Positions 1 to 64,000 of a stretch of DNA of 64,000 nt are shown one piece after another. A program made the position numbers and the translations under genes. Origin of the DNA: Pectobacterium aroidearum (GTDB taxonomy: Bacteria > Pseudomonadota > Gammaproteobacteria > Enterobacterales > Enterobacteriaceae); contig NZ_CP166097.1 in the NCBI RefSeq assembly GCF_041228105.1, positions 248,001-312,000 of the forward strand, in the 5' to 3' direction. Below the pieces are notes generated by a model. The model was not told where the DNA came from. It searched no databases and worked only from the letters and a program-made list of their open reading frames with translations. Every line of letters starts with the position of its first letter. Within the stretch, counting starts at the first letter, position 1.

Positions 1-1
1 C

Positions 2-1168
2 CTGACGCCGGACAAACAGCACTCCGCTGTTGTTCAGGCGGTACAACCGCTGATGAAACAGGGCGCAGCGCTGGGCTACTCCCACGGCTTCAACATCGTT
101 GAAGTGGGCGAGCAAATCCGTAAAGACATCACCGTCGTAATGGTGGCGCCGAAGTGCCCAGGTACGGAAGTACGTGAAGAATACAAACGTGGTTTCGGCG
201 TACCAACGCTGATCGCGGTTCACCCGGAAAACGATCCGAAGGGCGAAGGCATGGCAATTGCTAAAGCCTGGGCTGCGGCAACCGGTGGTCACCGTGCTGG
301 CGTTCTGCAATCTTCATTCGTTGCGGAAGTGAAATCTGACCTGATGGGTGAGCAGACTATTCTGTGCGGTATGTTGCAGGCAGGTTCTCTGCTGAGCTTC
401 GACAAACTGGTTGCTGAAGGTACCGATCCGGCGTATGCAGAAAAACTGATTCAGTTTGGCTGGGAAACCATCACCGAAGCGCTGAAGCAGGGCGGCATTA
501 CGCTGATGATGGATCGCCTGTCCAATCCGGCAAAACTGCGTGCTTATGCGCTGTCTGAGCAGTTGAAAGGCATCATGGCGCCGCTGTTCCAGAAACACAT
601 GGATGACATCATCTCCGGCGAATTCTCCAGCGGCATGATGGCTGACTGGGCGAACGATGACGTGAAACTGCTGACCTGGCGTGAAGAGACCGGTAAAACG
701 GCATTCGAAAACGCACCGCAGTTCGACGGTAAAATCGCTGAGCAGGAATACTTTGATAACGGCGTGCTGATGGTTGCGATGGTGAAAGCGGGCGTTGAGC
801 TGGCGTTTGAAACCATGGTGAGCTCTGGCATCATCGAAGAATCCGCTTACTACGAGTCACTGCATGAGCTGCCGCTGATCGCCAACACCATCGCGCGTAA
901 GCGTCTGTATGAAATGAACGTGGTTATCTCTGATACCGCAGAATACGGTAACTACCTGTTCGCTAACGCCGCTGTTCCATTGCTGAAAGATGCGTTCATG
1001 GCATCTCTGCAGCCGGGCGATCTGGGCAAAGCGGTAGCGGGTACCGAAGTGGACAACGCGCAGCTGCGTGATGTTAACGAAGCTATCCGTAACCACCCAA
1101 TCGAAACCGTAGGCCAAACGCTGCGTGGTTACATGAAAGACATGAAGCGTATCGCCGTTGCGGGTTAA
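2..1168 (+). CDS. ilvC: Ketol-acid reductoisomerase (class II), 3' part
   Basis: NADPH- and Mg-dependent isomeroreductase of valine/isoleucine synthesis, converting acetolactate and acetohydroxybutyrate to dihydroxy acids in the cytoplasm. The reading frame is open from the first bases of the window, so the gene is cut by the window edge and about 100 N-terminal residues with most of the Rossmann domain are missing. The 388 visible residues match E. coli IlvC almost throughout, including [20 protein letters not shown] and the two tandem C-terminal knotted domains typical of the 490-residue class II enzyme. The protein ends in KRIAVAG as in E. coli. A strong terminator follows within 40 bases, so ilvC ends its own transcript. 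Confidence 0.98.
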
Positions 1169-1205
1169 TGTGACGTTCTACGTTTACTGAAACACGATGA
1201 TTGCT

Positions 1206-1236
1206 ATGCTGCTCCTCAGGGAGCAGCATTTTTTTT
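1206..1236 (+). terminator. Rho-independent terminator of ilvC
   Basis: A 10-bp perfect stem (ATGCTGCTCC / GGAGCAGCAT) with a TCAG loop is followed at once by a run of eight T. It lies 38 bases after the ilvC stop. Confidence 0.93.
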
Positions 1237-1288
1237 ATCCGTAGTTATCCCTTAGCCTGCGCTATCTACGTTACCTATTGGCGGTGCT

Positions 1289-1915
1289 TTAGCGTGAGGC
1301 AAGCGTCAGCGCAGTGGTTAATTCTGCTTTTGTCATACGAATACAGTAAGACGGCATACCTCTTTCAAAGCGCCATCCTTCAGACAATTTTCCCGCATCG
1401 ACCACATCAAATCCGAATGCATCATAGAGTTCAGCCACAATAGCTTTTTCCTGCTCATCATCACCTGCAAGCGGTAGCGCGCGGCGATTGGCTGAGCCTG
1501 TCGGGAGCCCATCGCTTTCAAGCTGCGTCATAGGGATGGCATTGAACGCTTTGGTGATCCTGGCGTCTGGTAAATAACACGCCAGTAGCTCGCTGGTCGT
1601 GGTGCTGCGCGTATCAAGTGCGGTGACCTTACCATCTCGCTCGGTATAGTAATTGACGGTATCGATGACGGATTTTCCCCGTAAAGCCTGTTCAGGGAGT
1701 TTATCGATGGCGGTAAAGGGAACGGCGATAACCACAATGTCACCAAATAGCGCGGCCTGAGTGGCGGTTCCGATATCGCAGCCGATCATCGGGCGGAGGC
1801 TGAAAAGTGATTGGGGGTCGCGTGAGTTACTGAGCATGACCTGATGACCGTTCTGAAGCGCTAATTTAGCTATCGCCCGTCCAACAAAGCCTGCACCAAT
1901 AATGCCGATATTCAT
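1289..1915 (-). CDS. NADPH-dependent F420-reductase-like Rossmann oxidoreductase
   Basis: A 208-residue protein opening with the dinucleotide-binding motif GIIGAGFVGRAIAKLA, then LSNSRDP, typical of the family often named NADP oxidoreductase, coenzyme F420-dependent (COG2085). Enterobacteria lack F420, so the likely cofactor is NADP(H); the substrate is unknown. The chosen ATG follows a good AGGAG site. The gene is divergent from a LysR regulator with a 20-bp inverted repeat between them, which suggests that the regulator controls it. No terminator of its own is evident; it converges on the ilvC terminator. Confidence 0.8.
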   Translation of the reverse strand: MNIGIIGAGFVGRAIAKLALQNGHQVMLSNSRDPQSLFSLRPMIGCDIGTATQAALFGDIVVIAVPFTAIDKLPEQALRGKSVIDTVNYYTERDGKVTALDTRSTTTSELLACYLPDARITKAFNAIPMTQLESDGLPTGSANRRALPLAGDDEQEKAIVAELYDAFGFDVVDAGKLSEGWRFERGMPSYCIRMTKAELTTALTLASR

Positions 1916-1958
1916 CTTCTTCTCCTTAATGCTTTTGAGAAAAGCAGCTTAATTGCCT

Positions 1959-1978
1959 ACAATTTGAAGATAAATTGT
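1959..1978. promoter_or_regulatory. Candidate LysR operator between divergent genes
   Basis: Perfect inverted repeat ACAATTT-N6-AAATTGT in the 101-base gap between the oxidoreductase and the LysR gene. It contains the T-N11-A arrangement that LysR-type regulators bind. The position suits autoregulation and activation of the divergent gene. The assignment is inferred from position and symmetry. Confidence 0.6.
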
Positions 1979-2016
1979 GATTTTAAAAGCAAACAAACAA
2001 CAAATATGAGCGAATA

Positions 2017-2904
2017 ATGGACCGGCTGACCAGTATGAGTGTCTTTGTCAAAGCATCGGAGTTAGGGTCTTTTGCCGCCGCCGGAGAAGCGTTAGGCATA
2101 TCTCCACAGATGGTGGCGAAGCAGGTGGCGTGGCTTGAAGCGAGGCTTGGCGTTCGGTTGCTGAATCGTACGACGCGGAAGCAAAGCCTGACGGATATTG
2201 GTTTGCGTTATTATGAGCGCTGCAAGGTTGTGCTTGCCGAGGCAGAGGATGCTGACGCAGTCGCCCGTGAGATGCAGGTGACACCTTCAGGAATTATTCA
2301 GGTTAACGCGCCGGTTACCTGGGGATCGCATCTACTCGCGCCGTTTATCACACACTATCTTGCCCGCTATCCTGACACGCAAATTGCGCTGACGCTGAAT
2401 GATCGTATGGTCGACCCAATAGAAGAGGGGTTTGAAGTCATTATTCGTATCGGTGAATTGGCAGATAGTTCGATGGTGGCTTGGCCGCTTCAGCCTTACT
2501 CGTTGATTGCCTGTGCATCGCCTGACTATCTGGCGCGTGAAGGCGTGCCGGAGACGCCAGCCAGCCTCGCACGTCACGCGTGCCTTATTTATGGTGTACG
2601 CACCGCCGCGACGTCTTGCCGATGGGTATTCCAGAAAGAGGGTAAGTCCGAAGAAGTCAGGCCACAGGGTAGGCTTTTTGCTAATGACTGGAACGCGTTG
2701 CTACATGCAGCGATAGAGGGATATGGTATTACGCTTGGGCCGGAGGCCGTGCTACGTAAGGAAATTGACCGCGGACGACTGGTTCAGGTGCTATCTGACT
2801 ATGACGGCCCTGCTCGCCCGGTTCATGTTATGGTCCCGATGGGACGGCGGTCGGCGGTTAAAATTAAAACCTTTGTCGATGCAATCAGAGCAACTTTCGG
2901 ATAA
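2017..2904 (+). CDS. LysR-type transcriptional regulator
   Basis: A 295-residue regulator with an N-terminal winged helix-turn-helix (SMSVFVKASELGSFAAAGEALGISPQ, then LEARLGVRLLNRTTR at about 45-60) and a LysR substrate-binding domain from about residue 90. It belongs to the large subgroup whose members often regulate a divergent oxidoreductase. The start has only a weak ribosome site; the upstream ATG at 2006 opens a three-codon frame that ends two bases before this ATG. The effector is not predictable from sequence. Confidence 0.9.
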   Translation: MDRLTSMSVFVKASELGSFAAAGEALGISPQMVAKQVAWLEARLGVRLLNRTTRKQSLTDIGLRYYERCKVVLAEAEDADAVAREMQVTPSGIIQVNAPVTWGSHLLAPFITHYLARYPDTQIALTLNDRMVDPIEEGFEVIIRIGELADSSMVAWPLQPYSLIACASPDYLAREGVPETPASLARHACLIYGVRTAATSCRWVFQKEGKSEEVRPQGRLFANDWNALLHAAIEGYGITLGPEAVLRKEIDRGRLVQVLSDYDGPARPVHVMVPMGRRSAVKIKTFVDAIRATFG

Positions 2905-2910
2905 CGATAA

Positions 2911-2939
2911 GCCCGTGTCATCCAAATGATGCCACGGGC
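2911..2939. terminator. Possible bidirectional hairpin between convergent LysR and putP genes
   Basis: GCCCGTG(T)CAT pairs with ATG(C)CACGGGC with one mismatch. It lies in the 42-base gap between convergent genes, but neither side has a real T run, so termination by it is uncertain. Confidence 0.4.
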
Positions 2940-2946
2940 GTGATGA

Positions 2947-4431
2947 CTACTCGGACTGATATTCAGCTTCCGCCTGATTGAAGCGGTCGGTAATTGCTTT
3001 TGATGGCGCTTTACCCAGCAGGCTGACGATAAAAATGGTCAGGCTGTTGAAGATGAAACCAGGGATAATTTCATACAGACCCAGCCAGGCGTACTGTTTC
3101 CAGATCAGCACGGTTGCTGCACCCACGATCATACCGAGCAGCGCACCGTTGCGCGTCATGCGCGGCCACAGCAGAGAAATCAAAATCACCGGCCCGAATG
3201 CGGCGCCGAACCCAGCCCAGGCATAGCTCACCAGACCCAGAACGCGGTTTTCAGGATTAAGCGACAGCGCGATAGCGATGATAGCGACGAGCAGTACCAT
3301 GGCGCGCCCCACCCACACCAGCTCTTTCTGGCTGGCATTCTTGCGCAGGAATGGCTTGTATAAATCTTCGGTGATGGCGCTGGAGCACACCAGCAACTGG
3401 CAACTCAGCGTACTCATCACGGCGGCCAGAATCGCAGACAGCAGCACGCCGGCAATCCACGGATTGAACAGCAACATCGACAGCTCGATAAAGACACGCT
3501 CGCTGTTTTGCGTCACGCTACCGGCCTGATCCGGGTTGTTGTGGAAGTAGGCGATGCCGAAAAAACCCACCGTCACGGCACCGGCAAGACACAGAATCAT
3601 CCAGGTCATGCTGATGCGACGTGCACTGTGGATCGTGTGGTGTGAATCGGCGGCCATAAAACGCGCCAGAATGTGCGGTTGACCAAAATAGCCCAGACCC
3701 CAACCCATCAGCGAGATGATGGCAACAAAATTCAGCCCTTTGAACATATCCATATTGGCCGGATTTTTTGCTTCAATCACCATGAGTGAGGTGTCTATCC
3801 CTCCCAGTGATAAAATGACCATCACGGGGGTCAGGATCAGGGCGAAAATCATCAGGGTGGCCTGAACGGTGTCCGTCCAGCTCACGGCCAGAAAGCCGCC
3901 GATAAAGGTATAGGCAATGGTGGCTGTTGCCCCTGCCCATAACGCGGTTTCGTAGCTCATGCCAAAGGTGCTTTCAAACAGACGAGCTCCCGCAACCACG
4001 CCGGATGCACAATAAATGGTGAAGAAAATCAGGATCACTAACGCGGAAATCACACGCAGTAATTTGCTGTTATCTTCAAAGCGGTGGGTGAAATAGTCAG
4101 GAAGGGTAAGCGCGTTGTGGTTGACCTCAGTGTGTACGCGTAGGCGTCCGGCGACCCATTTCCAGTTCAGGTAGGCGCCTAACGTCAGGCCGATCGCGAT
4201 CCAGCTTTCCGAGATCCCGGAAATGAAAATGGCACCCGGTAACCCCATGAGCAGCCAGCCGCTCATATCGGAAGCGCCTGCCGACAATGCGGTCACCACA
4301 CTGCCCATCCGACGTCCGCCCAGAATGTAATCGCCAAAGTTATTCGTTGCGCGATAGGCAAACAGGCCGATGAGAACCATCCCGAAGATATACACCAGAA
4401 ACGTCACCAACATAGGTGTGCTTATTGTCAT
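2947..4431 (-). CDS. putP: Sodium/proline symporter PutP
   Basis: Inner membrane Na+/proline symporter of the SSS family, 494 residues against about 502 in E. coli. Roughly thirteen hydrophobic segments are visible. The N-terminal part carries GGRRMGSVVTALSAGASDMSG, the conserved TM2 region involved in Na+ and proline binding in PutP. It is transcribed away from putA, the enzyme that degrades its substrate, and shares with it a control region holding GTTGCA PutA operator motifs. Control by the PutA repressor form is therefore expected, as in E. coli. Confidence 0.96.
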   Translation of the reverse strand: MTISTPMLVTFLVYIFGMVLIGLFAYRATNNFGDYILGGRRMGSVVTALSAGASDMSGWLLMGLPGAIFISGISESWIAIGLTLGAYLNWKWVAGRLRVHTEVNHNALTLPDYFTHRFEDNSKLLRVISALVILIFFTIYCASGVVAGARLFESTFGMSYETALWAGATATIAYTFIGGFLAVSWTDTVQATLMIFALILTPVMVILSLGGIDTSLMVIEAKNPANMDMFKGLNFVAIISLMGWGLGYFGQPHILARFMAADSHHTIHSARRISMTWMILCLAGAVTVGFFGIAYFHNNPDQAGSVTQNSERVFIELSMLLFNPWIAGVLLSAILAAVMSTLSCQLLVCSSAITEDLYKPFLRKNASQKELVWVGRAMVLLVAIIAIALSLNPENRVLGLVSYAWAGFGAAFGPVILISLLWPRMTRNGALLGMIVGAATVLIWKQYAWLGLYEIIPGFIFNSLTIFIVSLLGKAPSKAITDRFNQAEAEYQSE

Positions 4432-4526
4432 TCAACTCTCCACATTATTTTTCGTGCCGCTGTTGCGGCGACGCTGTGTTTTATTGTCATCACTCAGGCC
4501 GGAACGAGGTCTGAAGGTGATAAGGG

Positions 4527-4569
4527 GTTGCAACCGCTCCATTTGTTAACAAGGTTGCACAAAGTTGCA
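4527..4569. promoter_or_regulatory. put control region: three PutA operator motifs
   Basis: GTTGCA occurs at 4527-4532, 4554-4559 and 4564-4569 within the putP-putA intergenic region. In E. coli the ribbon-helix-helix domain of PutA binds this hexamer at several sites to repress both genes when proline is absent. The PutA encoded next door keeps that domain almost unchanged, so the same recognition is likely. The first copy sits inside the palindrome GGTTGCAACC. Confidence 0.8.
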
Positions 4570-4627
4570 ACATGGTCGATATTGACGTTTTCCCGATGTG
4601 CATCTTCTAATGACAGGAGTGGACGCT

Positions 4628-7600
4628 ATGGGCTTTACCACGATGGGTGTAAAACTCGATGAGGAAACGCGCGAACGCATCAAGGCTGCAGCACAGCGAA
4701 TTGATCGTACACCGCACTGGCTGATCAAACAGGCTATTTTCCATTACCTCGAACGCCTCGAAAGTGGCCTCGACACTCCTGAAACACCGCAATGGGCGAA
4801 CGTCAGCCACATTGAAGCGGAAGAGATTATGCCGCAATCTCGGGAAGAAGAAACCCACCAACCCTTCCTTGATTTCGCTGAGCAGGTTCTTCCCCAGTCA
4901 GTTATCCGCGCAGCCATTACTTCTGCTTATCGCCGACCCGAAAATGAATTAGTACCTATCTTGCTTGAACAGGCAAGACTTACCGATGAAATGTCGGCAT
5001 TAACGCAGCAACTGGCTTATCGACTGGCTGAGAAATTACGTAGCCAGAAAGCCGGGAGCGGGCGTGCAGGCATCGTGCAAGGACTGCTACAGGAATTCTC
5101 ACTTTCTTCTCAGGAAGGGGTGGCGCTGATGTGTTTAGCTGAAGCGTTGCTGCGTATTCCTGATAAATCTACGCGCGATGCGCTGATCCGCGACAAAATC
5201 AGCCGAGGAAACTGGCAGGCGCATCTTGGTCACAGCCCGTCGCTCTTTGTGAATGCCGCAACCTGGGGGCTATTGTTTACCGGAAAGTTAGTGGCGACAC
5301 ACAACGAGGCGCACCTGTCGAATTCTCTGAACCGCATGATCGGGAAAAGCGGTGAGCCGCTCATCCGCAAAGGCGTTGATATGGCCATGCGGCTGATGGG
5401 GGAGCAGTTTGTTACTGGAGAAACCATCGGTGAGGCGCTGGCGAATGCCCGTGAGCGAGAGGAGAAAGGCTTCCGTTACTCTTACGATATGTTAGGTGAA
5501 GCGGCGCTGACGGAACACGACGCTACCGCGTATCTGGCGGCCTATCAGCAGGCGATTCATGCTATCGGCAAAGCCTCGAACGGGCGCGGGATTTACGAAG
5601 GGCCGGGCATCTCCATCAAGCTATCGGCGCTGCATCCTCGCTATAGCCGGACACAGTACGACCGCGTGATGGAAGAACTCTACCCGCGTTTGTTGACGCT
5701 AACGCTGCTGGCGCGCCAGTACGATATCGGCATCAATATTGATGCGGAGGAAGCCGATCGACTGGAGATCTCACTCGATCTGCTGGAAAAACTCTGCATG
5801 GAACCGCAGCTGGCGGGATGGAATGGCATCGGGTTTGTCATTCAGGCGTATCAGAAACGCTGCCCGTATGTGATCGATGCGCTGATTGAATTGGCACAGC
5901 GCAGCCGTCGGCGGCTGATGATTCGTCTGGTGAAAGGTGCGTACTGGGATAGCGAAATTAAACGGGCACAGGTTGACGGGCTGGAGGGCTACCCGGTCTA
6001 CACGCGTAAGGTCTATACCGATGTGTCTTATCTGGCGTGCGCCCGTAAGCTGCTGGCCGTACCGAATCTGATTTATCCGCAGTTCGCCACGCACAATGCC
6101 CAGACGCTAAGCGCGATCTACCACATGGCGGGCAACAATTACTATCCCGGTCAGTATGAGTTTCAGTGCCTGCACGGCATGGGGGAACCGCTCTATGATC
6201 AGGTGGTTGGCACGGTTGCGGACGGTAAATTGAACCGACCGTGCCGTATTTATGCCCCGGTTGGCACCCATGAAACGCTGCTGGCTTATCTGGTGCGACG
6301 CTTGTTGGAAAACGGCGCGAATACTTCATTTGTTAACCGCATCGCAGATACCTCAATGCCGCTGGAAACGCTGATCGCCGATCCGATTCGCGGTGTAGAA
6401 GCGCTGGCAAAAGTGGAATGGAGTATGGGCGCACCGCATCCCCGCATTCCCCTGCCGCGTCAACTATATGGTCGAGAGCGGCAGAATTCGAGTGGGTTGG
6501 ATCTCTCGAACGAGCACCGGCTGGCTTCGCTCTCCAGTACGTTGCTGAGTCACGCACTTCAGCCGTGGTATGCCGCACCGATGCTTGAGGGCGAAAGCGT
6601 GGCGAGTGAAGAAAAGCCCGTGGTGAATCCTGCCGATGTGCACGATGTGGTGGGCTATGTTCGCGATGCCTCCGTGGCGGATGTTGAACTGGCGATAGAA
6701 ACGGCGGTACATGCTGGCACCATCTGGTTTGCGACGCCACCTGCGGAGCGTGCTGCGATACTGAATCAGGCCGCCTCGCTGATGGAAAATCAGTTACAGA
6801 GCCTGCTGGGCTTGCTGGTGCGGGAAGCGGGGAAATCCTTCAGTAACGCGATTGCGGAAGTGCGCGAAGCGGTGGACTTCTTGCGCTATTACGCGGGGCA
6901 GGTGCGGGATACGTTCACTAATGATACCCATCGTCCGCTGGGGCCGGTGGTTTGCATTAGCCCGTGGAATTTCCCGCTGGCGATCTTCACCGGACAAATC
7001 TCTGCTGCACTGGCGGCGGGAAATAGCGTATTAGCGAAGCCAGCTGAACAGACGCCGCTGATTGCGGCACAGGCAGTACGTATTTTACGTGAGGCGGGTG
7101 TCCCTCAGGGCGTGCTGCAACTATTGCCTGGTCAGGGAGAAACGATTGGCGCAGCGTTGGTCGGCGATGAACGGGTACGCGGCGTGGTATTTACCGGATC
7201 GACGGCCGTTGCCAAAACGCTGCAACGCAGCATCGCTGGCAGGCTCGATCCACAGGGGCGTTTGACACCGCTGATTGCCGAAACCGGTGGCCTGAATGCG
7301 ATGATTGTCGATTCCTCTGCACTGACGGAACAGGTGGTGAATGACGTTATCGCTTCTGCGTTCGATAGCGCCGGACAGCGTTGCTCAGCGCTGCGTCTTT
7401 TGTGTCTGCAAGACGATATTGCGGATCGCACTCTGACTATGCTGCGGGGCGCGATGGCGGAGTGTCGAATGGGGAACCCTGAACGCTTATCGACCGATAT
7501 CGGCCCGCTGATTGATGCGGAGGCGAAAGAGAATGTGGAACTGCATATTCAGACGATGCGGGCGCAAGGCCATACCGTGTTTCAGGCCGCGTATCCACAG

Positions 7601-8596
7601 GATGAAGAGACATGGCGGCACGGGACGTTTGTGAAGCCGACGCTGATCGAACTGGGCAATATAGGCGAGCTGAAAAAAGAAGTTTTTGGTCCAGTTTTAC
7701 ACGTTGTTCGCTATCAAAGCCAGCAGTTGGATACCGTGATTGAGCAAATCAACGCGGCAGGATTCGGCCTGACGCTGGGCGTGCATACCCGCATTGATGA
7801 AACCATCCAGCGTGTGACAGGCAAGGCAAGGGTGGGCAACCAATATGTGAACCGTAATATGGTTGGTGCCGTTGTCGGGGTTCAGCCGTTTGGCGGTGAA
7901 GGCTTATCGGGAACCGGGCCAAAGGCGGGCGGGCCGCTTTATCTGTACCGCTTGTTGGCTCATCGGCCGGACGACGCGCTCGCGGCAGGATTTGCGCAGC
8001 AGGATCGTGAGCCGTCTCCCGATATTTCTACCCGAACGTCGCCGCTGGCGGGGCTTCAGGTGCTGGAAACATGGGCGATTGCCGGGGAATGTCACGGTCT
8101 GGCGACGCTGTGCCAGCGTTACAGGGAAGATAGCGTCAGCGGGATAACGCGACAGCTGCCGGGCCCCACAGGAGAAAGCAATAGCTATACGTTGTTGCCG
8201 CGTGAACGGATTTTGTGTCTGGCGGATAACGAGGAAGATCGCTTGATTCAGACGGCGGCGGTGCTGGCAATCGGTGGGCAACTGCTGTGGCCGGAAGGTG
8301 AACAGGAGAAAACGCTCTATGACCGATTACCCGCAGAAGTGCAGTCGCATATTCAGTTCACGCCTGACTGGCAGCGGGACGATGTGTCTTTTCATGGCGT
8401 CATTTATCACGGAGACGCCGATCGGTTACGGCTGTTGAGTAAAACGCTTGCCGAACGAGACGGTCCGATTATCCTGCCGTTGGGCTACGCGCAGGGGGAT
8501 ACCCACGTTCAGCTTGAACGTCTGCTGAATGAACGTTCTTTGAGTATTAATACCGCGGCAGCGGGGGGAAATGCGAGTCTGATGACAATAGGCTAA
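4628..8596 (+). CDS. putA: Trifunctional PutA: repressor, proline dehydrogenase, P5C dehydrogenase
   Basis: Oxidises proline to glutamate in two steps and represses the put genes. 1322 residues, close to 1320 in E. coli. Residues 1-47 are the ribbon-helix-helix DNA-binding domain (TTMGVKLDEETRERIK). A FAD proline dehydrogenase barrel lies at about 260-610 and an aldehyde dehydrogenase domain at about 650-1120, with catalytic Cys919 in GQRCSALR. The C-terminal extension of trifunctional PutAs follows. I chose the ATG at 4628 because MGFTTMGVKL aligns with the E. coli start and AGGAG precedes it; an upstream in-frame ATG at 4598 lacks such support. The protein binds the membrane when reduced. 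Confidence 0.97.
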   Translation: MGFTTMGVKLDEETRERIKAAAQRIDRTPHWLIKQAIFHYLERLESGLDTPETPQWANVSHIEAEEIMPQSREEETHQPFLDFAEQVLPQSVIRAAITSAYRRPENELVPILLEQARLTDEMSALTQQLAYRLAEKLRSQKAGSGRAGIVQGLLQEFSLSSQEGVALMCLAEALLRIPDKSTRDALIRDKISRGNWQAHLGHSPSLFVNAATWGLLFTGKLVATHNEAHLSNSLNRMIGKSGEPLIRKGVDMAMRLMGEQFVTGETIGEALANAREREEKGFRYSYDMLGEAALTEHDATAYLAAYQQAIHAIGKASNGRGIYEGPGISIKLSALHPRYSRTQYDRVMEELYPRLLTLTLLARQYDIGINIDAEEADRLEISLDLLEKLCMEPQLAGWNGIGFVIQAYQKRCPYVIDALIELAQRSRRRLMIRLVKGAYWDSEIKRAQVDGLEGYPVYTRKVYTDVSYLACARKLLAVPNLIYPQFATHNAQTLSAIYHMAGNNYYPGQYEFQCLHGMGEPLYDQVVGTVADGKLNRPCRIYAPVGTHETLLAYLVRRLLENGANTSFVNRIADTSMPLETLIADPIRGVEALAKVEWSMGAPHPRIPLPRQLYGRERQNSSGLDLSNEHRLASLSSTLLSHALQPWYAAPMLEGESVASEEKPVVNPADVHDVVGYVRDASVADVELAIETAVHAGTIWFATPPAERAAILNQAASLMENQLQSLLGLLVREAGKSFSNAIAEVREAVDFLRYYAGQVRDTFTNDTHRPLGPVVCISPWNFPLAIFTGQISAALAAGNSVLAKPAEQTPLIAAQAVRILREAGVPQGVLQLLPGQGETIGAALVGDERVRGVVFTGSTAVAKTLQRSIAGRLDPQGRLTPLIAETGGLNAMIVDSSALTEQVVNDVIASAFDSAGQRCSALRLLCLQDDIADRTLTMLRGAMAECRMGNPERLSTDIGPLIDAEAKENVELHIQTMRAQGHTVFQAAYPQDEETWRHGTFVKPTLIELGNIGELKKEVFGPVLHVVRYQSQQLDTVIEQINAAGFGLTLGVHTRIDETIQRVTGKARVGNQYVNRNMVGAVVGVQPFGGEGLSGTGPKAGGPLYLYRLLAHRPDDALAAGFAQQDREPSPDISTRTSPLAGLQVLETWAIAGECHGLATLCQRYREDSVSGITRQLPGPTGESNSYTLLPRERILCLADNEEDRLIQTAAVLAIGGQLLWPEGEQEKTLYDRLPAEVQSHIQFTPDWQRDDVSFHGVIYHGDADRLRLLSKTLAERDGPIILPLGYAQGDTHVQLERLLNERSLSINTAAAGGNASLMTIG

Positions 8597-8609
8597 GGTG
8601 TCCAAGAGA

Positions 8610-8645
8610 AAAAAGCGCGCCAAACCAGAAGGTCGGCGCGCTTTT
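8610..8645. terminator. Bidirectional terminator between putA and ppiC
   Basis: AAAAAGCGCGCC pairs with GGCGCGCTTTTT around a 13-base loop. The A and T tracts on both flanks make it work for putA on the plus strand and ppiC on the minus strand. Confidence 0.88.
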
Positions 8646-8671
8646 TATGTTCGGGGCATCAGCGTAACGGC

Positions 8672-8953
8672 TTAGTTGCGGTATAGCACCTTGATCACAT
8701 GGTATCCAAACTGGGTTTTCACCGGACCAAACGGCTTCAGCAATTCGCAGGAAAACACGGCCTTATCGAACGCTGGCACCATGTCACCTTTACGAAATTC
8801 ACCTAAATCGCCGCCGTTGCGTTTTGACGGGCAGGTCGAGTGTTTTTGCGCCAGTTTCTGGAAGTCAGCGCCTTTTTCCAGTTGAGCAAGGATATCGTTA
8901 GCCTGCTGTTCAGTGTCTACCAGAATGTGCAAAGCTGCTGCGGTATTTGCCAT
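8672..8953 (-). CDS. ppiC: Peptidyl-prolyl cis-trans isomerase C (parvulin)
   Basis: A 93-residue single-domain cytoplasmic parvulin, the same length as E. coli PpiC. It carries AAALHILV at the start, [21 protein letters not shown] in the middle and [13 protein letters not shown] at the end, the conserved rotamase fold. An upstream extension of 19 codons is possible, but [10 protein letters not shown] matches the E. coli start and is preceded by a GGTAAC-type site. It is divergent from rep, as in E. coli. Confidence 0.97.
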
Positions 8954-9113
8954 GTTGTTACCTTTTTTGCAAAAGAGATTCCGGTGCGCAATGTAACATT
9001 TGCAACGCAAGATGTGGACTGCGACGTGCTTTCCTTAATAACAAATCCTCGGTCAAGATCGATACGGCTTTCTGCTACAATCGCCTTCCGTTTTATGAGT
9101 GAGCAAGATCGTT

Positions 9114-11141
9114 ATGCGCTTAAACCCCAGCCAACAGCACGCCGTCGAATTCGTCACCGGACCTTGTCTGGTACTGGCGGGTGCAGGTTCAGGCAAGACC
9201 CGCGTGATCACCAATAAAATTGCGCACCTTATCCGCCAGTGTGGCTATCAGGCGCGGCATATTGCTGCCGTGACGTTTACCAACAAAGCGGCGCGTGAGA
9301 TGAAGGAGCGCGTGGCGCAAACGCTGGGGCGCAAAGAAACACGCGGGCTGATGATTGCGACTTTCCATACGCTGGGGTTGGAGATCATCAAGCGTGAATA
9401 CGCCGCATTGGGGATGAAATCCAATTTCTCCCTGTTCGACGATCAGGATCAGATGGCGCTGCTGAAAGAGCTGACGGAGCAGTGGCTGGAAAATGATAAG
9501 GTTCTGCTGCAACAGCTGATCTCGACGATCTCAAACTGGAAAAACGATCTGATCGATCCTGCCGGTGCGGCAGCGACGGCGCGTTCTGAACGCGACAAGC
9601 TGTTTGTGCATTGCTATTCGCTCTATCACGAACATCTGCGTGCCTGTAACGTACTGGACTTCGACGATCTGATTTTGCTGCCTACGCTATTGCTGAAGCA
9701 GAATGCTGAGGTACGCGAACGTTGGCAGAACCGCTTACGCTACCTGCTGGTGGATGAATATCAGGACACCAACACCAGCCAGTATGAGCTGGTTAAGCTG
9801 CTGGTCGGCACCCGTGCGCGTTTCACTGTCGTTGGCGATGACGATCAGTCTATTTACTCCTGGCGCGGGGCGCGTCCACAGAATCTGGTGCTGCTGCAGC
9901 AGGATTTCCCCACGCTTGATGTGATCAAACTGGAACAAAACTACCGCTCATCCGGGCGTATTTTGAAAGCGGCCAATATTCTCATCGCCAATAACCCGCA
10001 CGTCTTTGAAAAACGGTTGTTCTCGGAGCTGGGTTACGGTGATGAGCTTAAAGTGATTACCGCCAACAACGAAGATCATGAGGCGGAACGGGTCGTTGGT
10101 GAGCTAATCGCCCATCACTTTATTAAAAAGACCCAGTATGGCGACTATGCAATTCTGTATCGTGGTAACCACCAGTCGCGCCTGTTTGAAAAGATGCTGA
10201 TGCAGAACCGTATTCCGTATCGCATTTCCGGCGGCACGTCCTTTTTCTCCCGTCCTGAAATTAAAGACTTGCTGGCTTATCTGCGCGTTCTGACCAATCC
10301 GGATGATGACAGCGCATTCTTACGCATCGTGAATACGCCCAAACGTGAAATTGGCCCGGCGACGATGAAGAAGTTGGGTGAGTGGGCGGGGCAACGCAAT
10401 AAAGGCCTGTTTAGCGCGAGTTTTGATCTGGGGCTGAGCCAGTCGCTGACCGGCCGTGGGCTGGAATCCCTGCAACGGTTTACGCAGTGGATGGCGGAAA
10501 TCGCCCGTTTGGCAGAGCATGAACCGGTAGCCGCCGTGCGCGACCTGATTCATGGATTGGACTACGAAAGCTGGCTGTATGAAACTTCACCTAGCCCAAA
10601 AGCGGCGGAAATGCGGATGAAGAACGTCAATCAGCTATTCAGCTGGATGACGGAAATGCTGGAAGGGTCTGAACTGGATGAACCGATGACGCTGACGCAG
10701 GTGGTGACGCGCTTCACGCTGCGGGACATGATGGAGCGTGGAGAGAGTGAAGAGGAGCTGGATCAGGTACAGCTGATGACACTGCATGCGTCCAAAGGTC
10801 TGGAGTTTCCGTACGTCTTTTTGGTCGGAATGGAAGAGGGACTACTGCCGCACCAAAGCAGTATTGATGAGGACAACGTTGATGAAGAGCGTCGTCTGGC
10901 GTATGTGGGGATTACGCGTGCACAGCGTGAACTCATCTTTACGCTTTGCAAAGAGCGCCGCCAGTATGGTGAATTAGTTCGCCCTGAGCCGAGCCGTTTC
11001 CTGCTTGAATTGCCGCAGGATGATGTGGTGTGGGAAACGGAACGGAAAGTGGTTAGTGCACAAGAGCGGATGCAGAAAGGTCAGGCGAACGTTGCCAACA
11101 TCCGGGCGATGTTGGCAAAGGCGAAAGGGGAAGGGGAGTAA
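9114..11141 (+). CDS. rep: ATP-dependent DNA helicase Rep
   Basis: Superfamily 1A 3'-5' helicase that removes proteins ahead of the replisome and helps restart forks. 675 residues (E. coli 673). Motifs in order: GAGSGKT near residue 25, [48 protein letters not shown] and YVGITRAQ. The start [11 protein letters not shown] aligns with E. coli; a GTG five codons upstream is an alternative. It is a paralogue of UvrD encoded at 60 kb, not a recent duplicate. The C-terminal tail, which in E. coli Rep contacts DnaB, is present but diverged. Confidence 0.98.
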
Positions 11142-11153
11142 ACTTTCCCCCCG

Positions 11154-12650
11154 TTAAGCTGGGGTTTCTTCCAGCATCAGCGGCCAGTGTACGTAGCTCT
11201 GCCAGCGGCTTTCCTGTTCCAGCATTTCTGCTCGTAATGGATGCTGCGCCAGCCAGCCAGCAGGCAGAATCAAACGCAGCGTTTCGCCTTCTACGCGCAA
11301 TCGTACGGCTGGCAGCGTGTCATCGCGGCGGCGGCTGGCAAAAATAATCGCCAGACGCAACAGGCGACACAGGCGCTGTGCCTGGTTGACCGGCAGCGCA
11401 TTCTGCTGACTCAGCGGCATTAAATCGACAGGGTTAATCTGGTTTTGCAGGAGTGTGGCTAACAGCTTCTTCTGGGCTGGCGTAAAGCCGGGGAGATCGC
11501 TATGGCGAATCAAATAGGCTGCATGCTGGGGAGACTGGCGAAAATCGATGCTCAAACCGATTTCGTGCACCAGACAGGCACTGCGCAGTAACTCGCGACA
11601 TCGGTTATCTAACTGCCAGTCGCGGGCAACCTGTTGCAGAAAATTGTCTGCCAGCGTACTGACGCGTTTCGCCTGTTCGACATCCAGCAGATAGCGACGT
11701 TGCAGCGTTTCCAGCGTGCGATGGCGGATGTCCTGATCGACAGGCAGATGCAACATGCCATAGACCAGCCCTTCACGCAGCGCTCCGCCTGCCAGCGTCA
11801 TCGTTTTGATGTCGAGTTCCTGGAAGATCGCCAACAGGATGGCTAATCCGCTGGGAAAAACCAGCGCACGTTCCAGCGTCAGGCCTTCAATTTCCAACTC
11901 TTCCAGCTTATCGCACTGAATCGCATGTTCTTTAAGCTGCCTGAGCTTCGGCAGGGTAATGTACTCATCCATTCCCTGCGCGACCATGATTTCCTGTAGC
12001 GCTTGTACTGTACCGGAGGCACCGACGCAGATTTGCCAACCCTGCTCGCGCAGAGAAGCGGCAACGGGACGCAACATTTCACGTGCCGCCTGTTCAGCAC
12101 GTTCAAAATTACCGGCTTCCAGATTGCGGTCGCTGAAATAGCGATCCAGCCACGTTACGCATCCCATCGGGAGGCTGATCAACTGGGTCGTTTTTGCGCC
12201 AACCCCTGTTGCCAGCTCGGTGCTGCCACCGCCAATATCCACGACCAGACGCGCATCCGGGCCGCCCGTCGTATGTGCTACGCCTTGATAAATCAGGCGT
12301 GCTTCTTCTTCACCGCTGATAACCTGAATCGGTAAACCCAGAATTTCCTGGGCCCGTTGCAGAAACTCGTCAGCATTCGTTGCCAGCCGCAGGGTGGCGG
12401 TCGCGACAACGCGCACCTGATCCTGCGGGATGTCTTGCAACCGTTCGGAGAACAGTTGTAGACACTGCCAGCCGCGCTGCATTGCGTCCTGCGAGAGCCG
12501 ATTCTGTTTATCCAGCCCTGCCGCAAGGCGGACTTTACGCTTTATTTTCGCCAGCGTCTGAATGCTGCCTGCGGTTTCCCGGGCGACCAGCATATGGAAG
12601 CTGTTCGAGCCGAGATCGATGGCAGCGTAAAGTGAAGAAGAGCTCAGCAT
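11154..12650 (-). CDS. gppA: Guanosine-5'-triphosphate,3'-diphosphate pyrophosphatase
   Basis: Converts pppGpp to ppGpp and also acts on polyphosphate ends; a member of the ASKHA-fold Ppx/GppA family. 498 residues against 494. Seen: [15 protein letters not shown] (phosphate 1 motif), [26 protein letters not shown] and a C-terminal HD-like helical domain with [16 protein letters not shown]. It starts six bases after the rhlB stop, so the pair forms an operon as in E. coli. The E. coli protein reads IGGAST where this one has IGGGST, the commoner Ppx form. Confidence 0.96.
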
Positions 12651-12656
12651 CGACGG

Positions 12657-13949
12657 TTAATCCGCTCGTTTACGGTTATTACGGGGCGCTCCACTGCGGC
12701 GCGGCGCATTGTTGTGTCGGCGCGGGCCATTATTGGAGCGCGGTGGGCGCGTTAAACGCTTCGGCGCGGGTAAATCATTCATCAGCGCATCGCTGTTGTA
12801 TTTGCTGACCGGGATGCTGTGACCAATATAGGTCTCGATAGCCGGGAGGTTCAGCGCGTACTCTTCGCAGGCCAGGCTGATAGAAAATCCGCTTTGTCCC
12901 GCACGGCCAGTACGGCCAATACGGTGAACGTAGTCTTCGCAATCATCCGGCAGGTCGTAGTTGAAAACGTGGGTCACAGAAGGAATATGTAAACCGCGTG
13001 CTGCAACGTCCGTTGCGACCAGAATATCCAGATTACCTTGGGTAAATTCTTCCAGAATACGCAGACGTTTTTTCTGTGCGACGTCGCCCGTCAGTAGCCC
13101 AACGCGATGACCGTCGGCAGCCAGGTGACCCCAGATGTCTTCGCAGCGATGCTTGGTATTCGCGAAAATGATGCAACGATCCGGCCACTCTTCTTCCAGC
13201 AGTGTCTGGAGCAGACGCATTTTTTCTTCGTTGGATGGATAAAACAGTTCTTCTTTAATGCGATGGCCGGTTTTCTGTTCCGGTTCAACTTCCACGTACT
13301 CTGCGTTATTCATCTGTTCAAACGCGAGCTCACGCACCCGGTAGGAGAGCGTTGCGGAAAAGAGCATGTTCAGACGTTGTGCTGCTGGTGGCATACGGCG
13401 GAACAGCCAGCGAATATCTTTGATGAAGCCGAGATCGTACATACGATCCGCTTCGTCCAGCACGACGACCTGAATCGCGCCCAGATTGATATGGTTTTGT
13501 TTGGCGTAATCAATTAGGCGACCGGTGGTGCCGATCAGAATATCAACGCCGTTTTCCAGCACCTTAAGCTGCTTGTCGTAGCCGTCTCCACCGTAGGCTA
13601 AACCCAGTTTTAACCCGGTAAGGTGAGACAGCGCTTCTGCGTCAGAGTGAATCTGGACGGCCAGTTCACGCGTTGGTGCCATAATTAAGGCACGGGGTTG
13701 ATTGGTTTGACGCTCTGCGTTTGCAGGGTGTGAAAGCAAATAATGGAAAGTAGACGCGAGAAAAGCCAGCGTCTTGCCGGTACCGGTTTGCGCCTGACCT
13801 GCAACATCACGCCCTGACAGAGCCAATGGCAGAGCTAACGCCTGAATAGGCGTACAGTTATGAAACCCTTTGCTTTCAAGAGCTTCAATAACCTGCGGGT
13901 GCAGGGCGAAGTCGGAAAACTTCTGTTCAGTTAAGTGTGTTTTGCTCAT
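12657..13949 (-). CDS. rhlB: DEAD-box RNA helicase RhlB of the degradosome
   Basis: ATP-dependent RNA helicase that feeds structured RNA to PNPase on the RNase E scaffold. 430 residues (E. coli 421). Motifs: Q motif [60 protein letters not shown] and HRIGRTGR. The C-terminal tail is rich in Arg, Asn and Pro, the basic tail that binds RNA. It is divergent from trxA and co-transcribed with gppA. Confidence 0.97.
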
Positions 13950-14067
13950 AGTGTGGTAGAATATCAGCTAACTATTGCTTTACGAAAGCGTATCCGGTGA
14001 AATAAAGTCAAGCCGTTGTTGGTCAATGCTACACCAACAAGGTAGAAATAATCCTGCGGAGTAAAAT

Positions 14068-14394
14068 ATGAGCGATAAAATAATTCACCTGACTGATGAC
14101 AGTTTCGGCACGAAAGTACTGCAAGCTGAGGGCGCTATCCTGGTTGATTTCTGGGCTGAGTGGTGCGGTCCTTGCAAAATGATCGCTCCTATTCTGGATG
14201 AAATCGCCGAAGAGTTTGAAGGCAAACTGACGGTTACCAAACTGAACATTGATGAAAACCCGGCGACTGCGCCGAAATATGGTATCCGTGGCATTCCTAC
14301 TCTGTTGCTGTTTAAAAACGGCGAAGTCGCTGCGACAAAAGTCGGCGCACTGTCCAAAGGGCAACTGAAAGAGTTCCTGACGGCGAATCTGTAA
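14068..14394 (+). CDS. trxA: Thioredoxin 1
   Basis: Cytoplasmic disulfide reductase, 108 residues including Met, nearly identical to E. coli thioredoxin 1. The active site WCGPCK has its cysteines at residues 33 and 36 counting Met, and the cis-proline loop RGIPTL is present. A GGAG site lies seven bases before the ATG. It precedes rho, as in E. coli. An 8-bp hairpin (ATACCCTT/AAGGGTAT at 14403-14421) follows the stop without a T run. Confidence 0.98.
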
Positions 14395-14875
14395 TTAGCT
14401 TGATACCCTTCAAAAGGGTATTGTCGGCGGGCGCAATCGGGCAATATGCAATTCTCATATTGACTGCTTGCCGCTCGTCGGGAAGCGTGTTAGATTCTTC
14501 ATCACTGCATATCGTACTTGCCTATGTTTAAGCCCTTAGGCTTAAGCCTGAAAGTTAGAGTCTAAAGCATTATTCTGTGTCGAAATCGAAAAACTCGTTG
14601 TTTTATAAAGTAATTTTTACAACGCGATCGTGGTTCGATTTGGGCAGTCTACTACTAGTTTTATAATACTTGGTTTTATGTGTCTTCGATCTCCTGCCGT
14701 TGATTTATGCGGATATCGTTTATGCGGATGTTGTTTTGCGCGGATGTAATGCGCTTCAGGTGTGAAACCAGACAGGAATCCGGTGGTTGAAGGCTGTTAT
14801 AGAGGCACGGATGATCCTGCCATACCATTCACGTTAATAGTTCGAGATTTACCCCGAGTTAAAGAACCCACCACT
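14395..14875 (+). promoter_or_regulatory. Long rho leader region
   Basis: A 481-base stretch between trxA and rho. In E. coli rho is autogenously controlled by Rho-dependent attenuation in a long untranslated leader; the conserved length and position suggest the same here. The first part holds a short hairpin just after trxA, then AT-rich sequence, then three imperfect copies of a GCGGAT-containing motif (14707-14745) and a possible leader ORF. I see no larger gene in it. Confidence 0.6.
14707..14790 (+). CDS. Possible rho leader peptide (rhoL-like)
   Basis: A 27-codon frame, Met-Arg-Ile-Ser at the start and Gln-Glu-Ser-Gly-Gly at the end, with an internal RFRCETRQ. E. coli has a 33-residue leader peptide RhoL in a comparable place with an RF...TRQ stretch, but the rest does not align by eye. 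There is no convincing ribosome site, and the frame ends 85 bases before rho. It may be chance. Confidence 0.25.
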
Positions 14876-16135
14876 ATGAATCTTACCGAATTAAAGAATA
14901 CGCCAGTTTCTGAGTTAATTGCTCTTGGCGAAAATATGGGTCTGGAAAACCAGGCTCGCATGCGTAAACAGGATATTATCTTCGCTATTCTGAAACAGCA
15001 TGCCAAAAGCGGCGAGGATATTTTCGGCGATGGTGTGCTGGAGATATTGCAGGATGGCTTCGGCTTCCTCCGCTCAGCAGACAGCTCCTACCTCGCAGGC
15101 CCCGATGATATCTACGTTTCTCCCAGCCAAATCCGCCGTTTTAACCTCCGCACTGGTGACACCATTTCTGGCAAGATTCGTCCGCCGAAAGAAGGTGAAC
15201 GCTACTTTGCGCTGCTGAAAGTTAACGAAGTCAACTATGACAAACCTGAAAACTCCCGCAACAAGATCCTGTTCGAAAACCTCACGCCACTGCATGCAAA
15301 CTCTCGTCTGCGTATGGAACGCGGTAACGGGTCGACAGAAGATCTGACGGCGCGTGTGTTGGATCTGGCTTCGCCGATTGGCCGTGGTCAACGTGGTCTG
15401 ATCGTTGCGCCGCCTAAAGCCGGTAAAACCATGCTGCTGCAGAACATTGCGCAGAGCATTGCTTACAACCATCCTGACTGCGTACTGATGGTTCTGCTGA
15501 TTGACGAACGTCCGGAAGAAGTTACCGAGATGCAGCGTCTGGTGAAAGGTGAAGTTGTTGCGTCAACGTTCGACGAACCGGCTTCTCGTCACGTTCAGGT
15601 TGCCGAAATGGTGATCGAAAAAGCGAAGCGTCTGGTTGAGCATAAGAAAGACGTTATCATCCTGCTGGACTCCATTACCCGTCTGGCGCGTGCCTACAAC
15701 ACCGTTGTTCCTGCCTCGGGCAAAGTGTTGACTGGTGGTGTGGATGCCAACGCCCTGCATCGTCCGAAGCGTTTCTTCGGTGCGGCACGTAACGTTGAGG
15801 AAGGCGGTAGCCTGACTATCATCGCCACCGCGCTGGTTGATACCGGCTCCAAGATGGACGAAGTGATTTACGAAGAGTTTAAAGGTACAGGTAACATGGA
15901 ACTGCACCTGGCACGTAAAATCGCAGAAAAACGCGTCTTCCCAGCGATTGACTACAACCGCTCTGGTACGCGTAAAGAAGAATTGCTTACCACCTCTGAA
16001 GAATTGCAGAAGATGTGGATTCTACGCAAGATCATCCACCCAATGGGTGAGATCGACGCGATGGAATTCCTGATCAACAAGTTGGCGATGACAAAAACCA
16101 ACGATGAATTCTTCGATATGATGAAACGTTCATAA
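14876..16135 (+). CDS. rho: Transcription termination factor Rho
   Basis: Hexameric RNA-dependent ATPase that ends untranslated transcripts. 419 residues, the same length as E. coli, and nearly identical. The N-terminal helix bundle and cold-shock-like primary RNA site ([20 protein letters not shown]) come first, then Walker [12 protein letters not shown], Walker [17 protein letters not shown], the Q-loop and the R-loop KGTGN. The start [15 protein letters not shown] aligns with E. coli; the frame stays open 38 codons upstream but without family support. Confidence 0.99.
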
Positions 16136-16170
16136 ATCCGGGCGTTCATCCATTACGGATAACTCGGGGA

Positions 16171-16199
16171 ACGCCACGCTGGGTCGTGGCGTTTTTTTT
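16171..16199 (+). terminator. Rho-independent terminator after rho
   Basis: ACGCCACG pairs with CGTGGCGT around a six-base loop (16179-16184), followed by a run of T to 16199. Confidence 0.92.
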
Positions 16200-16317
16200 A
16201 TCCCCTAATTGATCGGATGTGAAGGGGCTTTCTACTCGGAAGTCGCGGTTATCACTCAATTTGTACTGGCGATCAATGTGGGCGATAGGATATAAGGCGT
16301 AAACCGAGTCTATACTG

Positions 16318-16338
16318 AACAGCTACAGCGCAGCTGTT
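16318..16338 (+). promoter_or_regulatory. Hairpin just before the wecA start
   Basis: AACAGCT pairs perfectly with AGCTGTT around a seven-base loop, ending four bases before the GTG start of wecA. A TATACT box at 16311-16316 overlaps its left edge, so the hairpin would lie at or near the 5' end of the wec mRNA if that box is the -10 element. Confidence 0.5.
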
Positions 16339-16342
16339 AACG

Positions 16343-17440
16343 GTGAACTTACTCACTATGAGTACCGAATTACTATTTATTTTCTTATTTTCTCTGGGCT
16401 TTCTTTTTTTTGCTCGCAGCATCGCGGGTAAAATAGGGCTTGTCGATCGTCCCAACTACCGTAAACGTCATCGGGGTCTTGTGCCTTTGGTTGGCGGTAT
16501 TTCTGTGTATGCGGGTATCTGCTTTACCTACTTTATTACCGACCAATATATCCCTAACTTCCGTCTTTACCTGCTGTGCGCGGGCGTGCTGGTGTTCGTC
16601 GGCATTCTGGACGATCGTTTTGATATCAGTGTGAAAATTCGTGCCGTTGTGCAGGCGTTTGTCGCGGTAGTGATGATGGCCTTTGCCGGCTTGACGCTAC
16701 ACAATCTGGGACACATTTTCGGACCATGGCAGATGGCGCTGGGGCCGTTTGGTTATCTGGTCACGCTGTTTGCCGTTTGGGCTGCGATTAATGCGTTCAA
16801 TATGGTGGACGGCATCGATGGGTTACTCGGCGGCTTGTCCAGTGTCTCGTTTGGGGCGATGGGGATTTTGCTGTATCTGAGTGGCCATACGAACCTGGCA
16901 TTGTGGTGTTTTGCCATGATCGCGGCGACGCTGCCTTATATTCTGCTTAATCTCGGTATCTTTGGGCGACGCTACAAGGTCTTCATGGGGGATGCGGGTA
17001 GCACGATGATTGGCTTCACGGCGATCTGGATCCTGATTCAAACGACACAAGGCCCACAGCATCCGATTAATCCGGTAACGGCATTGTGGATCATCGCTAT
17101 CCCGCTGATTGATATGATCGCCATTATGTATCGGCGCTTACGCAAAGGGATGAGCCCGTTCTCACCTGATCGACAGCACATTCATCATTTAATGATGCGT
17201 GCGGGGTTTTCTTCCCGCCAGGCATTTGTGCTGATTACGCTTGCTGCGGCTTTGTTGGCTGCGGTCGGCGTGTTGGGAGAATATTTCTTTTTTATACCCG
17301 AATGGTTGATGTTGGCATTATTCTTGCTTGCATTTCTACTGTATGGCTACTGCCTGAAACGAGCATGGCGGGTCGCCCGTTTTATCAAGCGAATCAAACG
17401 CCGTATGCGGCATTCCGATGAGCAAAAGCAGTCATCCTGA
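16343..17440 (+). CDS. wecA: UDP-GlcNAc:undecaprenyl-phosphate GlcNAc-1-phosphate transferase
   Basis: Integral membrane enzyme that starts ECA (and often O antigen) by making lipid I of the ECA pathway. 365 residues (E. coli 367) with about eleven membrane segments. The DD motif GILDDRFDIS, NAFNMVDGIDGL, KVFMGDAGS and the cytoplasmic loop SPFSPDRQHIHHL are all present. The start is GTG with no clear Shine-Dalgarno; E. coli wecA also begins GTGAAT, so this weak start is conserved. First gene of the ECA cluster. Confidence 0.97.
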   Translation: MNLLTMSTELLFIFLFSLGFLFFARSIAGKIGLVDRPNYRKRHRGLVPLVGGISVYAGICFTYFITDQYIPNFRLYLLCAGVLVFVGILDDRFDISVKIRAVVQAFVAVVMMAFAGLTLHNLGHIFGPWQMALGPFGYLVTLFAVWAAINAFNMVDGIDGLLGGLSSVSFGAMGILLYLSGHTNLALWCFAMIAATLPYILLNLGIFGRRYKVFMGDAGSTMIGFTAIWILIQTTQGPQHPINPVTALWIIAIPLIDMIAIMYRRLRKGMSPFSPDRQHIHHLMMRAGFSSRQAFVLITLAAALLAAVGVLGEYFFFIPEWLMLALFLLAFLLYGYCLKRAWRVARFIKRIKRRMRHSDEQKQSS

Positions 17441-17461
17441 CCAAATAATTTTGGGGAAGTA

Positions 17462-18508
17462 ATGAAATCAGAGAACTTGTCTACCGGGAATGCGTTGATT
17501 GATAACGAACTGGATATCCGTGGTTTATTTCGTCTGCTGTGGCAGGGAAAGGTGTGGCCGATAGCGTTCGGCCTGCTTTTTGCCGTTGTGGCATTAGGCT
17601 ATTCCTATCTTGTTAAACAGGAGTGGAGTGCGACAGCGATTACCGACAAGCCGACGGTCAATATGCTAGGGGGGTATTATTCGCAGCAGCAATTCCTGCG
17701 TAACCTCGACGCCCGGTCTTTTTCCACTCCTCAGCCAGAGCAACCGTCTATTTCGGCTGATGCTTATGATGAATTCATCATGCAATTAGCGGCTTACGAT
17801 ACCCGTCGCGATTTCTGGTTGCAGACTGACTATTACAAGCAGCGTCTGGAAGGCGACGCGAAAGCGGATGCCGCTCTGCTGGATGACATGGTCAGCAATA
17901 TTCAGTTTATACCGCGTGACGATGGCAAAAAAACCAATGATTCCGTGAAGTTGGTGGCGGAAACCTCTGCGGATTCCAACACATTGCTGCGTCAATATGT
18001 GGCTTTTGCCAGCCAGCGTGCCGCTAACCACCTGAATGAAGAGATCAAGGGGGCTTGGGCTGCCAGAACCATTTTCATGAAGTCGCAGATCAAACGTCAG
18101 GAAGCGGTAGCAAAAGCGATTTACGATCGCGAAGTCCGCAGCGTTGAACTGGCGCTGAAAATCGCCCAGCAGCAAGGTATTAGCCGTAGTCAGACGGATA
18201 CGCCGGCAGACGAAATCCCCGCATCGGAAATGTTCCTGCTCGGCAGACCGATGCTCCAAGCCCGACTGGAGACGTTGCAGACCAGCGGCCCACATTACGA
18301 ACTGGATTACGATCAAAATCGCGCGATGTTAGCGACGCTGAACGTTGGCCCAACGCTTGAGGCCAGTTTCCAGACGTATCGTTATTTGCGTACGCCGGAA
18401 GAACCGGTGAAGCGCGACAGCCCACGCCGGGCATTCCTGATGGTGATGTGGGGTGCGATTGGTGCGCTCGTTGGCGCCGGTGTTGCCTTGGCTCGCCGTC
18501 CGCGCTAA
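17462..18508 (+). CDS. wzzE: ECA polysaccharide chain-length regulator WzzE
   Basis: Polysaccharide co-polymerase that sets ECA chain length with WzyE. 348 residues with an N-terminal membrane segment at about 30-52, a large periplasmic domain with coiled-coil stretches, and a second membrane segment at the C terminus (AFLMVMWGAIGALVGAGVALA) preceded by the PRRAF motif of the Wzz family. The ATG lies 21 bases after wecA behind a GGGGAAG site. Confidence 0.95.
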   Translation: MKSENLSTGNALIDNELDIRGLFRLLWQGKVWPIAFGLLFAVVALGYSYLVKQEWSATAITDKPTVNMLGGYYSQQQFLRNLDARSFSTPQPEQPSISADAYDEFIMQLAAYDTRRDFWLQTDYYKQRLEGDAKADAALLDDMVSNIQFIPRDDGKKTNDSVKLVAETSADSNTLLRQYVAFASQRAANHLNEEIKGAWAARTIFMKSQIKRQEAVAKAIYDREVRSVELALKIAQQQGISRSQTDTPADEIPASEMFLLGRPMLQARLETLQTSGPHYELDYDQNRAMLATLNVGPTLEASFQTYRYLRTPEEPVKRDSPRRAFLMVMWGAIGALVGAGVALARRPR

Positions 18509-18578
18509 CCAACCGGCTTGCTAATGTGCGTTGGGCGCTCGCGAGCGTCTGCGTCTAACCTGATTAAAGAGATTCAAT

Positions 18579-19703
18579 GTGAAAGTATTGACTGTTTTCG
18601 GCACCCGGCCGGAAGCCATTAAAATGGCGCCGCTGGTTCATGCTCTGGCTCAGGATGGAGCCTTTGAATCGAGAATTTGCGTAACAGCCCAGCATCGGGA
18701 GATGTTGGATCAGGTGCTGCGTTTGTTCGATATTACGCCGGACTACGATCTGGATATTATGCGACCGGGACAGGGACTCAGTGAGATATCCTGCCGGATT
18801 TTATCGGGGCTTGAACCGGTCATGGCAGAGTTCAAGCCGGATCTGGTGTTGGTACACGGTGACACCACGACGACGCTGGCAACCAGCCTCGCGGCCTTTT
18901 ATCAGCGTATTCCTGTCGGCCACGTAGAAGCAGGATTGCGTACAGGCAATCTGTATTCACCCTGGCCGGAAGAGGCTAACCGTAAACTGACCGGGCACCT
19001 GGCGATGTACCATTTTGCCCCGACGGAAAATTCCCGCCAGAATTTACTGCGTGAGCACCTGTCTGATCGGCATATTTTTGTGACTGGTAATACGGTGATT
19101 GATGCGCTGTTCTGGGTACGTGACCGTATTCTCGGGGATGCCGCGCTGCGCCGCAGCCTCGATGAAAAATATGACTTTTTGGACGACAACAAGAAACTGA
19201 TTCTGGTTACCGGACATCGACGCGAGAGTTTTGGCGGTGGCTTTGAGCGCATTTGTAGCGCGTTGGCGGATATCGCCCGTCGCCACCCTGAAGTGCAAAT
19301 TGTGTATCCGGTTCACCTCAATCCTAACGTCAGCGAACCCGTGAATCGTATCCTGAGCGGTATTGATAATGTCATGCTGATTGCGCCGCAGGATTATTTG
19401 CCTTTCGTGTACCTGATGAATCGTTCTTACATGATTTTGACCGACTCTGGTGGCATTCAGGAAGAAGCCCCGTCGTTAGGCAAGCCAGTACTGGTGATGC
19501 GTGATACGACGGAACGACCGGAGGCGGTGGAAGCGGGTACGGTCAAGCTGGTGGGGACAGAGGTGGCTAACATTGTCGATGCGGTATCTATGCTGCTAAC
19601 GGATGACGAAGCGTATCAGGCAATGAGCCGCGCCCACAATCCTTATGGCGACGGTCAGGCCTGTCAACGCATTGTTGAGGCGTTAAAAAATCATAGGCAA
19701 TGA
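18579..19703 (+). CDS. wecB: UDP-N-acetylglucosamine 2-epimerase
   Basis: Converts UDP-GlcNAc to UDP-ManNAc for ECA. 374 residues with the GT-B-like fold of non-hydrolysing epimerases: [51 protein letters not shown] and [12 protein letters not shown]. It starts with GTG, as in E. coli. The 70-base gap before it contains the 12-base palindrome CGCTCGCGAGCG. Confidence 0.97.
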
Positions 19704-19860
19704 TTTTTAGCGCTGCTTTTTGCAGCGACCCGAAGGGTGTCGGGCAGGGATAGCCGACATAAAAAATCGCTAAGCGTAGCACCCATCAGCGCCCGAAAAT
19801 TACTCGGAGTCATGTTGAACGTCGCCTTGCGGTGACAGACATAAAAATTATGGTGACACT
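19704..19860 (+). other. 157-base gap inside the wec cluster with small stem-loops
   Basis: Genes downstream are packed, but wecB and wecC are separated by 157 bases. A CGCTGC-TTTTT-GCAGCG hairpin (19711-19727), a G-C rich ACCC/GGGT element just after it, and a GTCGCC/GGTGAC hairpin near 19823 are visible. The phrase ACATAAAAA occurs twice. There is no ORF. It looks like a degenerate intergenic repeat element, but I cannot name a family. Confidence 0.4.
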
Positions 19861-21123
19861 ATGAGCTTTACTACCATTTCCGTAATCGGTTTAGGCTATA
19901 TCGGTTTACCCACCGCTGCGGCCTTTGCATCGCGCCAGAAAAAAGTCATCGGTGTTGATGTGAACAAACTGGCAGTCGAAACCATTAATCGCGGCGAAAT
20001 CCATATTGTCGAGCCCGATCTGGATTCATTGGTCAAAGTGGCAGTAGAAAATGGCTACCTTCAGGCCGTGACAAAACCCATGCCTGCCGATGCTTTCCTG
20101 ATCGCGGTTCCTACCCCTTTCAAAGGCGATCACGACCCCGATCTGGCTTACGTTCAGGCAGCAGCAGCGTCCATCGCACCAGTCCTGAAGAAAGGCGATC
20201 TGGTGATTCTGGAATCGACATCCCCCGTAGGTGCAACTGAGCAAATGGCCGAATGGCTAGCCGATGCGCGTGCGGACTTGACGTTTCCGCAGCAGGTGGG
20301 GGAAACGGCGGATATCAATATTGCCTATTGCCCTGAACGCGTGCTTCCCGGCCAGGTTGTGGTTGAGCTGATTAAAAACGATCGCGTCATTGGCGGCATG
20401 ACCCCGGTGTGCTCTGCGCGCGCCAGTGAGTTATATAAAATCTTCCTCGAAGGTGAGTGTGTGGTTACTAACTCTCGCACTGCCGAAATGTGCAAGCTGA
20501 CGGAAAACAGCTTCCGCGATGTCAACATTGCTTTCGCCAATGAGCTCTCGCTGATTTGTGCCGAACAAAACATTAACGTATGGGAACTTATCCGATTGGC
20601 AAACCGCCATCCCCGCGTCAATATCCTGCAACCCGGTCCTGGCGTCGGCGGGCACTGTATTGCGGTCGATCCCTGGTTTATCGTGGCGCAGAATCCACAG
20701 CAGGCTCGCTTGATTCATACCGCCAGACTGGTGAACGATGGCAAACCACTCTGGGTCGTGGATCGCGTTAAAGCGGCCGTGGCGGATTATCTGGCACAAA
20801 CGGATAAACGCGCCAGCGAAGTCACGGTGGCCTGCTTCGGGCTGGCGTTCAAGCCCGACATTGACGATCTGCGCGAAAGCCCCGCAGTAGGGATTACGTC
20901 CATGATTGCACAGTGGAATACCGGCGTGACGTTAGCCGTCGAACCGAATGTTAAACACTTGCCGTCCGTATTGGCTGGGCAGGTGAAACTGGTCGATACC
21001 AGCAGTGCATTAAAAGAAGCCGATGTGCTGGTAATGCTGGTTGACCACCGTCAGTTTAAAGCGATTAACCCTGAAGATGTGAAACAACAGTGGGTTATTG
21101 ATACCAAAGGAGTATGGCGTTGA
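19861..21123 (+). CDS. wecC: UDP-N-acetyl-D-mannosamine dehydrogenase
   Basis: Oxidises UDP-ManNAc to UDP-ManNAcA with two NAD. 420 residues. Seen: Rossmann motif [16 protein letters not shown] at the N terminus, [32 protein letters not shown] and the catalytic cysteine in [15 protein letters not shown], then [17 protein letters not shown]. It directly follows wecB in the pathway. Its last codons overlap the start of rffG. Confidence 0.97.
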
Positions 21124-22187
21124 AACGTATTTTAATTACCGGCGGTGCAGGGTTTATTGGTTCAGCGTTGGTCAGATACATTCTGACGGAGACGCAGGAC
21201 AGCGTCGTTATTGTCGATAAACTGACTTATGCAGGTAACCTGTCTTCTCTGGCTCCCGTTGCCGATAGCGAACGTTTTGCGTTCGAGCAGGTGGATATCT
21301 GCGATCGTGCTGAGCTGGACCGCGTCTTCAAGACCTACCAGCCTGCGCTGGTAATGCATTTAGCGGCAGAAAGCCACGTCGATCGCTCTATCGACGGCCC
21401 GGCGGCGTTTATCGAAACCAATATTGTCGGCACCTACACCATGCTTGAAGCGGCACGCCACTACTGGCAGAGTCTGGCTGATGCGGACAAGTGCGCGTTC
21501 CGTTTTCACCATATCTCTACTGATGAAGTGTTTGGCGATCTGCACGGGACAGACGATCTGTTCACCGAGACGACGTCCTATGCGCCGAGCAGCCCCTATT
21601 CCGCATCGAAGGCATCGAGCGACCACCTTGTTCGCGCCTGGCTGCGTACCTACGGGTTCCCGACGATCATCACCAACTGCTCGAATAACTACGGACCTTA
21701 CCATTTCCCTGAGAAGCTGATTCCGCTGGTGATCCTGAATGCGGTCGCGGGTAAACCGCTGCCGGTTTACGGTGACGGCGCGCAAATCCGCGACTGGCTG
21801 TTTGTCGAAGACCACGCTCGCGCACTGTACAAAGTGGTGACGGAAGGCGAAATCGGCGAAACGTACAACATCGGCGGTCACAACGAGCGCAAAAACATTG
21901 AAGTCGTGCAGACCATTTGTGCGCTGCTGGAAGAACTGGCGCCGAATAAGCCCGCGGGTGTGGAACATTACCGCGATCTCATCACCTACGTGAAAGATCG
22001 CCCTGGTCACGACATGCGCTACGCGATCGATGCCGGGAAAATTGAACGTGAGCTGGGCTGGCGTCCAGAAGAAACGTTTGAGACGGGCATGAGAAAAACG
22101 GTCAACTGGTATCTGAACAACGAAAAATGGTGGCGCAGCGTGCAGGATGGTTCTTATGCCGGCGAACGTTTAGGGCTGAACGATTAA
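21120..22187 (+). CDS. rffG: dTDP-glucose 4,6-dehydratase
   Basis: Makes dTDP-4-keto-6-deoxyglucose, the precursor of Fuc4NAc in ECA. Short-chain dehydrogenase fold with [23 protein letters not shown] and [15 protein letters not shown]. Two starts compete: ATG at 21114 lies one base after AAAGGAG, too close, whereas TTG at 21120 has seven-base spacing and gives a TTGA overlap with the wecC stop and the E. coli-like start (M)KRILITGG. I prefer TTG; an ATG start would add two residues. E. coli places rffH next, but here wecD follows after 38 bases. Confidence 0.95.
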
Positions 22188-22225
22188 AACCTGCGTCTGA
22201 TGGCGGAAAAAGAAGGAGCGAAACA

Positions 22226-22957
22226 ATGACCCATCCGGTAGCAGTAGGACAGGGAGAGATTCGCGCCACGGTTGAACCGCTGGGCTGGGAGAGTGAATTC
22301 TTCCAGCTTAACAGCGGTAAACTGAGTTTTTCCCCTGCTGCGCCCGCGTTGACGCCTGATGTGCTGAGCGCATTTACGCTGACGCAGGCCAAAATTGCGG
22401 CGGACAATCTGGTGTTGGCGGATGCACTTGCCGATCTTGGTTTTCGACTGGTAGAAGGCGAGGTTGATCTCAGTCTCTCGCTGCAACGGGCTACCGTGGT
22501 TACGCCGCTACCGCGCTGGCGTGAAGCCGTGCCCGACGATATCCCAGCGCTGAGGAACGCGGCATCACGTGTTTTTGCGCTGAGCCGTTTTCGTTCTCCG
22601 TGGTACCAGCCGGAGGATAGCGGGCGTTTCTATGCGCAGTGGATTGAAAATGCCGTGCGCGGTACGTTCGACCACTGCTGTTTACTGGCGGAAGATACCG
22701 CTGGCAATCCACAAGGATGGGTCACGCTACGCAGAGTGGATGACACGGATGCACGTATCGGACTACTGGGCGTTTGGCCTGGCGTTACGGTACGGGGCGT
22801 CGGTTCACAACTGATGGCGCTGGCGGAAACGTGGTGCCGACAACAAGGATTGATTCGTCTTCGGGTCGCGACGCAGGTTGGCAACGTGGCGGCGCTTCGT
22901 CTTTATCTTCGCCGTGGTGCCACGATTGAGAGCACGGCGTATTGGTTATACAGGTGA
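22226..22957 (+). CDS. wecD: dTDP-4-amino-4,6-dideoxygalactose N-acetyltransferase
   Basis: Acetylates dTDP-Fuc4N with acetyl-CoA to give dTDP-Fuc4NAc. 243 residues, somewhat longer than E. coli WecD (RffC) because of the N terminus. The C-terminal GNAT domain carries WYQPEDSGRFYAQWIENAVRGTFDH, RIGLLGVWPGVTVRGVGSQL and ESTAYWLYR, shared with the E. coli enzyme. The ATG at 22226 follows AAGGAG with eight-base spacing; the frame is open further upstream inside the rffG 3' end and is not used. Confidence 0.93.
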   Translation: MTHPVAVGQGEIRATVEPLGWESEFFQLNSGKLSFSPAAPALTPDVLSAFTLTQAKIAADNLVLADALADLGFRLVEGEVDLSLSLQRATVVTPLPRWREAVPDDIPALRNAASRVFALSRFRSPWYQPEDSGRFYAQWIENAVRGTFDHCCLLAEDTAGNPQGWVTLRRVDDTDARIGLLGVWPGVTVRGVGSQLMALAETWCRQQGLIRLRVATQVGNVAALRLYLRRGATIESTAYWLYR

Positions 22958-22961
22958 TCAC

Positions 22962-24092
22962 ATGATTCCATTTAATGCGCCACCGGTTGTCGGTACGGAA
23001 CTGGATTATATGCAAGCTGCCATGAGCAGCGGTAAATTGTGCGGTGATGGTGGGTTCACCCGCCGTTGTCAGCAGTGGCTGGAACATTATTCCGGCAGTA
23101 AAAAAGTCCTGCTCACGCCTTCCTGTACGGCTTCGCTAGAGATGGCCGCTATCCTGCTGGATGTGAAGCCCGGCGATGAAGTGATCATGCCGAGCTATAC
23201 CTTTGTTTCCACCGCTAACGCCTTTGTGCTGCGCGGTGCGAAGATCGTGTTTGTTGATATCCGTCCGGATACTATGAACATTGACGAAACGAAAATCGAA
23301 GCGGCAATTACGGAAAAAACGCGCATTATCGTGCCGGTTCACTACGCAGGCGTGGCCTGCGAGATGGACGCGATTATGGCGCTGGCGAAGAAATACGATT
23401 TATATGTCGTGGAAGATGCCGCACAGGGCGTGATGTCCAGCTACAAAGGCCGTGTTCTGGGTTCCATTGGTCACATTGGCTGCTTCAGCTTTCACGAAAC
23501 CAAGAACTACACCTCAGGCGGTGAGGGCGGTGCCACGCTGATTAATGACGCCAGACTGGTGGATCGCGCGGAAATCATCCGTGAAAAAGGCACTAACCGT
23601 AGCCAGTTTTTCCGTGGACAGGTGGATAAATACACGTGGCGTGATATCGGTTCAAGCTATCTGATGGCGGATATTCAGGCTGCCTATCTCTGGGCACAGC
23701 TGGAAGCCGCGCGGCCGATCAACGAGCGTCGCCTTAAACTGTGGCAGAACTACTACGCGGCCTTCAAATCTCTGGCCGATGCCGGGCGTATTACGTTGCC
23801 AACCGTGCCTGCCAATGGCATTCACAACGCGCACATGTTTTATATCAAACTGCGCGATCAGGACGACCGCAGCGCGTTTATCAATTACATGAAAGAAGCC
23901 GAAATCATGACGGTCTTTCATTATATCCCGCTGCACAGTTGCCCAGCTGGTTTGAATTTTGGTCATTTCTCCGGTGAAGATCGCTATACCACGCAGGAAA
24001 GTGAACGGCTGGTGCGTTTACCACTGTTCTATAACCTGTCGGACGTTAATCAGCGGACCGTCATCAATACCATTCTGAGCTTCTTCTCCTGA
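22962..24092 (+). CDS. wecE: dTDP-4-amino-4,6-dideoxygalactose transaminase
   Basis: PLP-dependent sugar aminotransferase of the DegT/DnrJ/EryC1 family making dTDP-Fuc4N from the RffG product. 376 residues, starting MIPFNAPPVVGTELDYMQ as in E. coli. The PLP lysine lies in SFHETKNYTSGGEGG, and VEDAAQG is the cofactor motif. It starts four bases after wecD. Confidence 0.97.
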   Translation: MIPFNAPPVVGTELDYMQAAMSSGKLCGDGGFTRRCQQWLEHYSGSKKVLLTPSCTASLEMAAILLDVKPGDEVIMPSYTFVSTANAFVLRGAKIVFVDIRPDTMNIDETKIEAAITEKTRIIVPVHYAGVACEMDAIMALAKKYDLYVVEDAAQGVMSSYKGRVLGSIGHIGCFSFHETKNYTSGGEGGATLINDARLVDRAEIIREKGTNRSQFFRGQVDKYTWRDIGSSYLMADIQAAYLWAQLEAARPINERRLKLWQNYYAAFKSLADAGRITLPTVPANGIHNAHMFYIKLRDQDDRSAFINYMKEAEIMTVFHYIPLHSCPAGLNFGHFSGEDRYTTQESERLVRLPLFYNLSDVNQRTVINTILSFFS

Positions 24093-24093
24093 T

Positions 24094-25344
24094 ATGTCGT
24101 TGGCGAAAGCATCGATATGGACGGCTGGCTCTACGCTGATAAAAATCGGCGCGGGGCTGGTTGTCGTCAAACTGTTGGCGGTCACGTTTGGCCCCAGCGG
24201 CGTGGGAATGGCAGGGAATTTCCGCCAGCTGATTACGGTGCTGGGAGTGTTAGCCGGCGCAGGGATCTTCAACGGTGTCACCAAATACGTGGCGGAGTAT
24301 CAGCAGCAGCCGGAACGGCTGAAGCCGCTGCTCGGTACGTCTGTCACGTTGGTGCTGGGCTTCTCTACCCTGCTGGCGATACTCTTTCTGGCCGCCGCCA
24401 CGCCTATTGCTCATCTGTTGTTTGGGCATGACGACTATCGTGATGTGGTGCGTGCGTTGGCGTTTATCCAAATGGGTATCGCCTACGCCAACCTGTTTCT
24501 GGCGATCCTCAAAGGCTATCGGGATGCGATAGGCAACGCGCTGGCGGTGATTGGCGGTAGCCTGATCGGGCTGGCAGCCTTTTGGCTCTGTCTGAAACTG
24601 GGTGGCTACGTTGGCGCACTGGCTGGGCTGGCGCTGGTGCCCGCGCTGCTGGTGATTCCAGCAGGCATCATGCTACTGCGACGCACGCCACTGTCGCTGG
24701 CGTCGCTAAAACCGGCGTGGGAGCGCGCTATTGCCGGTCAGTTGGGCAAGTTTACGCTGATGGCGTTGATGACCGCGGTGACGTTGCCTGTGGCGTATAT
24801 CATGATGCGTAACCTGCTAGCAGCTCATTACAGCTGGGATGAAGTGGGTATCTGGCAGGGCGTCAGCAGTATTTCCGATGCGTACCTGCAATTTATTACT
24901 GCCTCCTTTACCGTTTATCTGTTGCCGACACTGTCGCGTCTGACGGACAAGGCTGCGCTGGCGCAGGAGATTGTGCGCTCGCTGAAGTTTGTGCTGCCCG
25001 TCGTGGCAGGCGTTAGTTTTTGCGTGTGGCTACTGCGAGATTTTGCCATCTGGCTGCTGTTTTCCAGTCAGTTTACGGCAATGAGAGATCTCTTCGTTTG
25101 GCAGTTGGTAGGGGATGTGATGAAAGTGGGCGCTTACGTCTTTGGCTATTTGGTCATCGCGAAAGCGGCGCTGCGCTTTTATCTGCTCACGGAAGTCGGC
25201 CAGTTCCTCCTGTTGACCGGGTTTTCGCACTGGCTGATCCCGCTTTATGGCGCACAAGGCGCAGCGCAGGCTTATATGGCAACCTACCTGGTCTATTTTT
25301 TGCTTTGTTGTTGCGTATTCATTATTTACCGTAGGCGAGCATGA
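24094..25344 (+). CDS. wzxE: ECA lipid III flippase WzxE
   Basis: MOP-superfamily flippase moving undecaprenyl-linked ECA trisaccharide across the inner membrane. 416 residues as in E. coli, with about twelve hydrophobic segments; starts [26 protein letters not shown]. It lies one base after the wecE stop and overlaps wecF by ATGA. Confidence 0.95.
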
Positions 25345-26426
25345 CGACACTGATTCATGTATTGGGATCTGATATCCCGCATCATAACCAGACCGTTTTA
25401 CGTTTTTTTAACGACGTACTGGCGACGGAACTTCCCGAACAGCAGATTCGGCATTTCATCGTGGCGTCCCGCGATGGCATTTCATCGGCTGATTTTCCCG
25501 CGCTGCGTATTGAAACCTGCGTGGATAAGAAAACGTTGGCCGAGGCGGTCATCGCCAGGGCGAAAGCGAACCGTAAGATGCGCTTTTTCCTGCACGGTCA
25601 GTTTAACCCCACGCTGTGGCTGGCGCTGCTGAGCGGAAAAATCAAATCCGAGCAGGTTTACTGGCACGTATGGGGCGCGGATTTGTATGAAGAAGCGAGC
25701 AGCCTGAAATATCGCCTGTTTTATTGGCTTCGGCGCATGGCGCAAAAGCGTGTTGGACACGTGTTTGCTACGCGTGGCGATCTGGCGTGGTATCAGCAGC
25801 GTGTGCCTCGTGTGCCGACGTCATTGCTGTACTTCCCAACGCGCATGAATCCGGCACTAACAGGCATGCAGGTGGATAAACCGCTGGCAGGGCCGATGAC
25901 GATTCTGGTCGGCAATTCTGGCGATCGTACGAATCGTCATCAGGAAGCGCTGCGGGCGATTCACAAGCAGTTCGGGAAAAATGTGCGGGTGATTGTGCCA
26001 ATGGGCTACCCTGCGAATAACGAATCCTACATCGCGCAGGTGGAAAAAGACGGTTTGGCGCTGTTCGGCGTGAAAAATTTCCAGCTGCTGAAAGACCAAC
26101 TGGCGTTTGATGATTATCTCAACATGCTGCGTACCTGCGATTTGGGCTATTTTATTTTCGACCGCCAGCAGGGAATCGGGACGCTATGTCTGTTGATTCA
26201 GTTTGGCGTACCTTTCGTGATCAGTCGGCAAAATCCGTTCTGGCAGGATCTGACAGAACAGAGCCTGCCCGTGCTGTTTTACGGTGACGAGCTGGATGAA
26301 GCGTTGGTGCGTGAGGCGCAGCGCCAACTGGCATCGGTCGATAAACACCAAATCGCGTTCTTTAATCCCAATTATCTACAAGGCTGGCGGGATGCGCTGG
26401 CGTTGGCGATGGGAGAACCAACATGA
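25341..26426 (+). CDS. wecF: TDP-Fuc4NAc:lipid II Fuc4NAc transferase
   Basis: Glycosyltransferase (family GT56) adding Fuc4NAc to ECA lipid II to complete lipid III. 361 residues with [30 protein letters not shown] and [17 protein letters not shown], typical of WecF. It overlaps both neighbours by four bases (ATGA), showing translational coupling. Confidence 0.95.
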
Positions 26427-27814
26427 CGCTGGGGCAATTTGGTGGACTGTTTGTCGTCTACCTGATTTCAGTCATCTTTATCCTGAGCCTGACCTGGATG
26501 GAGTTTCGGCGGGTGCGTTTTAATTTTAACGTGCTGTTTTCCCTGCTCTATTTATTGACGTTCTATTTTGGTTTTCCGTTTACCTGTGTGCTGGTGTTCC
26601 GGTTCGGCGTTGACGTCGTTCCGGTGCAGTTCCTGCTTCAGGCGATGCTGTCTGCGACGGCGTTCTATGCAATCTATTACGTCAGCTATAAGACGCGACT
26701 GCGCCAGAAAACCTCTGTGTCGCGTGCGCCACTCCTGACGGTGAATCGGGTTGAAGCCAATCTGACCTGGCTGTTGCTGGCGTTGATCGCGGTCGCCACC
26801 GTCGGTATTTTCTTTCTTAACAATGGCTTTTTGCTGTTTAAGCTGCGCTCTTACAGCCAGATCTTCTCCAGCGATGTGTCCGGCGTGGCGTTGAAACGCT
26901 TCTTCTACTTCTTCATTCCGGCGATGCTGGTGGTGTATTTCCTGCGTCAGACGCAGCGTGCGTGGCTGATGTTCCTCATCGGCACCGTTGCATTTGGGAT
27001 GCTGACCTATGTGATTGTTGGCGGAACGCGTGCAAATCTGATCATCGCCTTCGCGCTGTTTCTGTTTATTGGCATTGTGCGCGGCTGGATTACGCTGTGG
27101 ATGCTGGTTGCGGCTGGCGCGTTCGGGATTGTCGGGATGTTCTGGCTGGCGCTGAAGCGCTATGGGCTGGATGTCAGCGGCGATTACGCCTTCTATACCT
27201 TTCTCTACTTAACCCGCGACACCTTCTCGCCCTGGGAGAATCTGGCGCTGTTGTGGCAGAACTACGACAAGATTGAATTTCAGGGGTTGGCACCGATTGC
27301 CCGTGATTTCTACGTCTTTATTCCCTCCTGGCTATGGCCGGATCGCCCGAATCTGGTGTTAAACAGCGCGAACTATTTCACCTGGGAAGTGTTGAATAAC
27401 CACTCCGGGCTGGCGATATCACCCACGCTGCTGGGGTCACTGGTAGTGATGGGCGGTGTGCTGTTTATCCCGTTGGGGGCAATTGCAGTCGGGTTGGTGA
27501 TCAAGTGGTTCGACTGGGTGTACGAATTAGGGAAGAACGACAGCAATCGCTACAAGGCCGCGATTTTGCAGGCGTTCTGTTTCGGCGCGGTGTTCAATAT
27601 TATTGTGCTGACGCGTGAAGGCGTCGATTCTTTTGTTTCACGCGTGGTGTTTTTCTGTCTGGTATTTGGCCTGTGCCTGCTGGTTGCCAAGCTGCTCTAC
27701 TGGTTACTGGAAAGCGCTGGACTCATCCGGCAGCGTCTGATGCGTATGCGTGCGACGCCGCTGGTGCCGACACCCAATACCGTACCGGATCCGGTGATAA
27801 AGGAGCAGCTATGA
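26423..27814 (+). CDS. wzyE: ECA polymerase WzyE
   Basis: Polymerises ECA trisaccharide units in the periplasmic face of the inner membrane. 463 residues, slightly longer than the roughly 450 of E. coli, with eleven or so membrane segments and the family motif [18 protein letters not shown]. The longer part is the hydrophilic C-terminal tail ([18 protein letters not shown]). Overlaps wecF and wecG by ATGA on both sides. Confidence 0.94.
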
Positions 27815-28560
27815 CAGCGTTAAAAACCACAGAGACAATTCCTCTGTATACCATTCGGGATTTGCCCATTCACGGTTTCCGCAATATGGCGCAGTTCGTT
27901 GATTACCTGTTTGCAGGAGAACGGGTTGAAACGGGAACACTTGTCGCGATTAACGCTGAGAAAGTGCTTACGGCAGAGAAAGATGTGGCGTTGCGTACGC
28001 TGCTCGATCGCGCAGAGTATAAATATGCGGACGGCATTAGTATTGTGCGCTCCATTCGGCGCAAATACCCGCAGGCTGACGTCACGCGGATTGCGGGCGC
28101 CGACCTGTGGGAAGCGCTAATGGAACGGGCAGGTAAAGAGGGAACGCCGGTTTTTCTGGTGGGTGGTAAACCTGATGTGCTGGCACAAACGGAAGCGAAA
28201 CTACGGGCGCAGTGGAACGTGAATATTGTCGGCAGCCAGGATGGCTATTTTGCGCCAGAGCAGCGCGATGCGTTGTTTGAGCGTATTCGCGCCAGTGGTG
28301 CACAGCTTGTTACCGTGGCAATGGGGTCACCGCGGCAGGAAATTCTGATGCGCGATTGTCGCCACCATTATCCTGATGCGTTGTACATGGGCGTGGGCGG
28401 GACGTATGACGTCTTTACCGGCCATGTGAAGCGCGCCCCGCTGGTATGGCAAAACTTGGGGTTGGAGTGGCTGTATCGCTTGCTGTCCCAGCCGAGTCGT
28501 ATTTTTCGGCAGTTTAAGCTGTTGAAGTATGTCGCTTATCACTACAGCGGTCGTCTGTAG
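27811..28560 (+). CDS. wecG: UDP-ManNAcA transferase
   Basis: WecG/TagA/CpsF-family (GT26) glycosyltransferase that makes ECA lipid II by adding ManNAcA to lipid I. 249 residues (E. coli 246). Conserved [56 protein letters not shown] and [18 protein letters not shown] are visible. The ATG follows AAAGGAGCAGCT and overlaps the wzyE stop; longer upstream frames run inside wzyE. Confidence 0.96.
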
Positions 28561-28570
28561 CCTCACTGAA

Positions 28571-28597
28571 TTGGCGCGTTCAACGCGCCAACCTTTC
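28571..28597 (+). terminator. Terminator-like hairpin ending the ECA operon
   Basis: TTGGCGCG-TTCAA-CGCGCCAA ten bases after wecG, followed by a pyrimidine tract CCTTTCTCC with few T. The rest of the gap to thrP (to 28846) is AT-rich, with no ORF I would support. Confidence 0.6.
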
Positions 28598-28846
28598 TCC
28601 GCGATATATCACCCTGAGTTTTTATTCCTATTCGATTTTAATTGTCTGTTTGCCAGCCTATTGGAAATACAGAATTCTATCTTTGGCGTATTCGTCATCC
28701 CTGATGTGTTATTCACTCTCACATTACGGTATTTTCATGGCCGCTAATTTGAGGCAAGGGTATGTTCTTTCTACTCGATCGTATTTACGAATAAGAACAA
28801 TAACCGGCAGCAGCCGGGATAAGCACAACATAAAGACAGAGGATAT

Positions 28847-30238
28847 ATGGCAGAAGATGTAAAGCAGGAAAAACTCCATCGGGGGTTAGAAGCCCGACAT
28901 ATTGAGCTGATTGCGCTGGGTGGCACGATTGGCGTCGGGCTGTTTATGGGCGCGGCCAGTGCGCTGAAGTGGGCAGGGCCATCGGTATTGCTGGCCTATA
29001 TTGTCGCTGGGATCTTCGTTTTCTTCATCATGCGCTCAATGGGTGAAATGCTCTATCTGGAGCCGGTCGCGGGATCGTTTGCCGTCTATGCGCATAAATA
29101 CATGAATCCCTTTTTCGGTTATCTCACCGCATGGGGTTATTGGTTTATGTGGATGGCCGTTGGGATTTCTGAAATTACCGCCATCGGCGTATATGTGCAG
29201 TACTGGTTCCCCGATTTGCCACAGTGGATACCCGCTATCGCCGCGGTTGCGCTGGTGGCGGGCGCAAACCTTGCAGCGGTCAGGCTATATGGTGAAATTG
29301 AATTCTGGTTCGCAATGATAAAAATCACCACCATCGTTGTGATGATTGTCGTCGGCGTCGGCATTATTTTCTTCGGCTTTGGTAACCACGGTCAGGCGAC
29401 CGGATTCAGTAATCTGACCGAACACGGCGGTTTTCTGGCCGGAGGCTGGAAAGGTCTGCTGTTTGCACTCTGTCTGGTGGTGGCGTCTTATCAGGGCGTT
29501 GAGCTGGTCGGTATCACGGCCGGTGAGGCGAAAAATCCGCAGGTGACGCTGAAGCGAGCAATCAACAACATTCTGTGGCGTATCCTGATTTTCTATGTGG
29601 GCGCGATCTTCGTTATCGTCACGATTTTCCCCTGGAATGAAATCGGCACGTCCGGCAGTCCGTTTGTGCTGACGTTTGCGAAAATCGGTATCACGGCAGC
29701 GGCGGGCATCATCAACTTTGTGGTGCTGACGGCTGCGCTGTCGGGGTGTAACAGCGGTATGTATAGCTGTGGACGTATGCTGTATTCGCTGGCCAACAAT
29801 CGCCAGCTTCCTGCCTGGTTAGGTAAAGTAACGGCCAGTGGCGTACCGGCTGCGGGCGTTATGATTTCGATTCTTTGCCTGATGGCCGGGTCGGTGCTGA
29901 ACTACATTATCCCTAACCCGGAAAAAGTCTTTGTTTATGTCTATAGCGCGAGCGTACTGCCGGGTATGGTACCGTGGTTTGTGGTGTTGATTAGCCAACT
30001 GCGCTTTCGTGAACAGCATCGTGCCGCGCTGGCCGCACATCCGTTTAAATCGATATTGTTCCCGTGGGTAAACTACCTGACGATGGCATTTTTGCTATGT
30101 GTGCTGGTAGGTATGTACATCAATATCGATACGCGGATGTCTTTGTTGGTCGGTATCGCCTTTTTAGCCGTGGTCAGCCTGTGTTATTTCGCACTGGGAT
30201 TAGGTAAAAAAACGTCGCTGGCAGGCGGTAAATCGTAG
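28847..30238 (+). CDS. thrP: Threonine/serine-proton symporter ThrP (YifK)
   Basis: Amino acid permease of the AAT/APC family, 463 residues with twelve membrane segments. Near-identical to E. coli YifK/Thr[72 protein letters not shown] and [17 protein letters not shown]. An AGAGGATAT site precedes the ATG. It sits between wecG and the tRNA cluster, as in E. coli, where it is controlled by Lrp and small RNAs; no such control can be seen directly here. Confidence 0.95.
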
Positions 30239-30327
30239 TATCTGGGGGCGGGAAGGGCGTAACTGTATGTTATTTAGCTTGAAATGAACAAATCATAATC
30301 AAACGCATCATTTCGATAAAAAAGCAC

Positions 30328-30356
30328 TAGACAGCCAGTCACTAAGCCCGTAATAT
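30328..30356 (+). promoter_or_regulatory. tRNA operon promoter
   Basis: TAGACA (-35), 17-base spacer, TAATAT (-10, 30351-30356), followed by the G-C rich discriminator CCCGCCCCGC. It lies 21 bases before the first tRNA. A GC-rich discriminator is the mark of stringently controlled stable RNA promoters. Confidence 0.8.
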
Positions 30357-30377
30357 CCCGCCCCGCAACGGCGCTAA

Positions 30378-30454
<77 letters not shown>

Positions 30455-30575
30455 TTATATTTTTATGAAGTATGTTGTGTGCAAGAGCTGCGGTGGTACA
30501 CTTTTTTTAGTAAAGAAAGTATCCCGTAAAAAGGAAGTACCGCGTAACAAGTAATAGACGTAAAATGTGGTTATG

Positions 30576-30651
30576 GTGGCTATAGCTCAGTTGGTAGAGC
30601 CCTGGATTGTGATTCCAGTTGTCGTGGGTTCGAGTCCCATTAGCCACCCCA
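30576..30651 (+). tRNA. hisR: tRNA-His (anticodon GTG)
   Basis: 76 bases with encoded CCA. Acceptor GTGGCTA/TAGCCAC; anticodon stem CTGGA/TCCAG with loop TTGTGAT. A G at 30575 pairs with the C discriminator at 30648, the extra G-1 base pair specific to tRNA-His. The 121 bases after tRNA-Arg are spacer. Confidence 0.97.
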
Positions 30652-30715
30652 GATTTTGTAGTTGATTACTTGGTTTATTAACGTCTTTTCGTTAATAAAA
30701 GAGTTTGTGAGTTAT

Positions 30716-30802
30716 GCGAAGGTGGCGGAATTGGTAGACGCGCTAGCTTCAGGTGTTAGTGTTCTTACGGACGTGAGGGTTCAAGTCCCTCTCTTCGCAC
30801 CA
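30716..30802 (+). tRNA. leuT: tRNA-Leu (anticodon CAG)
   Basis: 87 bases with a long variable arm (class II) and encoded CCA. Acceptor GCGAAGG... pairs with ...CTTCGC; anticodon loop CTTCAGG; T loop GGTTCAAGTCC. Confidence 0.97.
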
Positions 30803-30847
30803 CACACAAACGAGAACATCAGTGATGTTCAGAAAAAGCAGTAAATT

Positions 30848-30924
30848 CGGCGAGTAGCGCAGCTTGGTAGCGCAACTGGTTTGGGACCAGTGGGTCGGAG
30901 GTTCGAATCCTCTCTCGCCGACCA
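30848..30924 (+). tRNA. proM: tRNA-Pro (anticodon TGG)
   Basis: 77 bases with encoded CCA. Acceptor CGGCGAG pairs with CTCGCCG; anticodon loop TTTGGGA; T loop GGTTCGAATCC. Last of the four. Confidence 0.97.
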
Positions 30925-30932
30925 ATTACAAG

Positions 30933-30962
30933 AAAAAGCACATCGAAAGATGTGCTTTTTTT
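30933..30962 (+). terminator. Terminator of the tRNA operon
   Basis: AAAAAGCACATC-GAAA-GATGTGCTTTTT with two further T: a 12-bp stem with a GNRA loop and a strong T run. Confidence 0.95.
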
Positions 30963-31043
30963 CGTCTGTGATTTGCCTTCTCCTGCAAAAAACTTGTCGG
31001 ATTTTTCAACCCGACAAGACGTAGCTGCCTGTAACGTGGCACG

Positions 31044-32351
31044 TTACAGCGCGTAATGCACGGGTGCCAGCGCGCTGCTATCTATACTTTCTCGCATTGA
31101 TTTTAGTACGGTATCAAAAGGACACAGCGTGCCTTTTTCCGTCTGCTGGCAGCCCTGAGAGGTCAATTCTTCTTTCAGTAGCGGCTGCCGATCGCTCAGT
31201 GGCGTCAGAGAACGGATCTGATCCAGCGATTGTGCCTGGAAATAGACGCGCAAAAAACGCTGCTGAGTGGTGGTATCACGCCAGCGTTCGAATACCAGAC
31301 TGCCCGCCGGTGGAATGTTATCGGCGGTGTCGCCGGGTAGTTGCCAATGAAACGGCAACAGCGTGCGCAGATAGGCGATGTTGGTGTCATGTGCCACATA
31401 CAGCAAGTAAGGCGCTGCCGGCGGCTCCCCTTGTGTGGTGTCCTGCGCTTCCTGCGTTCCCTGTGCCAGAGCCTGTGCGATTTGCTGCATGAGTAGTGAG
31501 CCGCCGCGCTGTGCGATATAGGGAACATCGTTGGTGAAATCGTATTTAGCCGTCATTGGAGCCATCAGCGGAGTGAGATCCTGTGTGTTGCGGACGTGAC
31601 CAAACGCGACCTGTGCCTGCGGCAGGTTTTCACTGTACTCCAGCAGAAAAACCTCGCTCATATTCGCCAGCGTATTCAGACCGCTGATAGAAATCGAACC
31701 GTCTTTATCCTGCTTTATCGCCCACGGTTTATCAAACACCGGGCACGGTTTATCCGCCTTGCATACGATCTGCTTCAACTGCTCGATGCTGGGCTGAAGA
31801 TGCTGATAGGCGATATTAAGATCGCCTCCCATCGCTTTCAGCACCTCGGCCTTGGCCCGCTCGGGGTCAAGCGTGCCAATCCCCATTTTATCCCCGTGGA
31901 ATAGCGGATCGTGTTTTTCATCCTCAACGGTGTGCGTTGCTACGCCACAGCCGGGAAACATGCCATCCATGTAGGCCTGTGCGGTCGCACGGGTGCGTTG
32001 TAACGGGCTGGCGAGCACATAAATCTGCTGCTCCGTGGGACAACCTGAAGCGAACAGGTGCTGCTGACGATAATACTCGCCTTCATAGCGCCCTTTTAGC
32101 ACGGTGGCAGCATAGCCGTGTCCGGTTAATTCACCATCGTGCGTGACCCACTGCGGCCACTCTCGTGCCGTGCCGGACTCTAGCGTCGTCGTGTTGGATT
32201 CTGTTGGAGGGCGTACGCCATGACGGCTGACTTCAACCACCTTTTCCAGCTGGTAGCGATCCTGAGCCTGGGCCTGAGTAGAGAATGCTGAAACAATGAT
32301 CATGGTAATCAATAAGGTACGGGGCATACGCCATGTCGTGTGGGAAAGCAT
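31044..32351 (-). CDS. Periplasmic histidine acid phosphatase (phytase/glucose-1-phosphatase family)
   Basis: 435 residues with an N-terminal signal sequence ending near AFSTQAQA. The catalytic RHGVRPP (residues 43-49) gives the phosphohistidine; the proton-donor motif is HDTN (in YVAHDTNIA), the form found in AppA-type phytases, whereas E. coli Agp has HDSN. Eight cysteines suit disulfides of a periplasmic enzyme. It probably releases phosphate from phytate or sugar phosphates outside the cytoplasm. The ATG has a GAAGGA site. It occupies the place held by aslB-aslA in E. coli. Naming it appA or agp is not safe from sequence alone. Confidence 0.85.
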   Translation of the reverse strand: MLSHTTWRMPRTLLITMIIVSAFSTQAQAQDRYQLEKVVEVSRHGVRPPTESNTTTLESGTAREWPQWVTHDGELTGHGYAATVLKGRYEGEYYRQQHLFASGCPTEQQIYVLASPLQRTRATAQAYMDGMFPGCGVATHTVEDEKHDPLFHGDKMGIGTLDPERAKAEVLKAMGGDLNIAYQHLQPSIEQLKQIVCKADKPCPVFDKPWAIKQDKDGSISISGLNTLANMSEVFLLEYSENLPQAQVAFGHVRNTQDLTPLMAPMTAKYDFTNDVPYIAQRGGSLLMQQIAQALAQGTQEAQDTTQGEPPAAPYLLYVAHDTNIAYLRTLLPFHWQLPGDTADNIPPAGSLVFERWRDTTTQQRFLRVYFQAQSLDQIRSLTPLSDRQPLLKEELTSQGCQQTEKGTLCPFDTVLKSMRESIDSSALAPVHYAL

Positions 32352-32484
32352 GATAATCCTTCGTCAGCGGTCATTCGGATAAGGAATTTCATTGTAGGAA
32401 GAGGAAGATGACAAACGGGCTTTTTAGCTCGGCAGAGAGTGTTAGCGAACATTTCTACATGCATAGTTTGCAATCAAACTTTTT

Positions 32485-32499
32485 GATCTAAGATAGATC
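32485..32499. promoter_or_regulatory. Palindrome in the lyase operon promoter region
   Basis: GATCT-AAGAT-AGATC in the 247-base gap between the divergent phosphatase and lyase genes. It overlaps a possible -10 (TAAGAT) with TTTGCA 16 bases upstream. It could be an operator; it does not match the TTTGTATACAAA motif of the neighbouring GntR regulon. Confidence 0.35.
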
Positions 32500-32598
32500 C
32501 CAAAGGTATAAAGCGCATAATTTCCGCATGTTATATTTTTAAAAATTAAAAAGACGATATAAATCCCGCCTGATAAATCCAACACTAACGAGTTAATT

Positions 32599-33963
32599 AT
32601 GGCATCACATCTTATTGATTTTCTTCTTATAGGGAATAATTTTGGCACGCCTGAAATGCGCGGCGTCTGGTCCGAGCATAATCGCCTGACTAAGCAGGTC
32701 GACGTTGAAGTTGCCCTGGCGCTTGCCGAGGGTGAACTGGGCGTCATTCCGCTGGATGCGGCAAAAACCATTGCAGAAAACGCTGACGCAAGCGCGCTTA
32801 ACGTTGAAGAGATTGCAAAAGATGCGGCACGCATGAAGCACTCTCTGATGCCGACGATTGCCGCGATTCAGAAACAGTGCGGCGCTGCGGGGGAATTTAT
32901 TCACTACGGTGTTACCACACAGGACATCGTTGATACCGCGACAGTGTTACAGCTGAAACAATCTTTTGATATTGTTGTAAGAGATACACAACTGCTGGCC
33001 GTTGAGCTGAAGCGTCTGGCGAAGAAATATCAACACACGCTGATGGCGGGTCGTACCCACGGTATGCAGGCGCTTCCCACCACGTTTGGCTTCAAACTGG
33101 CCGTCTGGCTGGATGAATTTATCCGTCACCTCGAACGTCTGACTGAAATCAAGGAACGTGTTCTTGTCGGCAACATCAACGGTGCCATCTGTACCTATGC
33201 TTCTTTTGGCGAACAAGGGCCGGAAATCGAGCGTCTGACGCTGGATAAACTGGGACTGAATACGCCGAATATCGGCTGGCAGTCTGCCCGTGATCGCTTC
33301 TCCGAATACGCCTCTGTTGCGGTGCTGATCAGCGGTACGCTGGGTAAAATCGGCAACGAGCTGTACAACCTGATGCGCACCGAGATTAACGAAATCGAAG
33401 AGCCGTTCTCCGAAGGGAAAATCGGTTCTACCACCATGCCGCATAAACGTAACCCTGCCGCATTGGAAGGGCTGGCGAGCCTGACTGCACCGCTGTTCAA
33501 GAGCGCCGCGCTGATTCATGAATCCATGAAAGTTGAGCACGAGCGTGATGCGATGAGCTGGCGTGCGGAGTGGATTGCATTGCCGGAAATCAATATCTAT
33601 CTGTCTGCTCAGCTTCAGAACGCGCTTGGCATCCTGCGTGGGATGTCCGTCAACGAGAAGCAAATGCTGGCGAATCTCGATCTGCAAAATGGCCTGCTGC
33701 TGTCCGAGAAAGTCATGTTCGAGATTGGTAAACGTCTTGGTAAGCAGACCGCTCACCATCTGGTTTACGAATGCTCAATGCAGGCATTCGAGCAAAATCA
33801 GTCCTTTAAATCGGTGTTGCTGGCTCATCCGGTGCTTTCTGAGCAGGTGACCGCCGCCGATCTGGACGAATGGCTGAATCCGGCTAACTACGTTGGCAGT
33901 GCGCCGCAGAAGGTTGATGACGTGATTCGCTATGCGGATAACTCCGGCCTGCTGCCAGCATAA
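32599..33963 (+). CDS. Fumarase/adenylosuccinate-lyase superfamily enzyme
   Basis: 454-residue homotetramer-type lyase that should split off fumarate by beta-elimination. The superfamily signature GSTTMPHKRNP sits at 276-286, with the catalytic-loop Ser277; the other conserved blocks are HYGVTTQDIVDTA (102-114) and AGRTHGMQ with His154. The G/V-TTQDI-DT form is nearer to the carboxymuconate cycloisomerase/second-lyase group than to E. coli PurB, so this is unlikely to be the purine enzyme. It heads an operon with an acetyltransferase, an amino acid importer and an M20 deacylase. I infer cleavage of a succinylated amino acid such as S-(2-succino)cysteine; the substrate is unproven. Confidence 0.85.
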   Translation: MASHLIDFLLIGNNFGTPEMRGVWSEHNRLTKQVDVEVALALAEGELGVIPLDAAKTIAENADASALNVEEIAKDAARMKHSLMPTIAAIQKQCGAAGEFIHYGVTTQDIVDTATVLQLKQSFDIVVRDTQLLAVELKRLAKKYQHTLMAGRTHGMQALPTTFGFKLAVWLDEFIRHLERLTEIKERVLVGNINGAICTYASFGEQGPEIERLTLDKLGLNTPNIGWQSARDRFSEYASVAVLISGTLGKIGNELYNLMRTEINEIEEPFSEGKIGSTTMPHKRNPAALEGLASLTAPLFKSAALIHESMKVEHERDAMSWRAEWIALPEINIYLSAQLQNALGILRGMSVNEKQMLANLDLQNGLLLSEKVMFEIGKRLGKQTAHHLVYECSMQAFEQNQSFKSVLLAHPVLSEQVTAADLDEWLNPANYVGSAPQKVDDVIRYADNSGLLPA

Positions 33964-33972
33964 GGTGACATC

Positions 33973-34515
33973 ATGAGTATCGTATTTCGTCAGGCTACGC
34001 TTGCGGATGATGAAACTTTTTTGGCACTGGCGCTGGCGGCGTTTGAGCCGATTCGCCAGTTGGGCATCAATTTTTCCGCCGCCCATGCGGACATCGACAT
34101 GGTGCGCACGCATATTGCTTCACACGGCGTTTATGTAATGGAAAAAGAGGGGGAGATGGTGTCGTCATTCACCATCCGCTATCCGTGGGGGCCGGAGCCA
34201 GGTCCGTTCGGTTTGCCCCATTTGGGTTGGTTTGCAACACACCCTGGCTATAAAAAGCAGGGACTGGGTAAGCAAATGATGGGCTGGCTGGAAGAAGAAA
34301 TTCTGATTAACCAGCTCAAAGCGCCTGCGGTGTCGCTTGGCACCGCGAAAAACCACCCGTGGCTGATTGAGATGTACAAAAATTATGGTTTCAGGGAAGT
34401 CGGGCAGACGAATCTGGGAAAAGGACACCTGACAATCTGGATGGAAAAAATCCTTGATAACCAATTGTATGACCAGTGGAAAGATAAAAACTCAAAAAGA
34501 GAGGCAGTAAAATGA
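33973..34515 (+). CDS. GNAT N-acetyltransferase
   Basis: 180 residues with a GNAT fold. The acetyl-CoA pyrophosphate loop is HPGYKKQGLGKQMM (about 94-107), followed by SLGTAKNHPWLIEMYKNYGF. It begins nine bases after the lyase behind AAGGTG and overlaps the binding-protein gene by ATGA. In the Bacillus yxe operon a GNAT (YxeL) N-acetylates S-(2-succino)cysteine before breakdown and an M20 enzyme removes the acetyl group; the same pair occurs here. Role inferred from context. Confidence 0.85.
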   Translation: MSIVFRQATLADDETFLALALAAFEPIRQLGINFSAAHADIDMVRTHIASHGVYVMEKEGEMVSSFTIRYPWGPEPGPFGLPHLGWFATHPGYKKQGLGKQMMGWLEEEILINQLKAPAVSLGTAKNHPWLIEMYKNYGFREVGQTNLGKGHLTIWMEKILDNQLYDQWKDKNSKREAVK

Positions 34516-35303
34516 TGAAAAAAGTAACGTTGTCTGTTCTGGCGCTGACGACCGCCTTTCTTGTAGCCGGCTGTGATTCTGGGAAAAGCAGCGCCGAGCA
34601 GGAAAAAGTACTGAAAGTGGGTTCAACCGGCCAAAGTTATCCAAGCGGTTTCAAGCAAGATAACAAGCTGGTTGGGTTTGACGTTGAAGTGACAGAAGCC
34701 ATTGCGAAAGATCTGAACTACAAAGTCGAGTGGGTCACCGCCGATTTCAGCGGCCTGATGGGGCAACTGGAAGCGAAAAAACTGGATACCGTGGCAAACG
34801 TAGTCGCCATTACGCCAGCGCGTCAGGAAAAATACAATTTTGCCCAGCCGTACAGCTTCTACGGCAGTCAGATTGTGACCCACAAAGACAACGCGGACAT
34901 TAATACGTTGGCCGACCTGAAAGGGAAGACCGTTGCCGGAGTTCTGGGTTCCAACCACGTCAACAACCTGAAAAAAGCGTTTGCCGACGGCAGCGTAAAT
35001 ATTCGTACCTATGAAACGCGCGATGGTGCGATGAACGATGCGCTGTCTAAGCGTGTTGAAGGCTACGTGAATTCACGTCCGATCCTGCTGGCGGAAATCA
35101 ATAAGCGTAACCTGCCGTTCAAGCTGGTTGGTGAGCCGCTGGTGATTGAAGAAGTGAGCTTCCCGTTCCATAAGGACGAGAAAGGCGATGCGCTGCGTAA
35201 GCAGTTCGATGCCGAATTAACGAAAATGCGTGAAGATGGACGCCTGAAAGCGATCTCCGAAAAATATTTTGGTGAAGACATCACGGTATCACCGGCTAAA
35301 TAA
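34512..35303 (+). CDS. Polar amino acid ABC transporter, lipoprotein binding protein
   Basis: 263-residue family 3 (SBP_bac_3) solute-binding protein. The signal peptide ends in the lipobox LVAGC with Cys21, unusual for a Gram-negative amino acid binding protein but common in Firmicutes such as YxeM. The body carries VGFDVEVTEAIAKDLNYKVEWV, LMGQLEAKKLDTVANVVAITPAR and LADLKGKTVAGVLGSNH. Two ATGs in tandem (34512, 34515) could start it. It should deliver the substrate to the permease and ATPase encoded next. Confidence 0.9.
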   Translation: MMKKVTLSVLALTTAFLVAGCDSGKSSAEQEKVLKVGSTGQSYPSGFKQDNKLVGFDVEVTEAIAKDLNYKVEWVTADFSGLMGQLEAKKLDTVANVVAITPARQEKYNFAQPYSFYGSQIVTHKDNADINTLADLKGKTVAGVLGSNHVNNLKKAFADGSVNIRTYETRDGAMNDALSKRVEGYVNSRPILLAEINKRNLPFKLVGEPLVIEEVSFPFHKDEKGDALRKQFDAELTKMREDGRLKAISEKYFGEDITVSPAK

Positions 35304-35398
35304 CCTCATGCCGTCATTCTGGCCGAATCGTTACGTAGACTGATTATTCGTGATGTAGGTAGCCAGATGATTCGTTATATAGCCTAGTCATAACCCTG

Positions 35399-35426
35399 TT
35401 CCACCGGCGCAATATGGCCGGTGGAA
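35399..35426 (+). promoter_or_regulatory. Intercistronic stem-loop covering the permease ribosome site
   Basis: TTCCACCGG pairs perfectly with CCGGTGGAA around a 10-base loop. The 3' arm includes GGTGGAAG, the best ribosome site for the permease start at 35433. It probably protects the binding-protein mRNA and lowers permease translation. Confidence 0.6.
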
Positions 35427-35432
35427 GCATTA

Positions 35433-36116
35433 ATGGTATTACTCATGAATATCGATCTTGCCTACCTGTTAAAGGTCTTTCCCCAGGTATTAATGTATTT
35501 GCCGACCACGCTGTTTCTTGCCGTGGTTTCGATGTTTTTTGCTATGGTTCTCGGCCTTATCCTGGCGTTAGTCCGTGAAAGCAAGATCGTCGTCGTGGTA
35601 AAAATCGTTGAACTGTATATCTCGCTGTTCCGCGGTATTCCGTCGCTGGTTCAGCTGTTTATTATCTATTTCGGCCTGCCGCAGCTGTTCCCCGGATTAT
35701 CCAATCTGGACGCCATGACAGCGGCGATTATCGGCTTTAGTCTGAAAACGTCCGCCTATATGGCAGAAATCTTCCGTGCGGGCCTGTCCTCGGTGGATTT
35801 CGGCCAGACGGAAGCGGGTTTATCGATTGGTATGAGCAAAGCGCAGGTCTATCGCCGCATCGTGTTGCCTCAGGCCATGTTGAATGCGCTGCCTGCGACG
35901 GGGAATACCTTTATTTCCCTGATTAAAGATACCTCGGTAGCCTTTGCGCTGGGTGTCTCTGAACTGTTCGCGGAAGGCAAGATGATTGCCGCCGAATCTC
36001 TGCGTTTCTTTGAGACCTTCCTGGTTGTGGGTCTGATTTACTGGTTGGTGATCATTGTTTATTCCTGGCTGCAAAAACAGCTGGAGAAGAAACTGAATCA
36101 CTCGCTACAGCGATAA
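35433..36116 (+). CDS. Polar amino acid ABC transporter permease
   Basis: About 227 residues, five membrane segments, His/Glu/Gln/Arg/opine-type permease. The EAA loop reads EAGLSIGMSKAQVYRRIVLPQA. Possible starts are GTG 35421, ATG 35433 and ATG 35445; I took 35433, which has GGAAG five bases upstream. It is separated from the binding-protein gene by 129 bases with a strong stem-loop and from the ATPase by nine bases. Confidence 0.9.
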   Translation: MVLLMNIDLAYLLKVFPQVLMYLPTTLFLAVVSMFFAMVLGLILALVRESKIVVVVKIVELYISLFRGIPSLVQLFIIYFGLPQLFPGLSNLDAMTAAIIGFSLKTSAYMAEIFRAGLSSVDFGQTEAGLSIGMSKAQVYRRIVLPQAMLNALPATGNTFISLIKDTSVAFALGVSELFAEGKMIAAESLRFFETFLVVGLIYWLVIIVYSWLQKQLEKKLNHSLQR

Positions 36117-36125
36117 GGGGCTGAC

Positions 36126-36887
36126 ATGATCAGTGTAAAGAATCTTTCTAAACGCTTTGGCGATCAGGTGGTGTTGGACAACATTAGTCTGAATATCGCG
36201 AAGGGCGAAGTCGTGGCGATTATCGGCCCATCTGGTTCGGGTAAATCCACGCTGCTGCGCTGTCTAAACCTGCTGGAAACGCCAGAGTCGGGCACGATTG
36301 AAATTGGCGACCAAACGTTGGATACGCGTCGTTATTCCTCTAAAGAGGCCTATGCGCTGCGCCGTCAGACCGCGATGGTATTCCAGAGTTACAACCTGTT
36401 TAAGAACAAAACGGCGCTGGAGAACGTGACGGAAGCGCTGATTGTTGTGAAAAAAATGCCGAAGAAGCAGGCGGATGAAATCGGTCTGGCGCTGCTGGAG
36501 CAGGTTGGTCTGCTGCCACAGGCGGCACAGTATCCGGTGACGCTATCCGGCGGGCAGCAGCAGCGCGTGAGTATTGCACGTGCGCTGGCGGTCGATCCGA
36601 AAGCCATCTTGTTTGATGAACCGACCTCGGCGCTGGACCCGGAAAGGGTACACGAAGTGCTTCAGGTGATTCAGAAGCTGGCGAAAAACGACACCACGAT
36701 GGTGATCGTGACCCATGAAATGCAGTTTGCGAAAGAAGTGGCTGACCGAGTGATCTTCATGGCAGACGGTCATATCGTTGAGGAAGGTCCGGCGGAGCAG
36801 GTCATTAGCTTCTCGGACAACCCGCAAACCCAGCGTTTCCTGCGTCAGTTGACCAAGCTGCCTGAGCCGCTTGAGTACGATATTTAA
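36126..36887 (+). CDS. Polar amino acid ABC transporter ATPase
   Basis: 253 residues of the GlnQ/HisP class. Walker [11 protein letters not shown]-loop VFQSYNLFKN, signature [15 protein letters not shown], Walker [14 protein letters not shown] and switch histidine in VTHEM are intact. It energises uptake by the two preceding components. It corresponds in place to YxeO of the Bacillus operon. Confidence 0.93.
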   Translation: MISVKNLSKRFGDQVVLDNISLNIAKGEVVAIIGPSGSGKSTLLRCLNLLETPESGTIEIGDQTLDTRRYSSKEAYALRRQTAMVFQSYNLFKNKTALENVTEALIVVKKMPKKQADEIGLALLEQVGLLPQAAQYPVTLSGGQQQRVSIARALAVDPKAILFDEPTSALDPERVHEVLQVIQKLAKNDTTMVIVTHEMQFAKEVADRVIFMADGHIVEEGPAEQVISFSDNPQTQRFLRQLTKLPEPLEYDI

Positions 36888-36964
36888 CGCATACGTAGAC
36901 ACACCTGCACGCCTGAACAAGGCCGCCCTGCCAGACAGGGCACGATAATGTGGAGCAAGAATTG

Positions 36965-38122
36965 ATGAAAACCGCACCCCAGCATGAGCCCCTGGCTCAG
37001 TTTATTCAGGCATTTCGCCACGATTTACACCGCAATCCTGAGCTGTCGAATCAGGAGTTTGAGACGACGAAGAAAATTCGTGCGGTATTAGAAAAAGAGG
37101 GGATTCGCATCCTCGATCTGCCGTTGAAAACCGGTCTGGTCGCGGAAGTCGGCGGTCTACAGGATGGCCCACTGGTCGTGGTCCGTTCGGACATCGACGC
37201 CCTGCCGATTGAAGAAGAGTCTGGCGTAGAATTTACGTCGCTCAATAAAGGGGTGATGCACGCCTGCGGTCATGATTTTCACTCTTCCGCTGCGCTGGGC
37301 GCGGCGATTCTGCTGAAGAAAATCGAGCCAGAACTGAAAGGCACGGTACGCATTTTATTTCAGGCGGCTGAAGAAACGGGGCTGGGCGCGCCGGAAGTTA
37401 TCGCCGTTGGTGCGTTGGACAATGCGGTAGCGATTTTCGGTATCCACAACGATCCAACGCTGCCTGTTGGCGTCATCGGTGGGAAAGACGGCGCGTTGAC
37501 GGCGGGCGTTGACCGTTTTGAGATCAAGATTGCGGCGAAAGGTTGTCACGCGGCGAAACCGCATGAAGGCAACGATCCGATTATCATTCTGGGTCAGCTG
37601 ATTTCTGCCGTACAGACCATCATCAGCCGCACGGTGTCGTCTGACAACAACGCGGTGGTGTCGATTACTCAGGTTCATAGCGGCAGCACGTGGAACGTTA
37701 TCCCTGATACCGCCTACGTTGAAGGTACGGTGAGAACGTTCAATCAGGACGCGCGTGATTTGATTGAACAGCGTTTCCGTCAGATTGTTTCAGGTATCGC
37801 CAGTACTTTTGGTGCGGAAATTGAGTTCCTGTGGCACGCAGGGCCGCCATCGGTGATCAACACGCCAGAGTGGGTTGAATTTGCGCTGAACGTGGCAAGT
37901 GACGAAGGGTTTGAAGCACGCCGTGTAGAAGCCAGCCCGATTGGTGAAGATTTCGCGTTCTATCAGCAGAAACTGCCGGGTACGTTCATGATGGTCGGCT
38001 CCGGTGGACCGTATGCGCTGCACCACCCGAAATTCCGCGTTGACGATCGCGCACTGTTCCCGACCGCGCACTATCTGTATCAGATGGCAAAGCAGAGTCT
38101 GGAACAGCTCTCCTCTCGCTAA
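36965..38122 (+). CDS. M20 family amidohydrolase (N-acyl amino acid deacylase)
   Basis: 385-residue di-metal amidohydrolase of the M20D/HipO group. Metal and catalytic motifs: RSDIDALPI, HACGHDFH (99 onwards), QAAEE and the late GEDFAFY with a C-terminal HHPKF. The ATG at 36965 was chosen over GTG 36950, which is probably part of the ribosome site (GTGGAGC). In the yxe pathway YxeP, of the same family, removes acetyl from N-acetylcysteine; hydrolysis of an N-acetyl amino acid is therefore the best guess here. A GCCCTG/CAGGGC hairpin lies at 36925-36941 in the 77-base gap before it. Confidence 0.88.
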   Translation: MKTAPQHEPLAQFIQAFRHDLHRNPELSNQEFETTKKIRAVLEKEGIRILDLPLKTGLVAEVGGLQDGPLVVVRSDIDALPIEEESGVEFTSLNKGVMHACGHDFHSSAALGAAILLKKIEPELKGTVRILFQAAEETGLGAPEVIAVGALDNAVAIFGIHNDPTLPVGVIGGKDGALTAGVDRFEIKIAAKGCHAAKPHEGNDPIIILGQLISAVQTIISRTVSSDNNAVVSITQVHSGSTWNVIPDTAYVEGTVRTFNQDARDLIEQRFRQIVSGIASTFGAEIEFLWHAGPPSVINTPEWVEFALNVASDEGFEARRVEASPIGEDFAFYQQKLPGTFMMVGSGGPYALHHPKFRVDDRALFPTAHYLYQMAKQSLEQLSSR

Positions 38123-38140
38123 GCCTTGTTAAAGCATGTT

Positions 38141-38174
38141 ATCCGCGTCGGTTCCTCGACGCGGATATTTTTTT
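38141..38174 (+). terminator. Terminator of the lyase operon
   Basis: ATCCGCGTCG pairs perfectly with CGACGCGGAT around a six-base loop, then ATTTTTTTA. It stands between the two convergent operons. Confidence 0.93.
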
Positions 38175-38175
38175 A

Positions 38176-38991
38176 TTAATGACTTAAAATCTGATCCAGA
38201 AACTGACGCGTTCTCGGATGTGAAGGCGTGTTGAAGAAGTCCTGCGGTGGAGCGGATTCAACGATGCTGCCGTCAGCCATCAGAATCACTTTGTCTGCAA
38301 CCGTTTTGGCAAAGCCCATCTCATGGGTAACGACGATCATCGTCATTCCGGATTCCGCCAAATCGAGCATCACATCCAACACCTCTTTAATCATCTCTGG
38401 ATCCAGTGCAGAAGTGGGTTCGTCAAACAACATTATTTCCGGCTGCATGCACAGCGCCCGGGCAATGGCTACGCGCTGCTGCTGGCCGCCAGAGAGCTGT
38501 AGCGGGAACTTATGCGCCTGATTGGCGATATGTACTTTTTCCAGATAGTGCATCGCTAAATCGATGGCTTCCTGCTTTTTACGCTGTTTAACCAGCGTCG
38601 GGCCGATCGTCAGGTTATCCAGCACGCTCAGGTGAGGAAACAAATTGAACTGCTGGAACAGCATACCGATGCCGGAGCGTACGCGGTTGATGTTCTTGAT
38701 GTTGTCATTGACCTCAATGCCATTCACGCGGATGTGCCCGTCGTGGTGCTCTTCCAGTCGGTTAATGCAGCGGATGAGCGTGGATTTGCCGGAGCCGGAA
38801 GGGCCGCAAATCACCACGCGCTCGCCTTTCTGCACGTTCAACGTCACGTTGTTCAGTGCCTGAAACGCGCCGTACCATTTGCTGACGGCGTCGATCTCAA
38901 TGATGACGTTGCTGTCTGTCATTACGTGATTTGTCATTGACGTGTCTGTAACTAGAGTCTCTGTAACTACAGTATCTGCGGCTAAGCTCAT
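38176..38991 (-). CDS. General amino acid ABC transporter ATPase (AapP-like)
   Basis: 271 residues from the ATG at 38991, which has AGGAG ten bases upstream; a TTG at 39000 is too close to that site. Walker [41 protein letters not shown] and [12 protein letters not shown] are intact. About 25 residues precede the usual family start ([18 protein letters not shown]) and come from a fourfold 15-base repeat, giving a Thr/Val/Asp-rich tail. Last gene of the aapJQMP-type group on this strand. Confidence 0.92.
38914..38973. repeat. Four imperfect 15-base tandem repeats in the 5' end of the AapP-like gene
   Basis: Units 38914-38928, 38929-38943, 38944-38958 and 38959-38973 share the pattern (G/C)TCTGTMAYTA on the plus strand. 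Since 15 is a multiple of three, copy number changes would lengthen or shorten the N-terminal tail by five residues without shifting the frame. Confidence 0.75.
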
Positions 38992-39033
38992 GATAACCAA
39001 GCTCCTGTCGGTGTTTTCATCAACGGCTATCGC

Positions 39034-40143
39034 TTAACCGTGATACGTTTCTGGGTTACGGCTGGCATCGATGCGCTTTTCTACCCACAGCGCGTAGCGT
39101 GAGAGCAAGAAGCCAAACAGCAGATAGATAGCCGAGATGAAAAGGTACGTTTCAATGTAATAGCGCCGCCATAGCGGGTCTTGCATCACTGAACTGGTGG
39201 CGGTGAGAATATCGAACAGCCCGATAATGATGACGAACGAGGTGTTCTTCATGGCGGCGATAATATGGTTGGTCATGGCAGGCAGGCAGATACGCAGCGC
39301 CTGCGGCAGGACGATTTTAGTCGTCGTGTGCCAATAACCGAGATTGAGCGCCATCGCCGCTTCGTATTGCCCGCGTGGTACGGACTGCAAACCGCCGCGA
39401 ATCACCTCAGCCTGATAGCAGGCGAAAAACAGCGCGATACCAATGATGATGCGCAGCAGCTTGTTGATTTCCATTCCGGCGGGCAGAAACAGCGGGAAGA
39501 CGTTAACGGCGACGAACAGGATCGTGATGAGCGGTACGCCGCGCAAACCTTCGATAAAAATAACCGACAGACCGCGTAGAAAAGGCAGCGGTGAGCGACG
39601 CCCCAGCGCCAGCAGAACTGAAACCGGCATACCGATGACGACGGTGCCGCTAAACAGCAGAATCGTCAGCGGCAGTCCGCCCCATTCGCTGGAAGGCACG
39701 TCAGATAAGCCAAACACGCCGCCGGACATCAGGATGGCAATGCTGACTACCGCGACGAGCCACAGCGGTAAGAGGATGCGTGAGTGCCAGAAGCGTGGCA
39801 TCAGCGACAGGCCAAGTGCCAAAAACCAGATTCCCATCGCCAGCACCAGACGCCAGTGTTCATCGTAAGGATAAAGACCAAACAGAATAGGGCGATGTTT
39901 TTCCACGATCACCGCCCAGCAGGCGCCAGCGGCTGCACGACAGATGTCCGGGTCAGCGGTGTACCACACGGCATCGAGAATGCCCCAGTGCAGCAGTTTA
40001 TTGCCGACGTTCCACATTAGCACCGCGAGTAACAGTGTAAGCACCGTTTGCGGCACGCTGCTGAATAGATGGCGGCGCAGCCACAGCAGCGGCGTACGCA
40101 GTTGGCTGGGAACGGCAGAGAGTGACAGGACCGGAAATAGCAT
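39034..40143 (-). CDS. General amino acid ABC transporter permease (AapM-like)
   Basis: 369 residues, the longer type of amino acid permease with extra N-terminal membrane segments and a periplasmic loop before the transport core. The core has LRGVPLITILFVAVNVFPLF and the EAA loop EAAMALNLGYWHTTTKIVLPQA. A GAGGAG site precedes the ATG. Paired with the AapQ-like gene ten bases upstream. Confidence 0.9.
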   Translation of the reverse strand: MLFPVLSLSAVPSQLRTPLLWLRRHLFSSVPQTVLTLLLAVLMWNVGNKLLHWGILDAVWYTADPDICRAAAGACWAVIVEKHRPILFGLYPYDEHWRLVLAMGIWFLALGLSLMPRFWHSRILLPLWLVAVVSIAILMSGGVFGLSDVPSSEWGGLPLTILLFSGTVVIGMPVSVLLALGRRSPLPFLRGLSVIFIEGLRGVPLITILFVAVNVFPLFLPAGMEINKLLRIIIGIALFFACYQAEVIRGGLQSVPRGQYEAAMALNLGYWHTTTKIVLPQALRICLPAMTNHIIAAMKNTSFVIIIGLFDILTATSSVMQDPLWRRYYIETYLFISAIYLLFGFLLSRYALWVEKRIDASRNPETYHG

Positions 40144-40153
40144 ACGGTGCTCC

Positions 40154-41377
40154 TCAGCGCTCTTTGATAGCGACGACGCGGTTAAACAGGTTCATCAGCA
40201 GCGATGTCACGATGCTGACCGTCAGATAAACCACCATCATGATGGCTATCACTTCGAGCGCCTGACCGGTCTGGTTCATCAGCGTATTGCTGATGTTTGC
40301 CAGTTCCGGGTAACCGACCACGACTGCGATCGAGCTGTTTTTTGACAGGCTGACATACTGGCTGGTCAGCGGTGGAACGATGACGCGCATGGCCTGTGGG
40401 ATAATGATGTGGCGCATCATGTGCCACGGCGAAAAAGACAGTGCTCGTGCCGCTTCCAACTGACCTTTGGGGATAGACTGAATCCCCGCCCGCACGATTT
40501 CTGCGATAAACGCGGAGGAATAGAGCGCAATGCCGAGCAGCAGCGCTGTAAATTCAGGGCTGACGGTAAAGCCGCCGCGAAAGTTAAAGCCGCGCAAGAT
40601 CGGGCGATCGAGCTCTGCTGGTGCGCCGGAAAGCCACCAGACCAATAGCGGTAGCCCGATAAGGGCTGCCAGCGTCAAACGACCTGTCGGCAGAGAGCGC
40701 CCGCGACTTTCCCGAACATAGCGCGCTACGCGGTTCAGGATCAGGCTAATCAGTACGGCGGCGAGCAGGGCGATTCCCGTCCACAGCCAGCCGTGGTGTG
40801 CGGCGGGAACGGCAAAAGACAGCCCGCGATTGGTCAGGAATCCCAGATTACCCAGTTCGATAGCATCCCGCGGTGAGGGCAAGTTGCGGATCACCACTGA
40901 CCAGAAAATCACCTGCAAGATCACCGGAATATTGCGCATCATCTCGATGTATCCTCCGGCGAGCCGCGCCAGCAACCAGTTACGAGAGACGCGGGCGATG
41001 CCGACGGAGAAGCCCAGCAGCGTGGCGAGCACGATGCCGCACAGCGTGATGTACAGGGTATTCAGTAACCCGACGCCCAGTGCGCGCAGGTAACTGTCGC
41101 GTGGGGTAAAGGCGATGAGCTTTTCACCGATCTCAAACTGCGCGGTGTGGTCAAGAAAGCCAAATCCTGTTGCGATATTTTGCGAGCGCAGGTTTTCGAC
41201 CACGTTGGCATAGAGCCAGTAGCTGAAAGCGACAATCAGGAGGCCGAGCAGGCACTGATAAATCCAGGCGCGCAGCGACTTGCTGTCAAACGCATTCAAC
41301 AGACGGCGCGCATAAGATGGCGTTCCCAGCCACGACGGTGCAGAGGCTGACGGCAGCGTTGGGTGTGGTGATTTCAT
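40154..41377 (-). CDS. General amino acid ABC transporter permease (AapQ-like)
   Basis: 407 residues; like AapQ it has an N-terminal segment (NVVENLRSQNIATGFGFLDH) before the permease core, where EMMRNIPVILQVIFW and EAARALSFSPWHMMRHIIIPQA are visible. It forms the membrane channel with the AapM-like subunit. Its ribosome site is weak and it follows a 125-base gap with a stem-loop after the binding-protein gene. Confidence 0.9.
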   Translation of the reverse strand: MKSPHPTLPSASAPSWLGTPSYARRLLNAFDSKSLRAWIYQCLLGLLIVAFSYWLYANVVENLRSQNIATGFGFLDHTAQFEIGEKLIAFTPRDSYLRALGVGLLNTLYITLCGIVLATLLGFSVGIARVSRNWLLARLAGGYIEMMRNIPVILQVIFWSVVIRNLPSPRDAIELGNLGFLTNRGLSFAVPAAHHGWLWTGIALLAAVLISLILNRVARYVRESRGRSLPTGRLTLAALIGLPLLVWWLSGAPAELDRPILRGFNFRGGFTVSPEFTALLLGIALYSSAFIAEIVRAGIQSIPKGQLEAARALSFSPWHMMRHIIIPQAMRVIVPPLTSQYVSLSKNSSIAVVVGYPELANISNTLMNQTGQALEVIAIMMVVYLTVSIVTSLLMNLFNRVVAIKER

Positions 41378-41455
41378 TACCGGCGGTCTTTTCTTCTGAT
41401 CATTACCGATTGCAGCGCGCTATCCGAGGGGATCTGTGCGTGAATACGGTGGTAT

Positions 41456-41488
41456 GGCGTCAGCCCGGATATTCTCGGGGGTGACGCC
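41456..41488 (-). promoter_or_regulatory. Intercistronic stem-loop between aapJ-like and aapQ-like genes
   Basis: GGCGTCA pairs with TGACGCC, with an inner CCCG/CGGG stem, and no T run. Such hairpins after a binding-protein gene usually protect its mRNA and reduce expression of downstream membrane subunits. Confidence 0.6.
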
Positions 41489-41502
41489 GATGATTGGGTG
41501 AA

Positions 41503-42555
41503 TTAACGAATGGGCAGACCGTAGAGCAAACCGCCTTTCGTCCAGAGATTATTCAGGTCGCGCTCCAGCGGTGCTGGGGTATCTGGCCCGAAGTGGCGGT
41601 TATAAATATCGCCGTAATTCCCGACCTGCTTAATCACGTTGTAAGCCCACTGGTTACTCAATCCCAGTTTCTGACCGTAATCGCCAGTGACCCCAAGCAG
41701 CGCCTGTATATCCGGGTCTGTCGACTTGAGCTTGCTGTCCACGTTCTGTTGACCGATTTCCATCTCTTCCGCGTTGAATGTGGCGTAAACCACCCATTTC
41801 ACAATGTCGTACCACTGGTCGTCACCCTGACGAACCGCCATCGCCAGCGGCTCTTTTGAGTAAATCCCCGGCAGAATCACATGGTCGGACGGCTTTTCCG
41901 CATCAAAGGTGCGCACGCCGGGCAGGGCGACTTTATCGCGGGCAATGACGTCGCAGCGTCCAGACAGGTAGGCCGCGACATACTCTTTATTGTTCTCGAT
42001 AACCACCGGGGTGTAATGCAGGTTGCGTGAGGCAAAAATCTGCGCGACGTTACGTTCGGTGCTGCTGCCCGGTGTGATACAGACGGTCGCGCCGTCCAGA
42101 TCTTCGACTTTCTTCACATTGGCGCTGGTGCGCACCATGAAGCCCGTACCGGTATAGAAGGTCGGCGGCGCGAAGTTCAGCCCCAGCGACGTATCGCGAG
42201 ACAAATCAGCGGTGATATTGCGTGACAGCACGTCCACTTCACCAGACTGAATCGCGGGGAAGCGCTGGGCGGTGGAAAGGGCGGCAAAGCGTACTTTATT
42301 CGCATCGCCAAACACAGCGGCCGCTAATGCGCGGCAATAATCGACGTCCAGCCCGGTCCACTGTCCTTTGCTATCAATCGCGGAAAAGCCGTGGCGCGCT
42401 GGGTGCACGCCGCACACCAGTTCACCGCGTGCTTTGATTTTTTTGAGCGTTTCGCCATTTCCTGCATCAGCGGCATTAGCGTGTGCGACGGGCAGCAGAA
42501 GCCCCCCTAAAGTCAGCGCTGTGGCGGTCGTCAACGAGAGTAGTTTTCTCAGCAT
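41503..42555 (-). CDS. General amino acid ABC transporter periplasmic binding protein (AapJ-like)
   Basis: 350 residues with a cleavable signal peptide ending near VAHANA, not a lipoprotein. Typical AapJ/YhdW features: LKKIKARGELVCGVHP, GLDVDYCRALAAAVFGD, VDVLSRNITADLSRDTSLGLNFAPP and C-terminal GDIYNRHFG. It should bind one or several L-amino acids. It has its own promoter region with a perfect 12-bp palindrome shared with the MmgE/PrpD promoter. Confidence 0.93.
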   Translation of the reverse strand: MLRKLLSLTTATALTLGGLLLPVAHANAADAGNGETLKKIKARGELVCGVHPARHGFSAIDSKGQWTGLDVDYCRALAAAVFGDANKVRFAALSTAQRFPAIQSGEVDVLSRNITADLSRDTSLGLNFAPPTFYTGTGFMVRTSANVKKVEDLDGATVCITPGSSTERNVAQIFASRNLHYTPVVIENNKEYVAAYLSGRCDVIARDKVALPGVRTFDAEKPSDHVILPGIYSKEPLAMAVRQGDDQWYDIVKWVVYATFNAEEMEIGQQNVDSKLKSTDPDIQALLGVTGDYGQKLGLSNQWAYNVIKQVGNYGDIYNRHFGPDTPAPLERDLNNLWTKGGLLYGLPIR

Positions 42556-42624
42556 AAGTATCCTCAGAATGATCGGTGTTGTTTTAATTTGTTGTAATTA
42601 ATGGTTTTTATTATGGCGCGTTCT

Positions 42625-42636
42625 TTTGTATACAAA
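42625..42636. promoter_or_regulatory. Candidate GntR (FCD) operator before the AapJ-like gene
   Basis: Perfect palindrome TTTGTATACAAA 70 bases upstream of the start. It fits the t-GT-N3-AC-a type bound by FCD-domain GntR regulators. A near copy lies beside the GntR gene at 46443-46454. Confidence 0.65.
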
Positions 42637-42730
42637 TGTTCTCAATGTTGCATCTAAATGGCAAATAGCATATTTCTCTATCTAAATCTGAATATTGGAT
42701 ATAGCCATTTCGGGCACGACCAGAAGGATA

Positions 42731-42773
42731 AAAAAGAGAGGTGTGCCTCGCACGGTAAGCAAGGCACAGAGGT
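42731..42773 (-). terminator. Probable terminator after the TauE/SafE gene
   Basis: Read on the minus strand, TGTGCCT pairs with AGGCACA around a 13-base loop and is followed by CCTCTCTTTTTTAT. It would separate the MmgE/PrpD-TauE transcript from the transporter transcript. Confidence 0.6.
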
Positions 42774-42778
42774 ATGAT

Positions 42779-43540
42779 TTAGCGGGCGAGCAGGCTTTGT
42801 ATGCCTTGCCACATGAGCTGGGCGCTGAGCACTAACATGGTGAGGCGAAACGTGGTGCGGAAGAGTTTTTCAGGCAGATTATCCAGCAGGCGTGTGCCCA
42901 GCCAGGTGCCTAATACGCCGCTGACAATCATCGCAGCCAGCATCGGCAGCCAATCGTGATAGGCAAACCCCATCATCCCGAATGCCAGTATCTTCAGGCC
43001 GTGTTGTAACACCATGCAGAGCGCGTGCGTGGCGATAAGCGGCTTCTTGGTGACCCCTTGAGAGCTGATAAGCCCGGCGACCATTGGACCCGTTGCGCCG
43101 ACAATCATGGTGCCGAGGCTGGTGAGCGCACCACCGAGAATGAAGAACAATCGATTAACCGGTTTTGGCGCGGTGCGTTTACGGAAAACCGACCACAGAA
43201 TGAAACTGGCCAGCGCAATTTTTGCCACGCTGTCTGGGATCCAAACGACGACGGGCGCGCCCAGTGCGATGCCGATGACGCTGCCGATAAAAAACCACAG
43301 CGCCAATGGCCAGACGATATACAAACGCTGGATCAGGCTGCGGCTGAGGTTGGAGCCTAGCTGGACGATGCCGTGTACCGGCAGCAGGCTGCTGACTGGC
43401 ATCCCGAGACCCATGATCGCAAGCAATGTGACGCCACCGCCCAGCCCCAGCGCGGCCGTTAACGCCGACGTCAAAAAACTGCAAAAAATCAGGATACCGG
43501 CAAAGAGCGGGGAAATGTCGGGCGGAACAAGGTGTAGCAT
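42779..43540 (-). CDS. TauE/SafE family permease
   Basis: About 253 residues and eight hydrophobic segments of the sulfite exporter TauE/SafE family (DUF81): SFLTSALTAALGLGGGVTLLAIM near the N terminus and the internal half-repeat TSLGTMIVGATGPMVAGL. Members move sulfite, sulfoacetate or other small organic anions. Start uncertain: ATG 43540 has GATGGG upstream; ATG 43552 and TTG 43600 are alternatives. It follows the MmgE/PrpD pair in one operon, so it may export a sulfur-containing or organic acid end product. That role is inferred. Confidence 0.82.
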   Translation of the reverse strand: MLHLVPPDISPLFAGILIFCSFLTSALTAALGLGGGVTLLAIMGLGMPVSSLLPVHGIVQLGSNLSRSLIQRLYIVWPLALWFFIGSVIGIALGAPVVVWIPDSVAKIALASFILWSVFRKRTAPKPVNRLFFILGGALTSLGTMIVGATGPMVAGLISSQGVTKKPLIATHALCMVLQHGLKILAFGMMGFAYHDWLPMLAAMIVSGVLGTWLGTRLLDNLPEKLFRTTFRLTMLVLSAQLMWQGIQSLLAR

Positions 43541-43615
43541 GGTGAAACCCATCGCGTGGTCGAGCAAATGATAATGCCTGATGCGTTCAATGCGTATCAA
43601 GCACCCGTTCCGCTG

Positions 43616-44941
43616 TTAACGATAATCGTCATGCAGCAGGCGTTGATACAACGCCTGCGCCTCAGGGCGTGGCAAAGCCTGACTGGCGCAGTCGATGAAT
43701 TTCTCCGCAATCAGATTATCCGGCAGCGGGTTCTCTGCGCTGGAGCCACGCGCACCTGCCACGCGGCGATGATAGGTGTGGCCGTCACGAGTGATTAGCG
43801 TAACGTGCGCCGTGTGTGTGGTGGGTTCGTCATGACAGATGAGCTCAACGCGTGCCATCAGCGATTGTGTGGTGGGGTCGTGCAGCGCCGTTTCGTCAAT
43901 AAAATCGTCCAGCGTCAGCTTTCCCTGCACCCAGGCACGGGCAATACAGTAGTGCAGGCTGAATTTCCCCGCCAGCGGTGTATCCGGTGTCGGGATGTTG
44001 ATGTGCGGGAAGCGAATAGGGTGGATGGCAATCTGAATGCGTTCCAGCGATTCTGGGGACAGATCGGTTTCCTCGCGTAGCGTCAGCAGGCCGTCCAGCG
44101 GTGCCAGAATGGCGTAGCAGCAGGGGAAATATTTAAAATTATTCCCTTTTACGGGGTCCAGAATATGAGACGGTGCGGACCAATACTCGGTTAACGGCGT
44201 GGTGTCGACGTTTTCGGCGGCGCGGTTGTAGACGTTGAAATACCCGTGGTGGTGTTCAAATGCGGTATCCCCCGCGCTGTATCCCTGACGCGCCAATAAT
44301 ACCGCCATGACGGCGCTGCGATTGGCGTGGCCGACTGCCAGTGATTTCGTTTGACTGCCGAAGTTGGATTTGATGCCGGAGGCGAGTGACGCCGTGATTG
44401 CAAAGGCGGTCGCCGTTTCTTCTTCACTGAGCTTCAGCAGCACCGCGCAGGCTGCCACGCCCGCGAAAATGCCGACGGACGTTGTAGGGTGCCAGCCGTT
44501 GCGATATTGAAAAGGGCTGACGGCTTTGCCCATGCGTACCGCGGTTTCATAACCACACAAATAGGCATGCAGGATCGCTTCTCCGTTGGCTTCCTGCTCG
44601 TCTGCCAGCGCCAGCAAGGCCGGGAGTACGGCGACAGAAATATGCCCGTGCAGCCAGGAGTTGGAGTCGTCAAAATCGAGCAAATGCGCGGATGTGCCGT
44701 TTAATAACGCCGCATCCAGCGCGTTAAGTTTGAGATCGGTACCGAAAATACGGCTCTTTCCCACGGCGGCGGAGGGCACTATCACCGCCCTGAGTTTTTG
44801 CGCCCCGTCCTGAATCCCCCCCGCGAGCGTGACGCCCAGCGTATCAATTACGGCAGTGCGGGCGTGTGCCAATACGTCGGCAGGGAACGTCTGGCGAGAA
44901 AATTCCAGCAGATTATGGGCAAGCTGGCGGGCAATGGTCAT
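43616..44941 (-). CDS. MmgE/PrpD family protein (first copy by coordinate)
   Basis: 441 residues, the length of family members such as 2-methylcitrate dehydratase and iminodisuccinate epimerase. Seen: HARTAVIDTLGVTLAGG, LLNGTSAHLLDFDDSN, GYETAVRMGKAV, GWHPTTSVGIFAGVAA and KYFPCCYAILAPLDGLL. No methylcitrate pathway genes are nearby, so a true PrpD role is unlikely. Its neighbour upstream is a second, distinct family member. The lyase operon opposite suggests an epimerase acting on a succinyl stereocentre. Confidence 0.88.
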   Translation of the reverse strand: MTIARQLAHNLLEFSRQTFPADVLAHARTAVIDTLGVTLAGGIQDGAQKLRAVIVPSAAVGKSRIFGTDLKLNALDAALLNGTSAHLLDFDDSNSWLHGHISVAVLPALLALADEQEANGEAILHAYLCGYETAVRMGKAVSPFQYRNGWHPTTSVGIFAGVAACAVLLKLSEEETATAFAITASLASGIKSNFGSQTKSLAVGHANRSAVMAVLLARQGYSAGDTAFEHHHGYFNVYNRAAENVDTTPLTEYWSAPSHILDPVKGNNFKYFPCCYAILAPLDGLLTLREETDLSPESLERIQIAIHPIRFPHINIPTPDTPLAGKFSLHYCIARAWVQGKLTLDDFIDETALHDPTTQSLMARVELICHDEPTTHTAHVTLITRDGHTYHRRVAGARGSSAENPLPDNLIAEKFIDCASQALPRPEAQALYQRLLHDDYR

Positions 44942-45004
44942 GGAAGCGTCCTGTCGTTATCGTGAAATTTTTATATCGAATGGTTTATGTCTAACTGAAG
45001 CGCG

Positions 45005-46357
45005 TTAGCCCGCTAATAGCGAAGTCAGTGTCGCGAGCGACCCCGGCTGCTCAAAGTGGAAAGCCGCCTGATAGAGCCGACGGCTGCGGTCTTCCCCCAA
45101 TATGGGGAGGGTCAGCGCGTCAAACTTGGTGCGCAGCTCGGCGTCGGTCAGTGGATTTTGCGGGTGGCCGCGATAAACATCGGTTTCGGCATGGAGTATT
45201 TCGCCGTCTTCCAGTTCGATATCGATAAACGCGGAACTGGCCGATTGCCCCTCGACGGCATCGATCTGTAGGCGTGACAGCAACTGGCGTGCAGCCGGGT
45301 CGTCAACGGTCTGCTGCGTAAAGTCCGTATCGGTGAGGTTATAGCCGCTCAACGCCAGCGCAATGCAGTGCGGAATACTGAATTTGCTCTCCAGTGGAGT
45401 TTGCGGGTTGGCGATCCCCGCGTTCACCATTCCCATTGGATGGACTTTGGCATGAATACGGGTGATAGCGCGGCCTTTTAGCTGTGGATAGAGCTTGAGT
45501 GCCGTTTCAATTGACGCATGGGTGCCTCGACAGCTGGCATACAGTTTGTAGCCATTACCCAATAGCTCCCAACTGTCGCCAAAATCGAGCGGCGGGATGA
45601 CGGCACTGCCGTCCTGCACAAAGGTTTTTACCCAGCCATCGGTTTCATAAAAGTGATGGGCGGCAATAAAACCTTCCTCAGCCAGTTCTGCCGCCGTGAT
45701 GCCATCCATTGCCGCTTTGCCAGCATGAAACGGTTTGCCGTGCGTACCGGATGATTTCTGCAATCCTCCCATCATTGTCGCAGCCGCCCCCAACGCATTG
45801 GCAATGGCGTTGGGTTCCAGACGCAGAATGGAAGCGGCAACGGCTGCTGCTCCCGCGCGTCCGACAATCGACGTTGGGTGAAAGCCTCGACGTTGCAGGC
45901 TGCGACCTACGCCAGGCACCCAGCCGCCCCCCAGTCTGGCCATGACTTCAAATCCGGTGATGAACGCGATAAGCGTCGTGCGTTCGTCCGCACCGTAATG
46001 CTGTGCCATTGCCAACGCGGTTGACCAGCAAGGGCCGCTAGGGTGCCCCGCACCAGCCGGATGCGTATCGTCATAGTCGGCTGCATGAGAAAGCGTGCCG
46101 TTGATCAGTGCTGCCAGTGCCGGTGTGGTTTTCGCACCGAGAATGATTTGTGCCTTCCCCTGAGCCTGCCAGCGTTGCGCCACGCGTTGAACCGTGCTGG
46201 CCGCATCGTCGCCTGTCGCGCCAATGGAGACGCCCAGATAGTCAATGAGCGCCCGCTTGGCTTCGTGCCACACGGCATCGGGGATCGTCATTGTGGGCGC
46301 GTTGTGAATAAACTGGCTGAGCGCGTTGCCGCGAGGAAACGTCGGGGTGGCAGACAT
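45005..46357 (-). CDS. MmgE/PrpD family protein (second copy)
   Basis: 450 residues. Seen: KRALIDYLGVSIGATGDDA, LINGTLSHAADYDDTHP, GFEVMARLGGGWVPGVGRSLQRRGFHPTSIVGRAGAAA, GLQKSSGTHGKPFHAGKAAMDG and YKLYASCRGTHASIETAL. It is first in its operon, with an AAGGAGC site before the ATG, and is clearly diverged from its neighbour, so the pair is an old duplication or two recruitments. YxeQ of the Bacillus S-(2-succino)cysteine operon is of this family. Activity unproven. Confidence 0.88.
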   Translation of the reverse strand: MSATPTFPRGNALSQFIHNAPTMTIPDAVWHEAKRALIDYLGVSIGATGDDAASTVQRVAQRWQAQGKAQIILGAKTTPALAALINGTLSHAADYDDTHPAGAGHPSGPCWSTALAMAQHYGADERTTLIAFITGFEVMARLGGGWVPGVGRSLQRRGFHPTSIVGRAGAAAVAASILRLEPNAIANALGAAATMMGGLQKSSGTHGKPFHAGKAAMDGITAAELAEEGFIAAHHFYETDGWVKTFVQDGSAVIPPLDFGDSWELLGNGYKLYASCRGTHASIETALKLYPQLKGRAITRIHAKVHPMGMVNAGIANPQTPLESKFSIPHCIALALSGYNLTDTDFTQQTVDDPAARQLLSRLQIDAVEGQSASSAFIDIELEDGEILHAETDVYRGHPQNPLTDAELRTKFDALTLPILGEDRSRRLYQAAFHFEQPGSLATLTSLLAG

Positions 46358-46688
46358 CGTAGGAGCTCCTTAAGCAAAAACGCGAGGAGATTGCCAGTAC
46401 ACCGAACGGTGCTAAGATTCGCGTTTTGTATTGTTGAATGCATTTGTATACAGTGTGTGGCGAAAAGCATATGCAATCGCCCATTCAGTGACAAAGACGC
46501 TTTTTCGCTAAGCTAAGTACAAAATATGCGATGCGATATCTTGCTAAAGGCAGGGCGTCGGGCAAACTTGAATTTTTCTCAATGCATGACGATCCGTAGC
46601 GTAAAGGTGCGAACCGCGACAAAAATCGAGGCGTTTGTTCATCTGCTCGCGGCCTTATTCCGACCGTCACACGATATATCAAGGGACT
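46358..46688. promoter_or_regulatory. Divergent promoter region of the MmgE/PrpD operon and gntR
   Basis: 331 bases without a gene. TTTGTATACAGT at 46443-46454 matches 10 of 12 bases of the palindrome before the AapJ-like gene; a half site TTTGTA lies at 46425-46430 and TACAAA at 46518-46523. These are likely operators of the divergent GntR regulator, for both directions. I see no other structure. Confidence 0.6.
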
Positions 46689-47339
46689 ATGAACTTAACA
46701 CTTAACGACAAAGCGCCGGCACTGTCGCCATTCGAGGTACTGATTAACGCGATAGAGAAAGGCGAGCTGCTGCCTGGCGAACGTTTGCAGGAAACACGGT
46801 TGGCGAAGCAGTTTGGATTGAGCCGGACGCCGATTCGTGAGGCGCTGCACCGTCTGGAAGCGTTGGGGCTGGTGGAGCCGGGTCCACAGCGTGGACTGAT
46901 GATCGCGCAGATCAGCTATGAGCGACTGCGTCAGCTTTTCGCCGTGCGTGAAGGGTTAGAGCGGCTGGCGATGGAGCTTGCTGTCGCTTCTGCGTCGGCA
47001 GAGGAGTTGGCGCTGCTGCAGGATATGGTCGACGTGGAGAAGACGCTCACCGACAGCCGACAACTGCACGATCATAATCGGCTTTTTCATCGCCAGATTT
47101 ACCGGGCGACTCATAATCCGTATCTGAATGAGATGCTGGAAAATCTGCGCATTCATCTGTCGCTCCTGCGCGGAACCACTTATGAATCGACGGAACGTAC
47201 CGAAGAGGCGCGGCGTGAACATCAGGCAATTGTGGCAGCGTTGGTACGGCGTGATAAGGACGCGGCACAAGAGGCTGCCTGCCAACATATCCGTAACGGC
47301 TATCGTGCCCGACTAAGCATGTTAAATCAGCAGCTTTGA
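46689..47339 (+). CDS. GntR family regulator with FCD domain
   Basis: 216 residues. An N-terminal winged helix (LQETRLAKQFGLSRTPIREALHRLEALGLVE) is followed by an all-helical FCD ligand domain with Asp and His metal ligands (HDHNRLFHRQIYRATHN, REHQAIVAAL). ATG at 46689 follows AAGGGA. FCD regulators usually repress catabolic operons and are released by an organic acid substrate. It is divergent from the MmgE/PrpD operon, and palindromes suggest it also controls the aap-type transporter. Confidence 0.9.
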   Translation: MNLTLNDKAPALSPFEVLINAIEKGELLPGERLQETRLAKQFGLSRTPIREALHRLEALGLVEPGPQRGLMIAQISYERLRQLFAVREGLERLAMELAVASASAEELALLQDMVDVEKTLTDSRQLHDHNRLFHRQIYRATHNPYLNEMLENLRIHLSLLRGTTYESTERTEEARREHQAIVAALVRRDKDAAQEAACQHIRNGYRARLSMLNQQL

Positions 47340-47345
47340 TCGAAC

Positions 47346-47459
47346 TGTCGGAAAAACACGACACTTGGGGTGATCTGCTGTCGCAAAAAAGAGACATTTA
47401 ATTCATTGATTAATAATGGTTAATATTTTTTATGATAAATCCGTCTCTGAATAGCGACA
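47346..47459 (+). promoter_or_regulatory. Three GlrR (YfhA) activator sites upstream of glmZ
   Basis: TGTC-N10-GACA at 47346-47363 and 47379-47396 are perfect; CGTC-N10-GACA at 47442-47459 differs in one base. GlrR, the response regulator that activates glmY (and glmZ in some species) with sigma-54, binds this motif. Distances of about 160-275 bases from the start are normal for such activators. Confidence 0.8.
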
Positions 47460-47593
47460 TGTTTTGTGAGCGGGGTCTCGTTTTTATCACCTGGTGTTCG
47501 TTTGCTTTTCTTCCCGTGAATAAATAAAAATAACATTGATTATTAGCGGGTTATCATTGAATTAAGATGCGATGGTAATAAAATTATGCATGT

Positions 47594-47609
47594 TGGCATA
47601 ATTTGTGCT
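47594..47609 (+). promoter_or_regulatory. glmZ: Sigma-54 promoter of glmZ
   Basis: TGGCAT-AATTT-GTGCT carries the invariant GG (47595-47596) and GC (47607-47608) with correct 12-base register. It ends 12 bases before the RNA start. AAATATAC just downstream could serve a sigma-70 promoter at the same start. Confidence 0.75.
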
Positions 47610-47620
47610 TAAATATACGT

Positions 47621-47829
47621 GTAGATGCTCATTCCACCTTCTATGCTTGCTTCGGCTTCATAATCCTGGGAATGATGCAGAGCCAATTTGAGGTGCCTAT
47701 CGTCCAACTCCAGATGAAGATGCAAATCTCCATCGGGCTTTCCGGACATAACGTTGAGTGAGGCACCATTCTGTTGTCTGACAGACCTGATATTTTCAAC
47801 GCTTACCGTTTATCGGTAAGCGTTTTTTT
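47621..47829 (+). ncRNA. glmZ: Small RNA GlmZ
   Basis: About 209 bases, E. coli GlmZ being 207. It starts GTAGATGCTCATTCC, has GAATGATGCAGAGCC, and keeps the seed region ACATAACGTTGAGTGA that base-pairs with the glmS leader to activate glucosamine-6-phosphate synthase. It ends in an 11-bp terminator hairpin (AACGCTTACCG/CGGTAAGCGTT) with seven T. RapZ and RNase E process the E. coli RNA; GlmY acts as decoy. Location next to hemY is as in E. coli. Confidence 0.95.
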
Positions 47830-47880
47830 CGTCTGATGAAAATGTTCGGTAACTGCCTTCTTCCGAAACATAAAACGAAT

Positions 47881-47901
47881 AAGGCTCCCAAAAGGAGCCT
47901 T
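47881..47901 (-). terminator. Hairpin at the end of the hem operon
   Basis: AAGGCTCC pairs with GGAGCCTT around CAAAA; on the minus strand it is followed by ATTCGTTTTATG, a moderate T tract. Confidence 0.65.
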
Positions 47902-47926
47902 ATGAAAGGGATGTCGTAGCGATCGA

Positions 47927-49126
47927 TTAGTCGGCAGGCTGTTGTAGCGTGAGCAACAGCCCTTCACGCCGCATTTGCGCCGCTTCATCGGGCAGATGCA
48001 GCCGCTCCAGTGCGTCGGCGCGCCAGGCATAATCATAAGCGTCCGGGCGGAGCTCTAGTGCAGCGCGGAAGGCATCGCTAGCCTGTTGCCATTCGCCGTG
48101 TTTCATCAATAGCTGCCCTAACGTGCTGCTCAACAGCGGCGTAGTGCCATGTTGCTTGGTGTACTGATGCAGTACTTTTTCCAGTTGTTCCGGGTTACCC
48201 GCCTTGAGGCGAGGCATTAGCAGGATCAAACGTTCGTCATATTGACGTTTGAGACCGTCGAGAATGATCTTCTGGGCCGTATCGTGATCGTCACACTCGA
48301 TTAAATGCTCAGCCATCGCGACCTGAAGCGGGATCTCATGGCGTACTTTACGGCTCTGATTATTCCACCATGATTTCAGCCCTTCGCTGCCGCCGTCTGC
48401 CATCGCCTGATTCATCAGGCCGATATAGGCCTGCTGTTGCAGATCCAGCAAACGTGCTTCAGGGTACAGATTGATCTTGCGCATCGCAGGCAGAATATCC
48501 AGCAGCGCACTGTAGGCATGGGTTCGCAGGAAAGCCTGTTCCGCTAAACGCAGCACCTCTGGATGACGGGGCGCAACTTCCAGCAATTTGTCCACGCCGT
48601 GACGCGCCGCATGATCTTCATTACGCGCCAACTGAATACGCACGCGCGTGATATCCACCGGAAGTTGATCGGTATCTGCAACCTCGGCGGCACGCTCCAG
48701 ATATTGCTTGGTGCGGAATTCGTCACCGCGCTGTTGGGCGGCTTCGGCTGCCAGTAAGTAGTTAACCACAGGCTGCTCGGCGTGGTCGGCATTGCGAGTC
48801 AGCAGTTTTTCTACCTGTAAATAATCCCCTTCGGCCAGCTTGAGCAGCGCGGCTTTGGTCTGCTTTCTGGCGCGGGTGCGTTTGCGGCCGAGGAACCAGC
48901 CGCGTGTGCGGGCGCCGGTACGAAAGATTCGGCGGAGCACCCATTCCACCGCCAGAAAGGCGAGGAAAAACAGCACCAGCATAATGACCAGACCGGTCAC
49001 ACTGGTTTGAATATCATAATTATCCGTCTGGATCAGGACGTAGCCTTGGTGACCCGCGACGATCGGGCCGATCACAACGCCTGCGATCAGGATCAGGAAC
49101 AGCAATAAGACTTTCAGCATGCTCAT
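47927..49126 (-). CDS. hemY: HemY, haem-biosynthesis-associated TPR membrane protein
   Basis: 399 residues with two N-terminal membrane segments ([21 protein letters not shown] and [19 protein letters not shown]), then a cytoplasmic or periplasmic TPR-like helical domain. The pattern is the same as E. coli HemY, which shares the hemCDXY operon but is not the protoporphyrinogen oxidase called HemY in Gram-positives. E. coli begins at the second Met here (MLKV); two codons are thus uncertain. ATGA overlap with hemX. Confidence 0.94.
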
Positions 49127-50247
49127 TCCCCCTGCTGCGTGGCTGGCGCTTGAGCCAGCAGATTACGAACGCGCGTTTGCATCAGTTTTTCCAACAGCGC
49201 CTGACTTTGTAGCTCCATTGGGACATCCAGTGAAACCGACTGCTGGCTTAAGGCATCTAGCTGATCCAAAAAGGCCTGCGTCGTGGGGTCGGTAGTATCG
49301 AAGTAGGCGCGAACCCAGGTGGCGGCTGTTTCCAGCGACTGTTTGTACACTTCATTCTGGTGACGAGGAATGGCCTGTGCGGCAACCAGCAGACGTGAAC
49401 GGATATTCTCACGCAGATATACATCCTGATTCGGTGCCAGCAGCGGTTCGGCAGCGCTGTCGCGGCGACGAATGGTGATAAAATCCGCCATGAAATTGTG
49501 CCAGCTCTTGCTTAGATTCTGTCGCCATTCGCTCAAGGAGGCGGACAGCTCTGTGCTGTTGGCGTCCATCGGCGCTTCATCGGTGTTGTTATCGGCGAGC
49601 TGCAAGTTGTCCAACTGGTCGGTTAGCTGATTCACTTTCAGGATGATGCCGTCGAAATCGACCTGGCTCACGCCTGCCAGCGCGCCGATGTCGCTGGTCA
49701 ATGCGCGGCGGATCTCAATCAGGCTGGGATCGTTCATTTCCGCCAGACTTGCGTCCGCGCTTTTCAGCAACGCACCGGCAGTGGTGACGTCTTTGTCGCT
49801 CCACAGCTTACGTCCTGCCAGTTTCACCAGAAAATCCGCCTGAGCGATCAGCCAGGTATTGGTGTCATGGCTGGAAAGTGCCGCCAGCTTATCGCGCAGT
49901 TCATCTGACTGACGCGTTAACGCCTCAAGACGCTGTGCGGCCGTGTCCTGCGCTTTGCTTTGCTGCTGCTGAGCGTCCTGCCACTGCTCTTGTTCTTGCT
50001 TGTGCTGCTGCTGCAAGGCATTTAACTGTGCTTCCAGACGTTGAAGCGTGGCGGTTTCCCGCTGCGCCTGCTGGTGTCCGTGGTAATACAGTCCCGCGCC
50101 TATCGCCAGCGCAATCACAATGGCAATCGCTCCCAGCACGGCACCACTGCGTTTGGGTTGCGGTGCGGGATCTTGCTGCTGATGCGCGGGTTCAACCCGT
50201 TCAGCAACCTCGTCGGATGGAGCTGTGGGGGTATTGTGTTCCGTCAT
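49123..50247 (-). CDS. hemX: HemX membrane protein
   Basis: 374 residues from [10 protein letters not shown], matching the E. coli MTEQ start; an ATG five codons upstream is possible. One membrane segment at about 37-57 ([20 protein letters not shown]), then a Gln-rich coiled coil, then a conserved domain with [26 protein letters not shown] and [24 protein letters not shown]. It was once labelled uroporphyrinogen methyltransferase, but no SAM-binding motif is visible; likely a scaffold for haem synthesis. Confidence 0.94.
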
Positions 50248-50270
50248 AATGGTACATCCCATGATCAGGT

Positions 50271-51011
50271 TTATTGTAGTGCGCGCACGAGCGCATCGTT
50301 ATCGGCGTTATCGGCGACCCGGATATCGCGCCAGCCAAGCTGACGAGCCTGTTCTGCCAGTCGTTCACTGACGACGATCAAGCGGCAGCCGAGTAACCAG
50401 GAAGCCCGATAGTAATCAGGTACTAAAGTATAGATCCGTTGTAGCATTTCTCCGCTGGTGATCACCAGTTTGTCGATGCCTATTTGTTGCCAGTGGCGGC
50501 TTTGCTCCGGCCCATCATAATGAACGTCTCTGCGCTGATAGCATTCGCAGTAGGTCACCTGCACGCCGCGTTCAGTTAGCGTTTCTCCCAGCAATTCCCT
50601 GCCGCCGTTGCCGCGCAGTAATAGTGCGCGCTTGCCGGAAATATTTTGCAGTTCAGGTAGTTGTAGGAGCGTTTCGCTGGTTTCGCGTTCGGGAGGGTAG
50701 ATGACCGGATGGGCGCTGGTTTTATGCAGCGCCAGTGCCGTGGTGCGCCCAATCGCATAATAAGCGAGATGGGCAGGCCAACCGATGCCCGCACGCGCCA
50801 GCATCGGATCGGCGTAATGAATCGCATGTTGTGAGAGCGCAAACACCAGATCGTCGGCGCGCAGCGTCTGTAATAGTGCTGGCAAGCTGGCAAGTTCTCG
50901 TCCGGGTGAAAACTCGATCAGCGGGCTGTGCCAGGCGTTATAGCCAAGCTTTCTTAAACGGGTCACCAGTTGTTCGCCAGTTGGTGACGGACGGGTAACC
51001 AGAATTGTCAT
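50271..51011 (-). CDS. hemD: Uroporphyrinogen-III synthase
   Basis: 246 residues, same as E. coli. Closes hydroxymethylbilane to uroporphyrinogen III with inversion of ring D. Two-lobed Rossmann-like HemD fold: [50 protein letters not shown] and [10 protein letters not shown], and [11 protein letters not shown]. It overlaps hemC by ATGA. Confidence 0.95.
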
Positions 51012-51949
51012 GATGAGCTCGACTCGTGATAAACGGCCTGAAGGATGGCGCTTGCCCCTTTTGCTAACAGCTCTTCAGCCAGTGCGATGCCGATTTGTTC
51101 GGCGTCGGAGACGTTTCCTCTACGTTCACCGACGATCATTTGGCTACCGTCCGGGGCGCCAACCAGCGCACGTAACCACAGTGTATCGTCTTCCAGTTCG
51201 GCATAGCTGCCAATCGGCACCTGACAGCCACCTTCAAGGCGCACATTCATGGCGCGTTCAGCCTGGACGCGGGCAGCGGTCGCGGGGTGATTGAGTGGGG
51301 CAAGGAGTTGGCGAATACGATCGTCATTTAAACGGCATTCGATGCCGATAGCACCTTGTCCGACAGCGGGCAGAGATTCTTCCGGGCTCAGCGCACAGCG
51401 GATGCGTTCTTCAAGGCCGAGGCGTTTCAAACCCGCGACGGCAAGGATAATGGCGTCATACTCGCCGTTGTCCAGTTTTGCCAGACGCGTTCCGACATTG
51501 CCGCGCAAATCACGAATCACCAGATCGGGGCGTCGGGCGCGCAGCTGACATTGGCGACGCAGGCTGGACGTGCCGACACAGCTGCCTTCCGGTAAGTGTT
51601 CGAGGCTGTCGTAACGGTTGGAAACGAATGCGTCGCGCGGGTCATCGCGTTCGCAAATGGTAGTCAGGCCGAGGCCATCCGGGAATTCAACGGGCACATC
51701 TTTCATGGAATGGACGGCAATATCAGCGCGCCCTTCAAGCAGCGCCAATTCCAGCTCTTTAACAAACAATCCCTTACCGCCGACCTTTGCCAGTGGCGTA
51801 TCCAGGATGATGTCGCCGCGGGTCACCATCGGCACCAGCTCCACGTGTAAATCCGGGTAGAGGTGATTCAGACACTGCTGAACATATCGTGCTTGCCACA
51901 GGGCGAGCGGGCTTTGTCGGGTGGCAATTCTAATAATATTGGCTAACAT
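51008..51949 (-). CDS. hemC: Porphobilinogen deaminase (hydroxymethylbilane synthase)
   Basis: 313 residues as in E. coli. Joins four porphobilinogens on a dipyrromethane cofactor bound to the cysteine in [14 protein letters not shown]. Seen also: [35 protein letters not shown] and [19 protein letters not shown]. The start [14 protein letters not shown] aligns with the E. coli [14 protein letters not shown]; thirteen upstream codons are not used. Divergent from cyaA. Confidence 0.97.
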
Positions 51950-52283
51950 GCTTGATACCGTTTTTATCATTTTCCGCCATCGTATCATTGATGGTGCGTT
52001 GGTGTCAGGTTGTGGGCATTAGCGGTGCGCCTTTTAAAACGGTCTGAAATTCGGGTGCCGCATACATAGATAAGAGACCGTGCTGATGCAGTCGGGTAGG
52101 TAAATTCGTAATAAAGCAAGATAGATAAGTCTAACTTTCTTTACTTTCTTTACGCCCATTCAGCAAGGTGTTAAATTGATCACGTTTCCAGCAATAATTC
52201 GCTAAACATTCTTCTAATTTCATCATGGCGGATTTGGAACACGGGGTTTTTCTAGGCACTGGGATAAATCAGGCGAAACTGTC
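51950..52283. promoter_or_regulatory. hemC-cyaA divergent control region with CRP site
   Basis: 334 bases without a gene. TGTTA-AATTGA-TCACG at 52169-52184 matches the CRP consensus TGTGA-N6-TCACA and is nearly the sequence of the CRP operator at the E. coli cyaA P2 promoter, where cAMP-CRP represses cyaA. No other regulatory structure is clear. Confidence 0.8.
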
Positions 52284-54839
52284 TTGTACTTCTACATCGA
52301 GACTTTGAAGCAAAGACTGGATGCGATCAACCAACTGCGTGTTGACCGTGCTCTGGGAGCAATGAAGCCAGCTTTTCAGCAGGTTTACAGTCTTCTGCCC
52401 ATTTTATTACATCATCATCACCCGTTGATGCCCGGCTACCTTGAAGGCAAGGTGCCTCATGGTATCTGTACTCACACGCCTGATGAAAAACAACAACAGT
52501 ACCTGGATGGCATTGCGCTGCGCTGGGGTCAGTTTGATTGTTCTCATCCGCAGGGCGAACTGCCGATCACGGGCATCTATTCAATGGGAAGCACCTCGTC
52601 TATCGGGCAGAGCTGTAGCTCCGATCTCGATATCTGGGTGTGTCACCAATCCTGGCTGGACAGCGAAGAACGCCAGCTCCTACAGAAGAAATGTACGCTG
52701 CTGGAGCAGTGGGCTGCGGCGCAAGGCGCTGAGGTCAGCTTCTTCCTGATGGATGAGAGCCGTTTCCGCCACAATGAAAGTGGCAGCCTGAGCGGTGAAG
52801 ACTGCGGCACCACGCAGCATATTCTGTTACTCGACGAATTCTACCGTACCGCTGTGCGTATGGCGGGTAAACGCATTCTGTGGAACATGGTGCCAGTCGA
52901 AGAAGAATCTCACTACGACGAATATGTGCTGTCGCTGTACTCTCAGGGGGCGCTGGCACCTAACGAGTGGATGGATTTAGGCGGTTTAAGTACGCTGTCG
53001 GCAGAAGAGTATTTTGGCGCAAGCCTTTGGCAGCTCTATAAAAGCATCGATTCTCCCTATAAAGCCGTACTGAAAACGCTGCTGCTGGAAGCCTATTCCT
53101 GGGAATACCCGGATACCAGCCTGCTGTCGACCGAGATTAAAAAGCGCCTGCATGATGGCGAAATCGTGTCTTTCGGACTTGATCCTTACTGCATGATGTT
53201 AGATCGCGTGACGCACTATCTGACGGCGATTAACGATCCCACGCGCCTCGATCTGGCGCGTCGATGTTTCTACTTAAAAGTGTGTGAAAAGCTCTCGCGG
53301 GAACAAGCCTGCGTCGGCTGGCGTCGCCAGATTCTGAGCCAACTGGTGCAAGAATGGGGATGGAGCGACGAACATCTGGCCATGCTGGATAACCGCGCTA
53401 ACTGGAAAATCGAACAAGTACGCGAAGCGCATAATGAACTGCTGGATGCGATGATGCAGACCTATCGCAACCTGATTCGCTTCGCCCGCCGTAATAATCT
53501 GAGCGTCAGCGCCAGCCCGCAGGATATCGGTGTGTTGACCCGTAAACTGTATGCCGCGTTTGAAGCGCTGCCGGGCAAAGTTACCCTGCTGAATCCACAA
53601 ATCTCGCCCGATTTGTCTGAACCGAACTTAACCTTTATCTATGTTCCGCCGGGTCGCGCGAACCGTTCCGGCTGGTACCTGTACAATCAGGCGCCGTCGA
53701 TGGATGCGATCATCAGCCATCAGCCGCTGGAATATAACCGCTATCTGAACAAGCTAGTGGCGTGGGCGTATTTCAATGGCCTGCTAACGCCAAGCACGCG
53801 TCTGTACATTAAAGGCAATGAGCTGTGCGATATCACGCGCCTGCAAGCGCTGGTGGACGATGTCGCCAGCCATTTCCCGCTGCGCCTGCCTGCACCAACG
53901 CCGAAAGCGCTGTACAGCCCGTGTGAAATTCGTCATCTGGCGATTATCGTCAATCTGGAACACGATCCGACGGCGGCCTTCCGCAATCAGGTGGTGCATT
54001 TCGACTTCCGTCATCTGGATGTCTTTAGCTTCGGCCAGCAGCAGCAGTGTCTGGTCGGCAGTATCGACCTGCTGTATCGCAACTCGTGGAACGAAGTGCG
54101 TACCCTGCATTTCAGCGGCGAGCAGGCGGTGTTGGAAGCGCTGAAAACCATTCTGGGCAAAATGCACCAGGATGCGGCGCTGCCGGAATCATTGGAAGTA
54201 TTCTGCTACAGCCAGCATCTGCGCGGGTTGATTCGTACCCGTGTGCAGCAACTGGTGTCCGAATGCATTGAGCTGCGCCTGACCAGCACGCGTCAGGAGC
54301 CGGGTCGCTTCAAAGCGGTGAAAGTGGCGGGTCAAACCTGGGGCTTGTTCTTCGAGCGGCTGAGCGTGTCGGTGCAGAAGCTGGAAAATGCGGTCGAGTT
54401 TTATGGCGCAATTTCCAACAACAAGCTGCAAGGCCAACCGGTTCAGGTTGAAACTAACCATGTACATTTACCGCCGGTGGTGGATGGCGTCGCCAGCGAA
54501 GGGATCATCCAATTCTTCTTTGAAGATCTGACAGAAAATCAGGGCTTTAATATCTATATTCTGGATGAATCGAATCGCGTTGAGGTGTATCACCACTGTG
54601 AAGGCAGTAAAGAAGAACTGGTGCGCGATGTCAGTCGCTTCTATTCATCGTCGCACGATCGCTTTACTTACGGTTCCAGCTTTATCAATTTCAACCTGCC
54701 GCAGTTCTACCAAATCGTGCAGTTGGACGGCCGTACGCAGGTGATCCCGTTCCGTAGCAGCGCGCTTTCTCATCTGTGCATTACGCCAGTTGTGGATGAT
54801 GAAGTGATGACAATGAAGCAGCGGCTGCAAATCTTATAA
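52284..54839 (+). CDS. cyaA: Class I adenylate cyclase
   Basis: Makes cAMP from ATP in response to phosphorylated EIIA-Glc. 851 residues (E. coli 848). The catalytic N-terminal half has the nucleotidyltransferase motif [20 protein letters not shown] near 110-130 and [12 protein letters not shown]; the C-terminal half (regulatory) has [25 protein letters not shown]. The start is TTG, as in E. coli cyaA, where it limits expression of a toxic activity. The final 20 residues ([20 protein letters not shown]) differ from the E. coli tail. Confidence 0.97.
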
Positions 54840-54887
54840 CCACTTCCTGATATTCGGCTTTCAGCGCATTCAGAAAAGGATGTATTG

Positions 54888-56095
54888 ATGGATTCGTTGC
54901 AACGCCGAAATCTGATACTGCTGGCGCTCGGACAAGGGCTGACCGGCAGTATTATTTCCCTGATGACGCTATGTTCTACGCTGGTTGGCGTATCCATGAC
55001 GCCTGTTCCACTGCTGACGACATTACCGATTACTGCGACGGTGTGCGGCGCGGCGCTGATGATCTACGCCGTTTCCTCATTGATGACAAAATATGGCAGA
55101 CGTAATGCGTTCATCATCGGCACGCTGCTGGGTCTGGCGGGGGCGCTTCTGGCGGCGCTGGCGATTGTGCTGCACAGCTTCTTCCTCTTTGTGTTCTCGA
55201 CGTTTGTTCTGGGGATGTCCTGTGCCTTCAATCAATATTATCGCTTCGCTGCGGCTGAAATCTTTACTGATAATCAGCAGAAAAATCGTGCCATTTCCTG
55301 GGTGATCAGCGGCGGCATTCTGGGGGGCTTCCTCGGCCCATTTGCGGCGAGCCAATCATCTCAGCTCTGGGCGCCATACCCGTTTTTTGGCAGTTTTATC
55401 GCGGCGGCGTTCATCTGCGTTATCACGTTATTGCTGCTGCTTGGCCTTAAACTGCCTCCGATGTCCGATGTCCGATGTCCGATGTCCGATGTCCGATGTC
55501 CGTTGCCACGGCCAACGCTCAGCGTAGTGAACCGCTATCGTCCATCCTGAAAAGTCGGGCATTTGTCTTGGGAACGGCGAGCTGTTCCGTCGGATTTGTG
55601 GTGATGACGTTATTAATGAATTCAGTGCCGCTGGCGATGCATCAGCACCACTTTTCCGTCAGCCATAGCGCGACGGTGTTGCAATGGCATTTTGTGTCCA
55701 TGTATGCGCCAGCGCTGCTGTTAGTGATGCTGGCGCAACGGCTGACGCCGATTCAGGTTGTGGCGATTGGCATGGCGTGTAACGTGGTGGGCGTGGCGGT
55801 TGCGCTGAGTGGTTTGACGTTCTGGCACTTTCTCTTTGCGCTGGCGCTGTTCGGCATCGGGTGGGCGTTTATGTTTAACGGCGGGACATTTATGCTCAAC
55901 GCGTTTACCCATTCGGTGCATAAATTCCGTTTGCAGGGCATTAATTCGCTGATGATTTACGTCCCTAATGCGTTGGCTTCGCTGTCCGCTGGCAGCCTGA
56001 TGGCGCTGACCAGCGGCTGGCCGCTGGTGAATATGGTCGGTATCGGCATGCTGTTGTTGCTGGTACTGGCACTGTTATTACTGGGACGGCGCTGA
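54888..56095 (+). pseudogene. MFS transporter split by a heptanucleotide repeat frameshift
   Basis: Two frames make up one twelve-segment major facilitator protein of about 400 residues. The first half (54888 to the repeat at 55461; out-of-frame stop at 55548-55550) has six membrane segments and the MFS loop MTKYGRRNAF; the second half, in another frame from the repeat to 56095, has the other six. Six copies of ATGTCCG lie in the central loop. With one, four or seven copies the frames join; with one the loop reads LKLPPMSVATANAQRSEPLS, which looks ancestral. So the gene is off in this sequence, either as a phase variant or a lost gene. Substrate unknown. AAGGA precedes the ATG. Confidence 0.85.
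55461..55502 (+). repeat. (ATGTCCG)6 heptanucleotide tandem repeat
   Basis: Six perfect uninterrupted copies inside the MFS gene. Read in frame they give MSDVRCP per three copies. Seven is not a multiple of three, so slippage by one unit shifts the frame. Confidence 0.97.
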
Positions 56096-56132
56096 GGTAC
56101 GGTGCGCCGCGATGCCATGGGGCATGTGATAA

Positions 56133-56453
56133 TTACTCGAAGCGAACGGTTTCCCCAGCCTGAGCCGAACAGGCGGATGACAGCAGCGCGATAAAGTCTT
56201 CACCGCTGCGATCGCATATCCAGCGTGTTTCCTGACGATTGAAGTGGTAACCGCCTGCTTTGGTCGCCAGCCAGATTTGGTGCAACGGTTCCTGCCGATT
56301 AATCACGATTTTGCTGCCGTTTTCAAAACTCAGCGTCATCACGCCGCCGTTGGTTTCGTAATCAATGTCGGCATCCCCCTCAAACCGATCCAGCGTTTCT
56401 TCCAACTGAAGCATGAGTTCGTCGGCTAATTGGTGGAACTCGCTATCGTTCAT
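56133..56453 (-). CDS. cyaY: Frataxin homologue CyaY
   Basis: 106 residues as in E. coli. Iron-binding modulator of the Isc cysteine desulfurase. The acidic first helix ([29 protein letters not shown]) and sheet motif [26 protein letters not shown] are typical. Divergent from lptM, convergent with the MFS gene, as cyaY lies in E. coli between cyaA and lptM. Confidence 0.96.
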
Positions 56454-56530
56454 TTTCGATTCCTATTGATTTTCATGATCCACCTGCGATTATAGAGAGC
56501 ATACGAGTATTAATGACAGGTCTTAACGTG

Positions 56531-56698
56531 ATGAAGAACGTATTTCGCCAGTTTTTTCTGGTGTTAGCAGTAGTGAGTTTATTCGGTTGTGGCCTGAAAG
56601 GTCCGCTGTATATGCCTGCCGATGGCAAATCCGGTGCGTCAACGACTCAGCAAAATGAGAGCCAGCCGCCGCAAAAGAAAGCGTCAATGCATCCTTAA
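56531..56698 (+). CDS. lptM: LPS translocon maturation lipoprotein LptM (YifL)
   Basis: 55 residues (E. coli 67). Signal peptide with lipobox ending at Cys20 in VSLFGCGLKGPLY, the LptM hallmark; the rest is a short Gln/Pro-rich tail. In E. coli it helps correct disulfide formation of LptD in the outer membrane. ATG at 56531 aligns with the E. coli MKNVF start; six upstream codons are open but not needed. First gene of the dapF operon. Confidence 0.93.
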   Translation: MKNVFRQFFLVLAVVSLFGCGLKGPLYMPADGKSGASTTQQNESQPPQKKASMHP

Positions 56699-56775
56699 TG
56701 TGTGACGACAAGAATATATAACAGGTCACGTAGATGTTTATCGCGCCCGGTTAAGCAAGCGGGGGAGTCAGGATA

Positions 56776-57600
56776 ATGCAGTTCGCTAAGATGCACGGAT
56801 TAGGCAACGATTTCATGGTTGTTGATGCCGTTACGCAAAACGTTTATTTTTCACCCGAATTGATTCGCCGTTTGGCGGATCGGCACTGTGGTGTGGGGTT
56901 TGACCAACTGCTGGTCGTTGAGCCGCCCTACGATCCTGAACTGGATTTTCATTATCGTATTTTTAACGCGGATGGCAGTGAAGTGGCACAGTGCGGTAAC
57001 GGTGCGCGCTGCTTTGCTCGTTTTGTTCGCCTGAAAGGGCTGACCAACAAGCGTGATATCGCCGTCAGTACGCAGACGGGCCGGATGGTGCTGTCTGTGA
57101 CGGATGATGAACTGGTGCGCGTCAACATGGGCGAACCGAATTTCGAGCCGCAACAGGTGCCTTTTCGCGCGGTCAAAGCAGAGAAAACCTACATCATGCG
57201 TGCCGACGAACACACAGTACTTTGCGGCGTGGTGTCGATGGGTAACCCGCACTGTGTGATTCAGGTTGAGGATGTGGACACGGCGAAAGTGGAAACTCTG
57301 GGGCCGCTGTTGGAAAGCCACGAGCGTTTTCCCGAGCGAGCCAACATTGGTTTTATGCAGGTTGTCGACAGCCACACTGTCCGCCTGCGGGTATACGAGC
57401 GCGGTGCGGGAGAAACGCAGGCGTGTGGTAGCGGCGCGTGTGCCGCTGTGGCGGTAGGGATCCAGCAGGGACTATTGTCCGCGAACGTTCGCGTGTCTCT
57501 GCCGGGAGGGGATTTGGATATCCAGTGGGATGGGCCAGGACATCCGTTATTCATGACCGGGCCTGCAACGCATGTCTACGATGGATTTATTCATTTATGA
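56776..57600 (+). CDS. dapF: Diaminopimelate epimerase
   Basis: PLP-independent racemase making meso-DAP for lysine and peptidoglycan. 274 residues as in E. coli. The two catalytic cysteines are in [10 protein letters not shown] and [30 protein letters not shown] is the family start. Its stop overlaps the ATG of yigA (ATGA). Confidence 0.97.
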
Positions 57601-58301
57601 AGAATGTCGAGGAACAGGCAGAGCGCGAGATCGCACTCAGTGACGAGATGGTTTTGCAGTTCCTGCAACAGAATCCCGATTTTTTTATCCGCAATGCGCG
57701 TCCCGTCGAGCAGATGCGCATTCCTCACCCCGTCAGGGGAACCGTGTCGCTGGTAGAATGGCAACTGGCGCGTCAGCGTAACCACATTACTCAGCTTGAG
57801 GAAGAGATCACGCTGTTGATGGAACAGGCGGGGGCGAATGAAGCGTTGTTCAATCGCCTGCTTGGGTTACAGACTGAATTGGCATCGGCGGATAGCCTGA
57901 CGGACATGTTGGATCGGTTGCAGCGCTGGGCGCGTCAGCTTGGTCTGGCGGGGGCGACGGTTCGTCTGTTCAGCGATAAATGGCGCATTGGCGCGCCGTC
58001 TGGTTTTACCCACCTCGGGCTAAACCGCACCACGTTTGAGCCGCTGCGCATTCAGCGTTTCGGGCAAAGTAACCACTATCTTGGCAGCCTGAACGGGCCG
58101 GAACTGCTGCTCCTGCTGCCGCAGGCCAGGCAGGTTGGGTCGGTTGCGCTGTCGTTGATGGGCAATAATCACGATTTGGGCGTGCTGATTTTCAGTAGCC
58201 GTGACACCCATCATTATCAGGATGGCATGGGGACCGTACTGCTTCAGCAAATGGCCATGATGCTGCCGGCGATGCTGGCGCGCTGGGTTGAGCGGGTATG
58301 A
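57597..58301 (+). CDS. yigA: DUF484 family protein YigA
   Basis: 234 residues. The N terminus has [15 protein letters not shown], typical of DUF484, then a coiled stretch and a GAF-like domain to the end. Function unknown; it is kept between dapF and xerC in many gammaproteobacteria. The start at 57597 overlaps dapF by four bases and the stop overlaps xerC by four, so translation of the three is coupled. Confidence 0.93.
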
Positions 58302-59233
58302 GTCGACAGCCTGCGTCGCCGGAGGCCCCTTCTTCTTCGCTCTTACAAGCCGATGTTGATGCTTTCCTGCGCTATCTGAAAGTGGAGCGTCAGCTTAGTC
58401 CGCTCACGCAGACCAGCTATTTGCGCCAATTGTCCGCGGTTATCACGATACTCTCCGCGGCGAGTGTGGTTGACTGGCGTAAGCTGGACGCCGCTGGCGT
58501 ACGTTCCGTGGTGTCCCGCAGCAAGCGTGATGGGCTGCATTCAGGCAGTTTGGCACTGCGCCTATCGGCATTACGCAGCTTTCTCGACTGGATGGTGTCA
58601 CGCGGTGTGCTGACGGCGAACCCGGCGAAAGGAATATCCACGCCGAGAGCCGGGCGTCCATTACCCAAGAATATGGATGTGGATGAGATGGATCGTCTGC
58701 TGGATATCGATCTGGACGATCCCCTCGCGGTGCGCGACCGCACGATGCTGGAAGTGATGTACGGTGCGGGGCTGCGTCTGGCGGAACTGGTCGGTATGGA
58801 CTGTCAGCATATCGATCTGGCAAGCGGTGAAGTTTGGGTCATGGGGAAAGGCAGTAAAGAGCGCAAATTGCCGATAGGAAAAACGGCGGTAACCTGGCTG
58901 GAACGCTGGCTGGCGTTGCGTGAACTGTTTGGCCCACAGGATGATGCCGTGTTTATCTCCAATCAGGGGCGACGCATCTCGATGCGTAACGTACAGAAGC
59001 GTTTTGCCGAGTGGGGGATTAAGCAGGGTGTGAATAGCCATGTTCATCCGCACAAGCTGCGCCACTCTTTTGCGACGCACATGCTGGAATCCAGCGGGGA
59101 TTTACGGGCGGTACAAGAGCTGCTGGGCCACGCTAATCTGTCCACGACACAGATCTATACCCATCTTGATTTTCAACATTTAGCCTCCGTGTACGATGCT
59201 GCGCATCCACGCGCCAAACGAGGGAAACCCTGA
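58298..59233 (+). CDS. xerC: Site-specific tyrosine recombinase XerC
   Basis: Resolves chromosome dimers at dif with XerD. 311 residues, about 13 more than E. coli XerC, the extra lying at the N terminus ([14 protein letters not shown]). SAM-like N-terminal core domain at about 18-100, catalytic domain with Arg in [24 protein letters not shown], and the nucleophile Tyr in [11 protein letters not shown]. Overlaps yigB by one base. Confidence 0.97.
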
Positions 59234-59949
59234 TGCATTTTTACCGATCTCTTGGCCCGATCCGTGCGATCACGTTCGATCTGGATGACACGCTGTACGA
59301 CAATGCGGACGTCATCCGGCGCACAGGACAAGAGTCAATTCGCTTCCTACAAGAATACCATCCTGCACTTCGTGACTTTCAGGCGGATGATTTCCAAAAC
59401 TTACGCCAGATCTTGCTTGAGCGTGAACCTGATATCTATCACGACGTCACTGAATGGCGTCGCCGTGCGGCTGAGCTGGCAATGTTAGAACGTGGGCTGA
59501 GTACGGCAGAAGCTAAAGAGGGTGCCAAGGCGGCAATGGAAAATTTTGCCAACTGGCGTAGTCAAATAACGATTACGGAAGAGACGCACCAGACGTTGGC
59601 AGCGTTAGCCGAGAAAGTGCCGCTGGCCGCCATCACCAACGGTAATGCTGAGCCGCACCGCTTTGGCCTTGAGCGCTATTTTTCATTTATTCTGCGCGCT
59701 GGCCCGCACGGTCGCGCCAAACCGTTTGATGACATGTACCATCTGGCAGCGGAAAAGCTCAATCTGCCTTTGCATGAGATCCTACATGTGGGTGACGATC
59801 TTACGACCGATGTCGCGGGGTCGATCCGCTGCGGCATGCAGGCCTGCTGGATTAACTTGCGTGAAGGCAGCCTAACGCAGATTGGGGATGCCCGACTGCT
59901 GCCGCATATTGAAATTTCGCGGTTGGCATCGCTGTCGGCGTTGTTATAA
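59233..59949 (+). CDS. yigB: HAD-family FMN/5-amino-6-(5-phosphoribitylamino)uracil phosphatase YigB
   Basis: 238 residues. HAD motif [13 protein letters not shown] with nucleophile and acid Asp, motif [21 protein letters not shown], motif III Lys in [10 protein letters not shown], motif [14 protein letters not shown]. The E. coli protein hydrolyses FMN and the riboflavin precursor phosphate. Last gene of the lptM-dapF-yigA-xerC-yigB operon. Confidence 0.94.
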
Positions 59950-59962
59950 TCACTGCATTAAT

Positions 59963-59978
59963 CTGTATAAATCACCAG
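59963..59978. promoter_or_regulatory. LexA (SOS) box of uvrD
   Basis: CTGTATAAATCACCAG, 52 bases before uvrD. It fits CTGT-N8-(A)CAG with the same CCAG ending as the known E. coli uvrD SOS box. Confidence 0.8.
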
Positions 59979-60029
59979 TGGAAATGCCCTTGTCGATGCG
60001 GCGTTTCCCTCACCGGATAACCCGTACCT

Positions 60030-62192
60030 ATGGACGTTTCTGATCTGCTCGATGGCCTCAACGACAAACAGCGTGACGCGGTAGCCGCGCCGCGCAGCAA
60101 TTTATTGGTGCTGGCGGGGGCAGGCAGCGGCAAAACGCGGGTACTGGTTCATCGTATTGCCTGGCTCTTGTCCGTGGAAAACTGTTCGCCGTACTCCATC
60201 ATGGCGGTGACGTTTACCAACAAAGCGGCGGCGGAGATGCGCCATCGTATCGATCACCTGATCGGCACCAGTCAGGGCGGTATGTGGATTGGCACTTTTC
60301 ACGGGCTGGCACACCGTCTGCTGCGTGCGCACCATATGGATGCCAATCTGCCGCAGGATTTCCAGATTCTGGACAGCGAAGATCAACTGCGTCTGCTGAA
60401 GCGTCTGATTCGGGCGCTGAATCTGGACGAGAAACAGTGGCCGCCGCGTCAGGCGATGTGGTTCATCAACGGGAAGAAAGATGAGGGGCTGCGCCCGCAG
60501 CACATTGAAAGCTACGGCAACCCTATCGAGCAAACGTGGCAGCGCGTGTATCAGGCCTATCAGGAAGCGTGCGATCGTGCCGGGCTGGTGGATTTTGCCG
60601 AATTGCTGCTGCGTGCGCACGAACTGTGGTTGAACAAGCCGCATGTGCTGAACCACTATCGCGAACGTTTCACCAATATTCTGGTGGACGAATTTCAGGA
60701 TACCAACCGCATTCAGTACGCCTGGATCCGTATGTTGGCGGGCGACAGCGCCAAAGTGATGATCGTCGGGGATGACGATCAGTCGATTTACGGCTGGCGC
60801 GGCGCGCAGGTCGAGAATATTCAGCTGTTCCTAAAAGATTTTGCCGGCGCAGAAACGATCCGTCTGGAGCAGAACTACCGCTCGACCAGCAACATCCTGA
60901 AAGCGGCGAATGCGCTGATCGCGCATAACGGCGGGCGACTCGGAAAAAACCTGTGGACCGATGGCGTAGAGGGCGAGCCTATCTCGCTGTATTGCGCGTT
61001 CAACGAATTGGATGAAGCGCGCTACGTCGTCAACCGGATTAAAACCTGGCAGGAAAATGGCGGTGCGCTGAAAGATAACGCCATTCTGTATCGGAGCAAC
61101 GCCCAGTCGCGCGTGCTGGAAGAGGCGCTGTTGCAGCAGAGTATGCCGTACCGCATTTACGGCGGCATGCGCTTCTTTGAGCGTCAGGAAATTAAAGACG
61201 CGCTGTCTTATCTGCGCCTCATCGCCAATCGTAACGACGATGCGGCGTTCGAGCGCGTGGTGAATACGCCGACGCGCGGAATCGGCGATCGCACATTGGA
61301 TGTCGTGCGTCAGACGTCGCGCGATCGTCAGTTGACGCTGTGGCAAGCCACGCGGGCGCTGTTGCAGGAGAAAGTGCTGGCGGGACGCGCGGCGGCATCG
61401 CTACAGCGCTTTATTGAATTGATCGATGCGCTGGCCTATGAAACGTCGGAACTGCCGCTGCATGTGCAAACCGACCGGGTCATTAAAGATTCCGGCCTGT
61501 GGAGCATGTACGAACAGGAAAAAGGCGAAAAAGGGCAGGCGCGGGTAGAAAACCTCGAGGAACTGGTGACGGCGACGCGCCAGTTCAGCTATCAGGAAGA
61601 AGATCAGGATCTGATGCCGCTTCAGGCTTTCCTGTCGCATGCCGCGCTGGAAGCGGGGGAAGGTCAGGCGGATGCCAATCAGGATGCGGTACAGCTCATG
61701 ACGCTGCACTCGGCGAAAGGGCTGGAGTTCCCGCAGGTGTTTATCGTCGGCATGGAAGAAGGCATGTTCCCCAGCCAGATGTCGCTGGATGAAGGTGGGC
61801 GTCTGGAAGAAGAGCGTCGTCTGGCCTATGTCGGCGTGACGCGTGCGATGGAAAAGCTGACGATAACCTACGCCGAATCCCGCCGTTTATACGGCAAAGA
61901 AGCTTATCACCGACCGTCACGATTCGTCGGTGAACTGCCTGAAGAGTGTGTTGAAGAAGTGCGGTTACGCGCCAGCGTCTCCCGTCCGGTCAATCACCAG
62001 CGTCTTGGCACACCGATCACGCAAAATGACAGCGGCTATAAATTGGGGCAGCGGGTTCGCCATGCAAAATTTGGTGAAGGCACGATCGTGAATCTGGAAG
62101 GCAGCGGCGATCACGCTCGGCTTCAGGTCGCGTTTCAAGGACAGGGCATTAAATGGCTGGTTGCCGCCTATGCCCGGCTGGAAACGGTGTGA
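60030..62192 (+). CDS. uvrD: DNA helicase II UvrD
   Basis: 3'-5' superfamily 1A helicase of nucleotide excision and mismatch repair. 720 residues as in E. coli. Motifs: [81 protein letters not shown]. The C-terminal Tudor-like domain YKLGQRVRHAKFGEGTIVNLEG, absent from Rep, identifies UvrD. Expression should be raised by DNA damage through the LexA box upstream. Confidence 0.98.
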   Translation: MDVSDLLDGLNDKQRDAVAAPRSNLLVLAGAGSGKTRVLVHRIAWLLSVENCSPYSIMAVTFTNKAAAEMRHRIDHLIGTSQGGMWIGTFHGLAHRLLRAHHMDANLPQDFQILDSEDQLRLLKRLIRALNLDEKQWPPRQAMWFINGKKDEGLRPQHIESYGNPIEQTWQRVYQAYQEACDRAGLVDFAELLLRAHELWLNKPHVLNHYRERFTNILVDEFQDTNRIQYAWIRMLAGDSAKVMIVGDDDQSIYGWRGAQVENIQLFLKDFAGAETIRLEQNYRSTSNILKAANALIAHNGGRLGKNLWTDGVEGEPISLYCAFNELDEARYVVNRIKTWQENGGALKDNAILYRSNAQSRVLEEALLQQSMPYRIYGGMRFFERQEIKDALSYLRLIANRNDDAAFERVVNTPTRGIGDRTLDVVRQTSRDRQLTLWQATRALLQEKVLAGRAAASLQRFIELIDALAYETSELPLHVQTDRVIKDSGLWSMYEQEKGEKGQARVENLEELVTATRQFSYQEEDQDLMPLQAFLSHAALEAGEGQADANQDAVQLMTLHSAKGLEFPQVFIVGMEEGMFPSQMSLDEGGRLEEERRLAYVGVTRAMEKLTITYAESRRLYGKEAYHRPSRFVGELPEECVEEVRLRASVSRPVNHQRLGTPITQNDSGYKLGQRVRHAKFGEGTIVNLEGSGDHARLQVAFQGQGIKWLVAAYARLETV

Positions 62193-62336
62193 TCGTCACG
62201 ATGTGGCTTGAAGTATGACGGGGTTATATAACTTATAAAAATCCTGTATTAACCTTTATCGTCATTTTCGACAATGCTAGGTGGCCTGCCGCGTATCCAT
62301 GGATGTGTGGTATCACAATAAAAAAGGAGCATGCCC

Positions 62337-63083
62337 ATGACGCTAGACCAGATTATTGCCGAGTTGCAGAAGAAAAAATGGGTCGATCTTACGCATACGA
62401 TTACGGAGTCGATTCCTATTTTTGGCGCGTTTGAAGGCGTGTTGCAGCGTAAGACCTTATTCAACGTTGAAGATCATGGCTTTTATGCGCAGGCCGTGAC
62501 GTTTGCGACACAAACGGGGACGCATATTGACGCGCCGGGGCATTTTGTCGCGGGTAAACGTTATCTGGATCGCATTGATAATAAAGAGCTGTTGCTGCCG
62601 CTGGTGGTGCTCCACAAACAAGACGCCGTTGCGAACGATCACGATTACCGCCTGTCGGTTGATGACATTCTGGTGTTTGAACGTGAACACGGGGAAATCC
62701 CGTCAGGCAGCTTTGTCGCGTTTGCCAGCGGCTGGAGCACGCGCTGGCCTGATATTGACGCCTTCGCCAATAAAGATGAGCAGGGTAACAGCCATACGCC
62801 GGGCTGGTCGCTCGAGGCGCTGACCTTCCTGTTTGAAGAGCGCGGTATTAGCGCGGTTGGGCATGAAACGCTGGATACCGATTCCGCCGTTGATTTCCGT
62901 CGCAACAACGGGTTGATTGGCGAGTTCTTCGTGCTGAATCAGAATGCCTGGCAGGTTGAGGTGCTGAACAATTTGCATCAGCTGCCGCCTACCGGCGCTT
63001 ATATCCACGTCAGCTACCCTAATTTCGCCGGTGCGCCCGGCTTCCCCGTCCGTGCCATCGCCTACCTGCCGGACAATGCCTAA
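62337..63083 (+). CDS. Cyclase family protein (kynurenine formamidase-like hydrolase)
   Basis: 248 residues with the metal-binding HxGTHxDxPxH-type motif as QTGTHIDAPGHF (about 58-69) and WVDLTHTITESIPIFG at the start, characteristic of the cyclase/KynB family. Members hydrolyse N-formyl or cyclic amide bonds or isatin; the substrate here is unknown. ATG 62337 lies seven bases after AAGGAG; ATG 62331 is only one base from it. It stands alone between uvrD and corA, where E. coli has other genes. Confidence 0.85.
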   Translation: MTLDQIIAELQKKKWVDLTHTITESIPIFGAFEGVLQRKTLFNVEDHGFYAQAVTFATQTGTHIDAPGHFVAGKRYLDRIDNKELLLPLVVLHKQDAVANDHDYRLSVDDILVFEREHGEIPSGSFVAFASGWSTRWPDIDAFANKDEQGNSHTPGWSLEALTFLFEERGISAVGHETLDTDSAVDFRRNNGLIGEFFVLNQNAWQVEVLNNLHQLPPTGAYIHVSYPNFAGAPGFPVRAIAYLPDNA

Positions 63084-63493
63084 TCGATAAACGCGGTTCC
63101 TTTTTGCTTTAAGGGACTGCGTTTCTTACCGATTGCAGCGCCGAATTTATTGGAAAATCTCATTCGTTTGGTCAATATTTTACAGCGTGTTTCAGCCGAG
63201 GTTTTAAAGTTGAAGTCTTTTTCATCTCGGCGTAACATGCGCGCATCATTATTCTCGGAGGACTAACGCCTTGGACACACCCAGTCGATACTGGCTCACT
63301 AACCTGTTCATTAGGTACAACTTCTAAGGCTATCTTCCTCTGCTGATAGCCTTCGTGGTTGTCAGCGACGCTGTTTTTGTCGCTACGAGTCAGATCCGTC
63401 GAACGGACTGAAACCTGCTGGTGACACCTCACCTTTGTTTCTGTGCTTCAATCGCGTTGTCCATCTCTGCTACTGAAAGGGGAGCTATGGCCC
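63084..63493 (+). promoter_or_regulatory. corA leader region
   Basis: 410 bases between the cyclase gene and corA. The 3' half holds a short ORF with its own ribosome site (63271-63327) followed by strong stem-loops: AAGGCTATC/GATAGCCTT (63326-63353), AGCGAC/GTCGCT (63364-63384) and CCGT/ACGG near 63395. A structured leader with a short ORF is known for Mg2+ transporter genes (mgtA, corA) of Salmonella, where it controls Rho-dependent termination. The same type of control is inferred here. I see nothing clear in the first 150 bases. Confidence 0.6.
63271..63327 (+). CDS. Candidate 18-residue leader peptide before corA
   Basis: TTG start seven bases after GGAGG-type sequence CGGAGGA, encoding (M)DTPSRYWLTNLFIRYNF. 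Its stop codon lies inside the left arm of the 9-bp hairpin at 63326-63353, so translation would affect folding of that hairpin. It is too short for usual gene finding. Function as a sensing leader is inferred. Confidence 0.5.
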   Translation: MDTPSRYWLTNLFIRYNF

Positions 63494-64000
63494 ATGCTGA
63501 GCGCATTTAAACTGGATAATTGCCGTTTATCTCGTCTGGAACTGGATGACTCCGATGATCTCACCACGTCAGTTTGGGTCGATTTGATCGAGCCGGAAGA
63601 CGATGAGCGTGAAAAAGTACAAAACGAACTGGGACAAAGTCTGGCAACCCGTCCAGAACTGGAAGATATCGAAGCGTCGGCACGTTTTTTTGAAGATGAA
63701 GATGGCTTGCATATTCACTCCTTTTTCTTTTTTGAAGATGCTGAGGATCACGCTGGTAACTCCACGGTGGCGTTTACCATCCGTGATGGCCGCCTGTACA
63801 CCCTGCGCGAGCGTGAATTGCCTGCGTTCCGCCTGTATCGCATGCGCGCCCGCAACCAAACGCTGGTGGACGGCAATGCTTATGAACTGTTGCTCGACCT
63901 CTTTGAGACGAAAATTGAGCAACTGGCGGACGAAATCGAGAACATCTACAGCGATCTGGAATCACTAAGCCGCATCATAATGGAAGGGCGGCAGGGTGAA
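63494..64000 (+). CDS. corA: Magnesium/cobalt channel CorA, 5' part
   Basis: Main constitutive Mg2+ channel of the inner membrane. 169 residues of the cytoplasmic N-terminal domain are in the window, nearly identical to E. coli from [35 protein letters not shown] on; the membrane part with GMN lies outside. The ATG is ten bases after AAAGGGGAG. Another ATG at 63487, nearer that site, opens a seven-codon frame (MAHAERI) overlapping the corA start in another frame. The gene runs off the window end. Confidence 0.97.

Follow-up and report, generated by a model that had tools for sequence, protein, structure and literature searches.

A yxe-type S-(2-succino)cysteine locus beside a putatively separately controlled MmgE/PrpD module in Pectobacterium aroidearum

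Fumarate damage leaves S-(2-succino)cysteine (2SC) as its stable mark, a compound whose breakdown by bacteria is understood only in part. The S-(2-succino) lyases (2SL) of Dickeya dadantii and Enterococcus italicus have been characterised, and N-acetyl-2SC is their preferred substrate (Hillmann 2022, PMC9706529). In the published 2SC pathway, yxeQ is the sole gene without an assigned role. Its product belongs to the MmgE/PrpD family, as do (S)-(R)-methylsuccinate isomerase, cis-aconitate decarboxylase, and 2-methylcitrate dehydratase, whose substrates share a 1,4-dicarboxylate core in the portions of PMC12290011 used here. In the mercaptosuccinate cluster of Advenella mimigardefordensis, as given in an excerpt of PMC5373536, a thiol dioxygenase gene adjoins genes for a rhodanese, a cystathionine beta-lyase, and a polar amino acid ABC importer.

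Here, a stretch of 64,000 nucleotides of contig NZ_CP166097.1 (the window) from P. aroidearum, which belongs to a genus of plant soft-rot bacteria, was analyzed. We lean, with modest confidence, towards two adjacent gene sets: a 2SC-salvage operon (module A) and a separately switched accessory module for a related sulfur-linked dicarboxylate amino acid (module B). Gene content, clades, active-site letters, the linkage of importer and MmgE genes, and the conservation of a palindrome were read directly. From these we infer GntR binding, the module B substrate, both MmgE reactions, and the TauE cargo.

The six-gene operon and its lyase

Every gene named in the preliminary description was found to be an open frame in its assigned place and with its assigned domains (Table 1). 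That description omitted two parts of the minus-strand group, the AapJQMP importer (38176-42555) and the GntR/FCD regulator (46635-47339). The former is a second complete importer, located downstream of tauE, and the gene for the latter is divergent from the group. Module A is a plus-strand operon (32599-38122) of six genes in the order lyase, GNAT, solute-binding protein, permease, ATPase, and M20 deacylase. The same order is kept in Dickeya, Brenneria, Samsonia, and Pantoea loci, so the arrangement is non-random. The best NCBIfam model for the solute-binding protein was the cystine binding protein, with a score under the cut-off of that model. Terminator-like sites, such as the hairpin listed in Table 1, showed no excess over chance across the region (14 observed, 18.2 expected).

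Table 1. Features of modules A and B, with positions in the window.
Feature	Position	Strand	Basis or remark
2SL-type S-(2-succino) lyase, 454 aa, module A	32599..33963	+	PF00206 + PF10397
GNAT acetyltransferase, predicted YxeL role	33973..34515	+	PF00583; adjoins 58/58 lyases of at least 54% identity
Solute-binding lipoprotein, cystine-type importer	34512..35303	+	PF00497 (family 3); lipobox-like LVAGC
ABC permease, module A cystine-type importer	35421..36116	+	PF00528
ABC ATPase, module A importer	36126..36887	+	PF00005; best NCBIfam model TcyN, under cut-off
M20 deacylase, predicted N-acetylcysteine deacetylase role	36950..38122	+	PF01546; TIGR01891 over cut-off
Terminator-like hairpin between convergent units	38140..38167	.	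12 pairs + T run
AapP-type ATPase, module B	38176..39000	-	84% identity to Klebsiella plasmid protein from residue 31
AapM-type permease, module B	39034..40143	-	Open frame; comparison with related loci
AapQ-type permease, module B	40154..41377	-	Open frame; comparison with related loci
AapJ-type binding protein, dedicated subfamily, module B	41503..42555	-	
Predicted GntR operator, upstream of aapJ	42626..42635	.	TTGTATACAA
TauE/SafE permease, predicted sulfur-oxyanion exporter, module B	42779..43600	-	PF01925
MmgE2, MmgE/PrpD protein	43616..44941	-	His and Tyr bases present
MmgE1, MmgE/PrpD protein	45005..46357	-	Without Tyr base
Predicted GntR operator, between gntR and mmgE1	46444..46453	.	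TTGTATACAG, one mismatch
GntR/FCD regulator, module B	46635..47339	+	PF00392 + PF07729; 77% identity to Klebsiella plasmid protein from residue 19

The window lyase was placed inside a clade of lyases from GNAT/ABC/M20 loci (SH-aLRT 100, quick tree from which ten near-identical Pectobacterium loci were excluded). It is 88-89% identical to the proteins of D. oryzae and D. undicola, which served as stand-ins for the characterised D. dadantii 2SL (E0SKP1). Related loci were collected by a scan of genome contigs, with the best 80 of 125 loci retained. Among the lyases counted, all 58 with 54% identity or more adjoin a GNAT gene, versus none of the 27 more distant ones. This count excluded frames with fewer than 380 aligned residues; among these were the fragments on E. 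coli plasmids (L010) and a Gilliamella copy that is broken (L138). No gene for the YxeK monooxygenase was found in the module A operon, and the earlier proposal that a lyase takes its place agrees with a known arrangement (PMC9706529). Judged by its gene set and lyase clade, the plus-strand operon is a yxe-type 2SC locus with a 2SL lyase.

Automatic annotation makes the window lyase a second adenylosuccinate lyase. It does exceed the NCBIfam purB cut-off (373.6 vs. 326.2 bits), and 4/4 Pantoea plasmid copies are labelled purB. We nevertheless regard this identity as scarcely credible. The genome has a separate PurB that scores 798 bits against PRK09285, compared with 97 bits for the window lyase, and the two proteins share 25% identity. 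In the tree, the lyase groups with those of GNAT/ABC/M20 loci. Nor is it closer to EDDS lyase than to other family members. The structure 6g3d, which the PDB lists as argininosuccinate lyase and which we take to be EDDS lyase, gave 31.9 bits versus 275-297 bits for PcaB, 3c8t, and trans-aconitate decarboxylase. The second-best NCBIfam model was that of 3-sulfopropionylcysteine synthase XcbD (441.7 bits), but the window lyase stays under its 600-bit cut-off, and the model name refers to coenzyme M synthesis.

Module A likely salvages cysteine from 2SC by the published acetylate-cleave-deacetylate route, by analogy with the work of others on the Dickeya lyase, from which the activities are known; the present analysis contributes the gene set. 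In this route, 2SC would be imported by module A and N-acetylated by the GNAT enzyme, the 2SL lyase would split N-acetyl-2SC into fumarate and N-acetylcysteine, and the M20 enzyme would deacetylate the latter for cysteine salvage.

The accessory module and its predicted operator

Module B (GntR-MmgE1-MmgE2-TauE-AapJQMP) is accessory, being carried by 13 of 24 Pectobacterium genomes. It is present or missing as a block, and a complete copy is located on a Klebsiella plasmid. Modules A and B adjoin in all 13 Pectobacterium genomes with module B, in Samsonia, and in one Brenneria; such adjacency across three genera may mean a common purpose. In searches with MmgE1, the own genome was the only one to match among 398 genomes of the phylum (E <= 1e-70) and among 394 genomes of the order (E <= 1e-90). 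Module B is thus rare, and the counts come from few lineages. For both the AapP-type ATPase and GntR/FCD genes, TTG is the first in-frame start; the real start may be further downstream, by about 50 bases in the case of the regulator.

The importer is closely linked to MmgE genes. Its binding protein belongs to a subfamily with ten plasmid matches at 69-82% identity (next match, 55%), and the best foreign match among 398 proteobacterial genomes was 53%. This dedicated AapJ adjoins MmgE genes in 10/10 plasmid records, which represent about seven species, versus 0/20 ordinary AapJ loci. The latter comprised 19 of the 20 best foreign matches (G162, at a contig end, was left out) and the ordinary AapJ of the window genome. 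Literature searches found no description of a module of this kind, mobile, regulated, and equipped with an importer subfamily of its own.

The palindrome TTGTATACAA upstream of aapJ is the sole exact copy in the window; together with the variant TTGTATACAG, it places a palindrome at both module B promoters (mmgE1-mmgE2-tauE and aapJQMP). The exact form was present in 13/13 Pectobacterium copies of module B and in Samsonia, and a one-mismatch form in Brenneria. On the Klebsiella plasmid, exact TTGTATACAA occupies the gntR-mmgE1 position that corresponds to TTGTATACAG of the window, and the tauE-aapJ gap has no palindrome. In alphaproteobacterial metC-aapJ gaps only two-mismatch forms were observed. 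Upstream of 2SL, no operator with up to one mismatch was found in the window or in 11 further loci (0/11; 1/11 at two mismatches). Module B is therefore predicted to be switched separately from module A, and the absence speaks against a single system with a common operator.

The preferred role of module B draws on sulfur genes that surround the MmgE genes. TauE is encoded in the module B operon; its relatives are 76% identical in Klebsiella and 62% identical in Rhizobium daejeonense, where the gene lies between two mmgE genes. Thiol dioxygenase-like and rhodanese genes adjoin the MmgE pair of Sodalis, a BisC-like S/N-oxide reductase gene lies near that of Klebsiella, and SQR-like, persulfide-dioxygenase-like, and TauE genes are near the MmgE genes of P. 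yeei. These clues vary by lineage, and SQR and persulfide dioxygenase were observed in one species only. The thiol dioxygenase-rhodanese pair is a weak candidate for a regular partner, with no MmgE gene in 4/4 other loci viewed. MetC was dropped as evidence of a carbon-sulfur substrate because it also adjoins 12/20 ordinary AapJ loci; the own genome has three MetC-like matches (29-46%).

Most likely, module B acts on an imported amino acid that is a sulfur-linked 1,4-dicarboxylate, and the sulfur would leave the cell. GntR would repress both promoters until the substrate is present, and AapJQMP would import it. MmgE2, with His and Tyr, would invert the sulfur-bearing carbon, MmgE1, with His and no Tyr, would then free the sulfur half from the dicarboxylate, and sulfur ending as sulfite would exit via TauE. 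If this is true, module B would hold new chemistry for MmgE/PrpD, a large family in which most members have no assigned function.

YxeQ-type proteins and competing explanations

A third MmgE/PrpD paralogue is encoded at ~813 kb, ~520 kb from the window locus. In the tree (63 rows; partial frames, repeat copies of a locus, and most of the duplicates from Pectobacterium had been removed), it joins the MmgE/PrpD proteins of 2SL loci in a 99/97 clade. All 24 MmgE/PrpD proteins at most 6.5 kb from counted lyases, PDB 7BRA, and the 813-kb protein form this single YxeQ clade beside iminodisuccinate (IDS) epimerase. The R-G-H letters and Tyr are present throughout (24/24), and the 813-kb protein keeps them. 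A YxeQ-type protein was found in 24/24 Pectobacterium genomes. In other Enterobacterales, 15 genomes have a 2SL operon that lacks an MmgE gene, and 14 of these carry a YxeQ-type gene elsewhere (two broken). Thus yxeQ accompanies 2SL in Enterobacterales even outside the operon and is kin to IDS epimerase, and its role now has a testable prediction. Comparison of the sequences suggests that an epimerase giving access to both diastereomers of 2SC would more likely be this orthologue than the window MmgE proteins. The structure 7BRA, solved as 'B. subtilis IRG1', falls in the same clade.

The preliminary description had instead proposed a single system, in which the adjoining lyase would receive 2SC or N-acetyl-2SC whose succinyl centre the window MmgE/PrpD proteins had epimerised; AapJQMP would then be a second 2SC importer. 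The adjacency of the modules speaks for it, and so do the active-site letters of MmgE2 (HGH and QY..GWH), in which both epimerase bases, His and Tyr, are kept; the MmgE2 model also matches IDS epimerase best. We consider it quite unlikely, however. Placement of MmgE2 in the YxeQ clade was rejected (p-AU 0.00014), and in the tree MmgE1 falls outside that clade, in a separate 100/100 clade. In the alignment, MmgE1 has Gln at the position of Tyr, the second base proposed for the epimerase, with His kept. A YxeQ-type protein is already present in the genome, and the predicted operator is absent upstream of 2SL. Module B without 2SL and 2SL without module B both occur; 11/24 Pectobacterium genomes carry 2SL without the pair, and Sodalis has an MmgE pair and no lyase match at E <= 1e-100. 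The claim that the pair is the yxe component that epimerises 2SC is therefore not supported; MmgE2 may still act on 2SC as well.

A sulfur-free amino dicarboxylate, for example one derived from an imino compound or aconitate, is an unlikely yet plausible substrate of module B. The MmgE/PrpD proteins would then be isomerases of the methylsuccinate type, and the anion that leaves through TauE/SafE would be an organic one. Anions other than sulfur oxyanions can be carried by this permease family, and a PrpF-type tautomerase gene adjoins 5/10 dedicated AapJ loci. Known MmgE/PrpD substrates are also mostly sulfur-free 1,4-dicarboxylates in the part of PMC12290011 used. Against this, four kinds of sulfur gene adjoin the MmgE pair or array across lineages. 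A more specific form of the sulfur reading seems unlikely: module B would serve acetylation-free catabolism of an S-linked succinyl amino acid, with MmgE2 racemising the thio-bearing carbon, MmgE1 acting as a desulfurising lyase, and sulfite being exported. In parallel, YxeQ would be the 2SC epimerase; 7BRA, on account of its place in the YxeQ clade, would be that enzyme and not a cis-aconitate decarboxylase. To our knowledge, no desulfurising lyase reaction has been described in the MmgE/PrpD family.

Comparison with described systems

The Advenella mercaptosuccinate cluster resembles the surroundings of the Sodalis MmgE pair, which also has dioxygenase-like and rhodanese neighbours. In contrast, MmgE/PrpD receives no mention in the excerpt of PMC5373536, and the window genome gave no match to the Sodalis thiol dioxygenase at E <= 0.001 in a search run without a positive control. 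The pathways of methylsuccinate isomerase, cis-aconitate decarboxylase, and 2-methylcitrate dehydratase differ in that the sections of PMC12290011 considered describe them without a sulfur gene or an importer for amino acids; no module gene was assigned to these three enzymes over an NCBIfam cut-off. The IDS epimerase of Agrobacterium tumefaciens BY6 (PDB 2HP0/2HP3), the nearest outgroup of the YxeQ clade, has the fold and the His/Tyr pair in common with MmgE2. However, MmgE2 has His in place of Arg two positions before the His base of IDS-type epimerases, the structural alignment gives 29% identity for MmgE2, and MmgE1 lacks the Tyr. Like module A, the yxe/scm 2SC locus with 2SL (PMC9706529) combines in a single unit the M20 deacylase, the lyase, GNAT, and the three parts of an ABC importer; Dickeya congeners of the characterised 2SL have the same gene order as module A. 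The window operon differs from it in having its YxeQ orthologue far outside the operon and, as in 13/24 Pectobacterium genomes, an extra GntR-MmgE-TauE-Aap module downstream.

Gene layout and distribution of module B

The window belongs to a genome of 5.28 Mb, and Pectobacterium aroidearum L6 has a lyase of identical sequence. The reading frames and domains confirmed the genes seen in the preliminary description, from which two parts of the minus-strand side were missing: a second importer (AapJQMP) and a GntR/FCD regulator.

Features of the two facing units
Feature	Strand	Position	Gene order or remark
Lyase operon	+	32599-38122	lyase, GNAT, binding lipoprotein, permease, ATPase, M20
Lyase gene	+	32599-33963	
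Terminator-like hairpin		38140-38167	convergence point of the two units
Module B	-		MmgE1, MmgE2, TauE/SafE, AapJ, AapQ, AapM, AapP; GntR/FCD gene divergent

The minus-strand group with its divergent regulator gene (module B) forms a mobile unit of the accessory genome. The 24 Pectobacterium genomes searched, that of the window included, all contained the gene for the S-(2-succino) lyase (2SL), and 13 of them contained module B, always about 11 kb from it. The gap between m20 and hemY was about 0.7 kb in four module-B-free genomes versus 9.8 kb in the window; in P. fontis, tauE alone remains there. Samsonia has module B at the equivalent site, as does one Brenneria locus of five. The block from GntR to AapP also occurs on a Klebsiella pneumoniae plasmid at 71-84% identity, and the 25 kb viewed there held no 2SL gene. 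In Sodalis, the MmgE pair is accompanied by a tripartite tricarboxylate transporter; the lyase search gave nothing there at E <= 1e-100. In R. daejeonense, the order is MmgE2-TauE-MmgE1, again with such a transporter. We take module B to be a separate module, and no earlier description of it was found in a literature search covering mostly papers free of subscription.

The Klebsiella plasmid (NZ_CP141562.1, L155), which carries the whole of module B, is typed as conjugative and has transposase genes a few kb downstream. The name of its host strain includes NDM5 and OXA48.

Importer, predicted operator and substrate of module B

The AapJQMP importer is a dedicated one. AapJ gave ten plasmid matches at 69-82% identity and the next at 55%, and its best foreign match among 398 proteobacterial genomes was 53%. 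MmgE genes adjoin AapJ in all ten loci of the 69-82% group (about seven species), and in none of 20 loci with an ordinary AapJ, three of them shortened by contig ends. MetC was dropped as a substrate clue, as it adjoins not just nine of the ten dedicated AapJ loci but 12 of the 20 ordinary ones too (L202-L207, L209, L212, L214-L216 and L219). The metC-aap pair is therefore a general arrangement.

A palindrome, picked by eye, was first noticed between gntR and mmgE1, with one mismatch in the window and exact in Klebsiella. Its sole exact copy in the window lies upstream of aapJ. With at most one mismatch, the window has two matches, where chance alone would give 1.1 in its 64 kb; both fall in the two promoter gaps. 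The chance of such a site in first-order random sequence is 0.016 for the aapJ gap and 0.012 for the gntR gap, for a motif chosen by eye. All 13 Pectobacterium copies of the module and Samsonia have the aapJ-upstream site without a mismatch; Brenneria has it with one. GntR is predicted to bind the palindrome. Against an operator, the Klebsiella tauE-aapJ gap has no palindrome, and alphaproteobacterial metC-aapJ gaps hold only two-mismatch forms. Upstream of 2SL, neither the window nor any of 11 loci showed a copy with at most one mismatch.

The sulfur genes near module B differ by lineage, and each one alone is a weak clue. TauE stands beside module B genes in Pectobacteriaceae, Klebsiella and R. 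daejeonense. The Sodalis MmgE pair adjoins thiol dioxygenase-like and rhodanese genes; P. yeei has an SQR-like sulfur transferase fusion, a persulfide-dioxygenase-like protein and TauE near the module; and Klebsiella has a BisC-like S/N-oxide reductase, scoring below the model's cut-off. Known substrates of MmgE/PrpD enzymes share a 1,4-dicarboxylate core (PMC12290011). Taken together with the sulfur genes and the amino acid importer, this makes a sulfur-linked dicarboxylate amino acid, S-(2-succino)cysteine (2SC) or a near relative, the simplest reading of the substrate. MmgE2 would invert the stereocentre of this substrate, and MmgE1 would release its sulfur half. A search mostly outside subscription papers found none in which the whole words MmgE and TauE occur together, nor one with mercaptosuccinate alongside succinocysteine.

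YxeQ-type MmgE/PrpD protein elsewhere in the genome

Of the 58 lyases with at least 54% identity to that of the window, 24 have an MmgE/PrpD gene no more than 6.5 kb away. In a tree of 63 rows, all 24 MmgE/PrpD products fell in one clade (support 99/97), together with a third Pectobacterium MmgE/PrpD protein, whose gene (L152:9764-11092) sits near 813 kb in the genome, and B. subtilis 'IRG1' (PDB 7BRA). The iminodisuccinate epimerase joins this clade (99/96). Of the MmgE/PrpD proteins adjoining more distant lyases, those included in the tree (L011, L127, L132, L149, L151 and L154) lie outside it. The clade position suggests that 7BRA is YxeQ itself, and the name 'B. subtilis IRG1' for PDB 7BRA and 7E9D is probably misleading. 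In published work, 7BRA has been denied the role of a cis-aconitate decarboxylase (PMC12290011), and YxeQ is listed in 2022 as of 'unknown function' (PMC9706529). A search mostly outside subscription papers found YxeQ named in only two of them.

The 813-kb protein was present in 24 of 24 Pectobacterium genomes. Among 15 other Enterobacterales genomes with no MmgE gene beside the 2SL operon, 14 had a YxeQ-type orthologue elsewhere (52-87% identity); in the fifteenth, a metagenome bin, the best match was only 30%. The orthologue was absent from four of six Bacillota, and the other two gave weak matches (34% and 40%). In two Symbiopectobacterium genomes (loci L236, L244, L239, L250 and L254), both counted among the 14, the YxeQ-type genes are broken by stops or split, and the 2SL gene is open.

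The preliminary description had wired the two MmgE proteins of the window into the 2SC operon as epimerases. This is probably wrong, since the likelier epimerase is the 813-kb protein and the adjoining module B is a separate unit. Epimerisation itself stays attractive for the YxeQ-type protein, and not for the window's pair.

The 2SL lyase operon

The assignment of the lyase operon to the 2SC type in the preliminary description was borne out by published 2SL loci (PMC9706529) and by gene neighbours, counted in the genome-scan loci (best 80 of 125) and plasmids. GNAT adjoins 58 of the 58 counted lyases of at least 54% identity versus none of 27 below it. The other neighbours of the former were M20 (52/58), ATPase (52/58) and binding protein (47/58); for the latter, the counts were 0/27, 1/27 and 0/27. 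In a quick tree, the lyases of at least 54% identity formed a single clade (SH-aLRT 100), which also held L143, a long-branch row with 38% identity. A separate PurB, scoring 798 bits against PRK09285, is encoded in the genome, as is a PcaB-like protein. The window lyase nonetheless exceeds the cut-off of the NCBI purB model, which accounts for the 'purB' labels on Pantoea plasmids. One of these, the 528-kb Pantoea piersonii plasmid NZ_CP115896.1 (L008), carries the 2SL operon with a chemoreceptor gene directly downstream.

The loop of the window lyase reads GSTTMPHKRNP. As in many 2SL lyases, Thr takes the position in the SS.MP.K.N loop that the second Ser, the catalytic residue, holds in other family members; the remaining 2SL lyases and every non-2SL one, as far as the loop was readable, carry SST or SSA there. 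Upstream of the lyase, an additional binding-protein gene is present in several 2SL loci (L072:6275, L081:7719, L085:7054 and L091:9047), its product 55-63% identical to the operon's own binding protein. On an E. coli plasmid (L010 8001-10734), a lyase homologue in three pieces adjoins an MmgE/PrpD gene.

The 2SC lyase operon is of an already published kind. According to Hillmann and colleagues (PMC9706529), a 2SL lyase was found in 27 of 102 yxe loci, in essence taking the place of the monooxygenase YxeK; the Dickeya dadantii and Enterococcus italicus lyase genes complemented a B. subtilis yxeK mutant, and both enzymes prefer N-acetyl-2SC. The Dickeya oryzae and D. undicola orthologues, from congeners and distinct from the characterised D. 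dadantii enzyme (E0SKP1), share 88-89% identity and the gene order with the window lyase.
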